NCBI RefSeq assembly: GCF_004212635.1
Contig: NZ_PSRT01000031.1
Span: 1-64,000, forward strand
From: Bradyrhizobium genosp. SA-3
GTDB taxonomy: Bacteria > Pseudomonadota > Alphaproteobacteria > Rhizobiales > Xanthobacteraceae
Reading direction: 5' to 3'
DNA length: 64,000 nt
Below the pieces are notes generated by a model that saw nothing but the letters and a program-made list of their open reading frames with translations, was not told the DNA's origin and made no database searches. The number at the start of each line of letters is the position of its first letter. Within the stretch, counting starts at the first letter, position 1. A program made the position numbers and the translations under genes. Shown in pieces: positions 1 through 64,000 of this stretch.

Positions 1-642
1 GCCAAGCGGCGCGCGTTCCCGCCGCGGCGCCTCGCCGTCGCAGTCTGCAGCCACGCGGCGGGCGCCGTGGAATAGCGCGAGATAGGCTTGCTCCTCCGGC
101 AGCATAGGCAGGAGATTGGCGAGTGCCGTGAGGATCGTAAGACCGACGCCCCAGCCGTCGCGGTTTTGCACCCCGAACAGCGCCACCTGCCGGACGATTT
201 CGGTTCGCGGTACGCCCGCCGCGAGCTGACCATGAATGGCCTTGGCAATGACGAGGCCGAGGTCGTGGGCAAGGCCATCCGCAAGACGCTGATGCCAGTG
301 TGCGGCGGGATCGGCCTGGGTGAACGTGGTCTTCACCCAGACGTCACCGTTGCGCACCTCGACGGGGCAGATCGGCACGTCGTCCGCCCACAGATCGAAG
401 GTGCAGCCGCTTTCAAGATCGAAGCGCGCGTGGTGCCAGTGACAAGTCAAGATGCCATCCTCGACGGTGCCGCGCTCGAGCGGGAAGCCCATGTGCGGGC
501 ACCGATTGTCGAGGGCGAAGAGGCGCCCGCGGTCGTAGATGACGAGGATCGGACGATGGCCGCCGCGCAAAACGAGCCGTCCCTTGATCTTCAATTCCTC
601 AAGGCTGCCCGCCAGTGCAAATTCCTTGCTGGGCGCGTCCAT
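1..642 (-). CDS. Rieske [2Fe-2S] protein, C-terminal part beyond window
   Basis: Reading frame of 214 codons open to the window edge, so the C terminus is missing. It starts at ATG 642 with GGGAGG seven bases upstream. The N-terminal domain is a canonical Rieske fold: Cys48-x-His50 and Cys67-x-x-His70 are the four cluster ligands (CPHMG and CHWHHARFD). A second, mostly helical region of unknown role follows from about residue 115. Such proteins pass electrons to oxygenases or reductases, but the part seen here does not show a non-haem iron catalytic domain, so I cannot call it a ring-hydroxylating oxygenase. No partner gene is visible in the window. Confidence 0.85.
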   Translation of the reverse strand, partial: MDAPSKEFALAGSLEELKIKGRLVLRGGHRPILVIYDRGRLFALDNRCPHMGFPLERGTVEDGILTCHWHHARFDLESGCTFDLWADDVPICPVEVRNGDVWVKTTFTQADPAAHWHQRLADGLAHDLGLVIAKAIHGQLAAGVPRTEIVRQVALFGVQNRDGWGVGLTILTALANLLPMLPEEQAYLALFHGARRVAADCDGEAPRRERAPLG

Positions 643-763
643 GCATGCCTCCCGTTGTCGCTTTGGAGCCGCTGCAGGTAGTTCGCAACATAGGCATCCT
701 CTCTCGCTAAGGCGAGAGGATATCGTGGCCTAGAGCTGAGCGGATAGCGAAGAGGTTGGCTAA

Positions 764-890
764 TCAGAGCTTCGACTTCAGCCGATCGGCAACACGGCGG
801 TCGATCTCGGCAGACGCTTCGTCGAGGATCGGGACGCTGAACCGACGTTGATCTCGCCGAGCACGTAACTGTCGGTCCCGTCGGCGCCGC
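764..890 (-). pseudogene. Possible remnant of an ATP-grasp-like protein C terminus
   Basis: The 384-base gap between the Rieske and GNAT genes has no intact gene. On the minus strand a frame ending with TGA at 764-766 reads ILDEASAEIDRRVAD. One base shift upstream, near 840, reads DSYVLGEINV. Joined, the pieces resemble from memory the C-terminal end of Cj0069-like ATP-grasp proteins (EINVSSVxPxPDxA). Assignment is weak. The rest of 643-1026 shows nothing recognisable. Confidence 0.3.
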
Positions 891-1026
891 GCTGCTTGGG
901 TTCGTCTCTCTGGGGCTTCGCGAGCGACTCGTACCTCTGCTGGCCGCCCTAGCCACGGCCCATCTCTGTAGGGTCGCGATCGGCACCGTTGACACCAGTT
1001 TCCCCATGGAGGTTCGCTTCATAGCC

Positions 1027-1905
1027 TCAGCTCAACGCGTGACCGGCTAGCCCGTAAACCCACGGCTCGTTTTCCCTTCGGTTCAGAAATCGCCGGCCCT
1101 TAGACATCGTTGTGACGGTGTCGGTCATCCCGAGGCGGCTTTGTTGAAGGAAGTCGGCAAACAGACCCGTCTGCTCCCGCGTATCGACGCGGACGAATTG
1201 TCCCGCGAGATCCTTAAGATGCACGGCGGTGAGATGGATCGCGTCACAATCATTGCAGGCGACGATCGGGCCGATCACATGACCGCGCCCGAATTCGCGC
1301 TTCATGGAAAAACCGACGGCCTCTCCGCCGCGCCGCAAGACGGAGATTGAGGCACCTTCAGAAAGCAATGCGAGCAGCTTCTGCCGGTTAGTTCCGAACG
1401 CGCGTTCATCCAGTGCCGCGATCTCTCCGATGTTCGCCGTGGACAGCGAGCTCAGTTCACCGGCCAGAGCCGGCACCGGCGGAGGTGGTGAGACGATTTC
1501 TCCTTGCCACAGATACACGGTGGCTTCCTTCGTGAACCCCAGTGACAGATACAGGTGATAGGCGGCATGGGTTGAGTTGAGGGTCAAATTCCGGTCGCCA
1601 CACCGCTCGAAAACCTGCTCCATAAGCCAGCGGCCAGTACCTTGTGCCTGGGTTCGGGGCGATGTGATCACCAGGCCAATCGTCGCGAATTCCTGGCTAT
1701 AAGGGAACCACATCGCGCTGCCGAAAACGCGGCCTATGCCATCAACGGCGACGATGCCGTGGCCGGCGCGGCGCAGGAAATCCCAGTCCTTGGGGCGATG
1801 TGGCCAGCCAACGCCAATCGAGAGCGCGTGAAGCAGCTTCACATCGACTTCGTTGATGTCCTTTGCTGCCAATTTAAAGGACTTCACGCGTACCGTTCGT
1901 CCCAT
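1027..1905 (-). CDS. GNAT-family N-acetyltransferase, two-domain type
   Basis: Protein of 292 residues. The N-terminal half has the GNAT acetyl-CoA fold: a strand-helix with VFGSAMWFPY, then the QAQGTGRWLM loop that corresponds to the acetyl-CoA-binding Q/RxxGxG/A motif at about residues 85-95. The C-terminal half carries RGHVIGPIVA, as in the two-domain GNAT proteins whose second half is a degenerate GNAT-like domain. The substrate is not known. A paralogue lies at 22013-22873 and shares the WPxRxxDW and RGHVIGPxVA segments, which suggests both accompany the same kind of amine/amino-acid catabolic cluster. The gene is divergent from ghrA; the start ATG at 1905 has only a weak GGA upstream. 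Confidence 0.88.
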   Translation of the reverse strand: MGRTVRVKSFKLAAKDINEVDVKLLHALSIGVGWPHRPKDWDFLRRAGHGIVAVDGIGRVFGSAMWFPYSQEFATIGLVITSPRTQAQGTGRWLMEQVFERCGDRNLTLNSTHAAYHLYLSLGFTKEATVYLWQGEIVSPPPPVPALAGELSSLSTANIGEIAALDERAFGTNRQKLLALLSEGASISVLRRGGEAVGFSMKREFGRGHVIGPIVACNDCDAIHLTAVHLKDLAGQFVRVDTREQTGLFADFLQQSRLGMTDTVTTMSKGRRFLNRRENEPWVYGLAGHALS

Positions 1906-2254
1906 TCAGTCCATCCGTTCCTTTGCGGGACGCCAAAACCTGCAGACCATCGCTCCGTTGGCCTCTGCTGCGTGCCGCACAAGCTCTGTTTTTGCAGCAG
2001 CATAGCGCGGAAAGCCAGCAGGTTTCGCCTGTTTGGAAGGCGGTATTCGGAATCTTCGGCCGCTAGCGCAACTCAATTCAGCAGGGAAAGCTCCTGGTTG
2101 CGGCCTATCGATATCCGGCAACAGCAGGCAGGGTGAGCCCCAGTGAATGTTGAAGGCGTCGCCGGAGGGCTCGCCGCCTTTCCAGCCCTCAGTGGTCGGC
2201 CAGGCCGGTCGCAACGCCCAGCATCCCAGGCGAGGACCTGAGAGGACCACGTCG
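1906..2254. other. Divergent intergenic region, no gene seen
   Basis: These 349 bases separate the divergent GNAT and ghrA genes and must contain both promoters. I see no strong palindrome, no recognisable small gene and no RNA structure. The frame of ghrA stays open upstream to 2147 but lacks a ribosome-binding site there. Confidence 0.5.
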
Positions 2255-3178
2255 ATGGCGTTCCTTTTCAATTCCGATGCTGCTCGGGGGGCAATTTTCC
2301 GACAGGCCTTTGCGCGCGAGCTCCCTGATCTCGAATTCTATCATTCCGGTGAATGCGTTGATCCGGAAAAGGTGCGCTACCTGCTGACCTGGAACGTACC
2401 CAATGATGTCGCGCGGTTTCGAAATCTGGAAGTGCTCTTTTCCATCGGTGCGGGGGTCGATCAATTCAAGCCGGAGACCATACCCGACCGCGTGAAACTC
2501 GTGCGCATGGTTGAAGACGGCATCATACGCATGATGCAGGAATATGTCGTGCTCGGCGTGCTGACGCTCCATCGCGAGATGCTGGCTTATTGGGAGCAGC
2601 AGAGAAGGGGCCTATGGCAAGCCCTTGCAAGTGTTCAGTCGACCGATCGGCGCGTAGGCTTCCTCGGGCTTGGGATGCTGGCGCAAGCTGCGATCGATCG
2701 CCTGAAGCCGTTTCGATTTCCCCTTGCCGCCTGGAGCCGCAGCAAAAAGACGGTCGAGGGTGTCACCTGCTTTCACGGCGACGATCAGCTTGGCAGCTTT
2801 CTGAAAGGAACGGACATTCTCGTCTGTCTTCTGCCCCTGACAAAGGAAACAAGCGGCATCCTAAATGCGAGGCTGTTCTCGTCGTTGCCGCTGGGCGCGA
2901 GGCTGCTGCATGTCGGCCGCGGCCCGCAGCTTGACCAGGGCGCACTTATCGAGGCGCTCGACAGCGGGCAGCTGGCAGCGGCCATACTTGACGTCACCGA
3001 GCCCGAGCCGCTGCCGGAAAGCCATCGGCTTTGGTCGCATCCCAAGGTGATCATCACGCCGCATATCGCGTCCGTGACGCAACCGCATACGGCGGCACAG
3101 TCCGTCATAGAGAACATCCGGCGCTACCGCGCTGGACGAAATCCGATCGGCCTTGTCGATCGAACACTCGGCTACTAA
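2255..3178 (+). CDS. ghrA: D-2-hydroxyacid dehydrogenase, glyoxylate/hydroxypyruvate reductase A type
   Basis: Protein of 307 residues, close to the 312 of E. coli GhrA. The NAD(P)-binding domain shows VGFLGLGMLAQAA at about residues 137-150. The catalytic Arg and Glu lie in HVGRGPQLDQ and DVTEPEPLPE, and the catalytic His in ITPHIAS near residue 282. GhrA enzymes reduce glyoxylate and hydroxypyruvate in the cytoplasm. Start ATG 2255 is chosen because AGAGGA lies eight bases upstream; the open frame runs further upstream without such a site. The cupin gene follows 13 bases downstream and is probably co-transcribed. Confidence 0.9.
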   Translation: MAFLFNSDAARGAIFRQAFARELPDLEFYHSGECVDPEKVRYLLTWNVPNDVARFRNLEVLFSIGAGVDQFKPETIPDRVKLVRMVEDGIIRMMQEYVVLGVLTLHREMLAYWEQQRRGLWQALASVQSTDRRVGFLGLGMLAQAAIDRLKPFRFPLAAWSRSKKTVEGVTCFHGDDQLGSFLKGTDILVCLLPLTKETSGILNARLFSSLPLGARLLHVGRGPQLDQGALIEALDSGQLAAAILDVTEPEPLPESHRLWSHPKVIITPHIASVTQPHTAAQSVIENIRRYRAGRNPIGLVDRTLGY

Positions 3179-3191
3179 CAGGAAAAATGCC

Positions 3192-3548
3192 ATGTCGCTT
3201 CTGGTCACCATCGACACCCATCCGGACTTCGCACCGACGAACGCGTTGCCTGCTCCGGAACGGCTCATCTCTGGCAATCCATCCTTCAAGACCTGGGCGC
3301 AGGACGCCTCGAAAGGCGAGAAGGTGATGACCGGCGTCTGGGAAGCAACGCCGGGCGAGACCCATTCCATCAAGGGCACCACCTTCGAGTTCTGCCACAT
3401 CATCTCGGGCCTCATCGAAATCGAGGAAAAGGATGGTGAGACGAAGACGTTCCGCGCCGGCGACAGCTTTGTGATGAAGCCAGGCTTTGTCGGGGTCTGG
3501 CGCACGATCGAGACCGTGCGGAAGATCTACGTCTGCCACTATGACTGA
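3192..3548 (+). CDS. Cupin domain protein (DUF861 / EutQ-like)
   Basis: Small protein of 118 residues with a single cupin barrel. The segment GVWEATPGETHSIKGTTFEF followed by FRAGDSFVMKPGFVGVW is the DUF861 pattern, found in ureidoglycine aminohydrolase-like and EutQ-like proteins and in many rhizobial proteins next to FAD oxidoreductases and aldehyde dehydrogenases. The usual metal-binding HxH is not obvious, so an enzymatic role is uncertain. ATG 3192 has AGGAAAA five bases upstream. It sits between ghrA and the GabD-like gene and is followed by two stem-loops. Confidence 0.85.
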   Translation: MSLLVTIDTHPDFAPTNALPAPERLISGNPSFKTWAQDASKGEKVMTGVWEATPGETHSIKGTTFEFCHIISGLIEIEEKDGETKTFRAGDSFVMKPGFVGVWRTIETVRKIYVCHYD

Positions 3549-3562
3549 GCGCGATGCTGGAG

Positions 3563-3641
3563 GGCGGCCCCACCATTCGGCCGCCAGAACAATCGACTTT
3601 CGGAGCCGCGTCTGACCGGATTCAACGCGGTCAGACGCTTC
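3563..3641 (+). terminator. Tandem stem-loops after the cupin gene
   Basis: Two hairpins follow the cupin stop codon. The first pairs GGCGGCC 3563-3569 with GGCCGCC 3579-3585. The second is a perfect 10-bp stem, 3608-3617 with 3629-3638 (GCGTCTGACC/GGTCAGACGC), followed by the T-rich TTCATT. The second is a plausible intrinsic terminator, though its T tract is short. It separates the ghrA-cupin pair from the dehydrogenase gene. Confidence 0.55.
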
Positions 3642-3760
3642 ATTCTCGATGAAAAATGCGGCGCGCGGTCCTGTATTGCTCAGATGAGACGGCTTTGTCT
3701 CGCCAATCGCATACCCAGCAGTGATGGCGGTTTAACCCCCAAGGGCAAGGGAACACATAC

Positions 3761-5218
3761 ATGGTCGCATTGAAAGACAAGGATCTGTTTCGACAGCAGG
3801 CACTGATCGCTGGCCATTGGCGCGACGCGAATGCGAAGGCGACGGTTGAAGTCATCGATCCTGCGAGCCAGAAAGTGCTTGGCACCATCCCCGACATGGG
3901 CCGAGACGAGACCCGGGCGGCGGTCGACGCCGCGGCGGGTGCGTTTAAGGATTGGAAGACGAAGGCCCATGCAGAGCGCGCCGCGCTGCTGGAGCGCTGG
4001 TATGAGCTCATGCGGCGCCATGAGGAGGATTTGGCTCTCCTGCTGACGCTGGAACAGGGCAAGCCGCTTGCTGAATCGCTCGGAGAGATCCGTTACGGGG
4101 CATCCTTCGTCAAATGGTTCGCCGAGGAGGCGCGGCGGATCAACGGATCAACGATCCCTTCGCCCACTGTGGATCGCCGCATTCTGGTGCTGAAAGAGCC
4201 GGTGGGCGTCTGCGGGATCATCACGCCCTGGAATTTCCCGAATGCGATGATTACCCGCAAGGTGGCGCCTGCGCTTGCCGCGGGCTGCACGGTGGTGATC
4301 AAGCCCTCTGAATTCACGCCTTTTTCGGCAGTCGCCATCGGCGTACTGGCGGAGCGGGCAGGAATTCCACCTGGCGTGATCAATATCGTGACGGGCATGC
4401 CGGCGGAGATCGGCAGGGAGCTGCTGGCCAATGAAACCGTCCGCAAGATCTCGTTCACGGGATCGACCCGGGTCGGCGCGCTGCTGATGAAGAGCGCCGC
4501 CGACAACATCAAGCGGCTTAGCCTCGAACTCGGCGGCAACGCGCCGTTCATCGTCTTCGACGATGCCGATCTCGATCGCGCCGTCGAGGGGGCGATTGCG
4601 TCAAAATTCCGCAATGGCGGTCAGACCTGCGTCTGCTGTAATCGCATTCTCGTCCAATCTGGCGTTTACGATGCCTTTGCCGCGAAGCTCGCCGGCCGCG
4701 TCGCGAAAATGAAGGTCGGCCCCGGTACGGAAGAAGGGGTGGTGATCGGGCCGATGATCAACGGCGCGGCGATCGAAAAGATCAAGCGGCATGTCACGGA
4801 TGCCCTGGACAAGGGCGCAAAGATCATCTCGCAGAGTGAAGCGATGCCGGAAGGCCGGCAATATGCCCAGCCCGTCGTGCTCGGCGGCGCGACGACCGAG
4901 ATGCTGCTGGCCTCGGAAGAGACGTTCGGGCCGGTCGCACCACTCTTTCGCTTCGAGACCGAGGACGAGGCGATTGCGATCGCCAACGGCACCCCGTACG
5001 GCCTTGCCGCCTATTTCTACACTGAAAACCTCAGGCGCTCATGGCGTGTCGCCGAAGCGCTGGAATTCGGCATGGTCGGCTTGAACACCGGCCTGATCTC
5101 GACGGAGGTCGCGCCTTTCGGCGGCGTCAAGCAATCGGGCCTGGGACGTGAAGGATCCCAGCTCGGAGTAGAAGAATATCTCGAGACCAAAGCGCTTCAC
5201 GTCGGTGGGCTAGCGTAA
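3761..5218 (+). CDS. gabD: NAD(P)-dependent succinate-semialdehyde dehydrogenase-like aldehyde dehydrogenase
   Basis: Protein of 485 residues, the GabD length (E. coli 482). Aldehyde dehydrogenase landmarks are present: PWNFPN, the cofactor turn FTGSTRVG, the general base in LELGGNAP at about residue 255, and the catalytic Cys in NGGQTCVCCNR near residue 289, which is the GabD-type context. It oxidises succinate semialdehyde or a similar omega-semialdehyde to the acid. With the nearby class III aminotransferase and flavin oxidases it fits a polyamine/GABA-type route, but the true substrate could be another semialdehyde such as glutarate semialdehyde. A strong terminator follows. Confidence 0.88.
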   Translation: MVALKDKDLFRQQALIAGHWRDANAKATVEVIDPASQKVLGTIPDMGRDETRAAVDAAAGAFKDWKTKAHAERAALLERWYELMRRHEEDLALLLTLEQGKPLAESLGEIRYGASFVKWFAEEARRINGSTIPSPTVDRRILVLKEPVGVCGIITPWNFPNAMITRKVAPALAAGCTVVIKPSEFTPFSAVAIGVLAERAGIPPGVINIVTGMPAEIGRELLANETVRKISFTGSTRVGALLMKSAADNIKRLSLELGGNAPFIVFDDADLDRAVEGAIASKFRNGGQTCVCCNRILVQSGVYDAFAAKLAGRVAKMKVGPGTEEGVVIGPMINGAAIEKIKRHVTDALDKGAKIISQSEAMPEGRQYAQPVVLGGATTEMLLASEETFGPVAPLFRFETEDEAIAIANGTPYGLAAYFYTENLRRSWRVAEALEFGMVGLNTGLISTEVAPFGGVKQSGLGREGSQLGVEEYLETKALHVGGLA

Positions 5219-5249
5219 GCGGTCGATCGGTCGATTAGCTGAAGCACGA

Positions 5250-5276
5250 AAAGGGGGCGGCTAAACCGCCCCCTTT
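5250..5276. terminator. Rho-independent terminator after gabD
   Basis: An 11-bp perfect stem (5250-5260 with 5266-5276, core GGGGGCGG/CCGCCCCC) has a 5-base loop and A/T flanks. It can act in both directions between the convergent gabD and HAD genes. Confidence 0.9.
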
Positions 5277-5351
5277 CTCTTTACGATGCGTCGATCTTAA
5301 TCGAGGTCTTCGGTGCTGAAGCACAGCGAACGACCGAAACCGATGCCGCGT

Positions 5352-6041
5352 TCACGCGCTCTTGCGGACGGGCTCCAGGCCGACCGCCGCGGCAAGACCT
5401 CCGATGCCGGCGACCTCGGTGTATTCGTAGAAGGGGTTCGCGGGCTCATGGCCGCGGTTCACCCACACCTTGCTCTTGATGCCCAAATCGTAAGCCGTCA
5501 TCAGGTCGTAACGGAAGGAGGAGGAGACGTGCGTGATGTCTTCCGGGCCGCAGCCCAGTCTGTCCAGCATATATTCGAAGCCCTTCATCTGCGGCTTGTA
5601 GGCGCCGGTCTCCTCGGCCGTGATGACCATGTGGAAGGGCGCGCCGAGCTTCTCCACGTTCGACACGATGAGGTTCTTCATCGAATTCGATAGAATCACG
5701 AGCGGTATTTCCTTTGCGACTCGGGCCAAGCCGGCCGGAACGTCGGGATGCGGGCCCCATGTGGGCACTTCCTGATAGATGCGCTCGGCATGCTCCGGCC
5801 GGAATACGACGCCGTTGCGTTTGCAGGCGCGCTCCAGCGCATTGTGCACGACGTCGAGATAGGGCTTCCACGCGCCGAGAACCTCGTCCAGGCGGTAGGC
5901 TGAAAAGTCCTTGATGAGCTTTGCCATCGCCGCGGTCGAAAGCTCCGAGCCATAGACTCGCGTCGCCGCGCCAGCCATGTCGAAATTCGTCAGCGTACCG
6001 TAGCAGTCGAAGGTGATGTATTTGGGTCTGAACGTCGCCAT
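5352..6041 (-). CDS. Haloacid dehalogenase, type II (HAD superfamily hydrolase)
   Basis: Protein of 229 residues. HAD motif I is FDCYGTLTNFD at residues 9-19, whose first Asp is the nucleophile. Motif II is in VILSNSMKN, motif III Lys in GAYKPQMKGFEYML, and the end of the cap and core is HVSSSFRYDLMTAYDLGIKSKVW. Family members hydrolyse 2-haloalkanoic acids or act as phosphatases. FDCYGTL and the HVSSSxxxDL segment match the type II 2-haloacid dehalogenase branch, but many of those are really of unknown substrate. Start ATG 6041 follows GGAG; an in-frame upstream start at 6086 would add 15 residues that do not fit the fold. The gene is convergent with gabD. Confidence 0.85.
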   Translation of the reverse strand: MATFRPKYITFDCYGTLTNFDMAGAATRVYGSELSTAAMAKLIKDFSAYRLDEVLGAWKPYLDVVHNALERACKRNGVVFRPEHAERIYQEVPTWGPHPDVPAGLARVAKEIPLVILSNSMKNLIVSNVEKLGAPFHMVITAEETGAYKPQMKGFEYMLDRLGCGPEDITHVSSSFRYDLMTAYDLGIKSKVWVNRGHEPANPFYEYTEVAGIGGLAAAVGLEPVRKSA

Positions 6042-6306
6042 AGCTCCAATCCTTGCGATCTCACGCACCGCTTGCCGGTACGTCAAACATCATAGCGAGC
6101 AGCCGACAAGACAAAGCGCCGATGTCGCGGCGGCCGGGAGCAGATTGTGTTGTATCGGATCGGAGTCGTGGCAGAGAGTTCCGGGAAGAGGGCTCTCCGC
6201 GTCGAAACCCCCGATGCCGTGCGCCGCTCAATGTCGGCATAAGATGCCGCGTCGATCGTCAATCAAAGTCGAAACGCCCTCCATCGCCGCCCCGCCTGGG
6301 AGCAAC

Positions 6307-6348
6307 TGCCGTCTTCGGCAACTTATGTTGAGCCCGAAACATCGGGCT
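6307..6348. promoter_or_regulatory. Two inverted repeats upstream of the aminotransferase gene
   Basis: In the 342-base divergent gap (6042-6383), TGCCG-TCTT-CGGCA (6307-6320) and AGCCCGA-AACA-TCGGGCT (6331-6348) lie 36-77 bases before the aminotransferase ATG. They could be operators, or a leader structure. The Lrp-type regulator encoded nearby is a candidate binder, which is inference only. Confidence 0.35.
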
Positions 6349-6383
6349 GACCGCACAAAGCATTGCGGTCGACTGGAGACGAT

Positions 6384-7760
6384 ATGTTGAGCAACTCGCT
6401 GATTGAACTCGATCGCGCGCATCTGATTCACCCGGTCTCATCCTATCGCAGCCACGAGGCGTCGGGCGTGCGGGTACTGAAGTCAGGGAAGGGCGCGACG
6501 CTGACTGATGTCTCGGGACGTCAATTGCTGGACGGCTTCGCGGGTTTGTGGTGTGTCAATGCCGGCTACGGACAAGACAGCATCGTTGAAGCGGCGATGC
6601 GGCAGTTGCAGGAGCTGCCTTATGCGACGGGCTATTTCGGTTTGGGCTCGGACCCGGCGATCCGGCTGGCGGCCAGGTTGGCTGAACTGGCGCCTGGCGA
6701 TCTGAACCATGTCTACTTCACGCTGGGTGGCTCCGATGCCGTCGACAGTACGATCCGGTTCATCCGGTACTACTATCATTCCAAAGGCAGGCCGCAGAAG
6801 GATCAGTTCATTTCCCTCGAGCACGGCTACCATGGATCGTCGACGGCAGGCGCCGGGTTGACTGCGCTGCCCGCCTTTCATGCCGGGTTTGGGGTGCCCT
6901 ATAGTTGGCAGCACAAAATTCCGTCGCACTATGTCTATCGCAATCCCGCCGGTCCCCATCCCCAGGCGATCATTGCTGCGTCGGTCGCTGCCCTGCAGGC
7001 CAAAATCGCCGAACTGGGCGCGGAGCGCGTTGCCGCCTTCTATGTAGAGCCGATACAGGGCTCGGGAGGAGTCCTCGTTCCACCGCCGTCTTGGCTGAAG
7101 GCGATGCACGCCGTTTGCAAGGAGCACGACATTCTGTTCGTTGCCGATGAGGTCATCACCGGCTTTGGCCGCGTCGGCCCGCTCTTTGCCTGTGAGGAAG
7201 ACGACGTCGTGCCGGATCTCATGACCACGGCAAAAGGACTGACCTCGGGCTATGTGCCGATGGGGGCCGTTCTGATGTCCGACCGCGTCTACAACACGAT
7301 TGCCGATGGCGCCGGCAAGGCGACCGTGGGTCACGGTTACACCTATTCCGCCCATCCGGTCAGTGCAGCCGTCGGACTCGCGTGCCTCGACCTTTATGAA
7401 AACGGCCTGCTTGAGAACGGCCGCAAAGCCGGGCACCGTCTCATGGAAGGGCTTCGCGCGCTGGCCGATCATCCGCTTGTCGGCGATGTCCGTGGTCGCG
7501 GCATGCTGGCCGCAATTGAGCTTGTCACGGACAAGGAGCGTAAGACGCCGCTGCCGGCGGAAGCCGACGCGGCGCGCCGCATCTTCGACCGCGCATGGGA
7601 CAACGGCCTTATCATCCGCGCCTTTGCCCAAGGCGTGCTGGGTTATGCGCCGCCGCTCTGCTGCACGGATGGGGACATCGATGCCATTGTTGAGCGGACA
7701 AGGACTACGCTCGACCAGACGCTCGAAGACAGCGACGTCCGAGCGGCGATGAAAGGATAA
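6384..7760 (+). CDS. Class III (omega-amino acid type) PLP aminotransferase
   Basis: Protein of 458 residues. The segments FVADEVITGFGRVG (Asp that contacts the PLP pyridine nitrogen) and TTAKGLTSGYVPMGAV (Schiff-base Lys at about residue 289) define a class III aminotransferase. The N-terminal DGFAGLWCVNAGYGQ is typical of the beta-alanine/putrescine/taurine:pyruvate branch. It probably transfers an omega-amino group to pyruvate or 2-oxoglutarate to give a semialdehyde, which the GabD-like enzyme could oxidise. ATG 6384 has GGAG five bases upstream. The Lrp-type gene is convergent and 16 bases away. Confidence 0.9.
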   Translation: MLSNSLIELDRAHLIHPVSSYRSHEASGVRVLKSGKGATLTDVSGRQLLDGFAGLWCVNAGYGQDSIVEAAMRQLQELPYATGYFGLGSDPAIRLAARLAELAPGDLNHVYFTLGGSDAVDSTIRFIRYYYHSKGRPQKDQFISLEHGYHGSSTAGAGLTALPAFHAGFGVPYSWQHKIPSHYVYRNPAGPHPQAIIAASVAALQAKIAELGAERVAAFYVEPIQGSGGVLVPPPSWLKAMHAVCKEHDILFVADEVITGFGRVGPLFACEEDDVVPDLMTTAKGLTSGYVPMGAVLMSDRVYNTIADGAGKATVGHGYTYSAHPVSAAVGLACLDLYENGLLENGRKAGHRLMEGLRALADHPLVGDVRGRGMLAAIELVTDKERKTPLPAEADAARRIFDRAWDNGLIIRAFAQGVLGYAPPLCCTDGDIDAIVERTRTTLDQTLEDSDVRAAMKG

Positions 7761-7776
7761 TCACGGCGCCTGTTCT

Positions 7777-8253
7777 TTAGCCGTTGAATATGCTCTCGAG
7801 AGGCAGATGACATTTCACGATCGGGGACTTCAACACGACGAAACTGAAGTACTTGTCGATACCGATGTCCATCTCGACGAGGCGTTCCATCACCGCCTGG
7901 TATTCGCTGATCCCTGCCGTGATGAACTTGACGAGATAGTCGTATCCGCCCGAAACCAAATGGCATTCGACCACGGAATCGATCTTTTCGATTGTCGTGA
8001 GAAAGCGCGCGAAATCGATCTGCCGGTGATTTTTGAGGGTGATTTCAGCGAAGACCGTCAGAGTTTGTCCGAGCTTGGCAACGTCGATCTGGGCGGAATA
8101 GCCGGTGATGAAGCCCTCAGATTGGAGCCTCTTGACGCGCATCAGGCACGGACTCGGGGAAAGGTTTATCAGCTCTGCGAGCTCGACGTTGGAAATCCGC
8201 CCATTCTTCTGCAGTTCGCATAAAATCCTGATGTCGATCTTATCGAGCTTCAT
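7777..8253 (-). CDS. Lrp/AsnC family transcriptional regulator
   Basis: Protein of 158 residues. Residues 1-50 form the Lrp helix-turn-helix (KLDKIDIRILCELQKNGRIS and NVELAELINLSPSPCLMRVK); the remainder is the ligand-binding RAM domain (VVECHLVSGGYDYLVK). The family senses amino acids and commonly controls neighbouring catabolic genes, here probably the aminotransferase and the flavin oxidase. The start MKLDKIDI fits the family best. A GTG 36 bases upstream at 8289 has an AAGG site and is an alternative. It lies downstream of, and on the same strand as, the flavin oxidase gene. Confidence 0.9.
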   Translation of the reverse strand: MKLDKIDIRILCELQKNGRISNVELAELINLSPSPCLMRVKRLQSEGFITGYSAQIDVAKLGQTLTVFAEITLKNHRQIDFARFLTTIEKIDSVVECHLVSGGYDYLVKFITAGISEYQAVMERLVEMDIGIDKYFSFVVLKSPIVKCHLPLESIFNG

Positions 8254-8361
8254 AGCAATGCCAGGAGATGGGGGCAAAAAGGGCGTCACGGCCTTGAGAG
8301 GTCAGCGTCATACGTGGTGTCATAGCATCAACCAGCATCTTTTCCCACCGGGGCGGCCCCC

Positions 8362-9687
8362 TTAGAACTCGCTGACCTTGCCCCAGGCGCTCCCTTTCAG
8401 CCGCTCCGGCCTGTAGGGACGCGGGTCGACGATTGGCGCACGACCGGTGATGATGTCGGCGATCATGTGCCCCGTGCCGGGCCCAATCCCGAAGCCGTGG
8501 CCACTGAATCCCGCCGCAAGGATGAACCCTGGAATAGACTCAACTTCACCGACTGCGGGAATGCCGTCCGGCGTGCTGTCGATATAGCCGGCCCAGACGT
8601 TTGAGATGGTGAGGTCCCGGAGTTCTGGCAGCAACTCGCAAGCTCGTCGATGTGTCTGCCGGATCTGCCTCATGTCAGGACGAGGATCGAGAGTCCGGTT
8701 CAGCTCCATCGGGGTCACTTCGTCGAGCGCCCATTTCGCCAGAGATTCATGACCATGCCTCATGCCCTCGAAGGCCCCGGGGCTGAGACTTCGCCATCGG
8801 CGGGCGAACATGGGCAGGAATTCGCGGCCGAACCTGAATTGCTGCGGTGTCGGATCGACTCGCGCGCGCCCGCTGATTGCCAGCGTGTAGCCGCCATTGC
8901 CGCGTCGCGTGGCCGACACGAGCCCTGCGTACAGGGCGTCAGGCAGGCCGGCGGCGCCAGGAGACAGAGCGAGAATCGATTGGCGCACGGATGCCTGCGG
9001 AAAACGAATTCCAAGCTGGTTGCAGAACGACGAAGCCCACGCGCCTCCTGCCATGACCGCCGTCTTGGTTCGGATCGTGCCCGCCTCGGTCACCACTCCG
9101 CTGACCCGGCCGCCGCTGAGCTCGATGCCGCGCGCCGCGCAAAGCTGGTGCACCGTGCCACCCGCCGCCATGATCCCGCGCGCGGCGATGGGCACGGCCT
9201 TTGAGGTATCTGCCGTGCCGTCCGTCGGTGAGAAAACGCCGCCTTTCCACTTGCGGCCGGTCGCCTTGCCTCTCTCGCTCGCCTCTTCCGCGCCCAGCAT
9301 GTGCGTCGTAACACCGGCAGTCCTGGTGAAGTCTCGCCACTTTGCCCAGCCCGCCAGCTCATTCTCATCGTTCGACAAATACAAAAGGCCGCAGCGTCGG
9401 AAACCCGTATCTTCGCCCGTCTCTCGGGCGACTTGCTCCCAGAGATCGAGACTCTTGGTTGCAATCGGCAACTCGCGGGCGTCGCGGTTCTGCTGGCGGC
9501 ACCATCCCCAGTTGCGGCTGGATTGCTCGGCGGCGACGCGGCCCTTCTCAAGCAAGGCGACCTTGAGGCCTCGACGCGCCAGGTAATAGCTCGTGAACAC
9601 GCCCACCACCCCGCCGCCGATGACGACGACGTCTGCCTCTCCAGGCAGTGACGGGCTGGATTCGATATGCATGAGTGGCGCGTTCAT
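8362..9687 (-). CDS. FAD-dependent oxidoreductase, DAO family (paralogue 1)
   Basis: Protein of 441 residues. The dinucleotide-binding motif VVVIGGGVVGVFTSYYLARR lies near residues 20-39, followed by LLEKG (end of the second strand). The C-terminal segment YIDSTPDGIPAVGEV and GFSGHGFGIGPG closes the FAD site, as in D-amino-acid oxidase/glycine oxidase-type enzymes. It oxidises a C-N bond of an amino acid or amine, with release of imine or aldehyde; the substrate is unknown. The motif NWGWCRQQNRD is shared with the paralogue at 26178-27497. The ATG 9687 start gives a short N-terminal tail before the Rossmann fold. Confidence 0.88.
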   Translation of the reverse strand: MNAPLMHIESSPSLPGEADVVVIGGGVVGVFTSYYLARRGLKVALLEKGRVAAEQSSRNWGWCRQQNRDARELPIATKSLDLWEQVARETGEDTGFRRCGLLYLSNDENELAGWAKWRDFTRTAGVTTHMLGAEEASERGKATGRKWKGGVFSPTDGTADTSKAVPIAARGIMAAGGTVHQLCAARGIELSGGRVSGVVTEAGTIRTKTAVMAGGAWASSFCNQLGIRFPQASVRQSILALSPGAAGLPDALYAGLVSATRRGNGGYTLAISGRARVDPTPQQFRFGREFLPMFARRWRSLSPGAFEGMRHGHESLAKWALDEVTPMELNRTLDPRPDMRQIRQTHRRACELLPELRDLTISNVWAGYIDSTPDGIPAVGEVESIPGFILAAGFSGHGFGIGPGTGHMIADIITGRAPIVDPRPYRPERLKGSAWGKVSEF

Positions 9688-9937
9688 GGGGCAGGGACTC
9701 CGATCGTTGCCGTATCGTATCCGAGCAGTAGCGGCAGGCACGCTGCGGACTTTCGTATTTGGACGGAATATCCTGCGGTTTGTGGCTTGTTGTGCAGGCA
9801 GTTATTGCGAAGATATTTCGATTGTACGCCATCTCGTCGGCGCGAGACTGACGGGCGGTCCCTGCACTCCGATCCGCCTTTTGGTTGCCTACAGGCGAGC
9901 CCCAACCGAGCGTGCGCGCCGGCAGCCGCAGACCGAA

Positions 9938-10078
9938 ATGCCAAATCGGGCCTCGTTTTTAGAACTTCATGCTGCCTATCTGGCGCGTTTCGGCGACTCC
10001 GGGGTGATTGAAGCCATCAGACTTGTGAAACCGGATCAATGGCGATCAACGGGCAGAAATTCAAAAGGTGACGCTTGA
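9938..10078 (+). CDS. Small hypothetical ORF, 46 residues
   Basis: The 681-base gap between the flavin oxidase and the ABC ATPase holds two short overlapping frames and otherwise nothing I recognise. The first encodes LELHAAYLARFGDSGVIEA and ends at a TGA that overlaps the next ATG by one base (TGATG), an arrangement typical of coupled translation. No ribosome-binding site or family is apparent. It may be a remnant. Confidence 0.3.
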   Translation: MPNRASFLELHAAYLARFGDSGVIEAIRLVKPDQWRSTGRNSKGDA

Positions 10079-10227
10079 TGAGTCTCGTCTGGGAGGAGAC
10101 CTTTGCCGAAGCGATCGAACTCGGCGCCAATGGCAGCCTCTCGGACTTCGACTCATTGTTCGAGCGGTCCACTCGCCTGATCGCCCGCGCTCAGCGACGC
10201 TTTTGCCTGCAGAGCCGGCACCTCTGA
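10078..10227 (+). CDS. Small hypothetical ORF, 49 residues
   Basis: This frame begins in the TGATG overlap with the preceding one and encodes an acidic, probably helical peptide (WEETFAEAIELGANGSLSDF, then a basic C terminus). It is 141 bases upstream of the ABC ATPase start. I know no family for it, and it could be either a small protein or a decayed gene end. Confidence 0.3.
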   Translation: MSLVWEETFAEAIELGANGSLSDFDSLFERSTRLIARAQRRFCLQSRHL

Positions 10228-10368
10228 ATCATGTCGTATTCACCGCGTGGAGAATGGCAGAATGAGCGGCGAGTTGTTGATCTGTCCGAGCGCAGCGGCA
10301 GCAAAAAGGGCCGAAAAGCCAATCCGAAACAGGATAATGCGACGGGCTTGAAAGGGGAAAATGTTCCA

Positions 10369-12057
10369 ATGACCTCTGCCCCGCAAACTGTAGCCTCGGA
10401 ACATGTGGCACTCGCGGTCCGCGACCTGACCGTGAGCTTGCCCGCAGGCATGGAGCGGGCGCACGCCGTCGAGAACGTCTCCTTCGATCTGAAGCGCGGT
10501 CAGATCCTGTGCATTATCGGGGAATCTGGATCGGGCAAGTCCGTCACCGCCAATGCAATCATGGGTCTTCTGCCGAAGGTGATCCGCGTCTCTTCGGGTG
10601 CGATACATCTGGATGGGATGAACATCGTCGGCCTCTCGTCCGATAAGCTCCGCAGCCTCCGCGGCCGCGTGATGTCAATGATCTTTCAAGACCCTCTCTC
10701 TGCTCTCAATCCGCTGATGACCGTAGGCGCGCAAATTGAGGAGGTGATGGCGGCGCACGGCGTTGGGACATCGAAATCCCGTCGCAGCCGGGCCATAGAC
10801 TTGTTGGTTGAAGTGGGTCTGCCCGATCCGCAGCTTATGTATCTTCAATATCCATTCCGGCTTTCGGGCGGGCAACGACAGCGGGTGATGATCGCCATGG
10901 CTCTGGCTCTTGAGCCCGCGATCCTGATTGCGGACGAGCCGACCACCGCACTCGACGTGACGACCCAGGCCCAGATACTCGAATTGATCCGCGACATTCA
11001 GCGCCGCAAGGGCATGAGCGTCATGTTCATCACCCACGACTTCGGAGTTGTGGCGGAGATTGCCGATTACGTTGTGGTAATGGAGAAGGGCCACTGCGTG
11101 GAGCAGGGCAGTGCGGAGCAGGTCCTGAAGTCGCCCAGCCACCTCTATACGCGCCGCCTGATCGCGGCCGTGCCACACCTGACCGGCAAGGACCGCATTC
11201 CCTTGGAAGCCGCGGACCGCGCATCCATTCTGAGGGTTGAATGCCTTGGAAAGACATATCGCAGCGGCAGCGCGCTTTTCCGGACGCAGCGCATCGTGCC
11301 GGCGGTCAATGGGGTTACGTTCGACCTCACCTCGGGGCGCACGCTGGGCGTTGTCGGGGAAAGCGGTTCTGGCAAGTCGTCGCTCGGCCGGCTATTGATC
11401 AAGCTCATGGAGTGCGACAGCGGCTCGATCTTGTTCGAAGGTCGCGACATTGCCGGGCTTTCCGAAGCCGAGTTTCGGTCGCTGCGGCCAAAGATCCAGA
11501 TGATCTTCCAGGATCCTTTCGCCTCGCTCAATCCGCGATCCACGGTCGGGCAAATTCTCACGATCGGTCCGGTCGCGCATGGGATGCCCTACAGTGAGGC
11601 TGCCGAGAGGGCGCGCGAGCTTCTGTCCCATGTCGGCCTGGATTCAGGAGCCTTTGATCGCTATCCGCACGAGTTCTCCGGGGGGCAGCGCCAGCGCATC
11701 GGCATCGCGCGGGCGCTGATGTTCAAACCAAAATTGCTGATCGCCGACGAAGCGGTGTCGGCGCTTGACGTGTCGATTCAGGCCCAGATCCTGAAGCTGC
11801 TGGACCAGATTCAGCGGGAGACCGGCGTTTCGATGATTTTCATCACGCACGATCTGCGCGTCGCAAGCCAGATCTGCGACGAAATCGCCGTCATGCATCG
11901 AGGACAAATCGTGGAGCGCGGACCGCCATCCCAGATCTTCCTCGACCCGAAATCCAGCTACACGCGAGAATTGGTGGCAGCGATCCCCGGCGAGCAGCCC
12001 GGGAGCATGCCCGAGCATGCAGACTATGGCGGATATCACAAGGGAGAGACGTTATGA
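10369..12057 (+). CDS. Peptide-type ABC transporter, fused DppD-DppF ATPase
   Basis: Protein of 562 residues with two complete ABC ATPase domains. Domain 1 (about 18-270) has Walker [12 protein letters not shown], signature LSGGQRQRV and Walker [12 protein letters not shown]. Domain 2 (about 285-545) has [20 protein letters not shown] and [11 protein letters not shown]. The oligopeptide-specific C-terminal extension follows each domain ([24 protein letters not shown]). It energises the transporter made of the next three genes. ATG 10369 is preferred: it has AAAGGGGAA upstream and fits the family N terminus, although the frame is open from 10231. Its stop overlaps the binding-protein ATG by four bases. 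Confidence 0.92.
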
Positions 12058-13724
12058 CCAAGCGTTCTGCGACGACATCGAACTACTCGCGGCGTGATGC
12101 TCTGCGAATGGTGGCGATCGGCGGAGCTATCGGCCTCATCGCGCCCAATCTGTTGGGCAAGCCTGCCTTCGCGCGCACCTCTCCGGCAAAGCCAACCGGC
12201 CGCGTGATCGTCGGACTTGGGCAAGAGCCGACCGTCTTCAATCCGCTGATGGCCCACGTTGAAGTCGATGACGGCGTGCATTTCTCGGTTTTCGACGCGC
12301 TCTTCCGCATCGATCCCCAAGGCGTCATTCAACCCAACCTTGCCGTGGAAGTGCCGAACCAGAAGAACGGCGGCATTTCGGAGGATGGTCTCAAGTGGCG
12401 GCTTCGTTTGCGCGACGATGTCCGCTGGCACGACGGCACGCCTTTCAGCGCCGAGGACGTGAAGTTCACTCTCGAACTGATCACAAATCCCAACTTCCGG
12501 AGTTGGCGTACGGCCGGCCATGCTCTCGTGCGCGACATCACGGTGATCTCGCCCACGGAGATCTCGTGGCGAATGGAAGAGGCCTTTGCGCCGTATCTGT
12601 CGTTCCTGACTGAAACTTTCGTTGTGCCCAAGCACATCCTCGAGAAAGAGGCCAATCCGAACAACGCTGCCTTTAACCAGGCGCCGGTCGGCACCGGTCC
12701 GTTCAAGTGGGGCCAGCGGGTCGCCGGCGATCATCTCGAGCTCGTCGCCAACACCGAGTATTTTGGTGAAGGCCCTCACATCGAGAGGCTGGTCTTCAAA
12801 TACATTCCCGATCTCACCGTCCTCTATACACAATTCAAGAGCGGCGACATTGATCTCGTGGGTCAGCCCTACATCACGCCCGATCACTATGGGGAAGCCA
12901 AGACGCTGCCGAACCGCGTGGTGACGCTCGTCCCAAGGACCTCGTTCGAGTCCTTTTACCTGAACCTCGAGCGCCCGCAGTTCAAGGAGCTTGCGGTTCG
13001 CGAGGCGCTTTACGCGGCGATCGACAAGGAGGCGATCATCCAGGGGCTCTATTACGGGGTGCCGACGCCGACGGAGACCTTCATGCCGCGGCAGTCCTTC
13101 TACTTCAACGCCAATCTGCCACTGCACCAATTCGACCTGAGTCGCGCACGCAAGATCCTCGATCAAGCCGGCTGGGCCCCGGGAGGGGACGGCATTCGTA
13201 CCAAGAACGGCGTTCGTCTGTCCTTTACCAATTCGACCACGTCGGGCGATCCCCTCCGCGAGCAGGTGCAGCAGTTCCTGCAGCAGACGTTTGCGCAGCT
13301 GGGCGTCGAGATGAAGATATCGAACCTGCCCGCCGCCGTGATGTGGGGCGAATTCTGGATGCAATCGCAGTTCGATTCGGTGATCGTCGGCAGCTCGTAT
13401 CTGATCGGCGCTGACCCAGATGTCACCAATCGCCTGCACTCGCGTTCGATCGGAGCGAAGGGCGGCCGCGGCTCGAACAATGCGCAGTACGCAAATTCGG
13501 AGGTCGACGCTCTGCTCGACAAGGGCGCGCGCACCTTCGATGCTGAAACCCGGCGCGCCATCTACTCTCGCGTCCAGGAGCTTGTCCGTCGCGACCTGCC
13601 TTTCTTGCCGCTGTACCAGAGCAATGCGGTCGAAGGTCTGAAGAAAGGGATCAACGGCTTCGTGCCGAACGGCAATACGCGCACGGAATCCTGGAACGCG
13701 CTGGCCTGGTACTGGGCGAGCTGA
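12054..13724 (+). CDS. ABC transporter substrate-binding protein, family 5 (Dpp/Opp type)
   Basis: Protein of 556 residues. The N terminus has a twin-arginine signal (SRRDALRMVAIGGAIGLIA), so export in folded form by Tat is likely. The mature part shows the family 5 signatures: WRLRLRDDVRWHDGTPFSAE, GTGPFKW and the hinge LVANTEYFGEGP. Such proteins bind peptides, but many rhizobial members bind opines, sugars or other amines. The gene starts in an ATGA overlap with the ATPase gene and is followed by a hairpin before the permeases. Substrate class is suggested only by the downstream flavin oxidase and threonine genes. Confidence 0.93.
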   Translation: MTKRSATTSNYSRRDALRMVAIGGAIGLIAPNLLGKPAFARTSPAKPTGRVIVGLGQEPTVFNPLMAHVEVDDGVHFSVFDALFRIDPQGVIQPNLAVEVPNQKNGGISEDGLKWRLRLRDDVRWHDGTPFSAEDVKFTLELITNPNFRSWRTAGHALVRDITVISPTEISWRMEEAFAPYLSFLTETFVVPKHILEKEANPNNAAFNQAPVGTGPFKWGQRVAGDHLELVANTEYFGEGPHIERLVFKYIPDLTVLYTQFKSGDIDLVGQPYITPDHYGEAKTLPNRVVTLVPRTSFESFYLNLERPQFKELAVREALYAAIDKEAIIQGLYYGVPTPTETFMPRQSFYFNANLPLHQFDLSRARKILDQAGWAPGGDGIRTKNGVRLSFTNSTTSGDPLREQVQQFLQQTFAQLGVEMKISNLPAAVMWGEFWMQSQFDSVIVGSSYLIGADPDVTNRLHSRSIGAKGGRGSNNAQYANSEVDALLDKGARTFDAETRRAIYSRVQELVRRDLPFLPLYQSNAVEGLKKGINGFVPNGNTRTESWNALAWYWAS

Positions 13725-13727
13725 TGT

Positions 13728-13759
13728 CCTGCCGCCGGACCTGCAAGGACGGCGGCGGG
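13728..13759 (+). promoter_or_regulatory. Hairpin between binding-protein and permease genes
   Basis: CCTGCCGCCG 13728-13737 pairs with CGGCGGCGGG 13750-13759 (nine Watson-Crick pairs plus one wobble, 12-base loop). It begins three bases after the binding-protein stop codon and has no T tract. Such hairpins commonly stabilise the binding-protein mRNA and lower permease expression. Confidence 0.6.
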
Positions 13760-13788
13760 CGGCACTGTCACACTAACGGAGGGCTCGA

Positions 13789-14739
13789 ATGTCCGGGTTC
13801 TTGCTCAATCGTCTCTCGCAGAGCATCGTGCTGCTGGTGATCGTCTCGATCATCGGCTTCACGGTTCTCAACCTCATGCCGGGCGGTCCTCTCGCGCAAT
13901 TCGGGCTCGATCCCGGCATGACCCAGAAGGATGTCGAGCGGCTCGCAGCGCAGCTGGGGCTGAACCGACCGCTGTGGATTCAGTATCTCGATTGGGCCTG
14001 GCGGCTAATCCGGGGGGACTGGGGACACTCCTTCCGCGATGGCTCTGCGGTGCTGGCGGTGATCGGCCGACATCTTTTGGCGACACTGCTGCTGATGGGC
14101 ACATCCACCGCATTAGCGATCGCGGCCGGCACCTGGATCGGGATCCGCGGTGCCACCCACCGCTACTCCCTGTTCGACTACTGTGCGACGGTCGGCGCCA
14201 TGGTCGCACTGTCGGTGCCGACCTTCTGGTTCGGTCTCATCGGCATCTACATCTTCACCCTGAAGCTCGGCTGGGTTCCTGCAGGCAACATGTACACGAT
14301 CGGCGACGGCTCGGTGCCGGACTATCTGCATCATCTGATTCTGCCGAGCCTGGTGCTGTCGCTGGTTCACGTCGCGATCTGGAGCCGTTACATGCGCACG
14401 GCGACCCTCGATGCGCTCAGCCAGGATTTCGTCAAGGCGGCCCGCGCCAAGGGGGTAAGCGAACGCCGCATCTTGCTGAAACATGTCGTCGGCAATGCGC
14501 TGTTGCCGATGATCACGCTGGCTGGCATGCAGCTGCCCAGCATTCTGACCGGCGCGTTGGTGACCGAGACGGTCTTCACCTGGCCGGGAATGGGGCGGCT
14601 GTTTCTCGACAGCCTCGGCTACAGCGACTATCCGATGGTGATGGGGCTGCTGATCTTCTCGGCCATTTTGGTCGTGCTGGGCAACCTGATCGCCGACATC
14701 GTCATCGCGACCGTCGACCCGCGCATTCGCCTGGGCTGA
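13789..14739 (+). CDS. ABC transporter permease, DppB type
   Basis: Protein of 316 residues with about six membrane helices. The N-terminal segment FLLNRLSQSIVLLVIVSIIG and the TM1-TM2 loop with GLNRPLWIQYLDW are DppB features. The cytoplasmic coupling motif is EAA-like: DFVKAARAKGVSERRIL, followed by ITLAGMQLPSILTGALVTET. It forms the inner-membrane channel with the next gene product. GGAGGG lies six bases before ATG 13789. Confidence 0.92.
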   Translation: MSGFLLNRLSQSIVLLVIVSIIGFTVLNLMPGGPLAQFGLDPGMTQKDVERLAAQLGLNRPLWIQYLDWAWRLIRGDWGHSFRDGSAVLAVIGRHLLATLLLMGTSTALAIAAGTWIGIRGATHRYSLFDYCATVGAMVALSVPTFWFGLIGIYIFTLKLGWVPAGNMYTIGDGSVPDYLHHLILPSLVLSLVHVAIWSRYMRTATLDALSQDFVKAARAKGVSERRILLKHVVGNALLPMITLAGMQLPSILTGALVTETVFTWPGMGRLFLDSLGYSDYPMVMGLLIFSAILVVLGNLIADIVIATVDPRIRLG

Positions 14740-14775
14740 GCCCGCGCACTTACGCCTGTTAGCAGGAGGCAAAAC

Positions 14776-15654
14776 ATGACCGCCATCGTCGCGCACGCAG
14801 CTCCGACCCGCTGGTGGCACAGCCGTGCGGTTGGCCGCTTCATGCGCCATCATCTGGCCCTGGTGGGGATCGCGACGATCACCCTGCTTGTGCTGGCGTG
14901 CGCCATCGGTCCCTATGCTTTGCCTTACGACTCGCTCCAGATAGATCTGCGCGCCCGCTTTGCTCCACCCCTGACAGGCAACCATTATTTCGGCACGGAT
15001 CCTTTGGGGCGTGACCTCGCCGTGCGACTGTTGATGGCCGGGCGGGTTTCGCTGCTGGTGGGATTCTCCGCGATGCTGCTCTCGACGCTGATCGGCACGC
15101 TGGTCGGCGTGACGGCCGGCTATCGCGGCGGTTGGGTCGGGGCAGCACTGATGCGCATGGTGGACGGCTTCCTGTCCTATCCCTCGATCTTCCTAGTGCT
15201 GGCCTTGGCCGCGACGCTGCGGCCGAGCCCGGTGATGATCACCGTGATCATTGCCGTCACCAGCTGGATGGAAACTGCGCGTATTGTGGAGGCCGAGGTC
15301 CGCTCGCTGCGTGAGCGCGAGTTTGTCCAGGCTGCGCGCATGGTGGGGTTGAGCCGCAGTCACATTATGTTCGGCGAGGTCCTGCCCAATGCGATGGGCC
15401 CGATCATCGTCGCCGCAAGTCTGGCGGTAGCCCGCGCGATCCTTCTGGAAGCCTATATCAGCTTCCTCGGCTACGGGATCCAGCCGCCGCTGCCGAGCTG
15501 GGGCAACATGCTCAACGGCGCCCAGCAATATCTGGCCAGCGCTCCATGGCTCGCCATCATTCCCGGTGCTGCGATTACGATCGCGGTGACGAGCTTCAAC
15601 TTCATCGGCGACGGGTTGCGAGATGCGCTCGACGTTCGAAACGACCACATTTGA
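14776..15654 (+). CDS. ABC transporter permease, DppC type
   Basis: Protein of 292 residues. The N-terminal OppC-like helix is followed by GTDPLGRDLAVRLLMAGRVS, a hallmark of DppC/OppC permeases. The coupling helix is EFVQAARMVGLSRSHIM and the C terminus SFNFIGDGLRDALD is typical. It pairs with the DppB-type protein encoded 36 bases upstream. An AGGAGG site precedes ATG 14776. Confidence 0.92.
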   Translation: MTAIVAHAAPTRWWHSRAVGRFMRHHLALVGIATITLLVLACAIGPYALPYDSLQIDLRARFAPPLTGNHYFGTDPLGRDLAVRLLMAGRVSLLVGFSAMLLSTLIGTLVGVTAGYRGGWVGAALMRMVDGFLSYPSIFLVLALAATLRPSPVMITVIIAVTSWMETARIVEAEVRSLREREFVQAARMVGLSRSHIMFGEVLPNAMGPIIVAASLAVARAILLEAYISFLGYGIQPPLPSWGNMLNGAQQYLASAPWLAIIPGAAITIAVTSFNFIGDGLRDALDVRNDHI

Positions 15655-15708
15655 TCAATGTGAGCCGGGCCACGCCTGACCATAACAAAATATAAGAGAA
15701 GCAAACGC

Positions 15709-17019
15709 ATGCACGCGTCCAGAATTGACGAGAAGGCGACGCCCTATTGGTGGGAAGCCGCCCCGCTCAAGCCGCTGCCTCAGCAGCCATTGCCCAAGAA
15801 GCTCGACGTGCTGATCGTGGGGGCGGGCTATGCAGGACTCTCGGCCGGTCTGGTGCTGGCGCGCGAGGGCCGCTCGGTTGCGGCCTATGATGCCATGGAC
15901 CCTGGCGAAGGAGCTTCGACGCGCAACGGCGGTATCACCAGCGGATCCATTCGGCCCGATTACGCGACGCTCGCGCGCCGGTTCGGAGAAGAGAAGGCGC
16001 TGGCGATCGAGGCGGAAGGCAAGGCCGCGCGCGAGTTCCTGTACGATTTCATCAGGACGGAAGGCCTCGCCTGCGACTTCCAGCCGGTGGGGCAGTTCAA
16101 GGGCGCCTTCGGCTATGAACAATACGAAACCATGGCGCGCACCGCGGAGAGGCTCGCGAAGAAGCTGGCCATCGAGGCTTACGCCGTTCCCTACGCCGAG
16201 CAGCGAAAGTATATCGGCACCGATGTCTATCGCGGCGGCACAATTCGGATGGATATCGGCGGGTTGCACCCGGCGAAGTTCCACGCTGAGCTGCTGCGCG
16301 TCGCGCTCGCTTCGGGCTTGGCCGTCCACGGACGAACGCCGGTCATCTCAATCGAAGGAGAAGGCTCCGGATTCCGCGTCGTCACCGCGGCCGGCCCGGT
16401 GCAGGCGCGCCAGGTGCTGGTTTGTACCAACGGTTACACCGATGGTGCCGTGCCGTTCCTGCGCCGCAGGTTGGTCCCGGTCCGCAGTCGGATCATTGCG
16501 ACGGAGGAGCTCGCGCCCGACGTCATGGCGCGGCTGATGCCGAAACGCATGATGATCACCGAGAACCGGGAGGTTGGCTTCTATTATCGTCCTTCGCCCG
16601 ATGGCAAACGCATCTTGCTCGGTGGACGCGACAGCTCCCGCGTCGGTGATCCCGTGGCGCCGAAGCTGCTTCTCCGCGACGGTCTGGTCAATCTGTTTCC
16701 GGAGCTGGATGCCGTTCGCCTTTCACACAGCTGGTTCGGCAATGTGGCCATGAACCGCGACATGATTCCGCGCATCTTCGAGAAGGAAGGTATCGTCTAT
16801 GCCAGCGGCTTCTGCGGGTCGGGCGTGGTCTGGGCGCCATGGGTCGGTATGCATGCGGCCCACAAGCTCATGGGACACGAGGAGCGAGCGCGCACCGCGT
16901 TCGACTTCAGGCCTCCGGCCTTCATCCCGTTCTATCGAGGCAATCCGTGGTTCATGCCTGCCTTCATTCATGGCTACCGGATGCGTGACCGGATCGCGCT
17001 GTGGCGCGCCAGCCGTTGA
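15709..17019 (+). CDS. FAD-dependent oxidoreductase, PuuB/DAO-like
   Basis: Protein of 436 residues. The N-terminal YWWEAAPLKP is typical of the gamma-glutamylputrescine oxidase (PuuB-like/OrdL) branch. The FAD motif VLIVGAGYAGLSAGLVLARE is at about residues 30-49 and STRNGGITSG follows. The C-terminal YASGFCGSGVVWAPWVG closes the flavin site. It probably oxidises a secondary amine or N-substituted amino acid delivered by the upstream ABC transporter (gap 54 bases). It is not closely similar to the two NWGWCRQQ-type paralogues. Substrate unknown; the thr genes follow 74 bases downstream. Confidence 0.88.
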   Translation: MHASRIDEKATPYWWEAAPLKPLPQQPLPKKLDVLIVGAGYAGLSAGLVLAREGRSVAAYDAMDPGEGASTRNGGITSGSIRPDYATLARRFGEEKALAIEAEGKAAREFLYDFIRTEGLACDFQPVGQFKGAFGYEQYETMARTAERLAKKLAIEAYAVPYAEQRKYIGTDVYRGGTIRMDIGGLHPAKFHAELLRVALASGLAVHGRTPVISIEGEGSGFRVVTAAGPVQARQVLVCTNGYTDGAVPFLRRRLVPVRSRIIATEELAPDVMARLMPKRMMITENREVGFYYRPSPDGKRILLGGRDSSRVGDPVAPKLLLRDGLVNLFPELDAVRLSHSWFGNVAMNRDMIPRIFEKEGIVYASGFCGSGVVWAPWVGMHAAHKLMGHEERARTAFDFRPPAFIPFYRGNPWFMPAFIHGYRMRDRIALWRASR

Positions 17020-17093
17020 TGGCCGGCAGCGCAGCTTACAACCCAGGGCGTGAATTCCGGAGGCACTTCCGCCTCTCGAAAAGAAGATTGACG

Positions 17094-18515
17094 ATGCAGT
17101 ACGTGTCCACGCGCGGCCATTCAGGCCGCAAGCAATTCTGCGAGGCGTTGCTTGAAGGCCTCGCCCCGGATGGCGGGCTGTACGTCCCGGAGACCTATCC
17201 TCGCGTGGATCACGCCACGCTGGATGCGTGGCGTACGCTGTCCTACGCCGACCTGGCTTTCGAGATCCTGTCGCTCTATGTCGGCGATATTCCCGGTGCC
17301 GACCTGAAAGCCATCTGTGCAAAGACCTACACGCCGGAGATATTCGGAAAGCCTGACATCGCGCCGCTGCGAAAGCTGGAGACGGGAATTTACCTCCAGG
17401 AGCTGTCGAATGGTCCCACGCTGGCGTTCAAGGACATGGCCATGCAGTTGCTCGGCAATCTGCTCGAGTACGAGCTGGCGCGCCGGCAGGAGAACTTGAA
17501 CATTCTTGGTGCGACCAGTGGCGACACCGGAAGCGCGGCAGAATACGCGATGCGCGGCAAGAAAGGGGTGCGGGTCTTCATGCTCTCGCCTCGGGGGCGG
17601 ATGAGCGCCTTTCAACAAGCTCAGATGTTCAGCCTTCAGGACCACAACATCCACAATATCGCGATAGATGGCGTCTTCGACGATTGCCAGGACATCGTCA
17701 AGCGGGTGGCGAGCGACCTGGAGTTCAAGCAGCAATACAAGATCGGTGCGGTGAATTCGATCAACTGGGCGAGGCTCCTTGCGCAGGTCGTTTATTACTT
17801 CTCCGGTTATCTGCAGGCGTCCGAATGGGGGTCGACAAGTGTAAGCTTTGCAGTGCCTTCAGGGAATTTCGGAAACATCTGTGCAGGGCATGTTGCGCGC
17901 ATGATGGGACTTCCAATATCCCGGCTGGTCCTTGCGACCAACGAGAACGACGTGCTCGACGAGTTTTTCCGTACCGGCGTGTATCGCGTCCGAAGCCGCG
18001 CTGACACGCTCGAAACGTCAAGCCCGTCCATGGACATCTCCAAGGCCTCAAATCTCGAACGCTTTGTGTTCGACCTGTTAGATCGGGACGCAGAGCGAAC
18101 CAAATCGCTGTTTGACGATCAACTCCGCGAGCGAGCGTCGTTCGATCTGAGCGGAGATTCCAGCTTCGCAAGGGCGGCTACTCGCTTCGGCTTCCGCAGC
18201 GGCAAGAGCACTCATGCCGAACGGCTCGCGACGATCCGGGACACCTGGGACCGTCACGGCACCATGATCGATCCACACACTGCCGACGGCGTGAAGGTCG
18301 GACGTATGCATGTAAGTCCCGAGACGCCGATGATCGTTCTCGAAACGGCACTTCCCATCAAATTCGCAGCGACGATCAGGGAAGCGTTAGGCCGCGAGCC
18401 GGATCGCCCGCAACGTTTCGGTGGCATCGAAGATTTGCCGAAACGGGTCAGAGTCCTTCCGGCAGATGCAGAGGCGGTCAAGAACTACATCGCCGACATC
18501 GTGCACGGCAGCTGA
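17094..18515 (+). CDS. thrC: Threonine synthase
   Basis: Protein of 473 residues, the length of the bacterial thrC class with an extended N terminus (MQYVSTRGHSGRKQFCEALLEGLAPDGGLY is split over its first 30 residues). The PLP lysine is in LAFKDMAMQ, and ILGATSGDTGSAAEYA and VPSGNFGNICAG are the phosphate and cofactor loops. It converts O-phosphohomoserine to threonine. Start ATG 17094 fits the family; the frame is open further upstream into the previous gene. It is followed by thrB, kbl and tdh, so this copy may belong to a catabolic rather than a biosynthetic unit. Confidence 0.93.
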   Translation: MQYVSTRGHSGRKQFCEALLEGLAPDGGLYVPETYPRVDHATLDAWRTLSYADLAFEILSLYVGDIPGADLKAICAKTYTPEIFGKPDIAPLRKLETGIYLQELSNGPTLAFKDMAMQLLGNLLEYELARRQENLNILGATSGDTGSAAEYAMRGKKGVRVFMLSPRGRMSAFQQAQMFSLQDHNIHNIAIDGVFDDCQDIVKRVASDLEFKQQYKIGAVNSINWARLLAQVVYYFSGYLQASEWGSTSVSFAVPSGNFGNICAGHVARMMGLPISRLVLATNENDVLDEFFRTGVYRVRSRADTLETSSPSMDISKASNLERFVFDLLDRDAERTKSLFDDQLRERASFDLSGDSSFARAATRFGFRSGKSTHAERLATIRDTWDRHGTMIDPHTADGVKVGRMHVSPETPMIVLETALPIKFAATIREALGREPDRPQRFGGIEDLPKRVRVLPADAEAVKNYIADIVHGS

Positions 18516-18547
18516 ACAGACAAGTCCGGACCGGGAGCAGCTGCACG

Positions 18548-19501
18548 ATGGCCGTCTTTACCGAGTTGACGTTCGATGAGGTCGCAACGTTCTTTCGAGC
18601 GCTGGGTCTCGGCGCGCCTCGTTCCATTCGCGGCATCGCCAGCGGAATTGAGAATACGAACTATCTCGTCGGGACGGATGGAGAAGGTTATGTGCTCACT
18701 TTGTTTGAGCGCCTCAAATCCGAGGAATTGCCGTTTTATCTGCACTTTATGAAGCATCTTGCGGCGGGTGGCATGCCTGTGCCGGATCCGGTTGCTGACG
18801 CACATGGCGCAATCCTTCACGTACTGAAGGAGAGACCTGCCGTGGTGGTCAACCGGCTTCCTGGTGCAAGTGTGACGGAGCCCTCGGCCGCCCATTGCAG
18901 TTCCGTCGGGGAGATTCTGGCGTGCTTGCACCTGGCCGGGCGCGACTACCCGCGACAACAGGCCAATCCGCGCGGCCTCCACTGGTGGAACGAGGTCGTG
19001 CCCGTGCTCGGCCGCTATGCAACTGCCGGACAGCGTTCGCTGCTCGCGAGTGAATTGGCCTTTCAGAACCAGGTCGCTTCGTCCTCAAGCTATCGGCAAC
19101 TCCCCCGGGGGCCGATCCACGCCGATCTCTTCCGCGACAACGCGTTGTTTGACGGGGAGCGCCTGTCCGGCGTCTTCGATTTCTATTTTGCCGGCTGTGA
19201 CGCCTTTGTGTTCGATATTGCCGTGTGTCTTAACGACTGGTGCGTCGATCGTCGCACCGGCCGCCACGATCCCGAGCGCGTGGCGGCGTTCCTCGGCGCT
19301 TATGAGCGCGTCCGCCGACTAACCTCCTCCGAACACATGCTGCTGCCGGCAATGGAGCGCGCTGCGGCGTTTCGGTTCTGGCTATCGCGACTGTGGGATT
19401 TGCACGTGCCGCGCCAAGCTGCCCTCCTCAAGCCTCATGATCCCAGCGACTTCGAGCGCATGTTGCAAGGGCTTAGGGAAGAGATCGTATCGCCATGTTG
19501 A
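18548..19501 (+). CDS. thrB: Homoserine kinase, ThrB (APH-fold type)
   Basis: Protein of 317 residues. The start AVFTELTFDEVATFFRALGL and GIASGIENTNYLV are diagnostic for the aminoglycoside-phosphotransferase-fold homoserine kinases of proteobacteria. The catalytic loop is PIHADLFRDN (Asp near residue 196) and the metal-binding Asp is in GVFDFYFAG. It phosphorylates homoserine with ATP to give the substrate of the upstream threonine synthase (gap 32 bases). The length is normal and the motifs are intact. Confidence 0.93.
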   Translation: MAVFTELTFDEVATFFRALGLGAPRSIRGIASGIENTNYLVGTDGEGYVLTLFERLKSEELPFYLHFMKHLAAGGMPVPDPVADAHGAILHVLKERPAVVVNRLPGASVTEPSAAHCSSVGEILACLHLAGRDYPRQQANPRGLHWWNEVVPVLGRYATAGQRSLLASELAFQNQVASSSSYRQLPRGPIHADLFRDNALFDGERLSGVFDFYFAGCDAFVFDIAVCLNDWCVDRRTGRHDPERVAAFLGAYERVRRLTSSEHMLLPAMERAAAFRFWLSRLWDLHVPRQAALLKPHDPSDFERMLQGLREEIVSPC

Positions 19502-19532
19502 TCCAAATCGCGGCCGTGAGGATATCGGTATC

Positions 19533-20735
19533 ATGACGTCAAATCTGGTAATCCGGTCTCGCGAGCTCCTTTCGCAGATCGAGGGGCAGGGCTTGTACAA
19601 GCGCGAGCGACTGATCAATGGCGCACAGGCGGGACGGATCCGTGTCGCTTCCCAGACATTCGAGCGCGAACTCGTCAATCTTTGCGCCAACAACTACCTT
19701 GGCTTGGCCGATCATCCCGAGGTGATCGCGGCCGCAAAGCGAGGCCTGGATGAGTTCGGGTTCGGCATGGCGTCCGTACGATTTATCTGCGGTACGCAAA
19801 CCCTCCACCGTGAACTCGAAAGAACGATCGCCCGTTACTTGTGCAAGGACGACGCGATCCTGTTCGCGGCCTGCTTCGACGCCAATGGCGGAGTGTTCGA
19901 GCCGCTCCTGGACGCCGATGACGCCATCATCTCCGATTCCCTCAATCACGCCTCCATTATCGACGGTGTGCGGCTTTGCAAGGCGAGGCGTTACCGTTTT
20001 GCCAATGGCGACATGAACGAGCTCGAGGATCGGCTCAAGGAGGCGGACAGGGACGGGGCCCGGCTCAAATTGATCGCCACGGACGGCGTGTTCTCGATGG
20101 ACGGATACGTGGCCAAGCTCCCCGCGATCTGCGACCTAGCCGAGAGCTACGGCGCTGTCGTCATGGTCGATGACTGCCACGCCACCGGCCATATCGGGGA
20201 AGCCGGTCGCGGCACACCAGCGCTGACGGGCACGAGCCGGCAGGTCGAGATCGTCACGGGAACGCTCGGCAAGAGCTTGGGAGGCGCCATGGGCGGCTTC
20301 GTTACGGCATCGCAACCCATTATTGATCTGCTTCGACAGCGAGCGCGTCCCTATCTCTTCTCGAACAGCCTCGCGCCGGCGGTGGCAGCGGGATCGATCA
20401 TGGCGATCCAGATCGCGGAGGGAGCCGACGACCGACGGCAGCTCCTTGGTGCGCATGCGCGGCGCTTCCGGTCGGGGCTGGAAAGAGCCGGATTCGAGCT
20501 GCTCGCGGGAGAGACGCCGATCATTCCGGTCATGCTGCACGAGGCACGGCTGGCGCAGGACATGGCAGCCGCGCTCGACAAGCGCGGCATCTATGTCGCC
20601 GCATTCTCCTATCCTGTCGTCCCCCAAGGAACGGCACGGATCAGGACACAGATGTCTGCGGCGCTGGCCGAAAAGGACGTTGATTTGGCGGTCGACGCCT
20701 TCACGGACGCGGGTAAGGCCCTTGGCGTGATTTGA
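19533..20735 (+). CDS. kbl: Glycine C-acetyltransferase (2-amino-3-ketobutyrate CoA ligase)
   Basis: Protein of 400 residues (E. coli Kbl 398). It begins with [21 protein letters not shown] and [15 protein letters not shown] as in the alpha-oxoamine synthase family. The PLP aspartate is in [12 protein letters not shown] and the Schiff-base lysine in [14 protein letters not shown] near residue 248. It cleaves 2-amino-3-ketobutyrate with CoA to glycine and acetyl-CoA, completing threonine breakdown with Tdh, encoded 19 bases downstream. ATG 19533 gives the family length. Confidence 0.95.
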
Positions 20736-20754
20736 TGATTACAAAGGTACTCTC

Positions 20755-21783
20755 ATGAAAGCTCTTGTTAAAGCAGCAGCCGAACCGGGGCTCTGGCTCG
20801 GCGAACGCGTGATCCCGCAGATCGGGCCGGATGACGTTCTCATCAAGGTCAACAAGACCGGGATCTGCGGCACGGATATCCATATCTACGCCTGGGACGA
20901 ATGGGCGCAACGGACCGTACCTGTCCCGATGGTCGTCGGCCACGAATATGCAGGCGAGATCGCCGAGGTGGGCGCGAACGTCACGAAGTTCGTGATTGGG
21001 CAGCGCGTTTCGGGTGAGGGCCATGTCGTCGGCACGAGCAGCCGAGCTGCGCGTGGAGGGCGGTTTCACCTCGATCCTGAAACCAAGGGGATCGGTGTCA
21101 ACATTCCCGGAGCCTTTGCGGAATATCTGCGTTTACCCGCTTTCAATGTCGTGCCACTCCCTGATTCCATCGACGACGAGATCGGGGCCATCCTCGATCC
21201 GCTCGGCAATGCCGTCCACACCGCGTTGTCGTTCGACCTCGTCGGCGAGGATGTGCTCATCACCGGAGCAGGTCCCATCGGCATCATGAGCGCCGCAGTC
21301 GCCCGACATGCCGGTGCGCGGCACGTCGTGGTCACCGACGTCAATCCGCACCGCCTGGCATTGGCATCGGATGTCGCTGACGTTGTTCCCGTCGACGTGA
21401 CAAGGGAAGATCTTCGGTCCGTGACGCAGCGCCTGGGCATGAAGGAAGGTTTCGATATCGGGCTCGAGATGAGTGGTGCTCCCGCTGCGTTCGATCAATT
21501 GGTGGAAAATCTGGTGATGGGCGGCAAGATTGCCATGCTCGGCATCCCCGCTCGGCCCGCGACAGTCGACTGGACCAAGCTTGTCTTCAAGATGCTTACC
21601 GTCAAGGGAATCTACGGTCGGGAGATGTTCGAGACCTGGCACAAGATGCTCGCAATGCTCGAAAGCGGCCTCGACATCCGAAAGATCATCACCCATCGTC
21701 TGCCTGTCGCCGAGTTCAAGACCGGCTTCGAGATCATGCGGAGTGGCAATTGCGGCAAGATCGTTCTTGACTGGAAAGCGTAA
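20755..21783 (+). CDS. tdh: L-threonine 3-dehydrogenase lacking structural-zinc cysteines
   Basis: Protein of 342 residues that aligns with E. coli Tdh (341) throughout. The catalytic zinc ligands Cys38 (GICGTD), His63 and Glu64 (GHEY) are present, as are the NAD-binding turn [10 protein letters not shown] and the [10 protein letters not shown] segment. The four cysteines of the structural zinc lobe (93, 96, 99 and 107 in E. coli) are replaced by Gly, Ser, Ala and Asp ([18 protein letters not shown]). It oxidises threonine to 2-amino-3-ketobutyrate, the substrate of Kbl. The loss of one metal site is real in the DNA and not a frameshift. Confidence 0.92.
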
Positions 21784-22012
21784 GTACGCGCCTGCGAGAA
21801 TCCTTCCAAGGCGTATGTGGCGCGCGCGCTGACAGCAGATTGGACCTCCTGCGGCATCATCAACGAAATACTATGCCGAACTTTATTCCAGCCTGATGCG
21901 TAATGCTGTCGGGCCCTAGCTACGCTGTAGATCATGCGGTGAGTCAGATGGTACTCGCCTGGCAAGTGCTGGCGATCAGGCTGGCAACCCGAGCAAGAGA
22001 CGCCGACATATT

Positions 22013-22873
22013 ATGACAACCGCAGCTCCTCAGACGAATGACGGCGTGGTCGTCGTCCCTTTCAATACATCGCATCTGCAAGGCGCCCTGAAGCTCTCGC
22101 AGGAGATGTCCTGGCCCTATCGGCTCGTGGATTGGGATGTCGCGCTACAGTTGGGAAAAGGCTTTGTTCTGGAGCGTGGCGGGACGGTGATCGGGACCGC
22201 GGCATGGTGGCCGTATGGCGAGACCCATGCTTCCGCAGGTATGATCATCGTCGCGAACGCCGCTCAGGGCCGTGGCTATGGCGCCCGACTTATGGATGCG
22301 TTGCTGGCGTCCGCGCGTCCACGAAGCATTGCGCTGAATTCGACCGCCGAAGGCCAGGCGCTTTACCGGCGGCGCGGTTTCGTCCCTATCGGGGTCATCC
22401 ACCAGCATCAGGGAATTCCCAGAGAACCCCGCGAGGCGTCCCGGTCGGACCTCGTGAGGTCAATAGCCGCAATCGATTTCGAGGCGATCATGCGGCTCGA
22501 TCGCGAGGCTACGGGCTTGGAGAGGCGACAGATGCTCGAAAAGCTGCTCCACAGCGGTGATGGCTATGTCCTGCAGCGTGACGGCATGGCCCGCGGCTAC
22601 GCTATCTCCCGGCTTTTCGGCCGCGGGCATGTAATCGGTCCTGTCGTCGCCGAAACCCCGACGGATGCACAGGCGCTGATCGAGACTGCGCTCGCGCGGC
22701 TAGGCAGTGTTTTTGTCCGCATCGACACCTCTGCCACATCGCAACTCGGGGAGTGGCTCGAAGGCATCGGCCTGGAGCAGGTCGGCGATGCCACCACCAT
22801 GATCTTGGGCACGCCGGCACCATCGAGCGGGCCGGCGCGCGTGTTTGCGATTCCCAATCAGTCGTTCGGCTAG
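22013..22873 (+). CDS. GNAT-family N-acetyltransferase, two-domain type (paralogue)
   Basis: Protein of 286 residues and a paralogue of the protein encoded at 1027-1905. Shared parts include WPYRLVDWD, the acetyl-CoA loop AAQGRGYGARLMDALL, YRRRGFVPIG and RGHVIGPVVA. As in the paralogue, only the N half has a convincing acetyl-CoA site. The TAG stop at 22871 overlaps the ribosome-binding site of the next gene, so both are probably one transcript. It might acetylate an amine intermediate or detoxify one; this is not shown by the sequence. The 229 bases upstream are free of other genes. Confidence 0.88.
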   Translation: MTTAAPQTNDGVVVVPFNTSHLQGALKLSQEMSWPYRLVDWDVALQLGKGFVLERGGTVIGTAAWWPYGETHASAGMIIVANAAQGRGYGARLMDALLASARPRSIALNSTAEGQALYRRRGFVPIGVIHQHQGIPREPREASRSDLVRSIAAIDFEAIMRLDREATGLERRQMLEKLLHSGDGYVLQRDGMARGYAISRLFGRGHVIGPVVAETPTDAQALIETALARLGSVFVRIDTSATSQLGEWLEGIGLEQVGDATTMILGTPAPSSGPARVFAIPNQSFG

Positions 22874-22884
22874 GAGGCACTGAC

Positions 22885-24069
22885 GTGCTACGCGAGGAGA
22901 TGAGCAGAACGGATCACCAGAACTCTGAGATGGCTGCAACGCTCGGCAGGCTGGCAACGCCGGCTCTCCTGCTCGACAAGCATCGGCTCGATCGCAATCT
23001 CGCCCGTCTGTCCTCGCGCATGGCGAAGCGGGGCATCGTGCTGCGTCCCCACATGAAAACCGCGAAATCCATCGACGTGGCCCGACGGGCCTATCCGTCC
23101 GGATCGGGGCCGATCACTGTCTCCACCCTGGCGGAAGCCGAGTACTTCGCGCGGCACGGTTTTCGCGACATGACTTATGCGGTGGGTCTGGCGCCCCACA
23201 CAGCTGAAAGAGCGATGCGTCTGCGCAAAGCAGGCGTCGACCTCAAGGTACTGCTCGATTCGCCGGAGCAGGCGAGAATGCTCGGCGCCGCCGGTCGTGC
23301 CGCTAGTGTCACACCGACCGCGTTCATCGAGATCGACTGCGATGGTCACCGCGGCGGGCTGACCGCCAACGATCCAAAGCTCATTGCAGTCGCGGTCGCG
23401 CTGGGCGAGGCCGGCGTCAAGCTTGCCGGGATCCTCACCCATGCCGGCGAATCCTACAGCCTCTTCACGCCCGAGGCTCTCGTTGCGGCCGCGGAGAATG
23501 AGAGGGCAGTGGCGGTTGCCGCGGCGGAGGCCTTGCGGGCGGCCGGGCACCAATGCCCCATCGTGAGCGTCGGCTCGACTCCGACAGCGCATTTCGCCGA
23601 AGACCTGACCGGCGTCACGGAAATGCGGGCCGGCGTCTACATGTTCTTCGATCTGGTCATGCACGGTGTTGGTGTCTGCACGACGGACGACATCGCGATC
23701 TCGGTGCTCACAACCGTGATCGGCACCAAGCCCGAGAAGGGCTGGATTTTGGTCGATTCGGGGTGGATGGCGCTGTCGCGCGACCGCGGCACCGCGGTGC
23801 AGCAGGTCGATCAGGGCTACGGTCTGGTCTGCGATCTTTCCGGCAAGGTCTACCCAGATCTGATCGTTGCCCAGGCGAGCCAGGAGCACGGCATCCTCGC
23901 CATCAGGCCCGGGTCGGAGCGCGCTTTGCCCGGCCTTTCAGTCGGCGCGAAGGTCCGGATTCTGCCCAACCACGCCTGCGCGACGGCGTCGCAGCACGAG
24001 CTGTACAACGTCGTCTCCGCCGGAAGCGATGCGATCGAAGCGCGATGGCCGCGGATCCGCGGCTGGTAG
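22885..24069 (+). CDS. DSD1 / D-threonine aldolase-like PLP enzyme
   Basis: Protein of 394 residues. The alanine racemase-type N-terminal barrel has LRPHMKTAKSID with the PLP lysine near residue 58. The C-terminal domain has LPNHACATASQHE, a His-x-Cys metal site. In known members His-x-Cys occurs in D-serine dehydratase and D-threo-3-hydroxyaspartate dehydratase, whereas D-threonine aldolases use His-x-Asp, so a dehydratase activity is somewhat favoured. GTG 22885 is chosen as start because GGAGG lies seven bases upstream; the ATG at 22900 has no spacing to its GAGGAG. Location after the threonine genes points to a hydroxy-amino acid substrate. Confidence 0.85.
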   Translation: MLREEMSRTDHQNSEMAATLGRLATPALLLDKHRLDRNLARLSSRMAKRGIVLRPHMKTAKSIDVARRAYPSGSGPITVSTLAEAEYFARHGFRDMTYAVGLAPHTAERAMRLRKAGVDLKVLLDSPEQARMLGAAGRAASVTPTAFIEIDCDGHRGGLTANDPKLIAVAVALGEAGVKLAGILTHAGESYSLFTPEALVAAAENERAVAVAAAEALRAAGHQCPIVSVGSTPTAHFAEDLTGVTEMRAGVYMFFDLVMHGVGVCTTDDIAISVLTTVIGTKPEKGWILVDSGWMALSRDRGTAVQQVDQGYGLVCDLSGKVYPDLIVAQASQEHGILAIRPGSERALPGLSVGAKVRILPNHACATASQHELYNVVSAGSDAIEARWPRIRGW

Positions 24070-24122
24070 GCACGCCAACAGAGATGGGTCGCTCGCAATC
24101 TGCGAGATTTCGGAGCCGGGCT

Positions 24123-24492
24123 ATGAAGCTCACATCAAATTGGCTGGATACATCGGGGCCATTCACAAGCGCGGCCGCAAAATCGGTGCAGGGCATCTGC
24201 GACGTCGCAATCATCGGCGGTGGCCTGACCAGCTCTTCCGTCGCACTGGCGCTCGCAAAGGAGGGCGCGCGTGCTGCTGCCCGAAGCCGAGACGATCGGG
24301 CACGCTGCGTCCGGCCGCAACGGCGGGATGTGTACACTGATGGGGACGATCATGGCTGACGTCGTGGACGAGCGCAACGAGCTCAATCCCTGGCAAGACT
24401 TCCCCGGGCCGGCCATTCCAGGTCATCTCGGTCCGCCCTGGTTCCTTCCGCTGGTCGGCGCCTACTATCGCATCAAGGACCGTTTCCAATGA
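24123..24492 (+). pseudogene. Truncated, frameshifted FAD oxidoreductase
   Basis: ATG 24123 opens a frame with VAIIGGGLTSSSVALALAKE, the FAD-binding start of a PuuB-like oxidase. Near 24270 a base is gained or lost, and the sequence continues in the next frame as LLPEAETIGHAASGRNGG. The central 300 or so residues are absent: after the GGMC segment it jumps to a typical C terminus (PPWFLPLVGAYYRIKDRF) and TGA 24490-24492. That stop overlaps the ATG of the aldehyde dehydrogenase gene, so the original genes were translationally coupled. The product cannot be functional. Confidence 0.85.
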
Positions 24493-25946
24493 CCTCGCCC
24501 GTTCGATACCTGACGGAAGCCGGCTTCCTCGGCAAGTTCTACATCGATGGAGAATGGCGGAAGCCCGCTGGATCGGCCATCGCGAGCGTCGTCGATCCGG
24601 CGACCGAGCAGCCGATCGCCGAAATCGCGCTCGGCGATGAGAAGGATGTGGACTGCGCGGTCTCCGCCGCCAGACGAGCCTTCGCCAGCTGGTCCGCTAC
24701 GTCACCTGCCGAGCGGGCGCTGCTGCTCGACCGCGTGCATGGTTTGCTCCTCGATCGACTGGAGTTGTTTGCGCAGGCCCTCACCTGCGAAATGGGAGCC
24801 GCCATCACTTACGCGCGCCGCGCTCAGGTGCCGCTGGCCGCCGAACATATTCGTGTCGCCCGCGACAATCTCGCGACCTATCCGTTCGTCACTCGGCGCG
24901 GCAGCACCGCGATCATGCGCGAGGCGATCGGCGTCTGCGGCCTCATCACGCCCTGGAATTGGCCGCTCTATCAGATCACCGCCAAGGTCGGTCCGGCACT
25001 CGCAGCCGGCTGCACGGTGGTGTTGAAGCCGAGCGAATTGTCGCCACTGAGCGCGTTGCTGTTCGCCGAGGTGATGGACGATGCCCGTTGTCCGCCCGGC
25101 GTCTTCAACCTCATCAACGGGACAGGTCCGCTCGCCGGTGCGGCTCTGGCGGCGCACCCGCAAGTCGACATGATCTCGATCACCGGCTCGACGCGGGCAG
25201 GGGTGCTCGTCGCGCAAGCCGCGGCGCCCACCGTCAAACGCGTTGCCCAGGAGCTCGGCGGCAAGTCGCCGAACATCATTTTGCCGGATGCTGATCTGCG
25301 CCGGGCAGTTCCGCTCGGCGTCGGCGCCGCCTTCCGCAATCTCGGCCAATCCTGCAGCGCACCGACGCGCATGCTCGTGTCTCGCTCACACATGGAAGAG
25401 GTCGAGACTTTGGCGGCAGCGGCCCCTTCAGAACTGGTGGTCGGCGATCCCCTTGCGGAAAGCACGACCCATGGCCCGATCGCCAACCGGCCGCAGTTCG
25501 AGCGCGTGCAGACCATGATCGGTGTCGGCCTGGATGAAGGCGCCAAGCTCGTCATCGGCGGGCCCGGGCGGCCCGGCGACCTTCAGATTGGCTTCTATGC
25601 GCGGCCGACCATTTTCTCGAACGTCCGTCGCGACATGAGGATCGCGCAGGAGGAAATCTTCGGCCCGGTGCTGTCGATCATCCCGTACGACACCGTGGAC
25701 GAAGCGATCGAGATCGCCAACGACACTGTCTATGGGCTCGGCGCCCATGTGCAGGGCACCGATATGGAGACAGTGCGGGCCGTCGCCGGGAAGATCCAAT
25801 CAGGTCAAGTCCATCTCAACTACCCCGATTGGGACCCCAACGCACCCTTCGGCGGTTACAAGCGCTCCGGCAACGGTCGCGAATACGGCATCGAGGGGGT
25901 GGAGGAGTATCTCGAAACGAAGGCAGTTCTCGGATTCTACCGATAG
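24489..25946 (+). CDS. Aldehyde dehydrogenase family protein
   Basis: Protein of 485 residues with all landmarks: TPWNWPLYQ, ITGSTRAG, QELGGKSPN with the general base, and the catalytic Cys in NLGQSCSAPTRM near residue 290. It starts in an ATGA overlap with the oxidase remnant, so the aldehyde formed by that oxidase was probably its original substrate. Possible present substrates are acetaldehyde or an amino-aldehyde made by the neighbouring enzymes. It is not specifically GabD-like (QSCSAP rather than QTCVC). Confidence 0.88.
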   Translation: MTSPVRYLTEAGFLGKFYIDGEWRKPAGSAIASVVDPATEQPIAEIALGDEKDVDCAVSAARRAFASWSATSPAERALLLDRVHGLLLDRLELFAQALTCEMGAAITYARRAQVPLAAEHIRVARDNLATYPFVTRRGSTAIMREAIGVCGLITPWNWPLYQITAKVGPALAAGCTVVLKPSELSPLSALLFAEVMDDARCPPGVFNLINGTGPLAGAALAAHPQVDMISITGSTRAGVLVAQAAAPTVKRVAQELGGKSPNIILPDADLRRAVPLGVGAAFRNLGQSCSAPTRMLVSRSHMEEVETLAAAAPSELVVGDPLAESTTHGPIANRPQFERVQTMIGVGLDEGAKLVIGGPGRPGDLQIGFYARPTIFSNVRRDMRIAQEEIFGPVLSIIPYDTVDEAIEIANDTVYGLGAHVQGTDMETVRAVAGKIQSGQVHLNYPDWDPNAPFGGYKRSGNGREYGIEGVEEYLETKAVLGFYR

Positions 25947-26177
25947 CTCAATATCGGCTCCGAAAAGCTGCGGCATCGCGCCTTAAATGAAACGCTTGCT
26001 TGTTCTTGCAACCATGCTCGGCCGGGCTTGAGCAGCTTCGTTCAATCAAGCGGCCAAAAACCCGAACATCTTGCGAAGTCCTGGATGATTTCAGCACATT
26101 CTACCGAGCGCACGGTGCGATGAAAGGCTGATCGGAACTTTGCTTCCGCATTCTTGGCAGCCGAGGTTCGTTGGAAC

Positions 26178-27497
26178 ATGTGCCACGTCGAGCGCATTCA
26201 CAGCGATGAGCGTCTTCCGGCCGAGGCGGACGTCGTCGTCGTCGGCGGCGGCATCCTCGGCTCTACGGCCGCCTATTACCTGGCGAAGCGCGGCCTCTCC
26301 GTGGCGCTTCTCGAGAAGGGCCACGTCGCCTGTGAACAATCGAGCCGAAACTGGGGTTGGTGCCGCCAGCAGAACCGCGACCGGCGCGAACTGCCGCTAT
26401 CGGTGCTCTCCATGCGGCTGTGGGACGAACTCACGCGCGATATCAATCGGGACCTTGGTTTTCGTCGCTGCGGTCTCGTCTATGCGACCCATGACGAGGC
26501 TGTGCTCGCCGGCTGGGAAAAGTGGCGCGAGGTCGCCAGGGAGTACGACGTCGACACCTGCGTGCTGAGCCGGGCGGAGGTGGCCGAGCGCGTCCCCGAA
26601 GCGCGCGACAAATGGGTCGGCGGGACCTATTCGGAGCGGGACGGCAAGGCCGAACCTGCGCTGGCCGCGCCGGCTATCGCCGATGGGGCCAGAGTGCTGG
26701 GCGCCACAATCCACCAGGGATGTGCCGCTCGGGCGCTCGACTTGGCCAATGGCAAGATCGCGGGCGTGCACACGGAGAAGGGCTATATCAGAACCAGTGC
26801 GGTGCTTTGCGCCGCCGGCGCCTGGTCCTCGCGCTTCCTTCGGCCGCTCGGGATCAGTTTCCCCCAAGCAAGCATCCGGCAGACCGCGCTGCGTTCTACC
26901 CCGACAATCAACATAGGCGAGGCGGTCTCCACACCCTACTGCACGATCACGCGCCGACTGGACGGCAGCTACACGCTCGCGATCAGCGGCAAGGCGAACC
27001 TCGAAATCACGCCCCAGGCTATCCGGTATAGCCGGGAATTCATGCCGCAATTCTTGCGTCGCCTGAAGAACGTCAGGCTCGGCGTCGGCCAATCGTTCGT
27101 TTCGGGGCCGGATTCAATGCCGGCGCTGCTGACCAACGACGATCGGATCTTCGAACAGAATCGCGTGCTGGATCCTCCGCCCTTGAAATGGCTGGTGAGC
27201 CAAGTGGTGGAGAGTGTCCGGAAAACCTTCCCCCAACTCGGCGAAATAGATATCGATAGCGCCTGGGGCGGCTTCGTCGATTGCACGCCGGACGCAGTGC
27301 CTGTGGTGTCGCAGGTGGACGGGGTGGAAGGCCTCGTCCTCGCGGCGGGCTGCTCGGGTCACGGCTTCGGTTTGGGCCCGGGGCTCGGCTATCTGGCCGC
27401 GGAGCTTGTCGTCAACGACACGCCTTGCGTCGATCCCGCACCGTTCCGGCTGTCGCGCCTGGTCGATGGCTCCAAGCTGGACATCGCCGCCATCTGA
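26178..27497 (+). CDS. FAD-dependent oxidoreductase, DAO family (paralogue 2)
   Basis: Protein of 439 residues. VVVVGGGILGSTAAYYLAKR at about residues 18-37 binds FAD, LLEKG follows, and NWGWCRQQNRD is shared with the protein of 8362-9687. The C-terminal GGFVDCTPDAVPVVSQV and GCSGHGFGLGPG complete the flavin site. The two proteins are clear paralogues at opposite ends of the same cluster. Start ATG 26178 is the first plausible one. The 231 bases before it contain nothing notable. Confidence 0.87.
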   Translation: MCHVERIHSDERLPAEADVVVVGGGILGSTAAYYLAKRGLSVALLEKGHVACEQSSRNWGWCRQQNRDRRELPLSVLSMRLWDELTRDINRDLGFRRCGLVYATHDEAVLAGWEKWREVAREYDVDTCVLSRAEVAERVPEARDKWVGGTYSERDGKAEPALAAPAIADGARVLGATIHQGCAARALDLANGKIAGVHTEKGYIRTSAVLCAAGAWSSRFLRPLGISFPQASIRQTALRSTPTINIGEAVSTPYCTITRRLDGSYTLAISGKANLEITPQAIRYSREFMPQFLRRLKNVRLGVGQSFVSGPDSMPALLTNDDRIFEQNRVLDPPPLKWLVSQVVESVRKTFPQLGEIDIDSAWGGFVDCTPDAVPVVSQVDGVEGLVLAAGCSGHGFGLGPGLGYLAAELVVNDTPCVDPAPFRLSRLVDGSKLDIAAI

Positions 27498-27847
27498 AGA
27501 TCGAGCCGGAAGTCAAGCCTGACGCGCACCAAGCGACGTCAAGGTGTCGGCAGACGAGTGAGCGGGACCCCGACGTTTCCGCGCCGTCAAGTCCGCCGGC
27601 GCATGAGCGCAAAGCGGTAGGAGTTGCGCCAGAATTCGCGCGGAAGGGCGCCGCGCTCGGTCGACTTTCCCGATCGGCAGCATTATCGCCTGGAGCAAAG
27701 GTCGGGGCTGCGGTCATCGTCGTTACATCGGGCGCTGTGTCCAACCTTCGGGGCATCCCGCCTGCGGCTGAAGGCGGCGCAGTCTACGACACGATCTTTG
27801 GGGTCCTCACGCACGCGGCGATCTTCCTGGTCCTGCTCGAGCGGCAT

Positions 27848-28010
27848 GACCACCCACGTCAACCAGGTTCATCACGTCGCCACCATCACTCAGGTCGCAA
27901 AAGACTCGGTGAAGACAAAGACTGGCTGCGCGACATTGCTATCGAAATGGAGATTGAGGACGGCCTGATCTGGTTCTATGGCGTCAGCGAAGATGGTGTT
28001 CAGGCGTTCG
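27848..28010 (+). pseudogene. Remnant of a small conserved hypothetical protein
   Basis: From 27848 one frame reads MTTHVNQVHHVATITQVAKD. After a shift near 27905 the next frame continues LGEDKDWLRDIAIEMEIEDG and LIWFYGVSEDGVQAF. This fits a short rhizobial hypothetical protein of about 60 residues whose end has been fused to the following binding-protein fragment at about 28010. The 350 bases before it (27498-27847) show no recognisable gene. Confidence 0.5.
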
Positions 28011-28749
28011 CGGCGACGACAGGACGTGCGGTCCTCGAGGCGGGCGGAAAATCCAAGTTCTTCGTTCAGGCAAACTACGCGTTCGGCGCCTCGGTGCTCG
28101 AGGATGCTCGTTCGGTCATCTCGGCAGCCGGGGGGAAGATTCTGGGGACGGTGAAGAGCGACTACGCATCGTTCCTCCTTCAGGCCCAGTCGAGCGGTGC
28201 GGAAGTCATTGGCTTCGCGAGCGCCAGTGCGGACTCCTCGAATTTGATCAAGCAGGCCTAACAGCGGACGGCAAAACCAGGCTTGCCGCTCTATTGTGCA
28301 TCATTCCCCAAATTCACCCGCTCGGACTCTCGACCTCGAAAGGACTTCTGGTTTCGGAAGCGTTCTACTGCGATCTCAACGACGGCACGCGCGCGCTGTC
28401 CGAGTGTTATACGCGGCAGGTCGGCGGCGCTAAACCGTGCACGATTCAGGCCGGCTGCTACTCGGGGACGATGCGCTACCTGAAGGCATTGTAGCCCTTG
28501 ACGTCGACAACGCCCGAAGGAGTGGCGGGGCCATCGTGACTAAAATGAAGGAGATGCCGACTGGCAATAAAGCATTCGGCAGGGGGCGGCTCCGCGAGGA
28601 TGGACGCAAGATCCACGACATGCACCGAGGTCAAAGCGCCGGAACAGTCGAATAGACCCTGGGACTACTACAGATATCTCTGGACTGTCGAAGGTGAGAA
28701 GGCTTTCCGGCCGCCAGCACTGGGAAAGTGTCCTTCCGTCAAAACTTAA
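28011..28749 (+). pseudogene. Remnant of a LivK-type ABC substrate-binding protein
   Basis: Pieces of one Peripla_BP_6 protein occur in order but in different frames. TTGRAVLEAGGKSKFFVQ and YAFGASVLEDARSVISAAGG continue to SSNLIKQA and a stop at 28259-28261. A second frame has GLLVSEAFYCDLNDGTRA and YTRQVGG. A third has VTKMKEMPTGNKAFGRGRLR and REDGRKIHDM. A last piece is EVKAPEQSNRPWDYY, ending at TAA 28747-28749. The N-terminal third is missing. This gene is dead by several frameshifts and deletions. Confidence 0.85.
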
Positions 28750-28804
28750 TTCAGCAGCGTTCTGAACGACTCCGGAACGGCGGTTCGCGGCGACACGCCG
28801 ATGC

Positions 28805-29248
28805 GTGAGGATCGACATGCGCAGCGCCGATCCCACTTACGTCGCTGCTCTCAAACTCGCTCTCTACAACGATGTTGATCTGCCCGATTTCCAGTCCGCG
28901 GCCAATCTGCTCACGCCCGATGATCCGGTCCAGCCTTTCGCGGCGCTGACGCATCGAACGCTTGCCAATTGGGGAAGCGTGCCGCGCAGCTACATCCGGA
29001 CGTCAAAAGACAATGCCTTGCCCACGGCGTTGCAAAACAGGTTCATTTGCGGGGCGGACGCATTCGCGCTCAAAAACCCGACCAAAGTCTACGATATCGA
29101 CAGCGGACACTCGCCGTTCATATCACGGCCGAGAGCCCTGGCCGGCATCCTGCTCGCGGTCGCAAGCGCAAGAGGTGATGAAGCGCTTCCGCCATGGGCG
29201 CGGCAACGTCGCCGCGGTCGTGCAATTTATACTCAATCCGCAAACTGA
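28805..29248 (+). pseudogene. N-terminally truncated alpha/beta hydrolase
   Basis: Between about 28820 and 29180 the frame encodes the C-terminal half of an alpha/beta-fold hydrolase (esterase branch). YNDVDLPDFQSAANLLTPDD and WGSVPRSYIRTSKDNALP are followed by DSGHSPFISRP, where the His is the last residue of the catalytic triad. The half with the nucleophile Ser is absent. The frame then runs into unrelated DNA up to the stop at 29248, where the dusA-like repeat begins. Confidence 0.75.
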
Positions 29249-29545
29249 GTATAACGCCAGTAACAGCTTTAGATAGCACTATATTTTCGACGCCAGCCTT
29301 GCGAGCCGTGTGCACGGGACTTTTCGTGTGCGCGACGTGTGCACTGAGAATCCGAATTCGCGATTTCCACTTCCAATCTAGGCCCAAAATGAGCCTAGAA
29401 GGGCCACGCTACGGAAGCGTCTTCGAACCGAATTTCTCAGTCGGTCCAATAACACATAGGACTGATTGCAGCTAAAATAACCTAGCAATATGAAACACTT
29501 ACGCTAGAAATTTTCCACGGCGGCCATGATCGATTGGAGCGAGAG
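29245..29545 (+). repeat. Diverged copy of dusA leader and first codons (att-like, copy A)
   Basis: This stretch aligns with 62899-63174 over its whole length, at roughly three quarters identity by eye. Shared blocks include GAGTATA-CGCCA, CTGAGAATCCGAA, CTCAGTCGGTCCAAT and the start codon region. The dusA ATG is conserved at 29490, but codon 6 is TAG (29505-29507). The second ATG (29526) of the ATG-ATG-GAT-TGG motif lies at the same 36-base distance as in dusA. Similarity fades after about 29545. This is the expected footprint of an island inserted at the 5' end of dusA. Confidence 0.8.
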
Positions 29546-29812
29546 ATCAGGTTTTTCAATCGGTTAGAAGGCAGCGTGTGCAGACGTGTGCACCGAGAGA
29601 TCAAGAAAAATCGCGTTCCAGCCAATGTGAGCACGCGTTCTGAAGTGGGGCAGGGCCACCTCTGGTTGGCGCACGTCCACGACCAAAATTCGGAGAATAG
29701 AGGAACAGGCGAGTGCTGACGAGCAACCTCAGTTCTCGGAAGCGGAAAGCATCACTCCTTCACCGCACGTTCGCGCAGCTCCGCTGATCCAATTGAGAAC
29801 GAACGGCCCTAG

Positions 29813-29889
29813 TAGTGTGGGTTGGTAGCGTTCCCCCGCTACTAATTCTGCAATTTCGCACGCTGTTCTCCGATTTTCCACGCTCTGTT
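29813..29889 (+). repeat. Hairpin-bearing dispersed repeat, copy 1
   Basis: The sequence matches 50991-51085, with the inverted repeat GTAGCG-TTCCCC-CGCTAC at 29825-29842 and the following CTAATTCTGCAATTTC. It ends 19 bases from the 3' end of the dppC gene. The remainder of 29546-29812 contains further GTGTGCAC motifs (29586-29593) but no gene that I recognise. Confidence 0.7.
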
Positions 29890-29908
29890 TCAGCTTCCTG
29901 GCATCGCA

Positions 29909-30811
29909 TCAGCGATCGCGCAGCTTGGGATCCAGGGCATCGCGCAGCGCGTCGCCGAACAGACTGAAGCCGAAAACGGTGAGCGCGATCGCAAGACCTG
30001 GAAAGATAGCGATCCATGGCGCCGTCGAGGCGTATTCCTCGGCGCCTCCCTGCAACATCAGGCCCCATGCTGCCGTCGGCTCCTGCACGCCAAGCCCAAG
30101 ATAGGATAGCGATGCCTCCGCCAGGATCGCCTGGCCGACGAATGCGGTCAGCATGATCAGGAATGGCGCCAGCACGTTCGGCACCATGTGGCGAAGTATA
30201 ATGCGTGTATGGCCGAAGCCGCAGGCGCGCGCCGCATCGATATAGGGCACCTCACGGATCGCAAGCGCGCTCGAGCGCACGACCCGCGCGCAACGGGGGA
30301 TGAGCGGAATTGTGATCGCCACGATCACGTTGTAGACGTCGCTGCCGAAGATGGCGATGACGGCGAGCGCCATGATGATCAGTGGGAAGGCCATTACCAC
30401 ATCCATGACGCGCTGCAGGACGAGGTCGAGGCGGCCGCCGAAATAGGCGCTTGCCACGCCAAGCACGAGACCGGCGCCGCCCCCAATGATCGCGCACGAG
30501 AATCCCACGATCAAGGCGGTGCGCGCACCGAACACGATGCGGGAGAACAGGTCGCGGCCAAACTGATCGGTGCCCATGAGGTGCGCCCAGCTCGGCGGTT
30601 CCGTCATGGCGGCGAAATCGTTCGACGTTGGATTGTAGGGGGCGATCCACTCGGCCGAGAGACCTGCGATCGCCATGACCAGCACCAGCACCAGGCCGAC
30701 CGTGCCGAGCGGCTGGCGGCGGCAAAAGCCGATGATGCCTTCGCGCGACGGGCGCGGGCTCTCCGCCGCGGTGTCGACGGCGGAAGCGTAGGGCGGCGTG
30801 AGATCGACCAT
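29909..30811 (-). CDS. ABC transporter permease, DppC type (second Dpp system)
   Basis: Protein of 300 residues with about six membrane helices. GTDQFGRDLFSRIVFGARTA is the DppC hallmark. The coupling helix is PYIDAARACGFGHTRIIL and the C terminus FSLFGDALRDALDPKLRDR is typical. ATG 30811 is chosen with GGGAG eight bases upstream; a GTG at 30826 is the alternative. It is the last gene of the operon that starts with the ATPases at 35.6 kb, and faces the hairpin repeat at 29.8 kb. Confidence 0.92.
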   Translation of the reverse strand: MVDLTPPYASAVDTAAESPRPSREGIIGFCRRQPLGTVGLVLVLVMAIAGLSAEWIAPYNPTSNDFAAMTEPPSWAHLMGTDQFGRDLFSRIVFGARTALIVGFSCAIIGGGAGLVLGVASAYFGGRLDLVLQRVMDVVMAFPLIIMALAVIAIFGSDVYNVIVAITIPLIPRCARVVRSSALAIREVPYIDAARACGFGHTRIILRHMVPNVLAPFLIMLTAFVGQAILAEASLSYLGLGVQEPTAAWGLMLQGGAEEYASTAPWIAIFPGLAIALTVFGFSLFGDALRDALDPKLRDR

Positions 30812-30829
30812 CGTGCGAGCTCCCACTCT

Positions 30830-31801
30830 TTAGCCGTAGCGGATGCGCGGATCGAGCCACGCATAGAGCAGATCGACCACGAGATTTGCGAACACGAAGA
30901 CTGCGACCGTGAGCATGACGAGAGCCTGCGTCAGCGTATAGTCCTGATTCTGGACGGCCAGCACGAACAGGCGGCCGACGCCATTGAGGTTGAACACCTG
31001 CTCGGTCACCACGAGCCCGCCGATCAGGAAGGCGAACTCGATGCCGATCAGGGTCACGACCGGCAGCAGCGCGTTCTTGAGCGCGTGCCGGTTGATAATG
31101 AGCCGTTCGAGCAGACCCTTCGCGCGGGCGGTCCGGATATAATCCTCGCGCAGCACCTCCAGCATCGCCGAACGCGTCATCCGCATGGTGACAGCGGCGT
31201 AGCGGTAGCCGACGGTAACCGCCGGCAGAATCACCATCGACAGGTTTCGAAGTGGATCCTGCCAGAACGGGACGTAGTCGATCGGGGGCATCCAGGGCGT
31301 GCCGAATACTGCATGCGAGATGTCGAGAACGGCCAGGATGGCGACGATCCCCAGCCAGAACGACGGCGTCGCGATGCCTGCGATGGCGGTCGTGCGGACC
31401 ACATGGTCGATCCAGCTGTTCTGCTTCAATGCCGAGATGGTCCCGAGCGGGACTGCGATAATGATGGCAACCACGGTCGCCATCACGGCGATTTCGAGCG
31501 AAATCGGCAAACGCGCTGCGATCTCTTCAGTGACGGGCTTGCCTGACCACATCGAGATGCCGAAGTCGAGGCGAAAGAAGCCCCACACAAAGTCCAGGAA
31601 CTGTAGAATTAGCGGCCGATCGAGTCCGAGCTCGGCGTGGCAAAGCGCCACGGCGCGCGGGTCGACGCTTCCGCCACCGGAGCTGAGTCGGACCTCGCAG
31701 ATGTCTCCTGGAATGAGGCGCATCAGCACGAACACGAGCGCCGCCGCTCCGACCAGCGTCGGGATCACGAGAAGCACCCGGTTCACGATATACCGGTACA
31801 T
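30830..31801 (-). CDS. ABC transporter permease, DppB type (second Dpp system)
   Basis: Protein of 323 residues. The N terminus RYIVNRVLLVIPTLVGAAAL and the loop LCHAELGLDRPLILQFLDFV are DppB features; the coupling helix is DYIRTARAKGLLERLII. It ends 18 bases before the DppC start. A 10-bp hairpin separates it from the upstream binding-protein gene. Confidence 0.92.
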   Translation of the reverse strand: MYRYIVNRVLLVIPTLVGAAALVFVLMRLIPGDICEVRLSSGGGSVDPRAVALCHAELGLDRPLILQFLDFVWGFFRLDFGISMWSGKPVTEEIAARLPISLEIAVMATVVAIIIAVPLGTISALKQNSWIDHVVRTTAIAGIATPSFWLGIVAILAVLDISHAVFGTPWMPPIDYVPFWQDPLRNLSMVILPAVTVGYRYAAVTMRMTRSAMLEVLREDYIRTARAKGLLERLIINRHALKNALLPVVTLIGIEFAFLIGGLVVTEQVFNLNGVGRLFVLAVQNQDYTLTQALVMLTVAVFVFANLVVDLLYAWLDPRIRYG

Positions 31802-31824
31802 CCTAAGCGTCCGATCCTGACCGC

Positions 31825-31864
31825 GCCGCGATGCAAGTCAGCGGTTGCGGACCGGCATCGCGGC
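31825..31864 (-). promoter_or_regulatory. Hairpin between binding-protein and permease genes
   Basis: GCCGCGATGC 31825-31834 and GCATCGCGGC 31855-31864 form a perfect 10-bp stem with a 20-base loop, starting 10 bases after the binding-protein stop codon. No T tract follows. It probably tunes binding-protein versus permease expression, as for the first Dpp system. Confidence 0.65.
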
Positions 31865-31874
31865 ATGGCGCAGC

Positions 31875-33491
31875 CTATTTGTCGAGCCACACGTTGGCCA
31901 AATCCTGATTGAGGTAATGGCTCGGACTGATCTTCCAGCCCTTCACATACGACCGGGCGGGGATGATGCGATTCCACCACGGCGTCATCAGCATGTGAAC
32001 CTGGGTGTCGAGAACGTATTTTTCGAACTCGCGGATCATTGCTCGCTGCTTGACGGTATCGGTCTCGTGAAGCAGCGCCTGATAGAGGGCAATCTCCTTC
32101 TCGTCGTCATAGTTGCCGTAGTTCTCGGCATAGACCGAGTGCGGCAAGAACTTGCCGATGTCCATGAGTGGGTTCACCACGCTCTGACAGTTGAAGTCCA
32201 CGGTCACATCGAAGGTGCCATGACGCAGCGAGTCGAAGAACGGACCGGTCGGCAGCACGCGCTGCGTGACCTGCAATCCAACCTTGCTCCACTCGTCGAT
32301 TAGCCAGGTGGCGACATACTTGTAGGGCTGGTCGACGTTTCGGTTCATCAGCTCGAATTTGAGTCCCTCGGCCCCTGCCTCCTTGAGCAGGCGCTTGGCC
32401 TCCTCGCGCGATTTCCCGATATCCGGCCAGAAGCCGGCTAACGTCTGCAGCTCCTCCTTGGTCGCCGCCAGCGGCGATCCCGGAAACACGATGCCGGCTA
32501 CCGTATGCACGGTGGCGATCTTGGCGAGCGCCGGCGCGCCGTGCCAGCTGTCGATCGCCAGCGCAAGCGCCCGGCGGACCCGCACGTCGTCGAACGGCTT
32601 CCGCTTGTGGTTGGGGGTCACCAGGTTGCCGCAGTTCCAGTCGCTGGTCTGAACGGTGATCTGGTCGCCGAGCTCGCGCACGAGCTCGTCGCGGGCTGAG
32701 GGCGGCAGGCCGCGGAACTCGACCGCGGCGCGGTCGGCGCGGATCGCATCGACCCGCACGGCCTGCTTGGCCGCGAAGATGCCGATGAATCCGTCGAGAT
32801 AAGGCCGTCCTTCGTGATAATAGTCGGGATTGCGCACCCCCTTGATCGACTGGCCGATCTCGTAGCCGGCGAACTTGAACGGGCCGGAGCCCATGATGTT
32901 CTTCTCGAACCAGCGCGGATCCTTGTCGAGGATCTCCTTCTTGTAGATCCAAGCAAAGGGATCGGCGAGCGAGGGCAGAAAAGCGTTGGTCGCGAACTTC
33001 AGCCGGAACACCACGGTCGTCGCATCCGACGCCTCGACCTTGTCGACCATGATGAAGTAGCTCTCGCGTGCGCTCGACATGCCCTCGCGGGGATGTATGA
33101 TCTCCTGCCAGCTCGCCGCAACGTCCGCGGCGGTGAGCGGCGAGCCATCGTGGAATTTCACGCCCTCCCGGATCTTGAAGATGTAGGTCTTCCCTCCGTC
33201 GGTCGGCGTCGGCATTTCGGTGCAAAGATCACAGACGAAATCGGTGGTCGACGACGGATTGTCCGGGTTAATCCTGATAAGCACGCTGTAGAATGGCGCA
33301 ACCGCGTGCACGGTCGCAAAGGTGGTCTCGCGGTGACCGTCGAAACTCGGCGGAGCGTCCGCCGGGATCATGAAGGTGAGTATCCCTCCGCGCTTCGGGG
33401 TGTCGGCAGCTGCCGGAGCGGCCACGTTCGTGAGAGGCGCGATGCAAAGAGCAGCGCCAAGACTGGCTGCCGCCAATAATGTCCTGATCAT
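31875..33491 (-). CDS. ABC transporter substrate-binding protein, family 5 (second Dpp system)
   Basis: Protein of 538 residues with a Sec signal peptide (residues 1 to about 28, ending AAPAAADT). The mature chain has the family 5 motifs FKIREGVKFHDGSPLTAADV, MGSGPFKFAGYE and RVRRALALAIDSW. A cysteine pair, FVCDLC, near residue 88 is unusual for the family and could form a disulphide. A strong AAGGAGGAGG site precedes the ATG. Unlike the first system this protein is not Tat-dependent. Substrate unknown. Confidence 0.92.
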   Translation of the reverse strand: MIRTLLAAASLGAALCIAPLTNVAAPAAADTPKRGGILTFMIPADAPPSFDGHRETTFATVHAVAPFYSVLIRINPDNPSSTTDFVCDLCTEMPTPTDGGKTYIFKIREGVKFHDGSPLTAADVAASWQEIIHPREGMSSARESYFIMVDKVEASDATTVVFRLKFATNAFLPSLADPFAWIYKKEILDKDPRWFEKNIMGSGPFKFAGYEIGQSIKGVRNPDYYHEGRPYLDGFIGIFAAKQAVRVDAIRADRAAVEFRGLPPSARDELVRELGDQITVQTSDWNCGNLVTPNHKRKPFDDVRVRRALALAIDSWHGAPALAKIATVHTVAGIVFPGSPLAATKEELQTLAGFWPDIGKSREEAKRLLKEAGAEGLKFELMNRNVDQPYKYVATWLIDEWSKVGLQVTQRVLPTGPFFDSLRHGTFDVTVDFNCQSVVNPLMDIGKFLPHSVYAENYGNYDDEKEIALYQALLHETDTVKQRAMIREFEKYVLDTQVHMLMTPWWNRIIPARSYVKGWKISPSHYLNQDLANVWLDK

Positions 33492-33629
33492 TTGCCTCCT
33501 CCTTTTCCTTCCTCCCTTGTTATTGGGATGGATTGGTTATTGGGATCAATGCTTAGAGTCACCTCTCAATCGGGTGTCCGGCGAAGCGTGCGGCGGTCCT
33601 TCGTGGAAAGCGCCACAGCTCGACCGAAT

Positions 33630-34624
<995 letters not shown>

Positions 34625-34628
<4 letters not shown>

Positions 34629-35599
34629 GCCACCGCTCCGGCCGCGGCGACGATCTCCTCGCTGCGCAGGCACGCCGCAAGGTGGCTGGCTGGCCCTGCC
34701 TGCTCAAGCGGCGGCCGCAACTGAGCGCAGGCGTCCACCGCGAAGCGGCAACGCGGGCGGAATGCGCAGCCTTGGTCGAGGCGCGTGAGGTCGGGGGGCT
34801 GGCCGTTCACCGGGTCGAGGCGCGCCTGGCGCGGACGATCGAGCCGAGGCACCGACCGCAGCAATGCCATCGTGTAGGGATGGCGCGGGTGGTGGTAGAT
34901 CGCCGCTGCCGGGCCGCTCTCGACGATGCGCCCGGCATACATGACGTTGACCCGCTTGGCGTAGCGCGCCACCACGCCGAGATTGTGCGTGATAATGATG
35001 AGCGCCACGTTGAGTCGGCGCGTCAGGCCGTTCATAAGCTCCAGGATCTGCGCTTGGATGGTCACGTCGAGCGCAGTCGTCGGCTCGTCCGCGATAATGA
35101 GCTTGGGATCACAGGCGATCGCGATCGCGATCATGACGCGCTGGCGCATGCCACCCGAGAGCTGGTGCGGATACTGCTTGAGGCGGCGGGCCGGATCGGC
35201 GATGCCGACCAGGCCGAGGAGCTCGATGGCGCGCTTGTGCGCCGCAGCGGAATCGGCACGGCGGTGCTGCTCAAGCGTCTCGGTGATCTGCCGGCCTATG
35301 GTGAGAACGGGATTCAATGATGTCATCGGCTCCTGGAAGATCATGCCGATGTCGCCGCCCCGCACTTCTCGCATTTGCGCGTCCGAAAGCTGCATGAGGT
35401 CGCGGCCGGCGAAAAGAATCTCGCCGCGCGTGATCCGCCCGGGCGGATCCGGGATCAGGCGCAGAATTGATAGCGCCCCGACGGACTTGCCCGACCCGCT
35501 CTCGCCGACGATCGCGACCGTGTCGCCCTGCTCGACGGTATAACAAATCCCGTCGACAGCGCGCACAACTCCCGCGCCGGTCCGGAACTCAGTATGCAA
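34625..35599 (-). CDS. ABC transporter ATPase, DppD type, unusual start
   Basis: At least 324 residues with Walker [12 protein letters not shown], signature [12 protein letters not shown], Walker [13 protein letters not shown] and the C-terminal [12 protein letters not shown] motif. The only conventional start in frame is TTG at 35599, inside the conserved first strand ([13 protein letters not shown]). The natural N terminus lies eight codons further up at 35623, where the codon is ACG instead of ATG, correctly spaced behind GGGAGG. An in-frame TAG stands upstream, so either ACG or TTG is used, or the gene is weakened by mutation. Confidence 0.88.
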
Positions 35600-35802
35600 A
35601 TCCTTGATCTGCAGGAGCGGCGTGACACCCTCCCGATGTTTCTCTGCAAGCTATTCTAGCAGCCACCCCAAGGACTTGCCACATTGGTAGTGTCGCAGGA
35701 CCTTTGCGTGCAATGCCGCAAACAGGTTGAATCGTCGTCCTGACACCGTGCCGCAACACTTTCGAGCGCGGAGCTCCGAGCGCCGGAGGACAATATCATC
35801 AC

Positions 35803-38490
35803 TCAAGGTGTGCCCGTTGTGCTCACTTGGGACCCTTGGCCTTCTGCACCGGTCGAAACGACGATCGGTATCTGGCGAATATCGGCGTTCATGACATTGC
35901 CGTTGAGTGTAACGGCCGCGAACATCGTGTAACGGCCGACCGGCAACCGGTTCTTGAAATCGAATTGGAACGAGGAGCTTTCGCCAAGAGGGGCAGCGCC
36001 GGCGAGCACCACACGCTTTCGATCGTCGACGACCACGAACCGGCACTCCGGGGGCGTCCGTTTCAGCACGTCCGGCGGTATGGATGAGAGTGGCACGCGC
36101 TTAAGGCGATAACTGCGCTGAAACTTGTCGATCATTTCGATATCGCCCGACAATCGGACCCCATCGCCGGTCGAGTCCACCGCAGTGATGAATCCGCGAC
36201 GCGGGATCGCGTAAGAGTCATAGGAGCCTACGCCCAGCGGGTAGCTCAAGTCCCTGAACGCGGAGAGCACGACGCCGTCATGCGACCAGCTCTTGAGCTG
36301 ATAGGGCCCGTTGGTCACCAGAAAATGGCCATTGGCCTTGTAGAAGGCTGAGAGCGCCGCCCATCGCCTGCGTGCCTCGTCAACGCCGACAAGCGTGCGC
36401 AACGCTTCCGGCCGGTAGCCTTCACGCTCGAAGCTCTCGCTCAAGGCCGCGAGCCGCTCCTTCAGCGCTTGCGAGCGGACGAGGTCCAGCCATTCGACGC
36501 TGCGGCGAACGGCCTCGGCCTGCGAGAATGCCGCCCAGTTTCGGCCGACCGCTTCTTCCATCAGGACAAGAAGATGCCAGGGCAGCGTGCTCCATGGCGG
36601 CGCCGGGACCGCCTCCCGTTCCGGGCTCGTCGGCGCGCTGGTCGTATAGACCTCGATCGTGAAGACTTCGCGGAGGAAATCGACGTCGCCGACTCTGATC
36701 GACCGGGACGCGGTTTCGCTGCCCACGACCCGCAATCCGGCAAGCTGGCGACGTATCGGCGCGGTAGCGGTATCGATTGATTGATCGTAATGCGCCTCGC
36801 GGCCATCGCCACGAACGCCCCAGCGATATGCAAAGATGTAGGGGTAGAGCAGATCGGCCGCTGTCATCCTCGTCCCGTCGTGGAACGCGGAGCCGAGCAG
36901 GCGATAGACCAGTTTCGTCCTGGCGAATTTGCCGGGGCCGATGGCCTGAAGGTGGCCATTGTCGAGATCAGGCAGTACGGCGTCTGCGGGGATCGCAATC
37001 ATATTCTCCGCCACGGTCGATGGTTGCGCGGATGGCCTGCTCCGCTCGACGATCGGCTCGGCCAGGATCGACAGACTGACGAAGGTGTAGACCACCATCA
37101 GCGCGGTGAGCGGAATCTGAGAGGCCAACGCGCGCTTGCGCGCGGAAAATGTCTGCATCGCCTGCAAATGCGCGAGATAGACTGCCGCGATGTGTCCGAA
37201 AAGGACGGCCGCGACCGCCGTGTACCAGGCGAAGCGCGCCCCTACGATTGCAATGTTCGGCCGATAACTCGCGGTCCCGAGCAGGTTCCAGCCGTAGCCG
37301 AAAGGATCGGAAAGCAGCGGAACGATGTATTGCCCCTGGACCAGGAAGTATACGAGGTAATGCGCAAGGTGATAGCCGAGCGCGATTGGGATCAGCGTCA
37401 GGGCGAAACTCTGGGCGATCTGCCGCGGCGAAAATTGCCACTCCGTCACCGCGGCTATGATGATGCTCACCATCCAATAGGCTGACAGGAACAGGAGCCA
37501 AAACCCGAGCAGGCCGACGCTTCGTAGGGCTACCGGGCCGAGCTCGGCGACATCAGATAAACGCGCGATGATCGCGGATTCCGCCACCGACCATTCGGGA
37601 GTCGCAATCAGGCCGTCGTAAAGAACGCTCGACAGGAGCAGCAGCACGAATGCCATCATTGATGGCGAAATCAGCTCGCGACGGGCCAAGCCCGTGCCAA
37701 ATCCTCGCAACCGAAATTGCGGTTTCGGCGGGGCCGTGCGTATGTCTGTTGGCGCAAAGCGCGCGAAAGTTCCGAATACAACGGTGAAGAGCTCGCCATG
37801 CCGCAGCCAGGCCTCGCTGCCGAACAGATACATTCCGGTCCAGGTCAGCGCGGAATAACCAAGCGCGAAGGAAGCTAGGTGTAACGGCACAGCAGGTGTC
37901 GGATAGACGAGTTCGATCCAGGAAAAGGTCAGCAGCAGGAGCACCGCGGGCCAGACACCGAGTGCCAGGGGATACGGTCTGCCGAGTGCGAGATTGCGGC
38001 CACAAACGCGCCTGTATACCATCTCAACGCCTTCGAAGACAGTTCGCCATGGATTGATGAGCGGCCAGATATTTCCGACGAACGCCGAAACATAGGCGAG
38101 GCCGACCCAGGCGATGATCCAGACCAGCGTGGGTGCGAGATTGCGGTAAGGATTTTGATCGCCGAAAAAACCCGCCACCAGCATCGCGGCGAACAGGACG
38201 AGAGCGATCAGCTTAAGCGGAACGCCCAACGCCGCGACGATTTTTCCGAGCGGATAGTCGAACAGATCGATGCGCGAATAGGCGCGTGCAGGCTGCGCGC
38301 GGCGTACAAACAGGCCGACCACCACGAAAGAGAACATGACCGCAGCCGCGCCGCCGAAAAGATACAGAGACAAGGGCAGGGGGAGATCGTAACGCTGGCC
38401 GAAACCGTGCGCGCCGGCCGGTGTGACGCCAATAAGCAGGGCCGCAGCCGCAGCCAGCCAGCATCGGGTCGTTATGGCGGTTCTGGTCAC
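35803..38490 (-). CDS. Membrane protein fused to a family 5 binding-protein-like domain
   Basis: Protein of 895 residues. A signal peptide (1-28, ending GAHG) is followed by about ten membrane helices up to residue 480, with GFGQRYDLPLPLSLYLFGGA, FVGNIWPLINPWRTVFEG and ALGYHLAHYLVYF. This half resembles uncharacterised membrane proteins that databases sometimes label fenitrothion hydrolase; I give that name no functional weight. Residues of about 500-880 are soluble and resemble family 5 binding proteins (FHDGTRMTAADLLYPYIFAY; HFLVTNGPYQLKSW). The soluble part is clearly homologous to the C half of the 788-residue protein encoded at 43460. Its ATG overlaps the cupredoxin stop by four bases. 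It is the last gene of the Liv-type operon. Confidence 0.85.
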   Translation of the reverse strand: MTRTAITTRCWLAAAAALLIGVTPAGAHGFGQRYDLPLPLSLYLFGGAAAVMFSFVVVGLFVRRAQPARAYSRIDLFDYPLGKIVAALGVPLKLIALVLFAAMLVAGFFGDQNPYRNLAPTLVWIIAWVGLAYVSAFVGNIWPLINPWRTVFEGVEMVYRRVCGRNLALGRPYPLALGVWPAVLLLLTFSWIELVYPTPAVPLHLASFALGYSALTWTGMYLFGSEAWLRHGELFTVVFGTFARFAPTDIRTAPPKPQFRLRGFGTGLARRELISPSMMAFVLLLLSSVLYDGLIATPEWSVAESAIIARLSDVAELGPVALRSVGLLGFWLLFLSAYWMVSIIIAAVTEWQFSPRQIAQSFALTLIPIALGYHLAHYLVYFLVQGQYIVPLLSDPFGYGWNLLGTASYRPNIAIVGARFAWYTAVAAVLFGHIAAVYLAHLQAMQTFSARKRALASQIPLTALMVVYTFVSLSILAEPIVERSRPSAQPSTVAENMIAIPADAVLPDLDNGHLQAIGPGKFARTKLVYRLLGSAFHDGTRMTAADLLYPYIFAYRWGVRGDGREAHYDQSIDTATAPIRRQLAGLRVVGSETASRSIRVGDVDFLREVFTIEVYTTSAPTSPEREAVPAPPWSTLPWHLLVLMEEAVGRNWAAFSQAEAVRRSVEWLDLVRSQALKERLAALSESFEREGYRPEALRTLVGVDEARRRWAALSAFYKANGHFLVTNGPYQLKSWSHDGVVLSAFRDLSYPLGVGSYDSYAIPRRGFITAVDSTGDGVRLSGDIEMIDKFQRSYRLKRVPLSSIPPDVLKRTPPECRFVVVDDRKRVVLAGAAPLGESSSFQFDFKNRLPVGRYTMFAAVTLNGNVMNADIRQIPIVVSTGAEGQGSQVSTTGTP

Positions 38491-38867
38491 GGATAGACCT
38501 CGATACGAACAAGGAGAGCTTCCCCGTGAGAGTGGCCGCCGGTCCCAGACGACCCATGGACTTCCACCGGAAACCGCCCGGTGGCGTACGCGACGAATTC
38601 CATCACACCGACGGTGCCGGGCTCGATCTTCCTTTCAATGTCATAACCGTGCAGATGCAGGATGATTGATCGATCCGTGTGCCATCGCAGCTTGACGTCA
38701 TCGCCCTGGTTGATCCGGATGACCTGCGTGCTCTCCATCACCCGCCCGCGCTCGATGTGGAAGTCGAATGTGAGCTCCGCGGCAAACGCCCCGGTGATGG
38801 TCGCTCCGGTTGCCCAGGCGAGCACCGTGCCCGGGAGATATGCACGAAAGAGTGTGCTGCAAGGCAT
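38487..38867 (-). CDS. Exported cupredoxin-like protein
   Basis: Protein of 126 residues with a signal peptide (cleavage after about residue 30, AFAAEL). The mature part is a cupredoxin-like beta barrel: VIRINQGDDVKLRWHTDRS, ILHLHGYDIE, and VEVHGSSGTGGHSHGEALL. The Cys of a type 1 copper site is absent, so electron transfer as in plastocyanin is unlikely. The His-rich end (VHG, HSHG) and HLHG could bind copper in another geometry. AGGA nine bases before ATG 38867 and the 4-base overlap with the next gene support translation. It stands between the two modular proteins, so it may be part of their complex. Confidence 0.85.
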   Translation of the reverse strand: MPCSTLFRAYLPGTVLAWATGATITGAFAAELTFDFHIERGRVMESTQVIRINQGDDVKLRWHTDRSIILHLHGYDIERKIEPGTVGVMEFVAYATGRFPVEVHGSSGTGGHSHGEALLVRIEVYP

Positions 38868-38879
38868 CGCTGCAATTCC

Positions 38880-40019
38880 TCATCGCGGCGGGGTGGCCTG
38901 GATCTCCGAGATCCGATTGGCCATCCAGGCCTGGTCATAGGGCGACGGCAACAGAGCCGGGTCTGCGACGGCGGACCACATCAGTTGTCCGAATCTGTCG
39001 GAAAAGCCCGTGATCGGATTCCAGGCCGATGTCGGTCGTGCATCGACCCCGACCCGGAGCCAGCCGTTCCAGGGAAAGTCCTTCAGCTTGACCGTACGGA
39101 GGAAGATCGCGGCGTTGAGGCCCGTAAGGGAATCGAAAGCGATGTTCTCGATCCCGGCAGAGAACTCGATATTGAAATATTCGCGCTTGAGCGTGTAGCC
39201 GACGACGACGTGGCGACAGTCGCCGATGAGGGCTATCACCAGCGCCCGTTCCAGATTGATGCGATCGACCGGGTCGGTGAAATCGCCTGACTGAATCCGT
39301 TGCAGGTCAGCTTCCACGCGCTCCTTTGTGCCGACATCGATTGCGTCGTGCAGAACGAGATAGGCCTGGTACCATCCGCTCCTCGCCGCAGGCGGGACCA
39401 GCCAGCCGTTGATCACAGTCGTTGCCGAGGCAACGAGTTCGGGCAAGTTGATTTCCCTGATTTCAACGTCCCAGTCTGATTCCGGCGCCGCCTTCTCGGT
39501 GCCGAGCAGCCGTTTCGCGGCAGCGTCCGCTGCCTTCAGCTTCAGATCCCGGATTGTTGGAAAAGCCTCCGTGTCGGAGAGCAGGCGTCGCTTCGCCGTT
39601 TCGGCGAGATCGGCATGGTACAAGTAATCGCCGTGCAACGGTGTGATCGGATAGGGATGCAGGATCACATCCGGATTGTTCGAGCTGATCTTTCGCGCAA
39701 CGGCATGCGCGGCTGCGCAAGCTGTCGCGTCCGCTTTCGCATATGACGATATTGGGTTGACGCGGATCGCCACCTGGGACCTAAGTGATTCCACACGGCT
39801 CAAATCCGCCACCGAATCTGAAAAGCGGCGCTCGTTTCCGAGATAGGCGTGGATCTTGGCTTGCAGTAGCAGGCTTCCGGCGGCATCCGGGGCGACGGTC
39901 TTAATCTCGATCTCATGCGGATAAAAAGACGGATAAACTGCCGATTCGTGGCCGCTTCGCGCCGGCCCGATTACGGCTAAAGCCGACAACAGAAGTCCAA
40001 ACGTTATGCGGCTCTTCAT
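38880..40019 (-). CDS. Exported protein homologous to the N half of the 788-residue protein
   Basis: Protein of 379 residues with a Sec signal peptide (to about residue 24). It begins YPSFYPHEIEI after the signal and contains DVILHPYPITPLHGDYLYHA, RTVKLKDFPWNGWLRVGVDA and RPTSAWNPITGFSDRFG. All have direct counterparts in residues 34-385 of the protein encoded at 43460. No known family name comes to mind. Start ATG 40019 follows TTGGGA six bases upstream; the frame is open to 40076 through a TTG. The stop is 12 bases before the cupredoxin ATG, so they are co-translated. Confidence 0.82.
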   Translation of the reverse strand: MKSRITFGLLLSALAVIGPARSGHESAVYPSFYPHEIEIKTVAPDAAGSLLLQAKIHAYLGNERRFSDSVADLSRVESLRSQVAIRVNPISSYAKADATACAAAHAVARKISSNNPDVILHPYPITPLHGDYLYHADLAETAKRRLLSDTEAFPTIRDLKLKAADAAAKRLLGTEKAAPESDWDVEIREINLPELVASATTVINGWLVPPAARSGWYQAYLVLHDAIDVGTKERVEADLQRIQSGDFTDPVDRINLERALVIALIGDCRHVVVGYTLKREYFNIEFSAGIENIAFDSLTGLNAAIFLRTVKLKDFPWNGWLRVGVDARPTSAWNPITGFSDRFGQLMWSAVADPALLPSPYDQAWMANRISEIQATPPR

Positions 40020-40076
40020 GGGCATTCCCAACAAAACGAAGATTCGTATCGCGCGGGCGCGTACCACGATGCGCAA

Positions 40077-40802
40077 TCATCCGCGCAAGGCCTTCATAAC
40101 CCTTTCATCTCCGCGAGCATCCCTTGGCGAACCGCGGAAGATGATCTCGCCGCGATCGATCACATAGAGCCGGTCGGCGATACGGGACGCGGCGGCGAGA
40201 TGCGATTCCGCCATCAGGATGGACACACCCATCGCCTTGATCTTCATGACGGCTTCCGTGAACCGATTGACCACGACCGGCGCGAGCCCCTCGAATGCCT
40301 CGTCGAGCAGGAGAAGGGACGGCGACAACATCATCGCGCGTGCGATCGCGACCATCTTGCGTTGACCGCCGCTTAGCTGCATACCTTGGCGTTGCAGCAG
40401 ATCCCGAACTTCGGGAAAGACTGCGAAAGCCTGCGTCTGCGGGTCTGGACGCGCAGCCCCGTCCCGCCGGCGCGACACCTCATCCCCGAGCCAGCGGCTG
40501 ATCATCAAATTGTCGTCGACGGACAGTTCCGGGAACACGCCGCAATCCTCCGGCGAATAGCCGATTCCGCGTTTGGCGCGTTCGTGCGGGGCAAGCCTGG
40601 TCAAATCTTCATCGGCAAACACGATCTGACCCGCCTGCAGCGCCAGGAAGCCCATAATGCTCTCGATCGTCGTGGTCTTGCCGGCGCCGTTACGGCCGAC
40701 CAGGCACACGACCTCCTGCCTGTCCACGCGCAGCGAAACGCCGTTGAGGATGTGAGCGGGGCCGCGGTAGGTGTGGATCGCCTTGACCTCCAGCACGATC
40801 AT
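40077..40802 (-). CDS. livF: Branched-chain amino acid-type ABC transporter ATPase, LivF
   Basis: Protein of 241 residues. Walker A GRNGAGKTTTIESIMG, the LivF-specific GIGYSPEDCGVFPELSVDDN, signature LSGGQRKMVAIARAM and Walker B LLLLDEAFEGLAP are present. It forms the ATPase pair with LivG, whose gene overlaps it by four bases (ATGA). It also sits at the exact boundary of the 379-residue exported protein gene, with no space between. Confidence 0.93.
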   Translation of the reverse strand: MIVLEVKAIHTYRGPAHILNGVSLRVDRQEVVCLVGRNGAGKTTTIESIMGFLALQAGQIVFADEDLTRLAPHERAKRGIGYSPEDCGVFPELSVDDNLMISRWLGDEVSRRRDGAARPDPQTQAFAVFPEVRDLLQRQGMQLSGGQRKMVAIARAMMLSPSLLLLDEAFEGLAPVVVNRFTEAVMKIKAMGVSILMAESHLAAASRIADRLYVIDRGEIIFRGSPRDARGDERVMKALRG

Positions 40803-41572
40803 TCCTTTCGCGAAAATGCATCCGGCCCGGAAGAGCCGAGAAGGATCATCGCAACATCGTCATTGTTTCTGATGGCGTCCGGCGTGCCCTGGACAAGGAT
40901 CGCCCCCTGGTGCATCACCACAATTCGGTTGGAATACTTGAAGACGACGTCCATATCGTGCTCGATGATCGCGGCGGTGATGCCTTCGCCGCGCACGACC
41001 GAAGCGATGATGTCCATGATCTTGTCCTTCTCGCGCGTGCTCACCCCGCTGGTCGGCTCGTCGAGAAACAAGAGCTTCGGCCGCAGCGCGTAAGCAAGCG
41101 CCACATCTAAGAGTTTGCGTTCGCCTTGCGCGAGACCTCGCGCGGGCTCGTTGCGCTTGCTGGCGAGTCCGAACTGATCAAGAACCGTGTCAGCTTCGAT
41201 AGTGACCTCGCGGTCGCGGTCGGCGAGCGCCGCCATGTTCCTTATCTTGCCGTCGCGCGCGAATATCGCCAGCGCCACGTTGTCGAAGGCCGTCAGATCG
41301 TCGAACAGGTTAACCAGCTGGAAGCTGCGCGCGATACCGGCTTTCACTCGCTCGATCACCGATGAATGGGTCACGTCGCGCCCCTTGAAGATGATTTTTC
41401 CGGAGTCGGGAGCGAGATGGGCGCTGATGACATTGCAAAGCGAAGTCTTTCCGGCTCCGTTGGGGCCGACCACGGAAATGAACTCGCCTTCCGCAATGGT
41501 CAGGTTGACATCATCGACCGCGTGCGTGTCGCCGAAATATTTCTTCAGGCTGACCGTCTCCAGGAGGGTCAT
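40799..41572 (-). CDS. livG: Branched-chain amino acid-type ABC transporter ATPase, LivG
   Basis: Protein of 257 residues. Walker A GPNGAGKTSLCNVISAHL, RSFQLVNLFDDLTAFDNVAL (LivG-type Q-loop), signature LAQGERKLLDVALAY and Walker B LLFLDEPTSGVS. The start ATG 41572 follows GGAGGGTC; the frame stays open upstream to 42625 only by chance, antisense-free and without homology. Overlaps livM and livF by four bases each. Confidence 0.93.
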   Translation of the reverse strand: MTLLETVSLKKYFGDTHAVDDVNLTIAEGEFISVVGPNGAGKTSLCNVISAHLAPDSGKIIFKGRDVTHSSVIERVKAGIARSFQLVNLFDDLTAFDNVALAIFARDGKIRNMAALADRDREVTIEADTVLDQFGLASKRNEPARGLAQGERKLLDVALAYALRPKLLFLDEPTSGVSTREKDKIMDIIASVVRGEGITAAIIEHDMDVVFKYSNRIVVMHQGAILVQGTPDAIRNNDDVAMILLGSSGPDAFSRKE

Positions 41573-42576
41573 TTCGTCGATCTCCCGAGCTTTGCAGCGA
41601 GCTGCGCAGCCGTTCCGACGATGCCGGCGGGTAGCGCCATCACCAGAATGACAAGCACCACGCCAAGCAGAAGCTGCCAATACTCGGTGCTGGCGATTGC
41701 GTAGGTCTTCAGGTAGTTGAACGCCATCGCGCCGACGATTGGACCGGTGAAAGAGCGGAATCCGCCCAGTACACTCATGAACACGATCTCGCCGGAGAAT
41801 GGCCAATAGAGAATGTCGGGCGTGGTGAGACCGTTGAGCGGAACCCACAGAATCCCGGCAAGTCCCGTAAAGATCCCGGAAATCATGAAAGCAATCCAGC
41901 GATAGCGCCGCACCGAAATCCCGACAAACCGCGCGCGCGTTTCGTTGTCGCGGATCGCCTGCAGCGCCTTGCCGAACGGAGAATGCGCGATCACCCACAT
42001 GATGGTCGTGGAGACGGCAAACAGCGCAAGTACGTAGTAATAATAGGCATAGATGAAACGCTGGAACGAGCCGGCCCCCTTGAAATCGACCAGGCCGCCG
42101 AGCAGCGTGAGACTGGCATAGGGTACGCGGATGCCGTCGGTGCCGCCCGTCACCCAGAAGAACTTGAAAGCAAGGCTCCAGAGGACCTGCGACAGCGCAA
42201 GCGTCAGGATGCCGAAGAAAATGCGTGTGTGCCGCACGCAGACGAATCCGAAAATCGCTGCAATGATCAGCGTGCCGAGCATCCCCCCGACGATGCACAG
42301 CTCCATGGAGTGCGCGCCGAGATCTCGCGTGATGAATGCCACCAGATAGGCGCCAGCGCCGAAATAGGCCGAATGCCCAAACGACAAAAGGCCGGTGTAG
42401 CCGAGCAGCAGATTGAACCCGAGTGCGGCAATCGCCATGATCAGACCGTAGGTCAGCAGAACCGTTTGATAGGGATCGACGATCTGCGGCAGGATCGCAA
42501 GGATCACGAGAACGAGTGCAGAGTCGATGGTGATCCGCCAAATCGAGGTGCCAGTGGCCGCCATCGTCATCGTCAT
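41569..42576 (-). CDS. livM: Branched-chain amino acid-type ABC permease, LivM
   Basis: Protein of 335 residues with eight to ten membrane helices. LGFNLLLGYTGLLSFGHSAY and FFWVTGGTDGIRVP are LivM signatures, as is SPFGKALQAIRDNETRARFVG, the cytoplasmic coupling loop. Several starts are possible (ATG-ACG-ATG-ACG-ATG). It overlaps livH by four bases. Confidence 0.93.
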   Translation of the reverse strand: MTMTMAATGTSIWRITIDSALVLVILAILPQIVDPYQTVLLTYGLIMAIAALGFNLLLGYTGLLSFGHSAYFGAGAYLVAFITRDLGAHSMELCIVGGMLGTLIIAAIFGFVCVRHTRIFFGILTLALSQVLWSLAFKFFWVTGGTDGIRVPYASLTLLGGLVDFKGAGSFQRFIYAYYYYVLALFAVSTTIMWVIAHSPFGKALQAIRDNETRARFVGISVRRYRWIAFMISGIFTGLAGILWVPLNGLTTPDILYWPFSGEIVFMSVLGGFRSFTGPIVGAMAFNYLKTYAIASTEYWQLLLGVVLVILVMALPAGIVGTAAQLAAKLGRSTK

Positions 42577-43463
42577 GCCCTTCCAAACAAACCGGTGGGA
42601 CGGACGAGCAGGACCGCGGCCGCAATCAGGTAGAGAACCGCGAGTTCAATCTCCGGGAAGAACTGGATGCCGGCGGTGCGCACGAAGCTCACAATCAACG
42701 CGCCGACGAGCGCTCCTTGCAAGCTCCCGAGCCCACCGATCACGACGACCACGAAGGCCAGGATAAGCACCTCGATGCCCAGGCCAAGGACCGCCGCCTG
42801 AGCCGGCACCACCACCGCCCCGCCGAGGCCGGCCATGAAGCAGCCGATGGCGAAGGCCTGGACATAGACGCGGCTGACATTGATGCCGAGCGCGGCAGCC
42901 ATGCGCCGGTCCTGTGAGGTAGCGCGCAGTATGACGCCAAACTTGGTGCGATAGATAAATGCCCACAATCCGATCGCGGCAGCAATCCCGACTGCGACGA
43001 CGAACAGATTGTAAGTGGGATACATGAGGCGACCAACCGGGATGCTGCCCATCCGATCCATGATCGTGCCGGCCGATAATGGCGTGCGGCCGAACACGAG
43101 CTTCATGACATCTTCGAGGATCAGGAGCAGACCGAATGTGACCAGCAGGTGATATTCCTCCGATCGTTGATAGAGCGGGCGCAGCAGGGTAGGCTCGATC
43201 AGGGCGCCGACGGCCGCGATGGCAATCGCACCGAGCGGGAGGAGGAGAAGCATTCCGGCCAGGCCGAGAGTTCCTTCCAGCGCGTGACCGACAGCACTGC
43301 CGACAATCCAGGCGGAAACGTAGGCGCCGAGCGCATAGAGCGCCCCATGCGCCAGATTGACAATGCGCATGACGCCGTAGATGAGACTTAGGCCCGCCGC
43401 GATCAGGAACAGGACTGCCGCGTAAAAGAAAGAGTTGAGAATCTGGATGACGAAGATCGTCAC
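42573..43463 (-). CDS. livH: Branched-chain amino acid-type ABC permease, LivH
   Basis: Protein of 296 residues. The N terminus LSLIYGVMRIVNLAHGALYA and the loop GVILRATSQDRRMAAALGIN are LivH signatures; VVVVIGGLGSLQGALVGALI ends the core. It overlaps the stop of the 788-residue exported protein gene by four bases, which ties that protein to the transporter. Confidence 0.93.
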   Translation of the reverse strand: MTIFVIQILNSFFYAAVLFLIAAGLSLIYGVMRIVNLAHGALYALGAYVSAWIVGSAVGHALEGTLGLAGMLLLLPLGAIAIAAVGALIEPTLLRPLYQRSEEYHLLVTFGLLLILEDVMKLVFGRTPLSAGTIMDRMGSIPVGRLMYPTYNLFVVAVGIAAAIGLWAFIYRTKFGVILRATSQDRRMAAALGINVSRVYVQAFAIGCFMAGLGGAVVVPAQAAVLGLGIEVLILAFVVVVIGGLGSLQGALVGALIVSFVRTAGIQFFPEIELAVLYLIAAAVLLVRPTGLFGRA

Positions 43464-45826
43464 GGTTTTCTCTCCTCGTCCTTCGCGTCCCCGGTTCGCC
43501 CGGCCTTGCCAATTGTCCCGCCATTGCGCAGCTCGATGCGTCCGATTGCGGGATTGATCGTGTTCCCATCGAGAAAGATCGCCGCGAACAGCGTATAGAC
43601 GCCGGACTGAAGGGTGGTCGGCAGCGACACCGCAAAGCGATTGTCCGGTTGCCGTACCAGGCCTCCGACGGCAGCTACTCGGCCGTCCTGGCCAATGATG
43701 ACATAGTGCGATTCCGGCCGAATAGGCTGCAGCGTGCCGCGCAGCGTGTCGGGCTGCAGCGGCGCGCGGACGAGGCGATGGTCGCGTTGCTGCTTGACGG
43801 CGAATTCGGCGTCGGCGCTGACCAGCACGAGATCGCCTGCGCGCTCCATAGCGCGGATGAGCGCGTGTGCCGGATCGGCAAAGCCGTTGAACGTACCGAG
43901 TCCGACGGGATAGTTGAATTCCCGTACGACCTCGAAAACGAACGTGTCGGGCGACCAGGCCTTCAGCCGATAGGGTCCATTGGTCACCAGCAAATGATCC
44001 TTGGCTTCAACGAACTGGTCGAGAAGCTGCCAACGGGCCTTCGCCGCCTCAGGGCCGACCAGTAGCTCGAGCGCTGCCGGCCGGTAGCCGGTTTGTGCAA
44101 ATTCCTTGATCAGCGCGCGCAATGCCTTCAATTGAGCTGGATCGCGGAGGAGGTCGAGCCATGGGAGGTGGCGCCGCTCAGCTTCGCTGCGCGAGAAGGC
44201 TGCGATGCCGCGCTCGACCGCAACCTCCATCAGCGCAAGCACGTGCCAGGGCACCGAACTCCAGGGCGGAGCGATGAGGGCATCCTCCTGCTCATCGAAA
44301 GTCAGATTATCGAGATAAACCTCGATGATCGGGCTGCGATAGGTGAAGGCCTGATCTGCAATCGTCCGCGCGGTTTCCTCCACCCGGACGAGCTTCACGC
44401 CGCGCAGCCGCTCGCGCATCAGCCGTGTCGCAGCGGCGATATCTGGATCGTAGGTCGCCGCATTCTGCCCGCCGGCGCTCCAGCGGAATGCCAACGCAAA
44501 CGGATACAGCAAATCGGCCGGTTCCATCACCGAACCGTCGCTGAAATTCGAGGCCGACATGCGATACAGCACTTTGGCCATCGCGCCATGGCCCGGCCCA
44601 ACCGGGGCAAATTTGCCGGTCATGGATTGTGGCATCAGCGCATCATCGGGAACGCGAACCGACCGCCGGATGCCGGATTCGTCCGTAGTGCGGATTTCAG
44701 CGCGATTCTGGACCCATCGGCTATTATAAGGAACAGGCAGGAAGGCGTTGTCGCCGACGGTCGACCACACCAGACGACCGGCCGCATCGGCGAAGCCAGC
44801 AATCGGATTCCAGGCTGCGGTCGGCCGCGGATCGATGCCAATTCGCAGCGAGCCATTCCAGAGGAAATCCTTGAGCTTGACCGTCCTGACAAAGACCGCC
44901 GAATTCAACCCGGACTGAGAATCCACGGAGATATTTTCGATGCCGTCGGAAAAGTCGTCAGTGTAGAATTCGCGCCGCAGCCGATAGCCGACTACGGCGC
45001 GCTCGCAACTGCCGAGCAATGCTGCCAGCAACTCGCGCTCGAGGTTGAGCTGTTCAGTGCGATCCCTGAACTCGTTATGGGTGAGGCGCTCAAAGGGCTC
45101 GTCGGCCTGTTCCCGGTCGCTCGCCTGGCTCAGGGCAGGGCGAAGTAGCTGGTAGGCCTGGAACCATCCTTCTTTGGTCCAGCGTGGCGCTGGCCAATCA
45201 TTGAAGCCGATACCTGCGTCGGTGAGCAATGCGCTCACCGAAGTCTCATCGAGGCTCACATCCCAGTCGGTCGCCTGGACGGGGGCCTGCGGCGAGAGCA
45301 GAGACGTATCGGCGCCGGCGCGAAACGTCGGCACGGGCGCAGCGGTTGGCTGGCGCGTGGCCTTGCCCGGAGGCAGCCGATCTGCGTGGCCGAGATAGTC
45401 GGCGTGGTAGGGCGTGATCGGATACGGATGCATAACGACGTCAGGTGGCGCGCGCAGCGCCGCAGCGGCCTGTTCGATGGCGTGGCAGCGCGCCTCGCGG
45501 TTCTGAAGCCGCGACGACTGCGGATTGACGCTGACGGTGATCAGCGATTTGAGCGACTCGGCCGACTTGAGGTGCTCGGGAATCTGACCGGAAAAGCGTG
45601 GTGCAGTGCCCACATAAACATGCAGCGGATCGTTCTTGTTGATGAACTCGCGAGCCGCTCCTTCCGGATCGAGCGTCTCGATGCGGATTTCATGCGGGTA
45701 AAAGGAGGGAAAATAAGATACCGCGTGGTCGGCCCGCGCCGATGGCGGCGCAATAGCAACCGCACATGTCAGCCCCACCACCAAGCCGCCTAGTCGCGCC
45801 CGAGGTGAAGCTGCGTGCAGAGACAT
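43460..45826 (-). CDS. Large exported two-module protein of a Liv-type transporter locus
   Basis: Protein of 788 residues with a signal peptide (1 to about 32, SARADHAV). Residues of about 34-385 are homologous to the separate 379-residue protein (YFPSFYPHEIRIE, VVMHPYPITPYHADYLGHA, TVKLKDFLWNGSLRIGIDPR). Residues of about 395-770 are homologous to the soluble C half of the 895-residue membrane protein (ADLLYPFALAFRW, APPWSSVPWHVLALMEVAVE, LLVTNGPYRLKAWS) and resemble family 5 solute-binding proteins. ATG 45826 has GGAG upstream; GTG 45838 is an alternative. It lies between the LivK-like and LivH genes. A periplasmic role in substrate capture or processing is inference. Confidence 0.82.
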   Translation of the reverse strand: MSLHAASPRARLGGLVVGLTCAVAIAPPSARADHAVSYFPSFYPHEIRIETLDPEGAAREFINKNDPLHVYVGTAPRFSGQIPEHLKSAESLKSLITVSVNPQSSRLQNREARCHAIEQAAAALRAPPDVVMHPYPITPYHADYLGHADRLPPGKATRQPTAAPVPTFRAGADTSLLSPQAPVQATDWDVSLDETSVSALLTDAGIGFNDWPAPRWTKEGWFQAYQLLRPALSQASDREQADEPFERLTHNEFRDRTEQLNLERELLAALLGSCERAVVGYRLRREFYTDDFSDGIENISVDSQSGLNSAVFVRTVKLKDFLWNGSLRIGIDPRPTAAWNPIAGFADAAGRLVWSTVGDNAFLPVPYNSRWVQNRAEIRTTDESGIRRSVRVPDDALMPQSMTGKFAPVGPGHGAMAKVLYRMSASNFSDGSVMEPADLLYPFALAFRWSAGGQNAATYDPDIAAATRLMRERLRGVKLVRVEETARTIADQAFTYRSPIIEVYLDNLTFDEQEDALIAPPWSSVPWHVLALMEVAVERGIAAFSRSEAERRHLPWLDLLRDPAQLKALRALIKEFAQTGYRPAALELLVGPEAAKARWQLLDQFVEAKDHLLVTNGPYRLKAWSPDTFVFEVVREFNYPVGLGTFNGFADPAHALIRAMERAGDLVLVSADAEFAVKQQRDHRLVRAPLQPDTLRGTLQPIRPESHYVIIGQDGRVAAVGGLVRQPDNRFAVSLPTTLQSGVYTLFAAIFLDGNTINPAIGRIELRNGGTIGKAGRTGDAKDEERKP

Positions 45827-45912
45827 GTTCCGCTCCACCGCCAGCAGGATATCGCTGCGGCCGAAAAACGCGGATGTGGAGTTGCGGCCGCACCATCAAG
45901 ACCACATCCCGA

Positions 45913-45948
45913 AGACGGCCATACCTTCGACAAAAGGCATGGTCGTCT
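45913..45948 (-). promoter_or_regulatory. Hairpin after the LivK-like gene
   Basis: CCATACCTT 45919-45927 pairs with AAGGCATGG 45934-45942 (one wobble) around a 6-base loop. A further six pairs, 45913-45917 region with 45944-45948, extend the stem beyond one mismatch. It starts nine bases after the binding-protein stop codon, as in both Dpp systems of this window. Confidence 0.6.
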
Positions 45949-45957
45949 CGATTGCGT

Positions 45958-47340
45958 TCAAGCGACCTGCGGCCAGGTCTCCTTGATCCAATTGTAGGTG
46001 GCCGTCGGATCGTTGTGACCACTACCCGGCTTCGGCCAGCGCGGAGGCGCTGTGATATTGCGGATCGGAATGGTGATCATCCGAGACGGATCCAGGATTT
46101 GGAACGGGTATTCAGCCACATTCTTGCTGAAGCCCGTCACCGCGTCCTTGTAGCCCTGGTGATTGTCCGGACGGATATACAGATCACCGGCTGCCGTCTC
46201 GAAATACATGCCTTCAAGCTGGTTGATGATCGCCTCTTCTTCCGGCCAGCCACCTGTAAGCTTGTTCGCCTTTTCGACTGCCGTCTTGTACATATAGAGC
46301 GTGTGATACGCACCATCCGATTGGAAGTTCGGATACTCGTTCCAACGCTTATAGTACTTCTCGACGAACCTCTGGTTAGCGGGCCAACGATTTCCCGGCG
46401 GGAAGGTGAAGTAATAGTTCGCATGCACGCCCGCGATCACGCCTTCCGGGTGATCCTTGCCGATTGCATGCGGCGCAACGCCAAAAGCGATCGTGCTCGC
46501 AAACTTCGCGCTGTTGAACATGCCGTAGCGCAAAGCCTGCTTATACATTGCCACGTAGTCGCCGCCCCAGACCGACGAAACGATCAGGTCGGGATTCGAC
46601 GACATCGCCTTGGTGATGTGAGCGGTGAAGTCGGTGGTGCCGAGCTTCGGCCAGCCTTCCGAGACGACTTGGGTGCCGGGCACAAGCTTGCTGAACGCGA
46701 TGTTGAAATGGTCGAAGGCATTGCGGCCATAGCTGTAGTCCGGATGAATGTGCGCGATCCGCTTTGCCTCAGGCCAGGTCTGCGCCGCCGCCAGCGCGCA
46801 AGTGACGCCGTCCGCTGACTGGATGTTGGTAATGCGGAACGCGAATTTCGGATTCGGCACCGCCTTGTCCCACAGAAAATCGGTGCAGCCATCGACAAAA
46901 ATCGTCAGCGCGCCAAGCTCCTCGGCGACCGGGCCGAGCGCCGGCGTGTTGCCGCTCGATATGACACCGGTAAACAGGTCGATCTTTTCGGAGAGCTTCA
47001 TGCGGCGAAGCTCTTTCACGTTGGCGTCTGTGCCGGCTGCCTCGTCGGCTGTGATCGTCTCGATCTTGCGCTTGCCGAGAATGCCGCCCTGGGCGTTGAT
47101 TTCCTCAGCAGCCAGGAGGTGGCCCTTGAGTGAAGGCTCGCCGAGCACTGCTGCGGGGCCCGTCAAGAAGGTCATGTGACCGAACCTGAGAGGCGCGTCG
47201 GGAATTTTTCCCTTCGGCGCTGCCGGATTTTGCGCCGATGCAGGGGTCATGGCCGGTATTGCGGTTGCCGCCGCGGCGCCGCCGACCACAACGCCGAGTT
47301 GATTGAGAAAATTTCTGCGATCTACGTTTCTCTGCTCCAT
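45958..47340 (-). CDS. LivK-like ABC substrate-binding protein with Tat signal
   Basis: Protein of 460 residues. The N terminus has a twin-arginine signal (VDRRNFLNQLGVVVGGAAAA) ending near ASAQ. The mature protein is a Peripla_BP_6 fold: LRFGHMTFLTGPAAVLGEPS, AAEEINAQGGILG, ELRRMKLSEKIDLFTGVISS and YSYGRNAFDHF. At 460 residues it is longer than LivK (about 370). A GGAGG site lies eight bases before ATG 47340. It starts the operon that continues through the exported proteins and livHMGF. Ligands of this branch include amino acids, amides and urea, so the ligand remains open. Confidence 0.92.
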   Translation of the reverse strand: MEQRNVDRRNFLNQLGVVVGGAAAATAIPAMTPASAQNPAAPKGKIPDAPLRFGHMTFLTGPAAVLGEPSLKGHLLAAEEINAQGGILGKRKIETITADEAAGTDANVKELRRMKLSEKIDLFTGVISSGNTPALGPVAEELGALTIFVDGCTDFLWDKAVPNPKFAFRITNIQSADGVTCALAAAQTWPEAKRIAHIHPDYSYGRNAFDHFNIAFSKLVPGTQVVSEGWPKLGTTDFTAHITKAMSSNPDLIVSSVWGGDYVAMYKQALRYGMFNSAKFASTIAFGVAPHAIGKDHPEGVIAGVHANYYFTFPPGNRWPANQRFVEKYYKRWNEYPNFQSDGAYHTLYMYKTAVEKANKLTGGWPEEEAIINQLEGMYFETAAGDLYIRPDNHQGYKDAVTGFSKNVAEYPFQILDPSRMITIPIRNITAPPRWPKPGSGHNDPTATYNWIKETWPQVA

Positions 47341-47567
47341 GGTTTATCCTCCTTTGTCGAGGACACAGATGATCTCGCCACGTTCAAGCTCCTAATGGGG
47401 GGCTCATTGCCGCATTTTAGGCCATTGTATCGCGTCAAACCACAGCTCATTGATGTATCTTTGACGTCCAATGCGTTCGGCGTCAGGGATTGCACCTCTC
47501 CAGCCCCGGCCGCTCCATCGCCACCACATGCCAGGTGGCGCTGGGGCGGCGAACCTTGTCAGCCGCG

Positions 47568-48228
47568 CTACGACGGCGCGCGACGTCCTGGTCGGGGCGC
47601 CGTCCGCTGAACTGAAGTGGCGCAATCTTGGTGACGTTTTGCGTATCCCAGCTCGCCGCACTGCAGCATTTCTCGCAATCCGACCGTCCCAGCCTCGCGC
47701 CCTTTGACGATCAGGGCTATCCTTTCTCTCTGATCGTACTTTCGGCGAGCCGCATGAAGCTTGGCCCCCCAGGTGGCGGCTCCCGGGTGCAAGGAAACGA
47801 GCCGCACAGCTTTCGTCGGGATCAAATGACGCATAGCGGCCAAAAGGGTTTCGGCATGACCAAGCACGGCCGATCGGGGCACGCGACCCGATCGCCGCGC
47901 TTTCGCTTCCTGCAGAAGCTCGAGGCACAGAAGAACGATCGCAAGGACCGCTCTCGGATCGAGGACCCGAAGCAGTCCGTCGAAGACCTATTCCATCCCC
48001 GGCAGCCAACACGGGCCTGACGAGCTATCCTTATCAGCTCCGGGGTAGGCACATCGCGGGCGCGTCGATGACCTTGATACCAAACACGACCGCCGGAGGT
48101 CACGGGAGCGAACCTTTCACCGTCCAAGAGGACCAGCACGTGCAAGTCTGAGGCCTTCTTCGCAAGCGGGAGCAGATCCTCAGGCTCCCGCGACGAATAG
48201 AAGGGAAGCTCGGCGAGCAGGTTGGCCT
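47568..48228 (-). pseudogene. Decayed gene of unknown family
   Basis: The 1044-base gap 47341-48384 contains two coding-like minus-strand segments in different frames. One (about 48228-48010) reads NLLAELPFYSSREPEDLLPL and LHVLVLLDGERFAPVTSG. The other (about 47980-47568) reads GLLRVLDPRAVLAIVLLCLE and HAETLLAAMRHLIPTKAVRL. At least one frameshift, near 47985, separates them. I cannot name the family. No start or ribosome-binding site is convincing. Confidence 0.35.
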
Positions 48229-48384
48229 ATTCGCTTTCGCCATCCCAGAGAGTTGCCTATTTCCCGGGAGCGATCTTCCTAAGCAACAAGGCGAGGGCGC
48301 ATCCTCCAAACAGGTCTGTTATCATGTAGGACGACCGGAAAAACCAGCAGAACCAGCCCGGCACCTTCGAGAAGGCAAGTCGAG

Positions 48385-49323
48385 GTGGATACAGCGAACG
48401 AGTCAATAGCCCGGATCGAAGCGATCATCGGGCGCAAAGTCAGACGCGATATCGGCCAGATGACCGAGTGGGCAAAAGGCAATCTTGCCCGCGCTGCAGA
48501 GGCCGTCATAAACACGCCCGACGCGCATGTCGGCATCGTTACCGGCTTCTATATCCAGCACGCGGAGCCGCCTTCTCCGGAAACGGATGGGCTCGGCGGG
48601 ATGGCCCATCTGGCCGCGGGCCTCGCAAATGCGGGCATCCAGGTAACGGTCATCACCGATGCGCCGTGTGCAAAGGCGGTTTGGGCCGTGGTCGATGCGC
48701 TGCCGATGCCCGTCAATCTTGAGGTCGTGTCAACGACGGAGGATTCGGTTCTCCGCCTGTGGCAGTACCTGGAAACAGGCGGCCGGCCCATCACTCACTT
48801 GATCGCAATTGAGCGGGTTTCTCCGGGCTCGGATGGAAAGCCTCACCGGGAGCACGGATGGGATATGTCGCGCGAAACGGCACCGCTCCATCTTCTCTTT
48901 AGCGACCCCGCCGCGAAGCGCCGCTGGTATACGATCGGCATCGGAGACGGCGGCAATGAAATCGGGATGGGATCCCTGCCCAAGGAAATCATCGAAAGCG
49001 GAATTCCGAACGGCGAGGTGATCGCAGCAACGACCCAGGTCGATTCGCTCATCGTCGCCGGCGTGTCTAACTGGGGAGCTTATGGGCTCGTTGCTGCAAT
49101 GGCCTGCACAAAGCCGGCGTTGCGGGACGCTCTTCTGCGTTATTTCAATCGTTCTATGGATCACCGGTTCCTGTCGGCGGCGGTGGAAGCCGGGCAGGCG
49201 GTCGACGACAGCAGGCTCGATCATCCCGGGCGACCGCAGATGAGTGTCGACGGCATACCCTGGGAACAGCACGCGGCTCTTCTTGAGGAGATCTCCGCCG
49301 TAGTCTCGTCGCAAGCGCGCTGA
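48385..49323 (+). CDS. D-glutamate cyclase-like protein (DUF4392)
   Basis: Protein of 312 residues. GIVTGFYIQHAEPPSPETDG, GGMAHLAAGLANAGIQVTV, LIAIERVSPGSDG and YTIGIGDGGNEIGMGSLPK are the conserved segments of the DUF4392 family, the C-terminal part of mitochondrial D-glutamate cyclase, which interconverts 5-oxo-D-proline and D-glutamate. The best start is GTG 48385 with a weak GAAGG upstream. It may feed D-amino acid or lactam-derived carbon into metabolism. The gene is divergent from the Liv operon. Confidence 0.85.
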   Translation: MDTANESIARIEAIIGRKVRRDIGQMTEWAKGNLARAAEAVINTPDAHVGIVTGFYIQHAEPPSPETDGLGGMAHLAAGLANAGIQVTVITDAPCAKAVWAVVDALPMPVNLEVVSTTEDSVLRLWQYLETGGRPITHLIAIERVSPGSDGKPHREHGWDMSRETAPLHLLFSDPAAKRRWYTIGIGDGGNEIGMGSLPKEIIESGIPNGEVIAATTQVDSLIVAGVSNWGAYGLVAAMACTKPALRDALLRYFNRSMDHRFLSAAVEAGQAVDDSRLDHPGRPQMSVDGIPWEQHAALLEEISAVVSSQAR

Positions 49324-49425
49324 TCACCTTGAAACTGACCGGCCATTCTGGGAATAGTTGAGCTTTGAAGACGTTGAACGTGCTGTTAAACTACTCTGTG
49401 GATCGAGCGTGCTACGCCCGAGGAG

Positions 49426-49656
49426 ATGGAGGAGGCTTGTCGCAAGGGCGATCTCATTCCGCCGCTGACGATGTTCAAGGCGGTTCGCATGCAAATGGAT
49501 GAGTTCGGTTTGACACCAGATCATTGCGTGCCCGAACTCTTGACGCCTGTCGAAAAACGGTCGTCCGTGCCCGGGTCGGCCTCACCAGCTGTGCGTCATC
49601 ATAAGTATCGGCTTCGCGGGCATCGTTTCTCCAGGGACGTTAGGCTGGCGGGGTGA
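49426..49656 (+). CDS. Small hypothetical ORF, possibly a gene fragment
   Basis: In the 506-base gap 49324-49829 one frame encodes 76 residues. Its first part (EEACRKGDLIPPLTMFKAVR, MQMDEFGLTPDHC) looks like coding sequence, and in-frame residues IERATPEEM continue upstream of the ATG, so it is perhaps the C-terminal piece of a lost gene. The second half is arginine-rich and unlikely to be real. No family recognised; the rest of the gap is empty. Confidence 0.3.
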   Translation: MEEACRKGDLIPPLTMFKAVRMQMDEFGLTPDHCVPELLTPVEKRSSVPGSASPAVRHHKYRLRGHRFSRDVRLAG

Positions 49657-49829
49657 TCCGACCGCCGACTGGACCACCTCGGGCCTAGGAATCCAGCTGA
49701 CGCAGCCGCAGTCGCCACGGTCCAGCTGGATGTGCCGCTTGTCGTCACCGCACCCGTAGCATCGAGCCAGCCGACGGCACAAAGCAGGTCGCAATGGGCC
49801 CAGTCTAAGATCTCAAAGGAGCCCCGACG

Positions 49830-50906
49830 ATGTCGACATGCAACATTCTCATCCTAGGCGCCTCATACGGTTCGTTGCTCGCGTCGAAGATTCTGTTCGG
49901 CGGGCATTCGGTTAAACTTGTCTGCCTTCCGGCCGAGGCAGATCTGATCAACTCCGAAGGGCTTCGTGTTCGGATTCCGATCCGCGGCCGGAGCGCATCC
50001 GTCGAGCTCGATTCACGCAAGCTGCCTGGCCGAGTGTCGGCAGCGGGAGCGACGGGCGTCGACCCGCGGGAATATGACCTCATCGGACTTGCGATGCAGG
50101 AGCCCCAATACGGATCGCCCGGAGTGCGCGAGCTTATGAACGCTGTGGCGACATCGCGGGTGCCGTGCATGTCGATCATGAACATGCCACCGCTTCCCTA
50201 TATGAGGCGCGTTCCCGGGATAGATTCCGAACTGCTTAAGCCCGCTTATACGTCGCCGGAAGTGTGGAAGGAATTCGACCCCGCTACCCTGACGCTCTGC
50301 AGTCCCGATCCCCAGGCAATAAGGCCGCCGGACGAAAAGGCCAACGTACTGCAGGTGACCCTGCCGACGAACTTCAAAGTCGCCCGTTTCGATGTCGAGA
50401 AGGGGAACGAGATCGTGCGGCGGTTGGAAAAGGAGATCGATGCTGCGCGCTTCGATGCCCCCGAGGGCAGGATACAATTGCCGGTGAAGTTGCGGTTCTA
50501 TGACTCGATCTTCGTACCCTTGGCCAAGTGGGCCATGCTGATGGCCGGGAACTACCGGTGCATCACCGAGGACGGGATGCGGACCGCCCGGGAGGCCGTT
50601 CATTCCGATCTGGAAGCGTCGCGCTCCATCTACGACTTCGTGCTCGACGTTTGCGTCAAGATTGGTGCCTCGCGTGACGAATTGGTGCCTTTCGAAAAGT
50701 ACGCAGCGGCGGCAGAGAGCCTGTCGCGTCCAGCATCCGCAGCCCGCGCCCTGAACAACGGTGCCCCGAATATCGAGCGCGCGGACAAGCTCGTTCAGCT
50801 TGCTGCGAAGCAGAAGGGCATGCGCCACGCCGCTCTTGATGAGATCGTGGCATTGGTCGATCGAAGGCTGGAAGCCAATCGGAAGGTGAAACCCACGGCG
50901 GCATAG
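49830..50906 (+). CDS. Rossmann-fold protein, ketopantoate reductase-like N terminus
   Basis: Protein of 358 residues. CNILILGASYGSLLASKIL at residues 4-22 is a dinucleotide-binding turn as in ketopantoate reductases and opine dehydrogenases. The remainder (NMPPLPYMRRVPGID, VKLRFYDSIFVPLAKWAMLM) matches a conserved hypothetical family of alphaproteobacteria that I know only as uncharacterised. AAAGGAGCC lies before ATG 49830. It probably acts as an NAD(P)-dependent oxidoreductase. A hairpin repeat lies 44 bases after its stop. Confidence 0.75.
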   Translation: MSTCNILILGASYGSLLASKILFGGHSVKLVCLPAEADLINSEGLRVRIPIRGRSASVELDSRKLPGRVSAAGATGVDPREYDLIGLAMQEPQYGSPGVRELMNAVATSRVPCMSIMNMPPLPYMRRVPGIDSELLKPAYTSPEVWKEFDPATLTLCSPDPQAIRPPDEKANVLQVTLPTNFKVARFDVEKGNEIVRRLEKEIDAARFDAPEGRIQLPVKLRFYDSIFVPLAKWAMLMAGNYRCITEDGMRTAREAVHSDLEASRSIYDFVLDVCVKIGASRDELVPFEKYAAAAESLSRPASAARALNNGAPNIERADKLVQLAAKQKGMRHAALDEIVALVDRRLEANRKVKPTAA

Positions 50907-50949
50907 TCAGGTAATCCATCGTGCCGGCCTCGCCCAGACTAGTGATGGA

Positions 50950-51085
50950 CTCCTTCATGCGGAAGACTGAAGAAGATATCGCGGGTTCGGTTGGTGTGGG
51001 GAAAGGCGGTAGCGCTCCCCCGCTACTTATTCTGCGATTTCCTACGATGCTCTACGAGTTTTCCCGCTCGGTTACCATTTCCTGC
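50950..51085 (+). repeat. Hairpin-bearing dispersed repeat, copy 2
   Basis: The first 77 bases (TCCTTCATG to GCTAC) match 62754-62831 closely; the last 90 match 29813-29889. The inverted repeat is GTAGCG 51009-51014, CTCCCC, CGCTAC 51021-51026. It is the only copy that contains both halves of the repeat. The rest of the 510-base gap 50907-51416 contains no gene that I recognise. Confidence 0.7.
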
Positions 51086-51416
51086 CGCCGCTTCTTAAGA
51101 CGGTAACCTTTAAACCGCTACGAGTGCCTGTATTTGTGTTGGCCGCCGCTGGCGCAAATCTGCCGCACGCAGCCGATCTTTGCGAGCATTCTCGGCAAGA
51201 GTGATAAGTTCGAGTGCAGCCGGAGCTAAGACGGGGAGGGCACTATTGGCCTTTCCATGTTGTCAAACGCCCAAACAACAAGGATCCTCAGCCTTGAAAT
51301 AAGACCGAATTGTTGGCCAAAAGCGGAGCTTGGCCACTGGAGAACGGCAAGCAGGACCCTCAGTAAACGAGTCCGGCGGACATGAATGCGGAAAAGCGCC
51401 AGCCGCAAACCCGTGG

Positions 51417-51653
51417 TTACCCGGACACGCACTCCGTCAGCGGCAACGTCAAAACGACTCGTAAGGACGAATCCAAGATTTCGACACGCCATTCTGTCCA
51501 GTCCTCGACCATATATGCATTCTCTCTGAGCACTGCCGCTCGCTTTGAGGCGTAGGCTTTCACTTGCTCGAAATTGTCGAGTTCAACTCCGCCTTCATCA
51601 ACGAGAGTTCGTCCCTCGCCGGTGAAATTGAAGAAATATCGCGTTGCCTTCAT
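51417..51653 (-). CDS. Small DUF6894-type protein
   Basis: Protein of 78 residues: KATRYFFNFTGEGRTLVDEG, then FEQVKAYASKRAAVL, and a C terminus WRVEILDSSLRVVLTLPL. The pattern RYFF...DxxGxEL...A...W.VEVxDxxxxxVLTLPF is that of the DUF6894 small proteins common in Bradyrhizobium and relatives; function unknown. ATG 51653 has GGAG seven bases upstream. It stands alone. Confidence 0.75.
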   Translation of the reverse strand: MKATRYFFNFTGEGRTLVDEGGVELDNFEQVKAYASKRAAVLRENAYMVEDWTEWRVEILDSSLRVVLTLPLTECVSG

Positions 51654-51854
51654 TGCTTGCTCCGTGAAATCTGAGCGTGCGCGAACTAGTGGCGTGCGAT
51701 GTCGTGTCTCGGCGAAATTCTTGTTCTCGATCTGGCGCAATGCGTGGATCGCCATCTCCTAATCGATTTCCTGCATGGCCCCATCACGCGCTGGTGGGTT
51801 AAGGGTCGTTCCGAAAACAGTGACGAAGTTGAGGACTTCGCGCCTTCGATGGCT

Positions 51855-53108
51855 TCATGCCCTCAACAGATCAACCAGTGTGAGAGTAACGACTTCCGTG
51901 GCCTTGAACAGGTCCGGCAAAGGCAACCGCTCGTCGGCGCGGTGGGCGTTAGCCTCCTCGATGGTGCGTGGGCCCGCACCGAACAGCACGATCGGAACCC
52001 CCGCCGCTGCATAGTGGCGGGCGTCAGTATAGAGCGGAACACCCTTGGACGAAACTGGCTCGCCAATGACGTCGCTTGCATGGCCGCACAACATTTGTGC
52101 CAACCGGGCGGTGCCCGGGAGAGGCCTTAGGGGTTCGGCCAAGACAATGCGCCTGACCTCGACATGCGCTTGCGGGTACGCAAGAGCCGCTTTGGCAATC
52201 AAGTCCCGAAGTTCCTGTTCGACGGCGCCTGGATCCTCTTCCGGAATCATGCGCCGGTCGAGCCGGAAAGTAATGCGGTCGGGCACGACATTCGTGTTGA
52301 TGCCACCGCTGATGAGACCCACGGTCAGCTGCGGCGAGCCGATCCCCGGGATTGCTGAGATGCGGTCGCGCAGCGAGCGTCGCCACTCATAGAGCTGCGC
52401 GAGCACGTGATTGGCTGCTTCGAGAGCATCAACCCCCGTGTATGGCACCGCGGCATGGGCCGACCGCCCGTGGACTGTCGCTTCGAGATGAAGGCAGCCG
52501 TTATGGGCGGTCACGACGGCATAGGAAAAGCCGGCGGCAAATGCATAGTCCGGCTTCGTCAATCCCTGGTCCAGGAGCCACTTCGGGCCGATCTCGCCGC
52601 CGGCCTCCTCATCGTAAGTGAAGTGGAGTTCGACCGTCCCGGCAAGCGGCGCCCCTGAGATCTCAAGCGCTCGCAGCGCGAAAGCGTAGGTAGCGAAGTC
52701 GGATTTTGAGACGGCCGCTCCGCGACCATACATCCAGCCTTCCATCACGGTGGCGCCATACGGGTCCCTGGTCCAGCCTTCGCCGGGAGGCACGACGTCG
52801 CCGTGGGCGTTGAGCGCTACAATGGGTCCGTCGCCAAAGCGCCTGCGCACGATCAAGTTGGTGACACTGATCATACCGTTGCTTCGCACCAGGGTCTCAG
52901 GGACCCTATGACGCTCGACCAGGAACCCCAGTTCCTCCAGAAGCTCTGCAGCGCGCTCTGCATGACGTGCGCAATCACCGGGAGGATTGTCGGACGGTAC
53001 CTTGACGAGCTCGGCGAGGAATCTCGTCTGCGCTTGACGCTGGCTCTCGAGGTACGTGCGAATGTTGCTGCGAAGGCTCTCGTTCGCGGCGAGTCCGATC
53101 CTTGTCAT
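51855..53108 (-). CDS. M20 family metallohydrolase (ArgE/DapE type)
   Basis: Protein of 417 residues. The di-metal site is visible: NAHGDVVPPGEGW (first His-x-Asp), YGRGAAVSKSDF (bridging Asp region), FTYDEEAGGEIGPK (general base and second metal ligand). The dimerisation domain has TVHGRSAHAAVPYTGVDA. It deacylates an N-acyl or N-carbamoyl amino acid, or cleaves a dipeptide. Its ATG overlaps the stop of the upstream amidohydrolase by four bases, so both probably act on successive intermediates. It is the last gene of the glyoxylate operon. Confidence 0.9.
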   Translation of the reverse strand: MTRIGLAANESLRSNIRTYLESQRQAQTRFLAELVKVPSDNPPGDCARHAERAAELLEELGFLVERHRVPETLVRSNGMISVTNLIVRRRFGDGPIVALNAHGDVVPPGEGWTRDPYGATVMEGWMYGRGAAVSKSDFATYAFALRALEISGAPLAGTVELHFTYDEEAGGEIGPKWLLDQGLTKPDYAFAAGFSYAVVTAHNGCLHLEATVHGRSAHAAVPYTGVDALEAANHVLAQLYEWRRSLRDRISAIPGIGSPQLTVGLISGGINTNVVPDRITFRLDRRMIPEEDPGAVEQELRDLIAKAALAYPQAHVEVRRIVLAEPLRPLPGTARLAQMLCGHASDVIGEPVSSKGVPLYTDARHYAAAGVPIVLFGAGPRTIEEANAHRADERLPLPDLFKATEVVTLTLVDLLRA

Positions 53109-54409
53109 CGCAGGTCTCCGTCTTGGTGGGCGGCGCTGGCCGGCTCAAGATGTCGCAGGAAATCAAGGGTCACGCGCAGAGCAACATCTGCATCTTCGAC
53201 CGTGATCGATTCAGCCGGGTTGTGACTGATGCCGCCCCTGCAGCGCACGAATACCATTCCGATCGGACACAGGGCAGTCATTGCGAGCCCGTCATGACCG
53301 GCTCCGCTCGGTAGCCGCAGAACCTTGATCCCGGCCCGGGTGATTGAGGCTGCGAGTTGCTCAATCAGCCAGGGCGCGCAGGTAGCCGCAGCCGCTTCAT
53401 AGGTCTGCTTCATTTCAAGTGCCACGCCTCGGCGAACCGCAATTGCCCTTAGCTCGCGTTCGAGATCATGGGTTGCTGTCACGCGGTCCGCGTCGGCAGG
53501 AGCCCTGATATCCATTGTGAAGCAAGCCCGCTCGGGAATGACGTTCACGGCACTGGGTTGGACTTCGATCCGACCGACGGTTGCAACCAAATTTGGAGTC
53601 CCAGCCGCGCGCCGCTCGATGGCGAGAATCATCTCAGATGCGGCGGCAAGCGCATCCTTGCGCAGGCCCATCGGCACGGTACCGGCATGACCAGCGTGCC
53701 CCCCGACGTCGATTTCAAACCGACCTGCACCGTTGATCGCCGTGACCACTCCGACCGGCAGTTCCTCGCTCTCCAGCACGGGGCCCTGCTCGATGTGGAT
53801 CTCCACGTAGACGAGCACGTCGTCTCTGCGGCGTGGGATCGAGGGAATATCGAACGGATTGCAGCCAAAGTGCTGAAGGGCCACTCGCACGCTGATGCCT
53901 TGCTCATCCTCAGCGTCCAGTTCGGCCGGATCGAGGGTACCGGCCACGGTGCGAGAGCCGGTGAGCGCCACCGGAAAGCGCACACCCTCTTCATTGCCGA
54001 AGGCGATCACCTCGATGGGGAACGGCAGACGCTCGCCCGCGCGATTGAGCTCCGCCACAGCCGCGATGGCGACGAGCACACCGAGATTGCCGTCATATTT
54101 GCCGGCGTTGCGGACAGTATCTATGTGTGAGCCCAATAGCAGCGCCGGCTTGTCGGGGACCTGGCCATCGTACCGACCAACGACGTTACCAACGGCATCG
54201 ATCATGGTCGTCATGCCGGCCTCGGACATCCAGGCCATGACCTGCAGGGCGGCGGCCTTGTACTCCGGAGAGAGATAGAGCCGAGTGAGCGCATTCGCTT
54301 CGCTTGAGAATTCGGCGAGTTCATCGAGCCTCCTCATGAGCGCCCCTCCGGGCGTAAGGCCATCTCGTTCGCCTCTGAATGCTCCAGATCCGGTCCTCTT
54401 CATGCTCAT
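53105..54409 (-). CDS. Zn-dependent N-carbamoyl-amino acid hydrolase / allantoate amidohydrolase family
   Basis: Protein of 434 residues from ATG 54409, which follows AGGGA (GTG 54445 is an alternative). Metal ligands are seen in LLGSHIDTVRNAGKYDG, FGNEEGVRFP and VEIHIEQGPVLES. GHAGHAGTVPMGLRKDAL and SGAGHDGLAM are substrate-site motifs of the family that holds AllC, HyuC and beta-ureidopropionase. The reaction releases ammonia and carbon dioxide or ureidoglycine from an N-carbamoyl group. Beside gcl-hyi-glxR, allantoate or a related ureide is an attractive substrate, but the sequence does not prove it. Confidence 0.88.
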   Translation of the reverse strand: MSMKRTGSGAFRGERDGLTPGGALMRRLDELAEFSSEANALTRLYLSPEYKAAALQVMAWMSEAGMTTMIDAVGNVVGRYDGQVPDKPALLLGSHIDTVRNAGKYDGNLGVLVAIAAVAELNRAGERLPFPIEVIAFGNEEGVRFPVALTGSRTVAGTLDPAELDAEDEQGISVRVALQHFGCNPFDIPSIPRRRDDVLVYVEIHIEQGPVLESEELPVGVVTAINGAGRFEIDVGGHAGHAGTVPMGLRKDALAAASEMILAIERRAAGTPNLVATVGRIEVQPSAVNVIPERACFTMDIRAPADADRVTATHDLERELRAIAVRRGVALEMKQTYEAAAATCAPWLIEQLAASITRAGIKVLRLPSGAGHDGLAMTALCPIGMVFVRCRGGISHNPAESITVEDADVALRVTLDFLRHLEPASAAHQDGDLR

Positions 54410-54450
54410 GCCATCCCTCGAGAGCCGCATTGCGCGGATTTTCACAATGA

Positions 54451-55769
54451 TTATCGATGCCCTGCCGATGTCTTCGCCGCCGCATTGGTGATCAAGACGG
54501 CGCGAAAATCATTGACGTTGGTGAGCGTCGGGCCGGTCACGATCTGATCGTCAAGCGCCTCGAAGAAGCCATGGCCGTCGTTATTGGCAAGGCTCGCCTT
54601 GGGATCGATGCCCTTGGCGCGGGCGCGGGCGAGCGTATGCGGCGTAACAAGCGCGCCCGCGATCTCCTCGGCGCCGTCGACGCCGTCAGTGTCGCCCGCA
54701 ATCGCAAACACGCCGGGTAAGCCGTCGAGCGCGATCGCGAGCGAAAGTAGGAATTCGACGTTGCGGCCGCCGCGCCCGCTTCCTCGTATCGTGACGGTGG
54801 TTTCGCCCCCGGAAAGCAAGGCGCACGGCGAGGCCGCAGGCTGCCCGTAACCGACAACTTGGCGCGCGATTCCAGCCATGACTTTGCCGACCTCGCGTGC
54901 CTCCCCCTCGATCGCATTACCGAGAATGAGGGGCGTGAACCCGGCTGAGCTGGCAATCTCCGCGGCAGCCTCCAATGAGTGTTGCGGCGTCGCAATCATG
55001 ACCGTCTTGGCGCCAGCAAGCCGCGGGTCATGAGGCTTCGGCGTCTCGTCGCCGCGGCCGAGAGATGCGTAACCGCCGCGCGTGGCTCATCAATGTGGTA
55101 TTTGCGCAGGACGGAAAGCGCATCGGAGAACGTCGTCGGATCCGGCACGGTTGGACCCGAGGCGATGACGGATGGATCATCTCCTGGTACGTCGGAGATA
55201 AGCAATGTCACGACCCGTGCTGGGTGTGCGGCGGCGGCGAGCCGGCCGCCCTTGATCGCCGAAAGGTGCTTGCGCACGCAATTCATCTCGTCGATCGAGG
55301 CGCCCGAACGCAGCAGGGCGCTGTTGATAGCCTGCTTGTCCTCGAGCGTGAGCCCGGGAGCAGGGAGGGCCAACAGCGCCGAGCCGCCGCCCGAGATGAG
55401 CGCAAGCACAACATCGTCCTTGGTGAGACCCGAGACGAGGTCGAGAATGCGCCGCGCGGCGTGCTCGCCCTTGGCATCAGGAACGGGGTGAGCGGCTTCG
55501 ACGATCTCGATCCGCCGGCATGGCACAGCGTGCCCATAGCGGGCCACAGCCAGTCCCTCGATCGGCCCTGACCAGAGGTCCTCCACGGCCTTCGCCATCG
55601 CAGCCGATGCCTTGCCGGCCCCGACCACAATGGTGCGGCCCTTCGGCTTTGGCGGCAGGTGCGGCGAGATCGTGTGCTCCGGTAGTGCGACCTTGATCGC
55701 AGCGTCGAACATCGCCCGCAATAGGTCGCATGGCGGCATGAGTGCAACGCTGCTGGCGGCCGCATTCAT
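54451..55769 (-). pseudogene. Glycerate 2-kinase broken by one frameshift
   Basis: The first part (ATG 55769 to about 55070) encodes TIVVGAGKASAAMAKAVEDL, LALISGGGSALLALPAPGLT and VTLLISDVPGDDPSVIASGP, all MOFRL/GckA motifs. Around 55065, in TCTCGGCCGCGGCGACGAG, the frame changes. The expected continuation (RGDETPKPHDPRLAGAKTVM, IATPQHSLEAAAEIASSAGF) runs in the next frame to TAA/TGA at 54451. One base loss explains it. Otherwise the gene is full length (about 438 codons). The kinase would convert glycerate, made by Gcl and GlxR, to 2-phosphoglycerate. A sequencing error is possible. Confidence 0.88.
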
Positions 55770-56566
55770 AGGATCGGCAACTCCGGCAGCGGCTCGCCAA
55801 ACCACTGACGCGACAAGCGGTCAAGGTCTCCGTTGAGCTTTCTCTGGAATACGAAGACGTTCACCCAATTGAGAAGCTCGGGTGCGCCGCGCCGCAGGCC
55901 GATGCCCGCGGGCGATTGCTTGATACGGAATTTCGCCTCGATCCTTTTCTGCGGATTCTGCTTCAGCAGGGCGGCCACCACGACATTGCCAGTTGCGATC
56001 AAATCGGCTTTGCCGGACAGAAACGCGGAGATGGTCGCATCGTTATCGTCGAAGCGCACGATCTCCGCGCTTTGCGGCGCGATCTTTGTGAGGTCGCGAT
56101 CCTCGATCGTATCGCGGGTCACTGCGGTCTTTTTTCCTTGCAGATCGGCAGGATCTTTCACGACAAGCTCATGCGCGCCAAACACGCCGGAGAAGAACGG
56201 CGCGTATGGCGTCGAGAAGGCAATTGTCTTGGCCCGGTCAGGAGAGATGCCCAGATTGGCGATGACCAGATCGACCCTTTCGGTCAGCAATGCGGGAATG
56301 CGGTTGACGCTGGTGACCGGGACCAACTGCAAGCGCACGCCGAGGTCGGTGGCGACAAGTCTTGCGACATCCACGTCGTAACCCTCGACCTGACCGTTCT
56401 GGATCGAGCCGAAGGGCGGCAGGTCCTGCGGCACGGCGATCCTGACAAGACCGGTCTCGATAATGCGGTCGAGATCGTCAGCCAGCGCCGGTCCTGGCAT
56501 CCAGCAAAGAACCGACATGAACGCGCCCAGCAAACCGGCTAACCGAACTTTGTTCATTGCGTGCAT
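55766..56566 (-). CDS. Amino acid-type ABC substrate-binding protein, family 3 (orphan)
   Basis: Protein of 266 residues. A signal peptide (to about residue 30, PALADD) is followed by RIAVPQDLPPFGSIQNGQVE, VEGYDVDVARLVATDLGV and RVDLVIANLGISPDRAKTIA, the family 3 signature. No matching permease or ATPase gene is near, so it must use a distant transporter or have a sensing role. ATG 56566 has GGAGG five bases upstream. It overlaps the glycerate kinase ATG by four bases. Confidence 0.9.
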   Translation of the reverse strand: MHAMNKVRLAGLLGAFMSVLCWMPGPALADDLDRIIETGLVRIAVPQDLPPFGSIQNGQVEGYDVDVARLVATDLGVRLQLVPVTSVNRIPALLTERVDLVIANLGISPDRAKTIAFSTPYAPFFSGVFGAHELVVKDPADLQGKKTAVTRDTIEDRDLTKIAPQSAEIVRFDDNDATISAFLSGKADLIATGNVVVAALLKQNPQKRIEAKFRIKQSPAGIGLRRGAPELLNWVNVFVFQRKLNGDLDRLSRQWFGEPLPELPIL

Positions 56567-56670
56567 GTTCGCCTCCGAGACAATTGCCGCCATCCAATCG
56601 TAAGCTGCGCGGCTCAATCGCTCCCCTTGATCGTCGACACGAGGTCCCGCCCCATCAGTGTGGTCAGTCG

Positions 56671-57984
56671 TCAGGCCGTCGCAGGCTTGATGACCTCGGC
56701 TGGTGCAGCCAGCACCTCTTCGGTCGACACCCTGATCTCGCCGTCGAGCACACGCTTTGCCTGCCGGCGATCAATGTCGCCCTCCCAGGCCGCAATCACG
56801 ACCGTCGCAACGCAATTGCCGATCAGGTTCGAGAGCGCACGCGCCATGCCCATGAACCAGTCGACCGAGAGTACGAGCACAAGCCCGATCGCCGGAATGA
56901 CCGGAATGGCCGAGAGCGTCGCCGCCAGTACGACGATGGCGGAACCCGGCACTCCGTGGGCCCCCTTGGACGTGAGCAGGGAGACGCCCAGGATCAACAG
57001 AAGATCGGTGATCGAAAGCGGGGTATTCGTCGCCTGCGCAATGAAGACCGCTGCCAGCGTGAGATAGATCGAAAACCCGTCGAGATTGAACGAGTAACCT
57101 GTCGGAATGACGAGACCGACGGTCGAGTCCTTGATTCCGAGTGCCTCCAATTTGCGCATGACCTGCGGCAGCACGCTGTCAGATGACGCCGTGCCGAGCA
57201 CGATCATCAACTCCTCTCGCAAATAGCGGAGAAATTTGAAGATGCTGAGACCGACGAGCTGCATGATCAGGCCAAGGACGACGACCACGAAGATCGTCAC
57301 TGTGACGTAGAAAAGCAGGACCAGATAACCGAGCTGCTTGAGCGATCCGATGCCGTACTTGCCCACCGTGAATGCGATCGCGCCGAGAACACCCAGGGGC
57401 GCGAGCTTCACGATGAAGCCAATGACCTTGAAGAGGACACGGGTGATACGCTCGATCGAGTGGGCCAGAGGCTCGCCATATTCGCCCAGCAAGGCCAGAC
57501 CTGCCCCGAACATGATCGAGATCACGAGCACTTGTAAGATGTCGCCTTTGGAGAAGGCGTCCACCACAGTGGTCGGAATGATCCGGAGCAGGAAATCGAT
57601 CGTGCCCGTGACCTGGCCGACATGTTGCGTATAGGAGGCCATGGCCTTCGGATCGAGCGAGCTCGGATCGATATTCATGCCGACGCCGGGCTCGAGCGCA
57701 TAGGCCAGCAGGATGCCGAGACAGAGCGCGATCGTCGTGACAACCTCGAAGTACAGGATGGCCTTGATGCCGACGCGCCCGACCTTCCTCAAGTCGCCGG
57801 CGCCCACGATTCCCTGGACCACCACGCCGAACACCAGCGGGGCGATGACCATCTTGATGAGCTTGATAAAGCCGTCGCCGAGCGGTTTCAGCGAAACCGC
57901 GAAGTCCGGCCACGCGATCCCGAGAACGATCCCGAGAACGAGCGCGACGACGACTTGACCGAATAGCGATTTGAAGAATGACAT
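56671..57984 (-). CDS. C4-dicarboxylate/H+ symporter, DctA family
   Basis: Protein of 437 residues with about eight membrane helices and two re-entrant loops. The transport motifs TASSDSVLPQVMRKLEALGI and GYSFNLDGFSIYLTLAAVFI are those of DctA (dicarboxylate:cation symporter family). It normally takes up succinate, fumarate, malate; within this operon it may import oxalate-, tartronate- or glycerate-like acids, which is inference. ATG 57984 follows GGAGGAG. The longer frame to 58128 is not conserved. Confidence 0.9.
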   Translation of the reverse strand: MSFFKSLFGQVVVALVLGIVLGIAWPDFAVSLKPLGDGFIKLIKMVIAPLVFGVVVQGIVGAGDLRKVGRVGIKAILYFEVVTTIALCLGILLAYALEPGVGMNIDPSSLDPKAMASYTQHVGQVTGTIDFLLRIIPTTVVDAFSKGDILQVLVISIMFGAGLALLGEYGEPLAHSIERITRVLFKVIGFIVKLAPLGVLGAIAFTVGKYGIGSLKQLGYLVLLFYVTVTIFVVVVLGLIMQLVGLSIFKFLRYLREELMIVLGTASSDSVLPQVMRKLEALGIKDSTVGLVIPTGYSFNLDGFSIYLTLAAVFIAQATNTPLSITDLLLILGVSLLTSKGAHGVPGSAIVVLAATLSAIPVIPAIGLVLVLSVDWFMGMARALSNLIGNCVATVVIAAWEGDIDRRQAKRVLDGEIRVSTEEVLAAPAEVIKPATA

Positions 57985-58048
57985 CTTGGCTCCTCCCGTC
58001 CGCCTTTGTCCGATGGCGTCCATCACGCTACTGTGGCTTGTCAGTTCC

Positions 58049-58933
58049 TTAGCCGGTGCCGATCTCGTGGTTCGCCATGATCTCCAGCGCGCGCACCATG
58101 GCTGAATGATCCCACGCCGAGCCGCCATGGGCCGTGCAGGTATTGAACAGCTCCTGGCATGTCGCCGTGTTCGGCAGGCTGAGCTTCAGTGCCTTGGCGC
58201 CCTGTAGCGCGAGGTTCAGGTCCTTCTGATGCAATTCGATGCGAAAGCCCGGGTCGAATCGCCGCTGGAGCATGCGTTCGCCGTGCACCTCGAGAATTCG
58301 CGAGGCAGCGAAGCCGCCCATGAGCGCCTCGCGCACATTCGCCGGATTGGCGCCCGCTTTGGCAGCGAACAACAACGCTTCGCCGACGGCCTCGATCGTG
58401 AGCGCGACAATGATCTGGTTCGCGACTTTCGTCGTCTGGCCGTCGCCGTTGCCGCCAACGAGCGTGATATTTTTCCCCACGAGCTCGAACAGCGGCTTCA
58501 CCCGCTCGAATGTGGTCGGAGATCCTCCAACCATGATCGTCAGTGATGCCGCTTTGGCGCCAACTTCACCGCCGGAAACTGGCGCATCCAGATAGTCGCA
58601 GCCAAGCGCTTGTATCTTTTCGGCGAAACGCTTCGTCTCGAGCGGCGAGATCGAGCTCATATCGACGACGATCTTGCCCTTTGAGAGGCCTTCCGCCACG
58701 CCGCCCTTGCCGAAGAGCACGGCTTCGACGTCCGGCGTGTCCGGAACCATGGTGATGATCACATCGACCTTTCGGGCGACCTCTGCGGCCGATGCGCAGG
58801 CGGTGCCGCCGGCTGCGATGAGATCGTCTGGCACCTTTGTACGAGTGTTGAGAAATAGGTCATGACCGCCCTTGATGAGGTGCCCGGCCATTGGCGCGCC
58901 CATGATCCCGAGACCGATAAAACCCACCTTCAT
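58049..58933 (-). CDS. glxR: 2-hydroxy-3-oxopropionate (tartronate semialdehyde) reductase
   Basis: Protein of 294 residues (E. coli GlxR 292). The NAD-binding turn KVGFIGLGIMGAPMAGHLIK at residues 2-21, the substrate motif DAPVSGGEVGAKAASLTIMV and the catalytic Lys in GDGQTTKVANQIIVAL are typical of beta-hydroxyacid dehydrogenases of the GarR/GlxR branch. It reduces tartronate semialdehyde made by Gcl to D-glycerate. Its ATG overlaps the stop of hyi by four bases. Confidence 0.93.
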   Translation of the reverse strand: MKVGFIGLGIMGAPMAGHLIKGGHDLFLNTRTKVPDDLIAAGGTACASAAEVARKVDVIITMVPDTPDVEAVLFGKGGVAEGLSKGKIVVDMSSISPLETKRFAEKIQALGCDYLDAPVSGGEVGAKAASLTIMVGGSPTTFERVKPLFELVGKNITLVGGNGDGQTTKVANQIIVALTIEAVGEALLFAAKAGANPANVREALMGGFAASRILEVHGERMLQRRFDPGFRIELHQKDLNLALQGAKALKLSLPNTATCQELFNTCTAHGGSAWDHSAMVRALEIMANHEIGTG

Positions 58934-59745
58934 GTGCTGACTCCTTGTTGCGGAACATCGGATTCACGTCGCAGATAAGCCGCCGCCCAGCCGAGACCGG
59001 CCGAAGCCGTGGTCTTCGGCCTGTACTCGCAGCCGATCCAGCCCATGTATCCATCGCGGTCGAGTTGATCGAAGAGGAAGGGGTAGTTGATCTCTCCCGT
59101 TCCGGGCTCGTTGCGTCCGGGGTTATCAGCAACCTGAATGTGGGCGATGCGATCTTTCAGGCGTCGGAATGTGGCGGCGAGTTCGCCACTCATTCGCTGC
59201 TGGTGGTACAGGTCGTATTGGACGAATACGTTCCTCGACCCGACCTCATCGATGAGCGCAACCGCCTGGTCTGCATAGTTCAGCCAAAAGCCCGGAATGT
59301 CCTTATCATTGATCGGCTCGATCAGCAGACGAATGCCGGCCGCTTCCAGCTTGTCCGCCGCGAATTTCAAGTTTTCCACGAGGGTCGCGTGTACGCGATC
59401 GGGATCGGCGCCAGGCGGTGCGATCCCGGTCAGGCAATTCACCTGCGGACAGGCAAGCGCCGTCGCATATTCGATCGCGCGGCCGACGCCCTCCTGGAAT
59501 TCGCCGGTGCGATCAGGCAGGCAGGCAATGCCGCGCTCGCCGGCCTCCCAGTTGCCGGCCGGCAGGTTGTGCAGCACTTGTTTGAGCACATTTTGCTGAA
59601 GTTTTTCCGCGATCTGCTCTTTGGGGTACGCGTAAGGAAACAGGAATTCGACGGCCGCAAAGCCGTCAGCGCGAGCGGCGGCGAAGCGATCCAAGAACGG
59701 ATACTCATTGTAGAGCATCGTGAGATTAGCCGCGAATTTGGGCAT
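58930..59745 (-). CDS. hyi: Hydroxypyruvate isomerase
   Basis: Protein of 271 residues (E. coli Hyi 258). It begins MPKFAANLTMLYNEYPFLDR and contains LLIEPINDKDIPGFWLNY with the metal-binding Glu, VQYDLYHQQRMSGEL and QVADNPGRNEPGTGEINY, the Hyi signatures of the TIM-barrel AP-endonuclease 2 fold. It interconverts hydroxypyruvate and tartronate semialdehyde. ATG 59745 has GAGGACTCC upstream. It lies 20 bases after gcl, before glxR, the standard gcl-hyi-glxR order. Confidence 0.93.
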   Translation of the reverse strand: MPKFAANLTMLYNEYPFLDRFAAARADGFAAVEFLFPYAYPKEQIAEKLQQNVLKQVLHNLPAGNWEAGERGIACLPDRTGEFQEGVGRAIEYATALACPQVNCLTGIAPPGADPDRVHATLVENLKFAADKLEAAGIRLLIEPINDKDIPGFWLNYADQAVALIDEVGSRNVFVQYDLYHQQRMSGELAATFRRLKDRIAHIQVADNPGRNEPGTGEINYPFLFDQLDRDGYMGWIGCEYRPKTTASAGLGWAAAYLRRESDVPQQGVST

Positions 59746-59764
59746 GGAGTCCTCGCCTGTTTGT

Positions 59765-61540
59765 TCAGTCCAACAATGCGATTGCCGTGGGAGCGTCCGC
59801 CTTGTCTTTGGCCAATTCCTCGAACTCGGTAATTGCATTGATTTCCGTACCCATGGAGACGTTTGTGATGCGTTCGAGGATGAATTCCACCACAACCGGA
59901 ACCTTGCATTCCTCCATCCATTCCTTTGCTTGATCAAAGGCGGGCTGAATTTGCTCTGGGCGGAAAACTCGGATCGCCTTGCAGCCGAGGCCGTGGGCGA
60001 CTGCGACATGATCGACACCGTAGCCGTTGACCTCAGGCGAGTTGATGTTCTCGAACGACAGCTGCACACAGTGGTCCATATTGAAACCGCGCTGCGATTG
60101 TCGGATCAGGCCGAGGTACGAGTTGTTCACCACGACATGCAGATAGGGCAGCTTGAAATGGGCGCCAACCGCCAGCTCCTCCATCATGAATTGGAAGTCG
60201 TAATCGCCGGAGATCGCGACAATGCTTCGATCTGGATCGGCCGCTCGCACGCCTAGCGCTGCCGGAATGGTCCAGCCGAGAGGGCCTGCCTGACCGCAAT
60301 TGATCCAATGGCGCGGGTGATAGACGTGCAGGAATTGCGCGGCAGCGATCTGGGAGAGGCCAATCGTGCTGACATAGCAGGTGTTCCGGCCGAATGCCTT
60401 GTTCATCTCCTCATAGACGCGTTGCGGCTTGAGGGGCACGTCGTCAAAATGCGTGCGGCGCAGCATCGTGCGCTTGCGCTCCCGGCACTCTGCGACCCAA
60501 TTCGTCCGATCCTTGAGCTTGCCGGACGCCTTCCACTCGCGGGCGATCGCGACGAACAGCTCGAGCGCTGCTTTTGCATCCGACACGATGCCGTAATCGG
60601 GTGCGAAGACGCGGCCGATCTGGGTGGGTTCGATGTCAACGTGCACAAACGTGCGGCCCTCGGTATAGACACCGATTGAGCCGGTGTGCCGATTGGCCCA
60701 GCGATTGCCGATGCCGAGAACGAAATCTGAGGCAAGTAGCGTCGCGTTCCCGTACTGATGTGCAGTCTGTAGACCGACCATGCCGACCATCAGCGCATGG
60801 TCGTCCGGAATCGAACCCCAGCCCATGAGAGTTGGGACGACCGGGATACCCGTGATCTCGGCGAATTCGACGAGCAGCGAGCAAGCGTCCGCATTGACGA
60901 TGCCGCCGCCCGCAACAATGAGCGGTCGCTCCGATGCGTTCAGCATCGTCAGTGCTTTTTCGATCTGTGCGCGCGTGGCCTTCGGCTGATAGATTGGCAG
61001 TGGCTCGTACGTTTCGATGTCGAATTCCACCTCGCCCATCTGCACGTCGAAGGGAAGATCAATCAGCACAGGCCCGGGGCGGCCAGAGCGCATCAGGTGA
61101 AATGCCTGTTGGAAAGCCCGTGGCACAAGCGCAGGCTCCCGCACCGTGACCGCCCATTTTGTCACCGGCTTGGCGATCGACTCGATGTCTACCGCCTGAA
61201 AGTCCTCTTTGTGGAGGCGGGCGCGCGGCGCCTGTCCGGTGATGCACAGGATTGGGATGGAGTCCGCCCACGCGGAGTAGAGACCGGTGATCATATCGGT
61301 TCCAGCTGGACCCGAGGTGCCGATGCATACTCCGATGTTACCGGGCCTTGCCCGCGTGTAGCCCTCGGCCATGTGCGAGGCACCTTCGACATGCCGGGCG
61401 AGAAAGTGTTTGATCTCGTTGCGAGGGCGTAGGGCGGCGTAAAGCGGATTGATAGCAGCCCCGGGTACGCCGAAGGCGCATCGGACGCCTTCCTTCTCCA
61501 TGACGCACACCGCCGCTGCTGCCGCGGTCATCTTCGGCAT
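59765..61540 (-). CDS. gcl: Glyoxylate carboligase (tartronate-semialdehyde synthase)
   Basis: Protein of 591 residues (E. coli Gcl 593). The first third follows Gcl almost word for word: [52 protein letters not shown] and [20 protein letters not shown]. The ThDP-binding motif is [24 protein letters not shown] type. Glu is replaced in the GVPGAA loop as in other Gcl enzymes. It joins two glyoxylates to tartronate semialdehyde with CO2 release. ATG 61540 is five bases after GGAGG; ATG 61543 is possible. Confidence 0.95.
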
Positions 61541-61605
61541 CATTTCCTCCCGTTATTCGCCTCCCGTTGTTCTGGTTATGGCTGGGGCGCGACCGCGAGC
61601 ATGGC

Positions 61606-61662
61606 ACTTGACTATCAAGTCGTCTAATATATTGTTCGAATAAATCTATATGTGTGACATAT
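61606..61662. promoter_or_regulatory. Two palindromes in the gcl-lysR intergenic region
   Basis: ACTTGA-CTA-TCAAGT (61606-61620) and ATATGT-GTG-ACATAT (61648-61662) are perfect 6-bp inverted repeats, 42 bases apart centre to centre, or four helical turns. The second contains T-N11-A and ATAT-N7-ATAT, the form of a LysR-type recognition site, and lies 17 bases before the lysR start. Together they are probably the binding and activation sites of the divergent regulator. Confidence 0.7.
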
Positions 61663-61678
61663 CGTTTCTGAGGTCGAA

Positions 61679-62701
61679 GTGGAGCTTCGCCACCTTCGCT
61701 ATTTCCTCGTCGTCGCCGAGGAGTTGAGTTTTACGGCAGCGGCCACTCGGTTGCGGATCTCGCAGCCCCCGCTCAGTCAGCAGATCCAAGATCTCGAAAC
61801 TGAGTTGAAGACAGCGCTCTTTCTGCGCACCAGCCGCAAGGTCGAGCTGACGCCGGCCGGGGTTGCGTTCCTTGACCACGTACGATCGATATTGGGCCAG
61901 GTCGGGCAGGCCGTCGAACAGACCCAAGCGATCGGCTCGGGCAAGAGCGGCAAGCTTGACATCGGCGCCACCGGCTCCGTGCTGCTGGGCCCGCTCACCT
62001 CAATCATCGCCGCCTATAGCAGGCAACATCCCGAAGTAATGGTGCGGCTGCATGAGATGGCGCCGCTCGCGCAACTCGAGTCCCTGCATGCCCGAAAGAC
62101 CGACATCAGCTTTCTTCGAAGCCCGACGGAGGATCCCGAGCTCGTCACCGAAGTCGCCTGGCGGGAGCAGGTTTGGGTCGCTCTTCCAAGATGTCACCCT
62201 CTATCCAGGCGCGATCGCTTGCGTCTCGCAGATCTGCGCAATGACGACCACGTGTTTCTTCGTCTCGAGGATTCGCGATTTGCTCAGTACCTTCGCGACT
62301 GCTGTGTCGACGCGGGATTCATCCCGCGCATAAGCCAGCAAGTGGTCGAGGCCTATTCGTTGACAAGTCTTGTCGCCGGCGGTCTGGGTGTGGCGCTGGT
62401 CCCGGAGAGCGTTCGCCACCTTTCGCGACGAGGTGTCATTTATCGCCCCCTCTGTGAGCCCGCGCCGGTGGCTGACGTGAAGATGGTCTTCCGGCCCGAC
62501 GGCAATCCTGTTGTGGCAAGATTTGTCGAGCTCGCGCGCGAGCTGCTGCTAGCAGCCCCATCACTTGAGACGGTCGTAGCCCGGGACGCAAGGATTCGGG
62601 CGAACAGGAATGGTAGTGGCGACCCGCCACGTACCGGTAAGCACGAACAGGGCGTTGTTCGGGAAAAGCGACGTCGCAGTCGAGCACGAGTTAGCGAGTA
62701 G
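61679..62701 (+). CDS. LysR-type transcriptional regulator
   Basis: Protein of 340 residues. The HTH is at residues 1-60 (ELRHLRYFLVVAEELSFTAA, LRISQPPLSQQIQDLE, LFLRTSRKVELTPAG). The effector domain follows from about residue 90 (VSLVAGGLGVALVPES-like EAYSLTSLVAGGLGVALVPE). The length exceeds the usual 300 by about 40 residues; the basic tail (EKRRRSRARVSE) is not conserved and may come from loss of the original stop. GTG 61679 has GAGG at 61669-61672. It is divergent from gcl and most probably controls the glyoxylate operon. Confidence 0.92.
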   Translation: MELRHLRYFLVVAEELSFTAAATRLRISQPPLSQQIQDLETELKTALFLRTSRKVELTPAGVAFLDHVRSILGQVGQAVEQTQAIGSGKSGKLDIGATGSVLLGPLTSIIAAYSRQHPEVMVRLHEMAPLAQLESLHARKTDISFLRSPTEDPELVTEVAWREQVWVALPRCHPLSRRDRLRLADLRNDDHVFLRLEDSRFAQYLRDCCVDAGFIPRISQQVVEAYSLTSLVAGGLGVALVPESVRHLSRRGVIYRPLCEPAPVADVKMVFRPDGNPVVARFVELARELLLAAPSLETVVARDARIRANRNGSGDPPRTGKHEQGVVREKRRRSRARVSE

Positions 62702-62753
62702 CGCGAATTTGCCCGCCTTTCTACGATTTGCCGAACAGCGCGCTTGCAATGCT

Positions 62754-62831
62754 CTCCTTCATGTGGAGGATTGGAGAAGATATCGCAGGTTCGGTTGGTG
62801 TGGGGAAAAGCGGTAGCCCTCCCGAGCTACC
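62754..62831 (+). repeat. Hairpin-bearing dispersed repeat, copy 3
   Basis: The copy matches 50950-51026 closely and has the inverted repeat GGTAGC 62812-62817 and GCTACC 62826-62831 around 8 bases. It starts 53 bases after the lysR stop and lies directly before the dusA-leader repeat. The part downstream of the hairpin found in copies 1 and 2 is not conserved. Confidence 0.7.
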
Positions 62832-62898
62832 AAGGGCCGCGATCAAAAATTCGACGCTTGTCGCCAGCTAAAATTCACCTCCGTGAATGATCCTCAAT

Positions 62899-63174
62899 TT
62901 GAGTATAGCGCCACTGATGCACGTTGCGCGGGAGTAATGTGCAAGCAGGTTCTCGTGTGCACGACGTCTGCGCTGAGAATCCGAAAGCCCGATTTTCGCT
63001 TCCAATCCAGACCTATATGATCCTAGAAGACGCAATCTGCGGAAGCTTGATCGGACCAAATTCCTCAGTCGGTCCAATCACATAAAGGATCGATCGGAGC
63101 CAAAATAGATAAATGAAATGAAGGGCTTAGACTGGAACTTTGCCGTGGCACCCATGATGGATTGGACTGACCGG
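62899..63174 (+). repeat. dusA leader and first codons (att-like, copy B)
   Basis: Direct-repeat partner of 29245-29545. It contains GTGTGCAC 62955-62962, CTGAGAATCCGAA, CTCAGTCGGTCCAAT, and the dusA start. Copy B is joined to an intact dusA, so it is the functional end of the putative island. Confidence 0.8.
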
Positions 63175-64000
63175 CATTGCCGGGTGTTCCACCGTCATCT
63201 GACGCGGCGGACGCTGCTTTATACGGAGATGCTGACCACGGGCGCCATTATTCATGGCGACCGGGAGCGGCTGCTTGGGTTCGACGCGTGCGAGCATCCG
63301 GTGGCGCTTCAGCTTGGCGGGTCGGATCCGCACGAGCTCGCGCTGGCTGCGCGGATCGGCGAGGCGTTCGGTTATGACGAGATCAATCTCAATGTCGGCT
63401 GCCCGTCCGATCGCGTGAAGGATGGCTGGTTCGGCGCCTGCCTCATGGCGGAGCCGGAACTGGTCGCGAGGTGCGTCGACGCCATGAAGCGCGCGGTCGC
63501 GGTTCCCGTCACGGTGAAGTGCCGCATCGGCATCGACGACCAGGATCCTGAAGTGGCGCTCGATACGCTCGCGCGCGCGGTGGTGGCGTCCGGCAGCGAT
63601 GCGCTGATCGTGCACGCCCGCAAAGCCTGGCTCAACGGCCTGTCGCCGAAGGAGAACCGCGACGTCCCGCCGCTCGACTATGATCGCGTCTATCGGCTCA
63701 AGCGCGCGATGCCTGGTGTGCCCGTTATCATCAATGGCGGCATCCCGAGCATCGACGATGCGAAGGCGCATCTTGCCCATGTCGACGGTGTGATGCTCGG
63801 CCGCGCCGCCTATCAGGAGCCGTGGCGGCTGCTCAGCGTCGATACCGACATCTTCGGCGAGGCGGCGCCGCACGCGTCCATGCAGGACGCGCTCGAGGCG
63901 ATGATGCCCTACATCGAAGAGCAGCTCGCGCGCGGCACCCGGCTGCACGCGATCACGCGGCATTTCGTCGGCGCATTCCACGCCGTTCCCGGCGCGCGCG
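63118..64000 (+). CDS. dusA: tRNA-dihydrouridine(20/20a) synthase DusA, C terminus beyond window
   Basis: The frame has 294 codons to the window edge (DusA about 330-340). It begins MKGLDWNFAVAPMMDWTDRH from ATG 63118; starting at the ATG pair 63154 would cut the conserved FAVAP strand. FMN and substrate motifs are LYTEMLTTGAIIHGDRERLL, VALQLGGSDP, and the catalytic Cys in NLNVGCPSDRVKDGWFGA. CRIGIDDQD and VIINGGIP follow. It reduces specific uridines of tRNA D-loops using FMN and NADPH. The 5' end of dusA is a known integration target of genomic islands. Confidence 0.95.
   Translation, partial: MKGLDWNFAVAPMMDWTDRHCRVFHRHLTRRTLLYTEMLTTGAIIHGDRERLLGFDACEHPVALQLGGSDPHELALAARIGEAFGYDEINLNVGCPSDRVKDGWFGACLMAEPELVARCVDAMKRAVAVPVTVKCRIGIDDQDPEVALDTLARAVVASGSDALIVHARKAWLNGLSPKENRDVPPLDYDRVYRLKRAMPGVPVIINGGIPSIDDAKAHLAHVDGVMLGRAAYQEPWRLLSVDTDIFGEAAPHASMQDALEAMMPYIEEQLARGTRLHAITRHFVGAFHAVPGAR

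Follow-up and report, generated by a model that had tools for sequence, protein, structure and literature searches.

A conserved nine-gene operon of Bradyrhizobium joins a Liv/Urt-type ABC importer to a predicted circularly permuted binding protein, its apparent split copy and a putative metal module

The nine genes described here constitute a real conserved system and not a chance gene order. They were found in a 64,000-nucleotide stretch of DNA of Bradyrhizobium genosp. SA-3 (the window). The best overall explanation, with a probability of about 0.4, is that they encode a periplasmic ABC importer of the Liv/Urt (HAAT) type with an added capture-and-metal module. The anatomy of the operon, comprising the importer core, a permuted protein P, a split copy of P and its fusion to a membrane protein, is very probably correct. 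If so, a single ABC importer would draw on binding proteins of two classes, and one class would have been circularly permuted and later divided, part of it remaining soluble and part belonging to a membrane receptor. The operon would also open a way into a membrane family that lacks annotation and whose genes, in bacteria and archaea, lie near those of copper monooxygenases, multicopper oxidases and nicotinate-linked importers. Two solute-binding proteins (SBPs), a split tethered one and a cupredoxin would bring copper-linked nutrient uptake within direct experimental reach in named Bradyrhizobium strains, of which B. centrolobii BR 10245 is one that carries the operon.

As shown in Table 1, all nine genes were located on the minus strand, at the coordinates (35803-47340) given by the initial annotation. 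That annotation had described the genes as joined mostly by 4-base overlaps, which was borne out at five of the eight junctions (788/LivH, LivH/LivM, LivM/LivG, LivG/LivF and cupredoxin/membrane). The other three are gaps of 131, 51-57 and 12 bases according to the ORF coordinates. The cupredoxin gene stands between the gene of protein A and that of the membrane protein. Up to E 0.1, no Pfam family matched the 788-, 379- and 126-residue proteins, and the sole match of the 895-residue protein was a sub-threshold SBP_bac_5 (E 0.02). No TonB receptor or metallophore gene was detected among the nine genes by Pfam and NCBIfam scans. The host of the operon is a soil bacterium.

Table 1. Features of the operon, in order of transcription, with the evidence for each assignment.
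Feature	Coordinates	Strand	Evidence
Liv/Urt-type solute-binding protein (SBP), 460 aa	45958..47340	-	Peripla_BP_6, Pfam 3.3e-56; UrtA model
788-aa exported protein P, module A + module B	43460..45826	-	predicted structure, structure comparison, bridging relatives
LivH/UrtB-type permease	42573..43463	-	BPD_transp_2 3.4e-37; top model UrtB, below cut-off
LivM/UrtC-type permease, 335 aa	41569..42576	-	BPD_transp_2 6.2e-42; top model UrtC, below cut-off
LivG/UrtD-type ATPase, ATG at 41572	40799..41572	-	ABC_tran 2.4e-29; top model UrtD, below cut-off
LivF/UrtE-type ATPase	40077..40802	-	ABC_tran 6.6e-29; top model UrtE, below cut-off
379-aa exported protein A, module A alone	38880..40019	-	identity to N-terminal half of P
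126-aa exported cupredoxin-fold protein (CUP)	38487..38867	-	profile matches; alignment of 18
MEM_N, membrane half of 895-aa protein, residues 1-490	37021..38490	-	hydropathy, charge distribution, conserved residues
Module B, periplasmic half of 895-aa protein	35803..37020	-	identity to C-terminal half of P; TkOppA profile match

The core combines one Peripla_BP_6 SBP with two BPD_transp_2 permeases and a pair of ABC ATPases, all within a single operon, which places it among Liv/Urt (HAAT) importers. Pfam agreed with the earlier description of a LivK-like protein and LivHMGF. The Tat signal of that description is represented by a Tat-like motif (RRNFL), visible by eye at the start of the SBP. 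The Urt models were the top scorers for the SBP and all four ABC subunits. Each score was nevertheless under the curated cut-off of the NCBIfam equivalog: 95.7 bits for the SBP against UrtA (cut-off 492.75), 169.1 for LivH against UrtB (250.3), 145.9 for LivM against UrtC (296.2), 187.1 for LivG against UrtD (304.1) and 201.1 for LivF against UrtE (285.8). Urea transport was rejected as the substrate identity on these five scores. Since the SBP and the four subunits scored best against Urt models, the name Liv does not imply branched-chain amino acids, and their uptake was rejected as well. The operon shares its core composition with LivKHMGF and UrtABCDE but adds a family-5-like second SBP and a split copy fused to a membrane protein. 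A downstream Dpp operon was rejected as part of the system because no same-strand LivG-like ATPase was present in the ~2 kb downstream of L051, L052, L054-L058 and L062. Genes resembling, by eye, hydantoinases, amidases and amidohydrolases flank some related loci; none was constant, and they were not used to deduce the substrate.

The initial annotation overlooked that its three separate exported or membrane proteins share two modules. A was about 42% identical to the N-terminal half of P over 372 residues, and module B of the 895-residue protein was about 41% identical to the C-terminal half of P over 383 residues. P, A and the C-terminal half of the 895-residue protein therefore form one family, represented by A+B, A alone and B alone. 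The trees of 37 and 36 rows divided P from A and P from B by one branch each (100/99 and 82/95). Because the members of each pair fall on either side of one branch, a single split event suffices. Judged from the sequences, A and the membrane-borne B look like a duplicated copy of P that was split in two, with its second half fused to a 10-helix protein.

The AlphaFold model of P (pLDDT 79.3, pTM 0.83) was compared with known structures using VIA-align. Residues 325-649 matched lobe I of TkOppA (7fi3, residues 34-347) with a Z of 23.9, and residues ~34-320 matched the C-terminal ~300 residues of many family-5 SBPs, among them SapA, OppA, DppA and NikA, with Z of about 9-11. The predicted model thus has the two-lobed fold of SBP family 5, but the lobes do not follow the canonical order, the normally C-terminal part of the fold being placed at the start. 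The assignment of the permuted lobe-II part is based on the predicted model and moderate Z values. In two bridging relatives, L080 and L081, positions ~147-355 of the SBP_bac_5 profile were found at residues 51-285, that is, at the N-terminus (E 2.5e-13 and 6.2e-15; 50.4 and 55.6 bits, above the Pfam gathering score of 32.4), and L080 aligned to P with a probability of 99.7 in profile comparison. P itself gave no Pfam match to SBP_bac_5, and among three near relatives only L070 gave one, at 13.8 bits. The profile of module B matched TkOppA with an E of 2.8e-14; that of A matched no PDB sequence up to E 5. When the profile of P was compared directly with those of 15 family-5 sequences from its own genome, of which L097 and L102 are probably from the wrong strand, the matches were confined to short motifs in lobe I. 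The structure comparison and the two bridging relatives indicate that P is a circularly permuted SBP of family 5 (peptide/nickel type, cluster C). It differs from TkOppA, SapA, DppA and NikA in its swapped lobes and an extra beta stretch at its C-terminus, in having LivHMGF in place of a Dpp/Opp partner, and in the division of one copy over two genes.

Among the papers covered by a literature search, none on a permuted family-5 binding protein or on an operon of such composition was listed; only Tp0684, of cluster B, was found. Tp0684/MglB-2 is described (PMC4990184) as a glucose-binding protein with a natural circular permutation that moved part of one lobe. Both are naturally permuted ABC binding proteins, but P belongs to family 5 and whole lobes are swapped.

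The initial annotation had proposed, as a check, to see whether other genera also keep such genes linked with livHMGF and the cupredoxin, and this link was found. The nine-gene set was present at 12 of the 23 named loci, and one further nine-gene locus belonged to another family (L083). The complete order with intact genes was seen at 10 of the 23; L050 keeps the order with its membrane gene in two ORFs, and L064 has all nine genes, both outer ones being cut by contig ends. Wherever both modules occurred, B was fused in frame to MEM_N and A adjoined. The link between the ABC half and the cupredoxin-membrane half is strong but not obligatory, as six named loci, mostly of Rokubacteria, have the SBP, the 788-residue protein and LivHMGF without the cupredoxin and membrane part, and one, from Rokubacteria, has only A, the cupredoxin and the membrane part.

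The earlier assignment of a cupredoxin-like protein agreed with profile searches. CUP matched 2zwn (4.9e-6), 5zl1 (2.3e-5) and nitrosocyanin 1iby (9.5e-4), which places it in the cupredoxin superfamily; the classes matched were multicopper oxidases, nitrosocyanin and cytochrome oxidase subunit II. His71-Leu-His73 was invariant in the alignment of 18. In type-1 (blue) copper cupredoxins, the C-terminal loop supplies a Cys ligand. Beyond its signal peptide, the operon's CUP contains no Cys and is thus not of the type-1 class.

MEM_N belongs to a family without a name that occurs in bacteria and archaea. Hydropathy and charge distribution in 27 sequences predicted 10 transmembrane helices with both termini in the periplasm. 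H377, H433 and M465 were conserved in all 37 aligned sequences, H441 in 36 (Met in L144) and H28 in 33. These His and Met residues could serve as haem rather than copper ligands. The 895-residue protein was modelled with a pLDDT of 59 and a pTM of 0.48; the VIA matches listed all fell in residues 481-895 and none on the helices, which may still have a known fold. In 11 MEM_N-type proteins no Pfam domain exceeded its gathering score (E limits 0.1, 0.05, 1, 0.001 and 0.1), and the sub-threshold matches were SBP_bac_5 in the operon's protein and TMEM191C in L038. CopCD/YcnJ copper importers are defined by a CopD domain. No such domain exceeded the gathering score in the 11 proteins, which separates them from that class. 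No CuMMO domain (Pmo/Amo subunit A, B or C) was detected by Pfam in them or in the nine operon proteins. The fenitrothion hydrolase FedAB, considered as a possible identity of the family, was dropped after a literature search returned papers on other subjects.

Of the 31 unfused MEM_N loci examined, 12 lie next to a full LivKHMGF set that belongs to a different lineage, often within nicotinate clusters; all 12 fall in one MEM_N clade. A CUP relative was close to MEM_N in 10. The fused operon alone joins Liv and CUP, because the 12 Liv-linked loci lack CUP and the 10 CUP loci lack a full Liv set. Of 14 annotated MEM_N neighbourhoods, 7 contained a gene for a copper protein or a metal P-type ATPase, compared with 1 such gene in five 45-kb control stretches from five of the same plasmids, a count for which the annotation words were picked after the neighbourhoods were seen and the controls came solely from records with matches. 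The neighbours included CuMMO (L044, L088), multicopper oxidase (L047, L087), PCu(A)C (L042), SCO (L092) and P-type ATPase (L090) genes.

The substrate is most likely a small, probably metal-chelating nitrogen compound that would be captured by two classes of binding protein. The periplasmic capture proposed in the initial annotation agrees with the prediction that the additional exported parts are SBP modules. Its proposal of metal binding finds indirect support in the near-invariant His and Met of MEM_N and the copper-linked neighbours of its relatives. P and A/B would capture a peptide-like, amide-like or N-heterocyclic chelator, and A may associate with the tethered B to re-form an SBP that sits on the membrane protein. 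The metal, most likely copper, would be bound by CUP and by the near-invariant His/Met of MEM_N; these two proteins would take it over, while the organic part would pass via the Tat-type SBP into LivHMGF. A metal role of CUP and MEM_N is probable, copper as the metal is an even bet, and the chelate-uptake scheme as a whole is tentative. It is somewhat doubtful that MEM_N and CUP represent an undescribed prokaryotic membrane metalloprotein family that moves or handles copper and that fusion to half of the split, permuted SBP has here made into a docking receptor; a copper chelate would then be captured and lose its metal at the membrane, and the Liv-type ABC transporter would import the organic part.

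MEM_N and CUP might instead form a copper or haem redox enzyme in the membrane that oxidises or reduces, in the periplasm, a compound held by P or A/B, the product being imported by LivHMGF. The His/His/His/Met pattern in the membrane helices would suit such sites, and relatives also adjoin methanol dehydrogenase and molybdenum hydroxylase genes besides copper monooxygenases and multicopper oxidases. However, the Cys expected at a type-1 electron-transfer site is missing from the operon's CUP, neither haem nor CuMMO domains were found by Pfam in the 11 MEM_N-type proteins, and the chemistry of the neighbours varies, which makes the enzyme rather unlikely. A further reading takes the pair as a device that serves copper import or delivery only and shares no more than its regulation with an unrelated amide/amine importer and the permuted SBPs; this seems unlikely. 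The 10 CUP loci without a Liv set would agree with it, as would the six loci that have the core alone and the Rokubacteria locus that has the other half alone, but the in-frame fusion of B to MEM_N, with A adjoining, and the tie of a second MEM_N clade to a different LivKHMGF speak against it.

Ordinary high-affinity uptake of a small amide- or urea-like compound, the extra proteins being scaffolds or sensors with no metal role, is improbable. The Urt-like core and its occurrence without the metal module at six loci are consistent with it; the near-invariant His/Met, the cupredoxin fold and the excess of copper-linked neighbours over controls speak against it.

The nicotinate/6-hydroxynicotinate clusters (L042, L046, L138-L140, L142-L144) resemble the operon in that a Liv-type importer adjoins MEM_N, but the Liv set is of another lineage (LivH 34-38% identical), MEM_N is unfused, and A/B and CUP are absent. 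The same membrane family is found beside copper monooxygenase genes in Mycolicibacterium chubuense NBB4 (L044) and Mycobacterium dioxanotrophicus PH-06 (L088), where it is annotated just as 'hypothetical protein' and where, unlike in the operon, no modules A/B and no Liv set were found. The CUP profile gave no match to the small gene that precedes MEM_N in NBB4, and PH-06 has a CUP-type gene directly before MEM_N.

The nine genes of the operon all lie on the minus strand, and ORF coordinates bear out the initial annotation's observation that most of them are joined by 4-base overlaps: five of the eight junctions are of this kind and the other three are gaps of 131, 51-57 and 12 bases. From the 5' end the order is a Liv/Urt-type Peripla_BP_6 binding protein (SBP), a 788-residue exported protein (P), LivH, LivM, LivG, LivF, a 379-residue exported protein (A), a 126-residue cupredoxin (CUP) and an 895-residue membrane protein (MEM). 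Single-sequence Pfam and NCBIfam scans gave nothing above cut-off for P, A, CUP or MEM. The nearest named relative of P is in Bradyrhizobium centrolobii (98%), and the 8.7 Mb genome holds 72 Peripla_BP_6 matches. The operon encodes an importer of known kind, unusual in that one binding protein is both rearranged and split and in that its membrane partner belongs to a family of which no description was found.

Coordinates of features in the window and in loci from other genomes (L numbers)
Sequence	Coordinates	Strand	Feature
Window	35803-47340	minus	Nine-gene operon
Window	29909-35599	minus	Complete Dpp/Opp-type ABC operon: two ATPases, family-5 binding protein, two permeases
Window	27983-28527	plus	Peripla_BP_6 binding-protein fragments with internal stops; decayed gene
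Window	54451-55805	minus	DUF4147 and MOFRL domains on two ORFs with 4-base overlap
L080	7219-9738		840-residue binding protein, family-5 lobes swapped
L081	10036-12618		861-residue binding protein, family-5 lobes swapped
L050 (Bradyrhizobium sp. AS23.2)	11788-14512		895-residue gene in two overlapping frames; frameshift or sequencing error
L060	15645-16523		Protein adjoining SBP-P-LivHMGF
L061	7664-8446		Protein adjoining SBP-P-LivHMGF
L067	7578-8273		Protein adjoining SBP-P-LivHMGF

BLAST among the nine proteins divided P into module A (residues ~1-390) and module B (~394-770). Only module A is present in the 379-residue protein (42% to P) and only module B in MEM residues ~500-876 (41%). One copy of P has therefore been split, with its second half placed behind the membrane half of MEM (MEM_N, residues 1-490) and the CUP gene between. 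P and the split copy lie on opposite sides of a single branch in the trees of module A (37 rows, support 100/99) and module B (36 rows, 82/95; recovered in 83% of 200 bootstrap trees), which is consistent with one duplication and one split.

P was modelled with AlphaFold2 on 23 sequences (pLDDT 79.3, pTM 0.83). The N-terminal part of TkOppA (PDB 7fi3) was matched by phmmer (3e-12) and by profile search (3.2e-21), and VIA-align superposed residues 325-649 of the model on TkOppA 34-347 (Z 23.9, rmsd 2.9, 299 aligned). For residues ~34-320, VIA-align found counterparts in the last ~300 residues of numerous peptide/nickel-type (SBP_bac_5, family 5) binding proteins, including SapA (Z 10.8, rmsd 4.4, 246 aligned), DppA (Z 10.4), OppA (9.9) and NikA (9.3), the last three with rmsd 4.4-6.5. 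Since the N-terminal part of P resembles the C-terminal part of family 5 and the following part the TkOppA N-terminus, the lobe order is swapped in the predicted fold. When P was compared directly with family-5 proteins by profile, only motif matches emerged, which counts against permutation. Bridging sequences support it: two distant relatives of P (L080 and L081), from two genomes of one family, were the sole non-own matches among 398 phylum-sample genomes, and SBP_bac_5 positions ~147-355 sit at their residues 51-285 (2.5e-13 and 6.2e-15). Positions 230-510 of a profile built from the window genome's family-5 proteins align to L080 50-356 (probability 94.9). A further alignment places P 240-750 on L080 311-813 (probability 99.7). 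Model and bridging sequences together show P as a predicted family-5 fold with its lobes in swapped order. Dpp/Opp-type genes for a permease (BPD_transp_1) and an ATPase (oligo_HPY) adjoin the L080 protein; permuted family-5 binding proteins therefore also occur with the usual partner.

The system is rare and patchy in distribution. MEM was matched in 12 of the 149 family genomes sampled, counting the window's own; the sample's six further members of the genus gave no match. For P the matches were 3 among 385 genomes of the class (again counting its own) and 3 among 398 of the phylum, namely its own and the two distant ones. A link of the extra genes with livHMGF and the cupredoxin elsewhere, the check proposed initially, was found: all nine genes are intact and in order in 10 of the 23 loci of a named-genome scan, and all nine occur in a genome from another family of the class (L083). 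L050 keeps the order, with its membrane gene spread over two ORFs; in L064 the full set is present and contig ends truncate the first and last genes. In six loci, five from Rokubacteria and one labelled Deltaproteobacteria (L060, L061, L065-L068), SBP-P-LivHMGF is present and the stretch examined contains no A, CUP or MEM. The reverse holds for L071 (Rokubacteria): its 21 kb contain A, MEM and, on the opposite strand, CUP, but no ABC genes. The system hence consists of two halves that come together in the alphaproteobacterial loci. The remaining four loci (L059, L063, L069, L070) were truncated or too short for judgement; in L070, P precedes SBP. The proteins of L060, L061 and L067 listed in the table are alike by eye, and the two scanned (L060, L061) have no Pfam family.

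MEM_N showed no Pfam match above gathering score in the 11 proteins scanned. By tblastn it was found on 63 plasmid records, including those of rhizobia, Sulfitobacter, mycobacteria, Pseudonocardia and haloarchaea, and its profile gave matches in 41 of 299 phylum genomes: strong ones in the window's own genome and 14 more, 25 to a distant subfamily and one that looks like a fragment. Members of the distant subfamily (L123-L137) are stop-to-stop ORFs of 509-745 aa.

We surveyed 31 loci of 12-20 kb in which MEM_N stands without module B; of the 14 other genomes that matched strongly, 9 supplied L138-L147. CUP accompanies MEM_N in ten, directly upstream in L037, L038, L040, L041, L045, L048, L088, L089 and L093 and ~3 kb away in L146. 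Complete LivKHMGF is present in twelve (L042, L046, L084-L086, L138-L144), and none of the 31 has both. Near MEM_N in L040 lies a Peripla_BP_5 binding protein, but not the remainder of a Liv set. In 11 of 14 short loci (L109-L122) a Liv-type SBP, LivF or LivG lies no more than 1.5 kb away; for L122, Liv-type genes appear with the longer stretch L144. Relatives of 6-hydroxynicotinate reductase, FAD-binding proteins or molybdenum hydroxylases occur in 8 of the 12 Liv-linked stretches (L042, L046, L138-L140, L142-L144), and a PCu(A)C relative in two (L042, L143). LivH trees, in which long branches call for caution, place this nicotinate-linked lineage apart from that of the present operon, and in the MEM_N tree the fused proteins fall with the CUP-paired proteins of proteobacteria (100/96), while the Liv-linked proteins form a separate clade (100/100). 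Two separate associations of MEM_N with Liv importers are therefore probable.

A copper protein or metal P-type ATPase occurs in 7 of 14 annotated MEM_N neighbourhoods (L084-L086 and L093, which carry no annotation, were left out): CuMMO in L044 and L088, multicopper oxidase in L047 and L087, PCu(A)C in L042, SCO in L092 and P-type ATPase in L090. Five 45-kb control stretches from five of the same plasmids contained one such gene in total (P-type ATPase). This enrichment is indicative only, as the copper words were picked after the data were seen and the control records all had matches. In Mycolicibacterium chubuense NBB4 (L044) and Mycobacterium dioxanotrophicus PH-06 (L088), the MEM_N gene accompanying the copper monooxygenase genes is annotated hypothetical.

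Hydropathy of 27 aligned sequences predicts for MEM_N 10 helices, cytoplasmic positively charged loops and two periplasmic termini, which would place module B in the periplasm. H377, H433 and M465 are invariant in 37 of 37 sequences, H441 is present in 36 (Met in L144), and D292 and H28 in 33 each; by eye, H28 of the window's MEM directly follows a signal-peptidase-like AxA. His71-Leu-His73 of CUP is invariant in 18 aligned sequences, and the mature CUP of the window has no Cys. The structure prediction for MEM was poor (pLDDT 59, pTM 0.48), and among the VIA-align matches listed all concern residues 481-895 only.

The functional role is put forward as a hypothesis. Together, A and membrane-tethered module B would restore a binding protein docked on the membrane protein, MEM_N and CUP would bind metal, likely copper, the ligand would be a metal-chelating nitrogen compound, and LivHMGF would import its organic part. 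To judge from the Urt-like scores and from the sister arrangement linked to nicotinate genes, the substrate would be a small polar nitrogen compound rather than branched-chain amino acids. The initial annotation's proposal of substrate capture, metal binding or processing in the periplasm before uptake receives support in part. Titles and abstract openings in an open-access library showed no system of this composition, and those on candidate names or neighbours of the membrane family gave no description of MEM_N.

The Dpp/Opp-type operon of the window follows the 895-residue gene in the same orientation at a distance of ~200 bases, and in B. centrolobii (L049) two ATPase genes likewise follow that gene at this position. 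The DUF4147/MOFRL pair presumably represents a glycerate 2-kinase-like gene, split or frameshifted.
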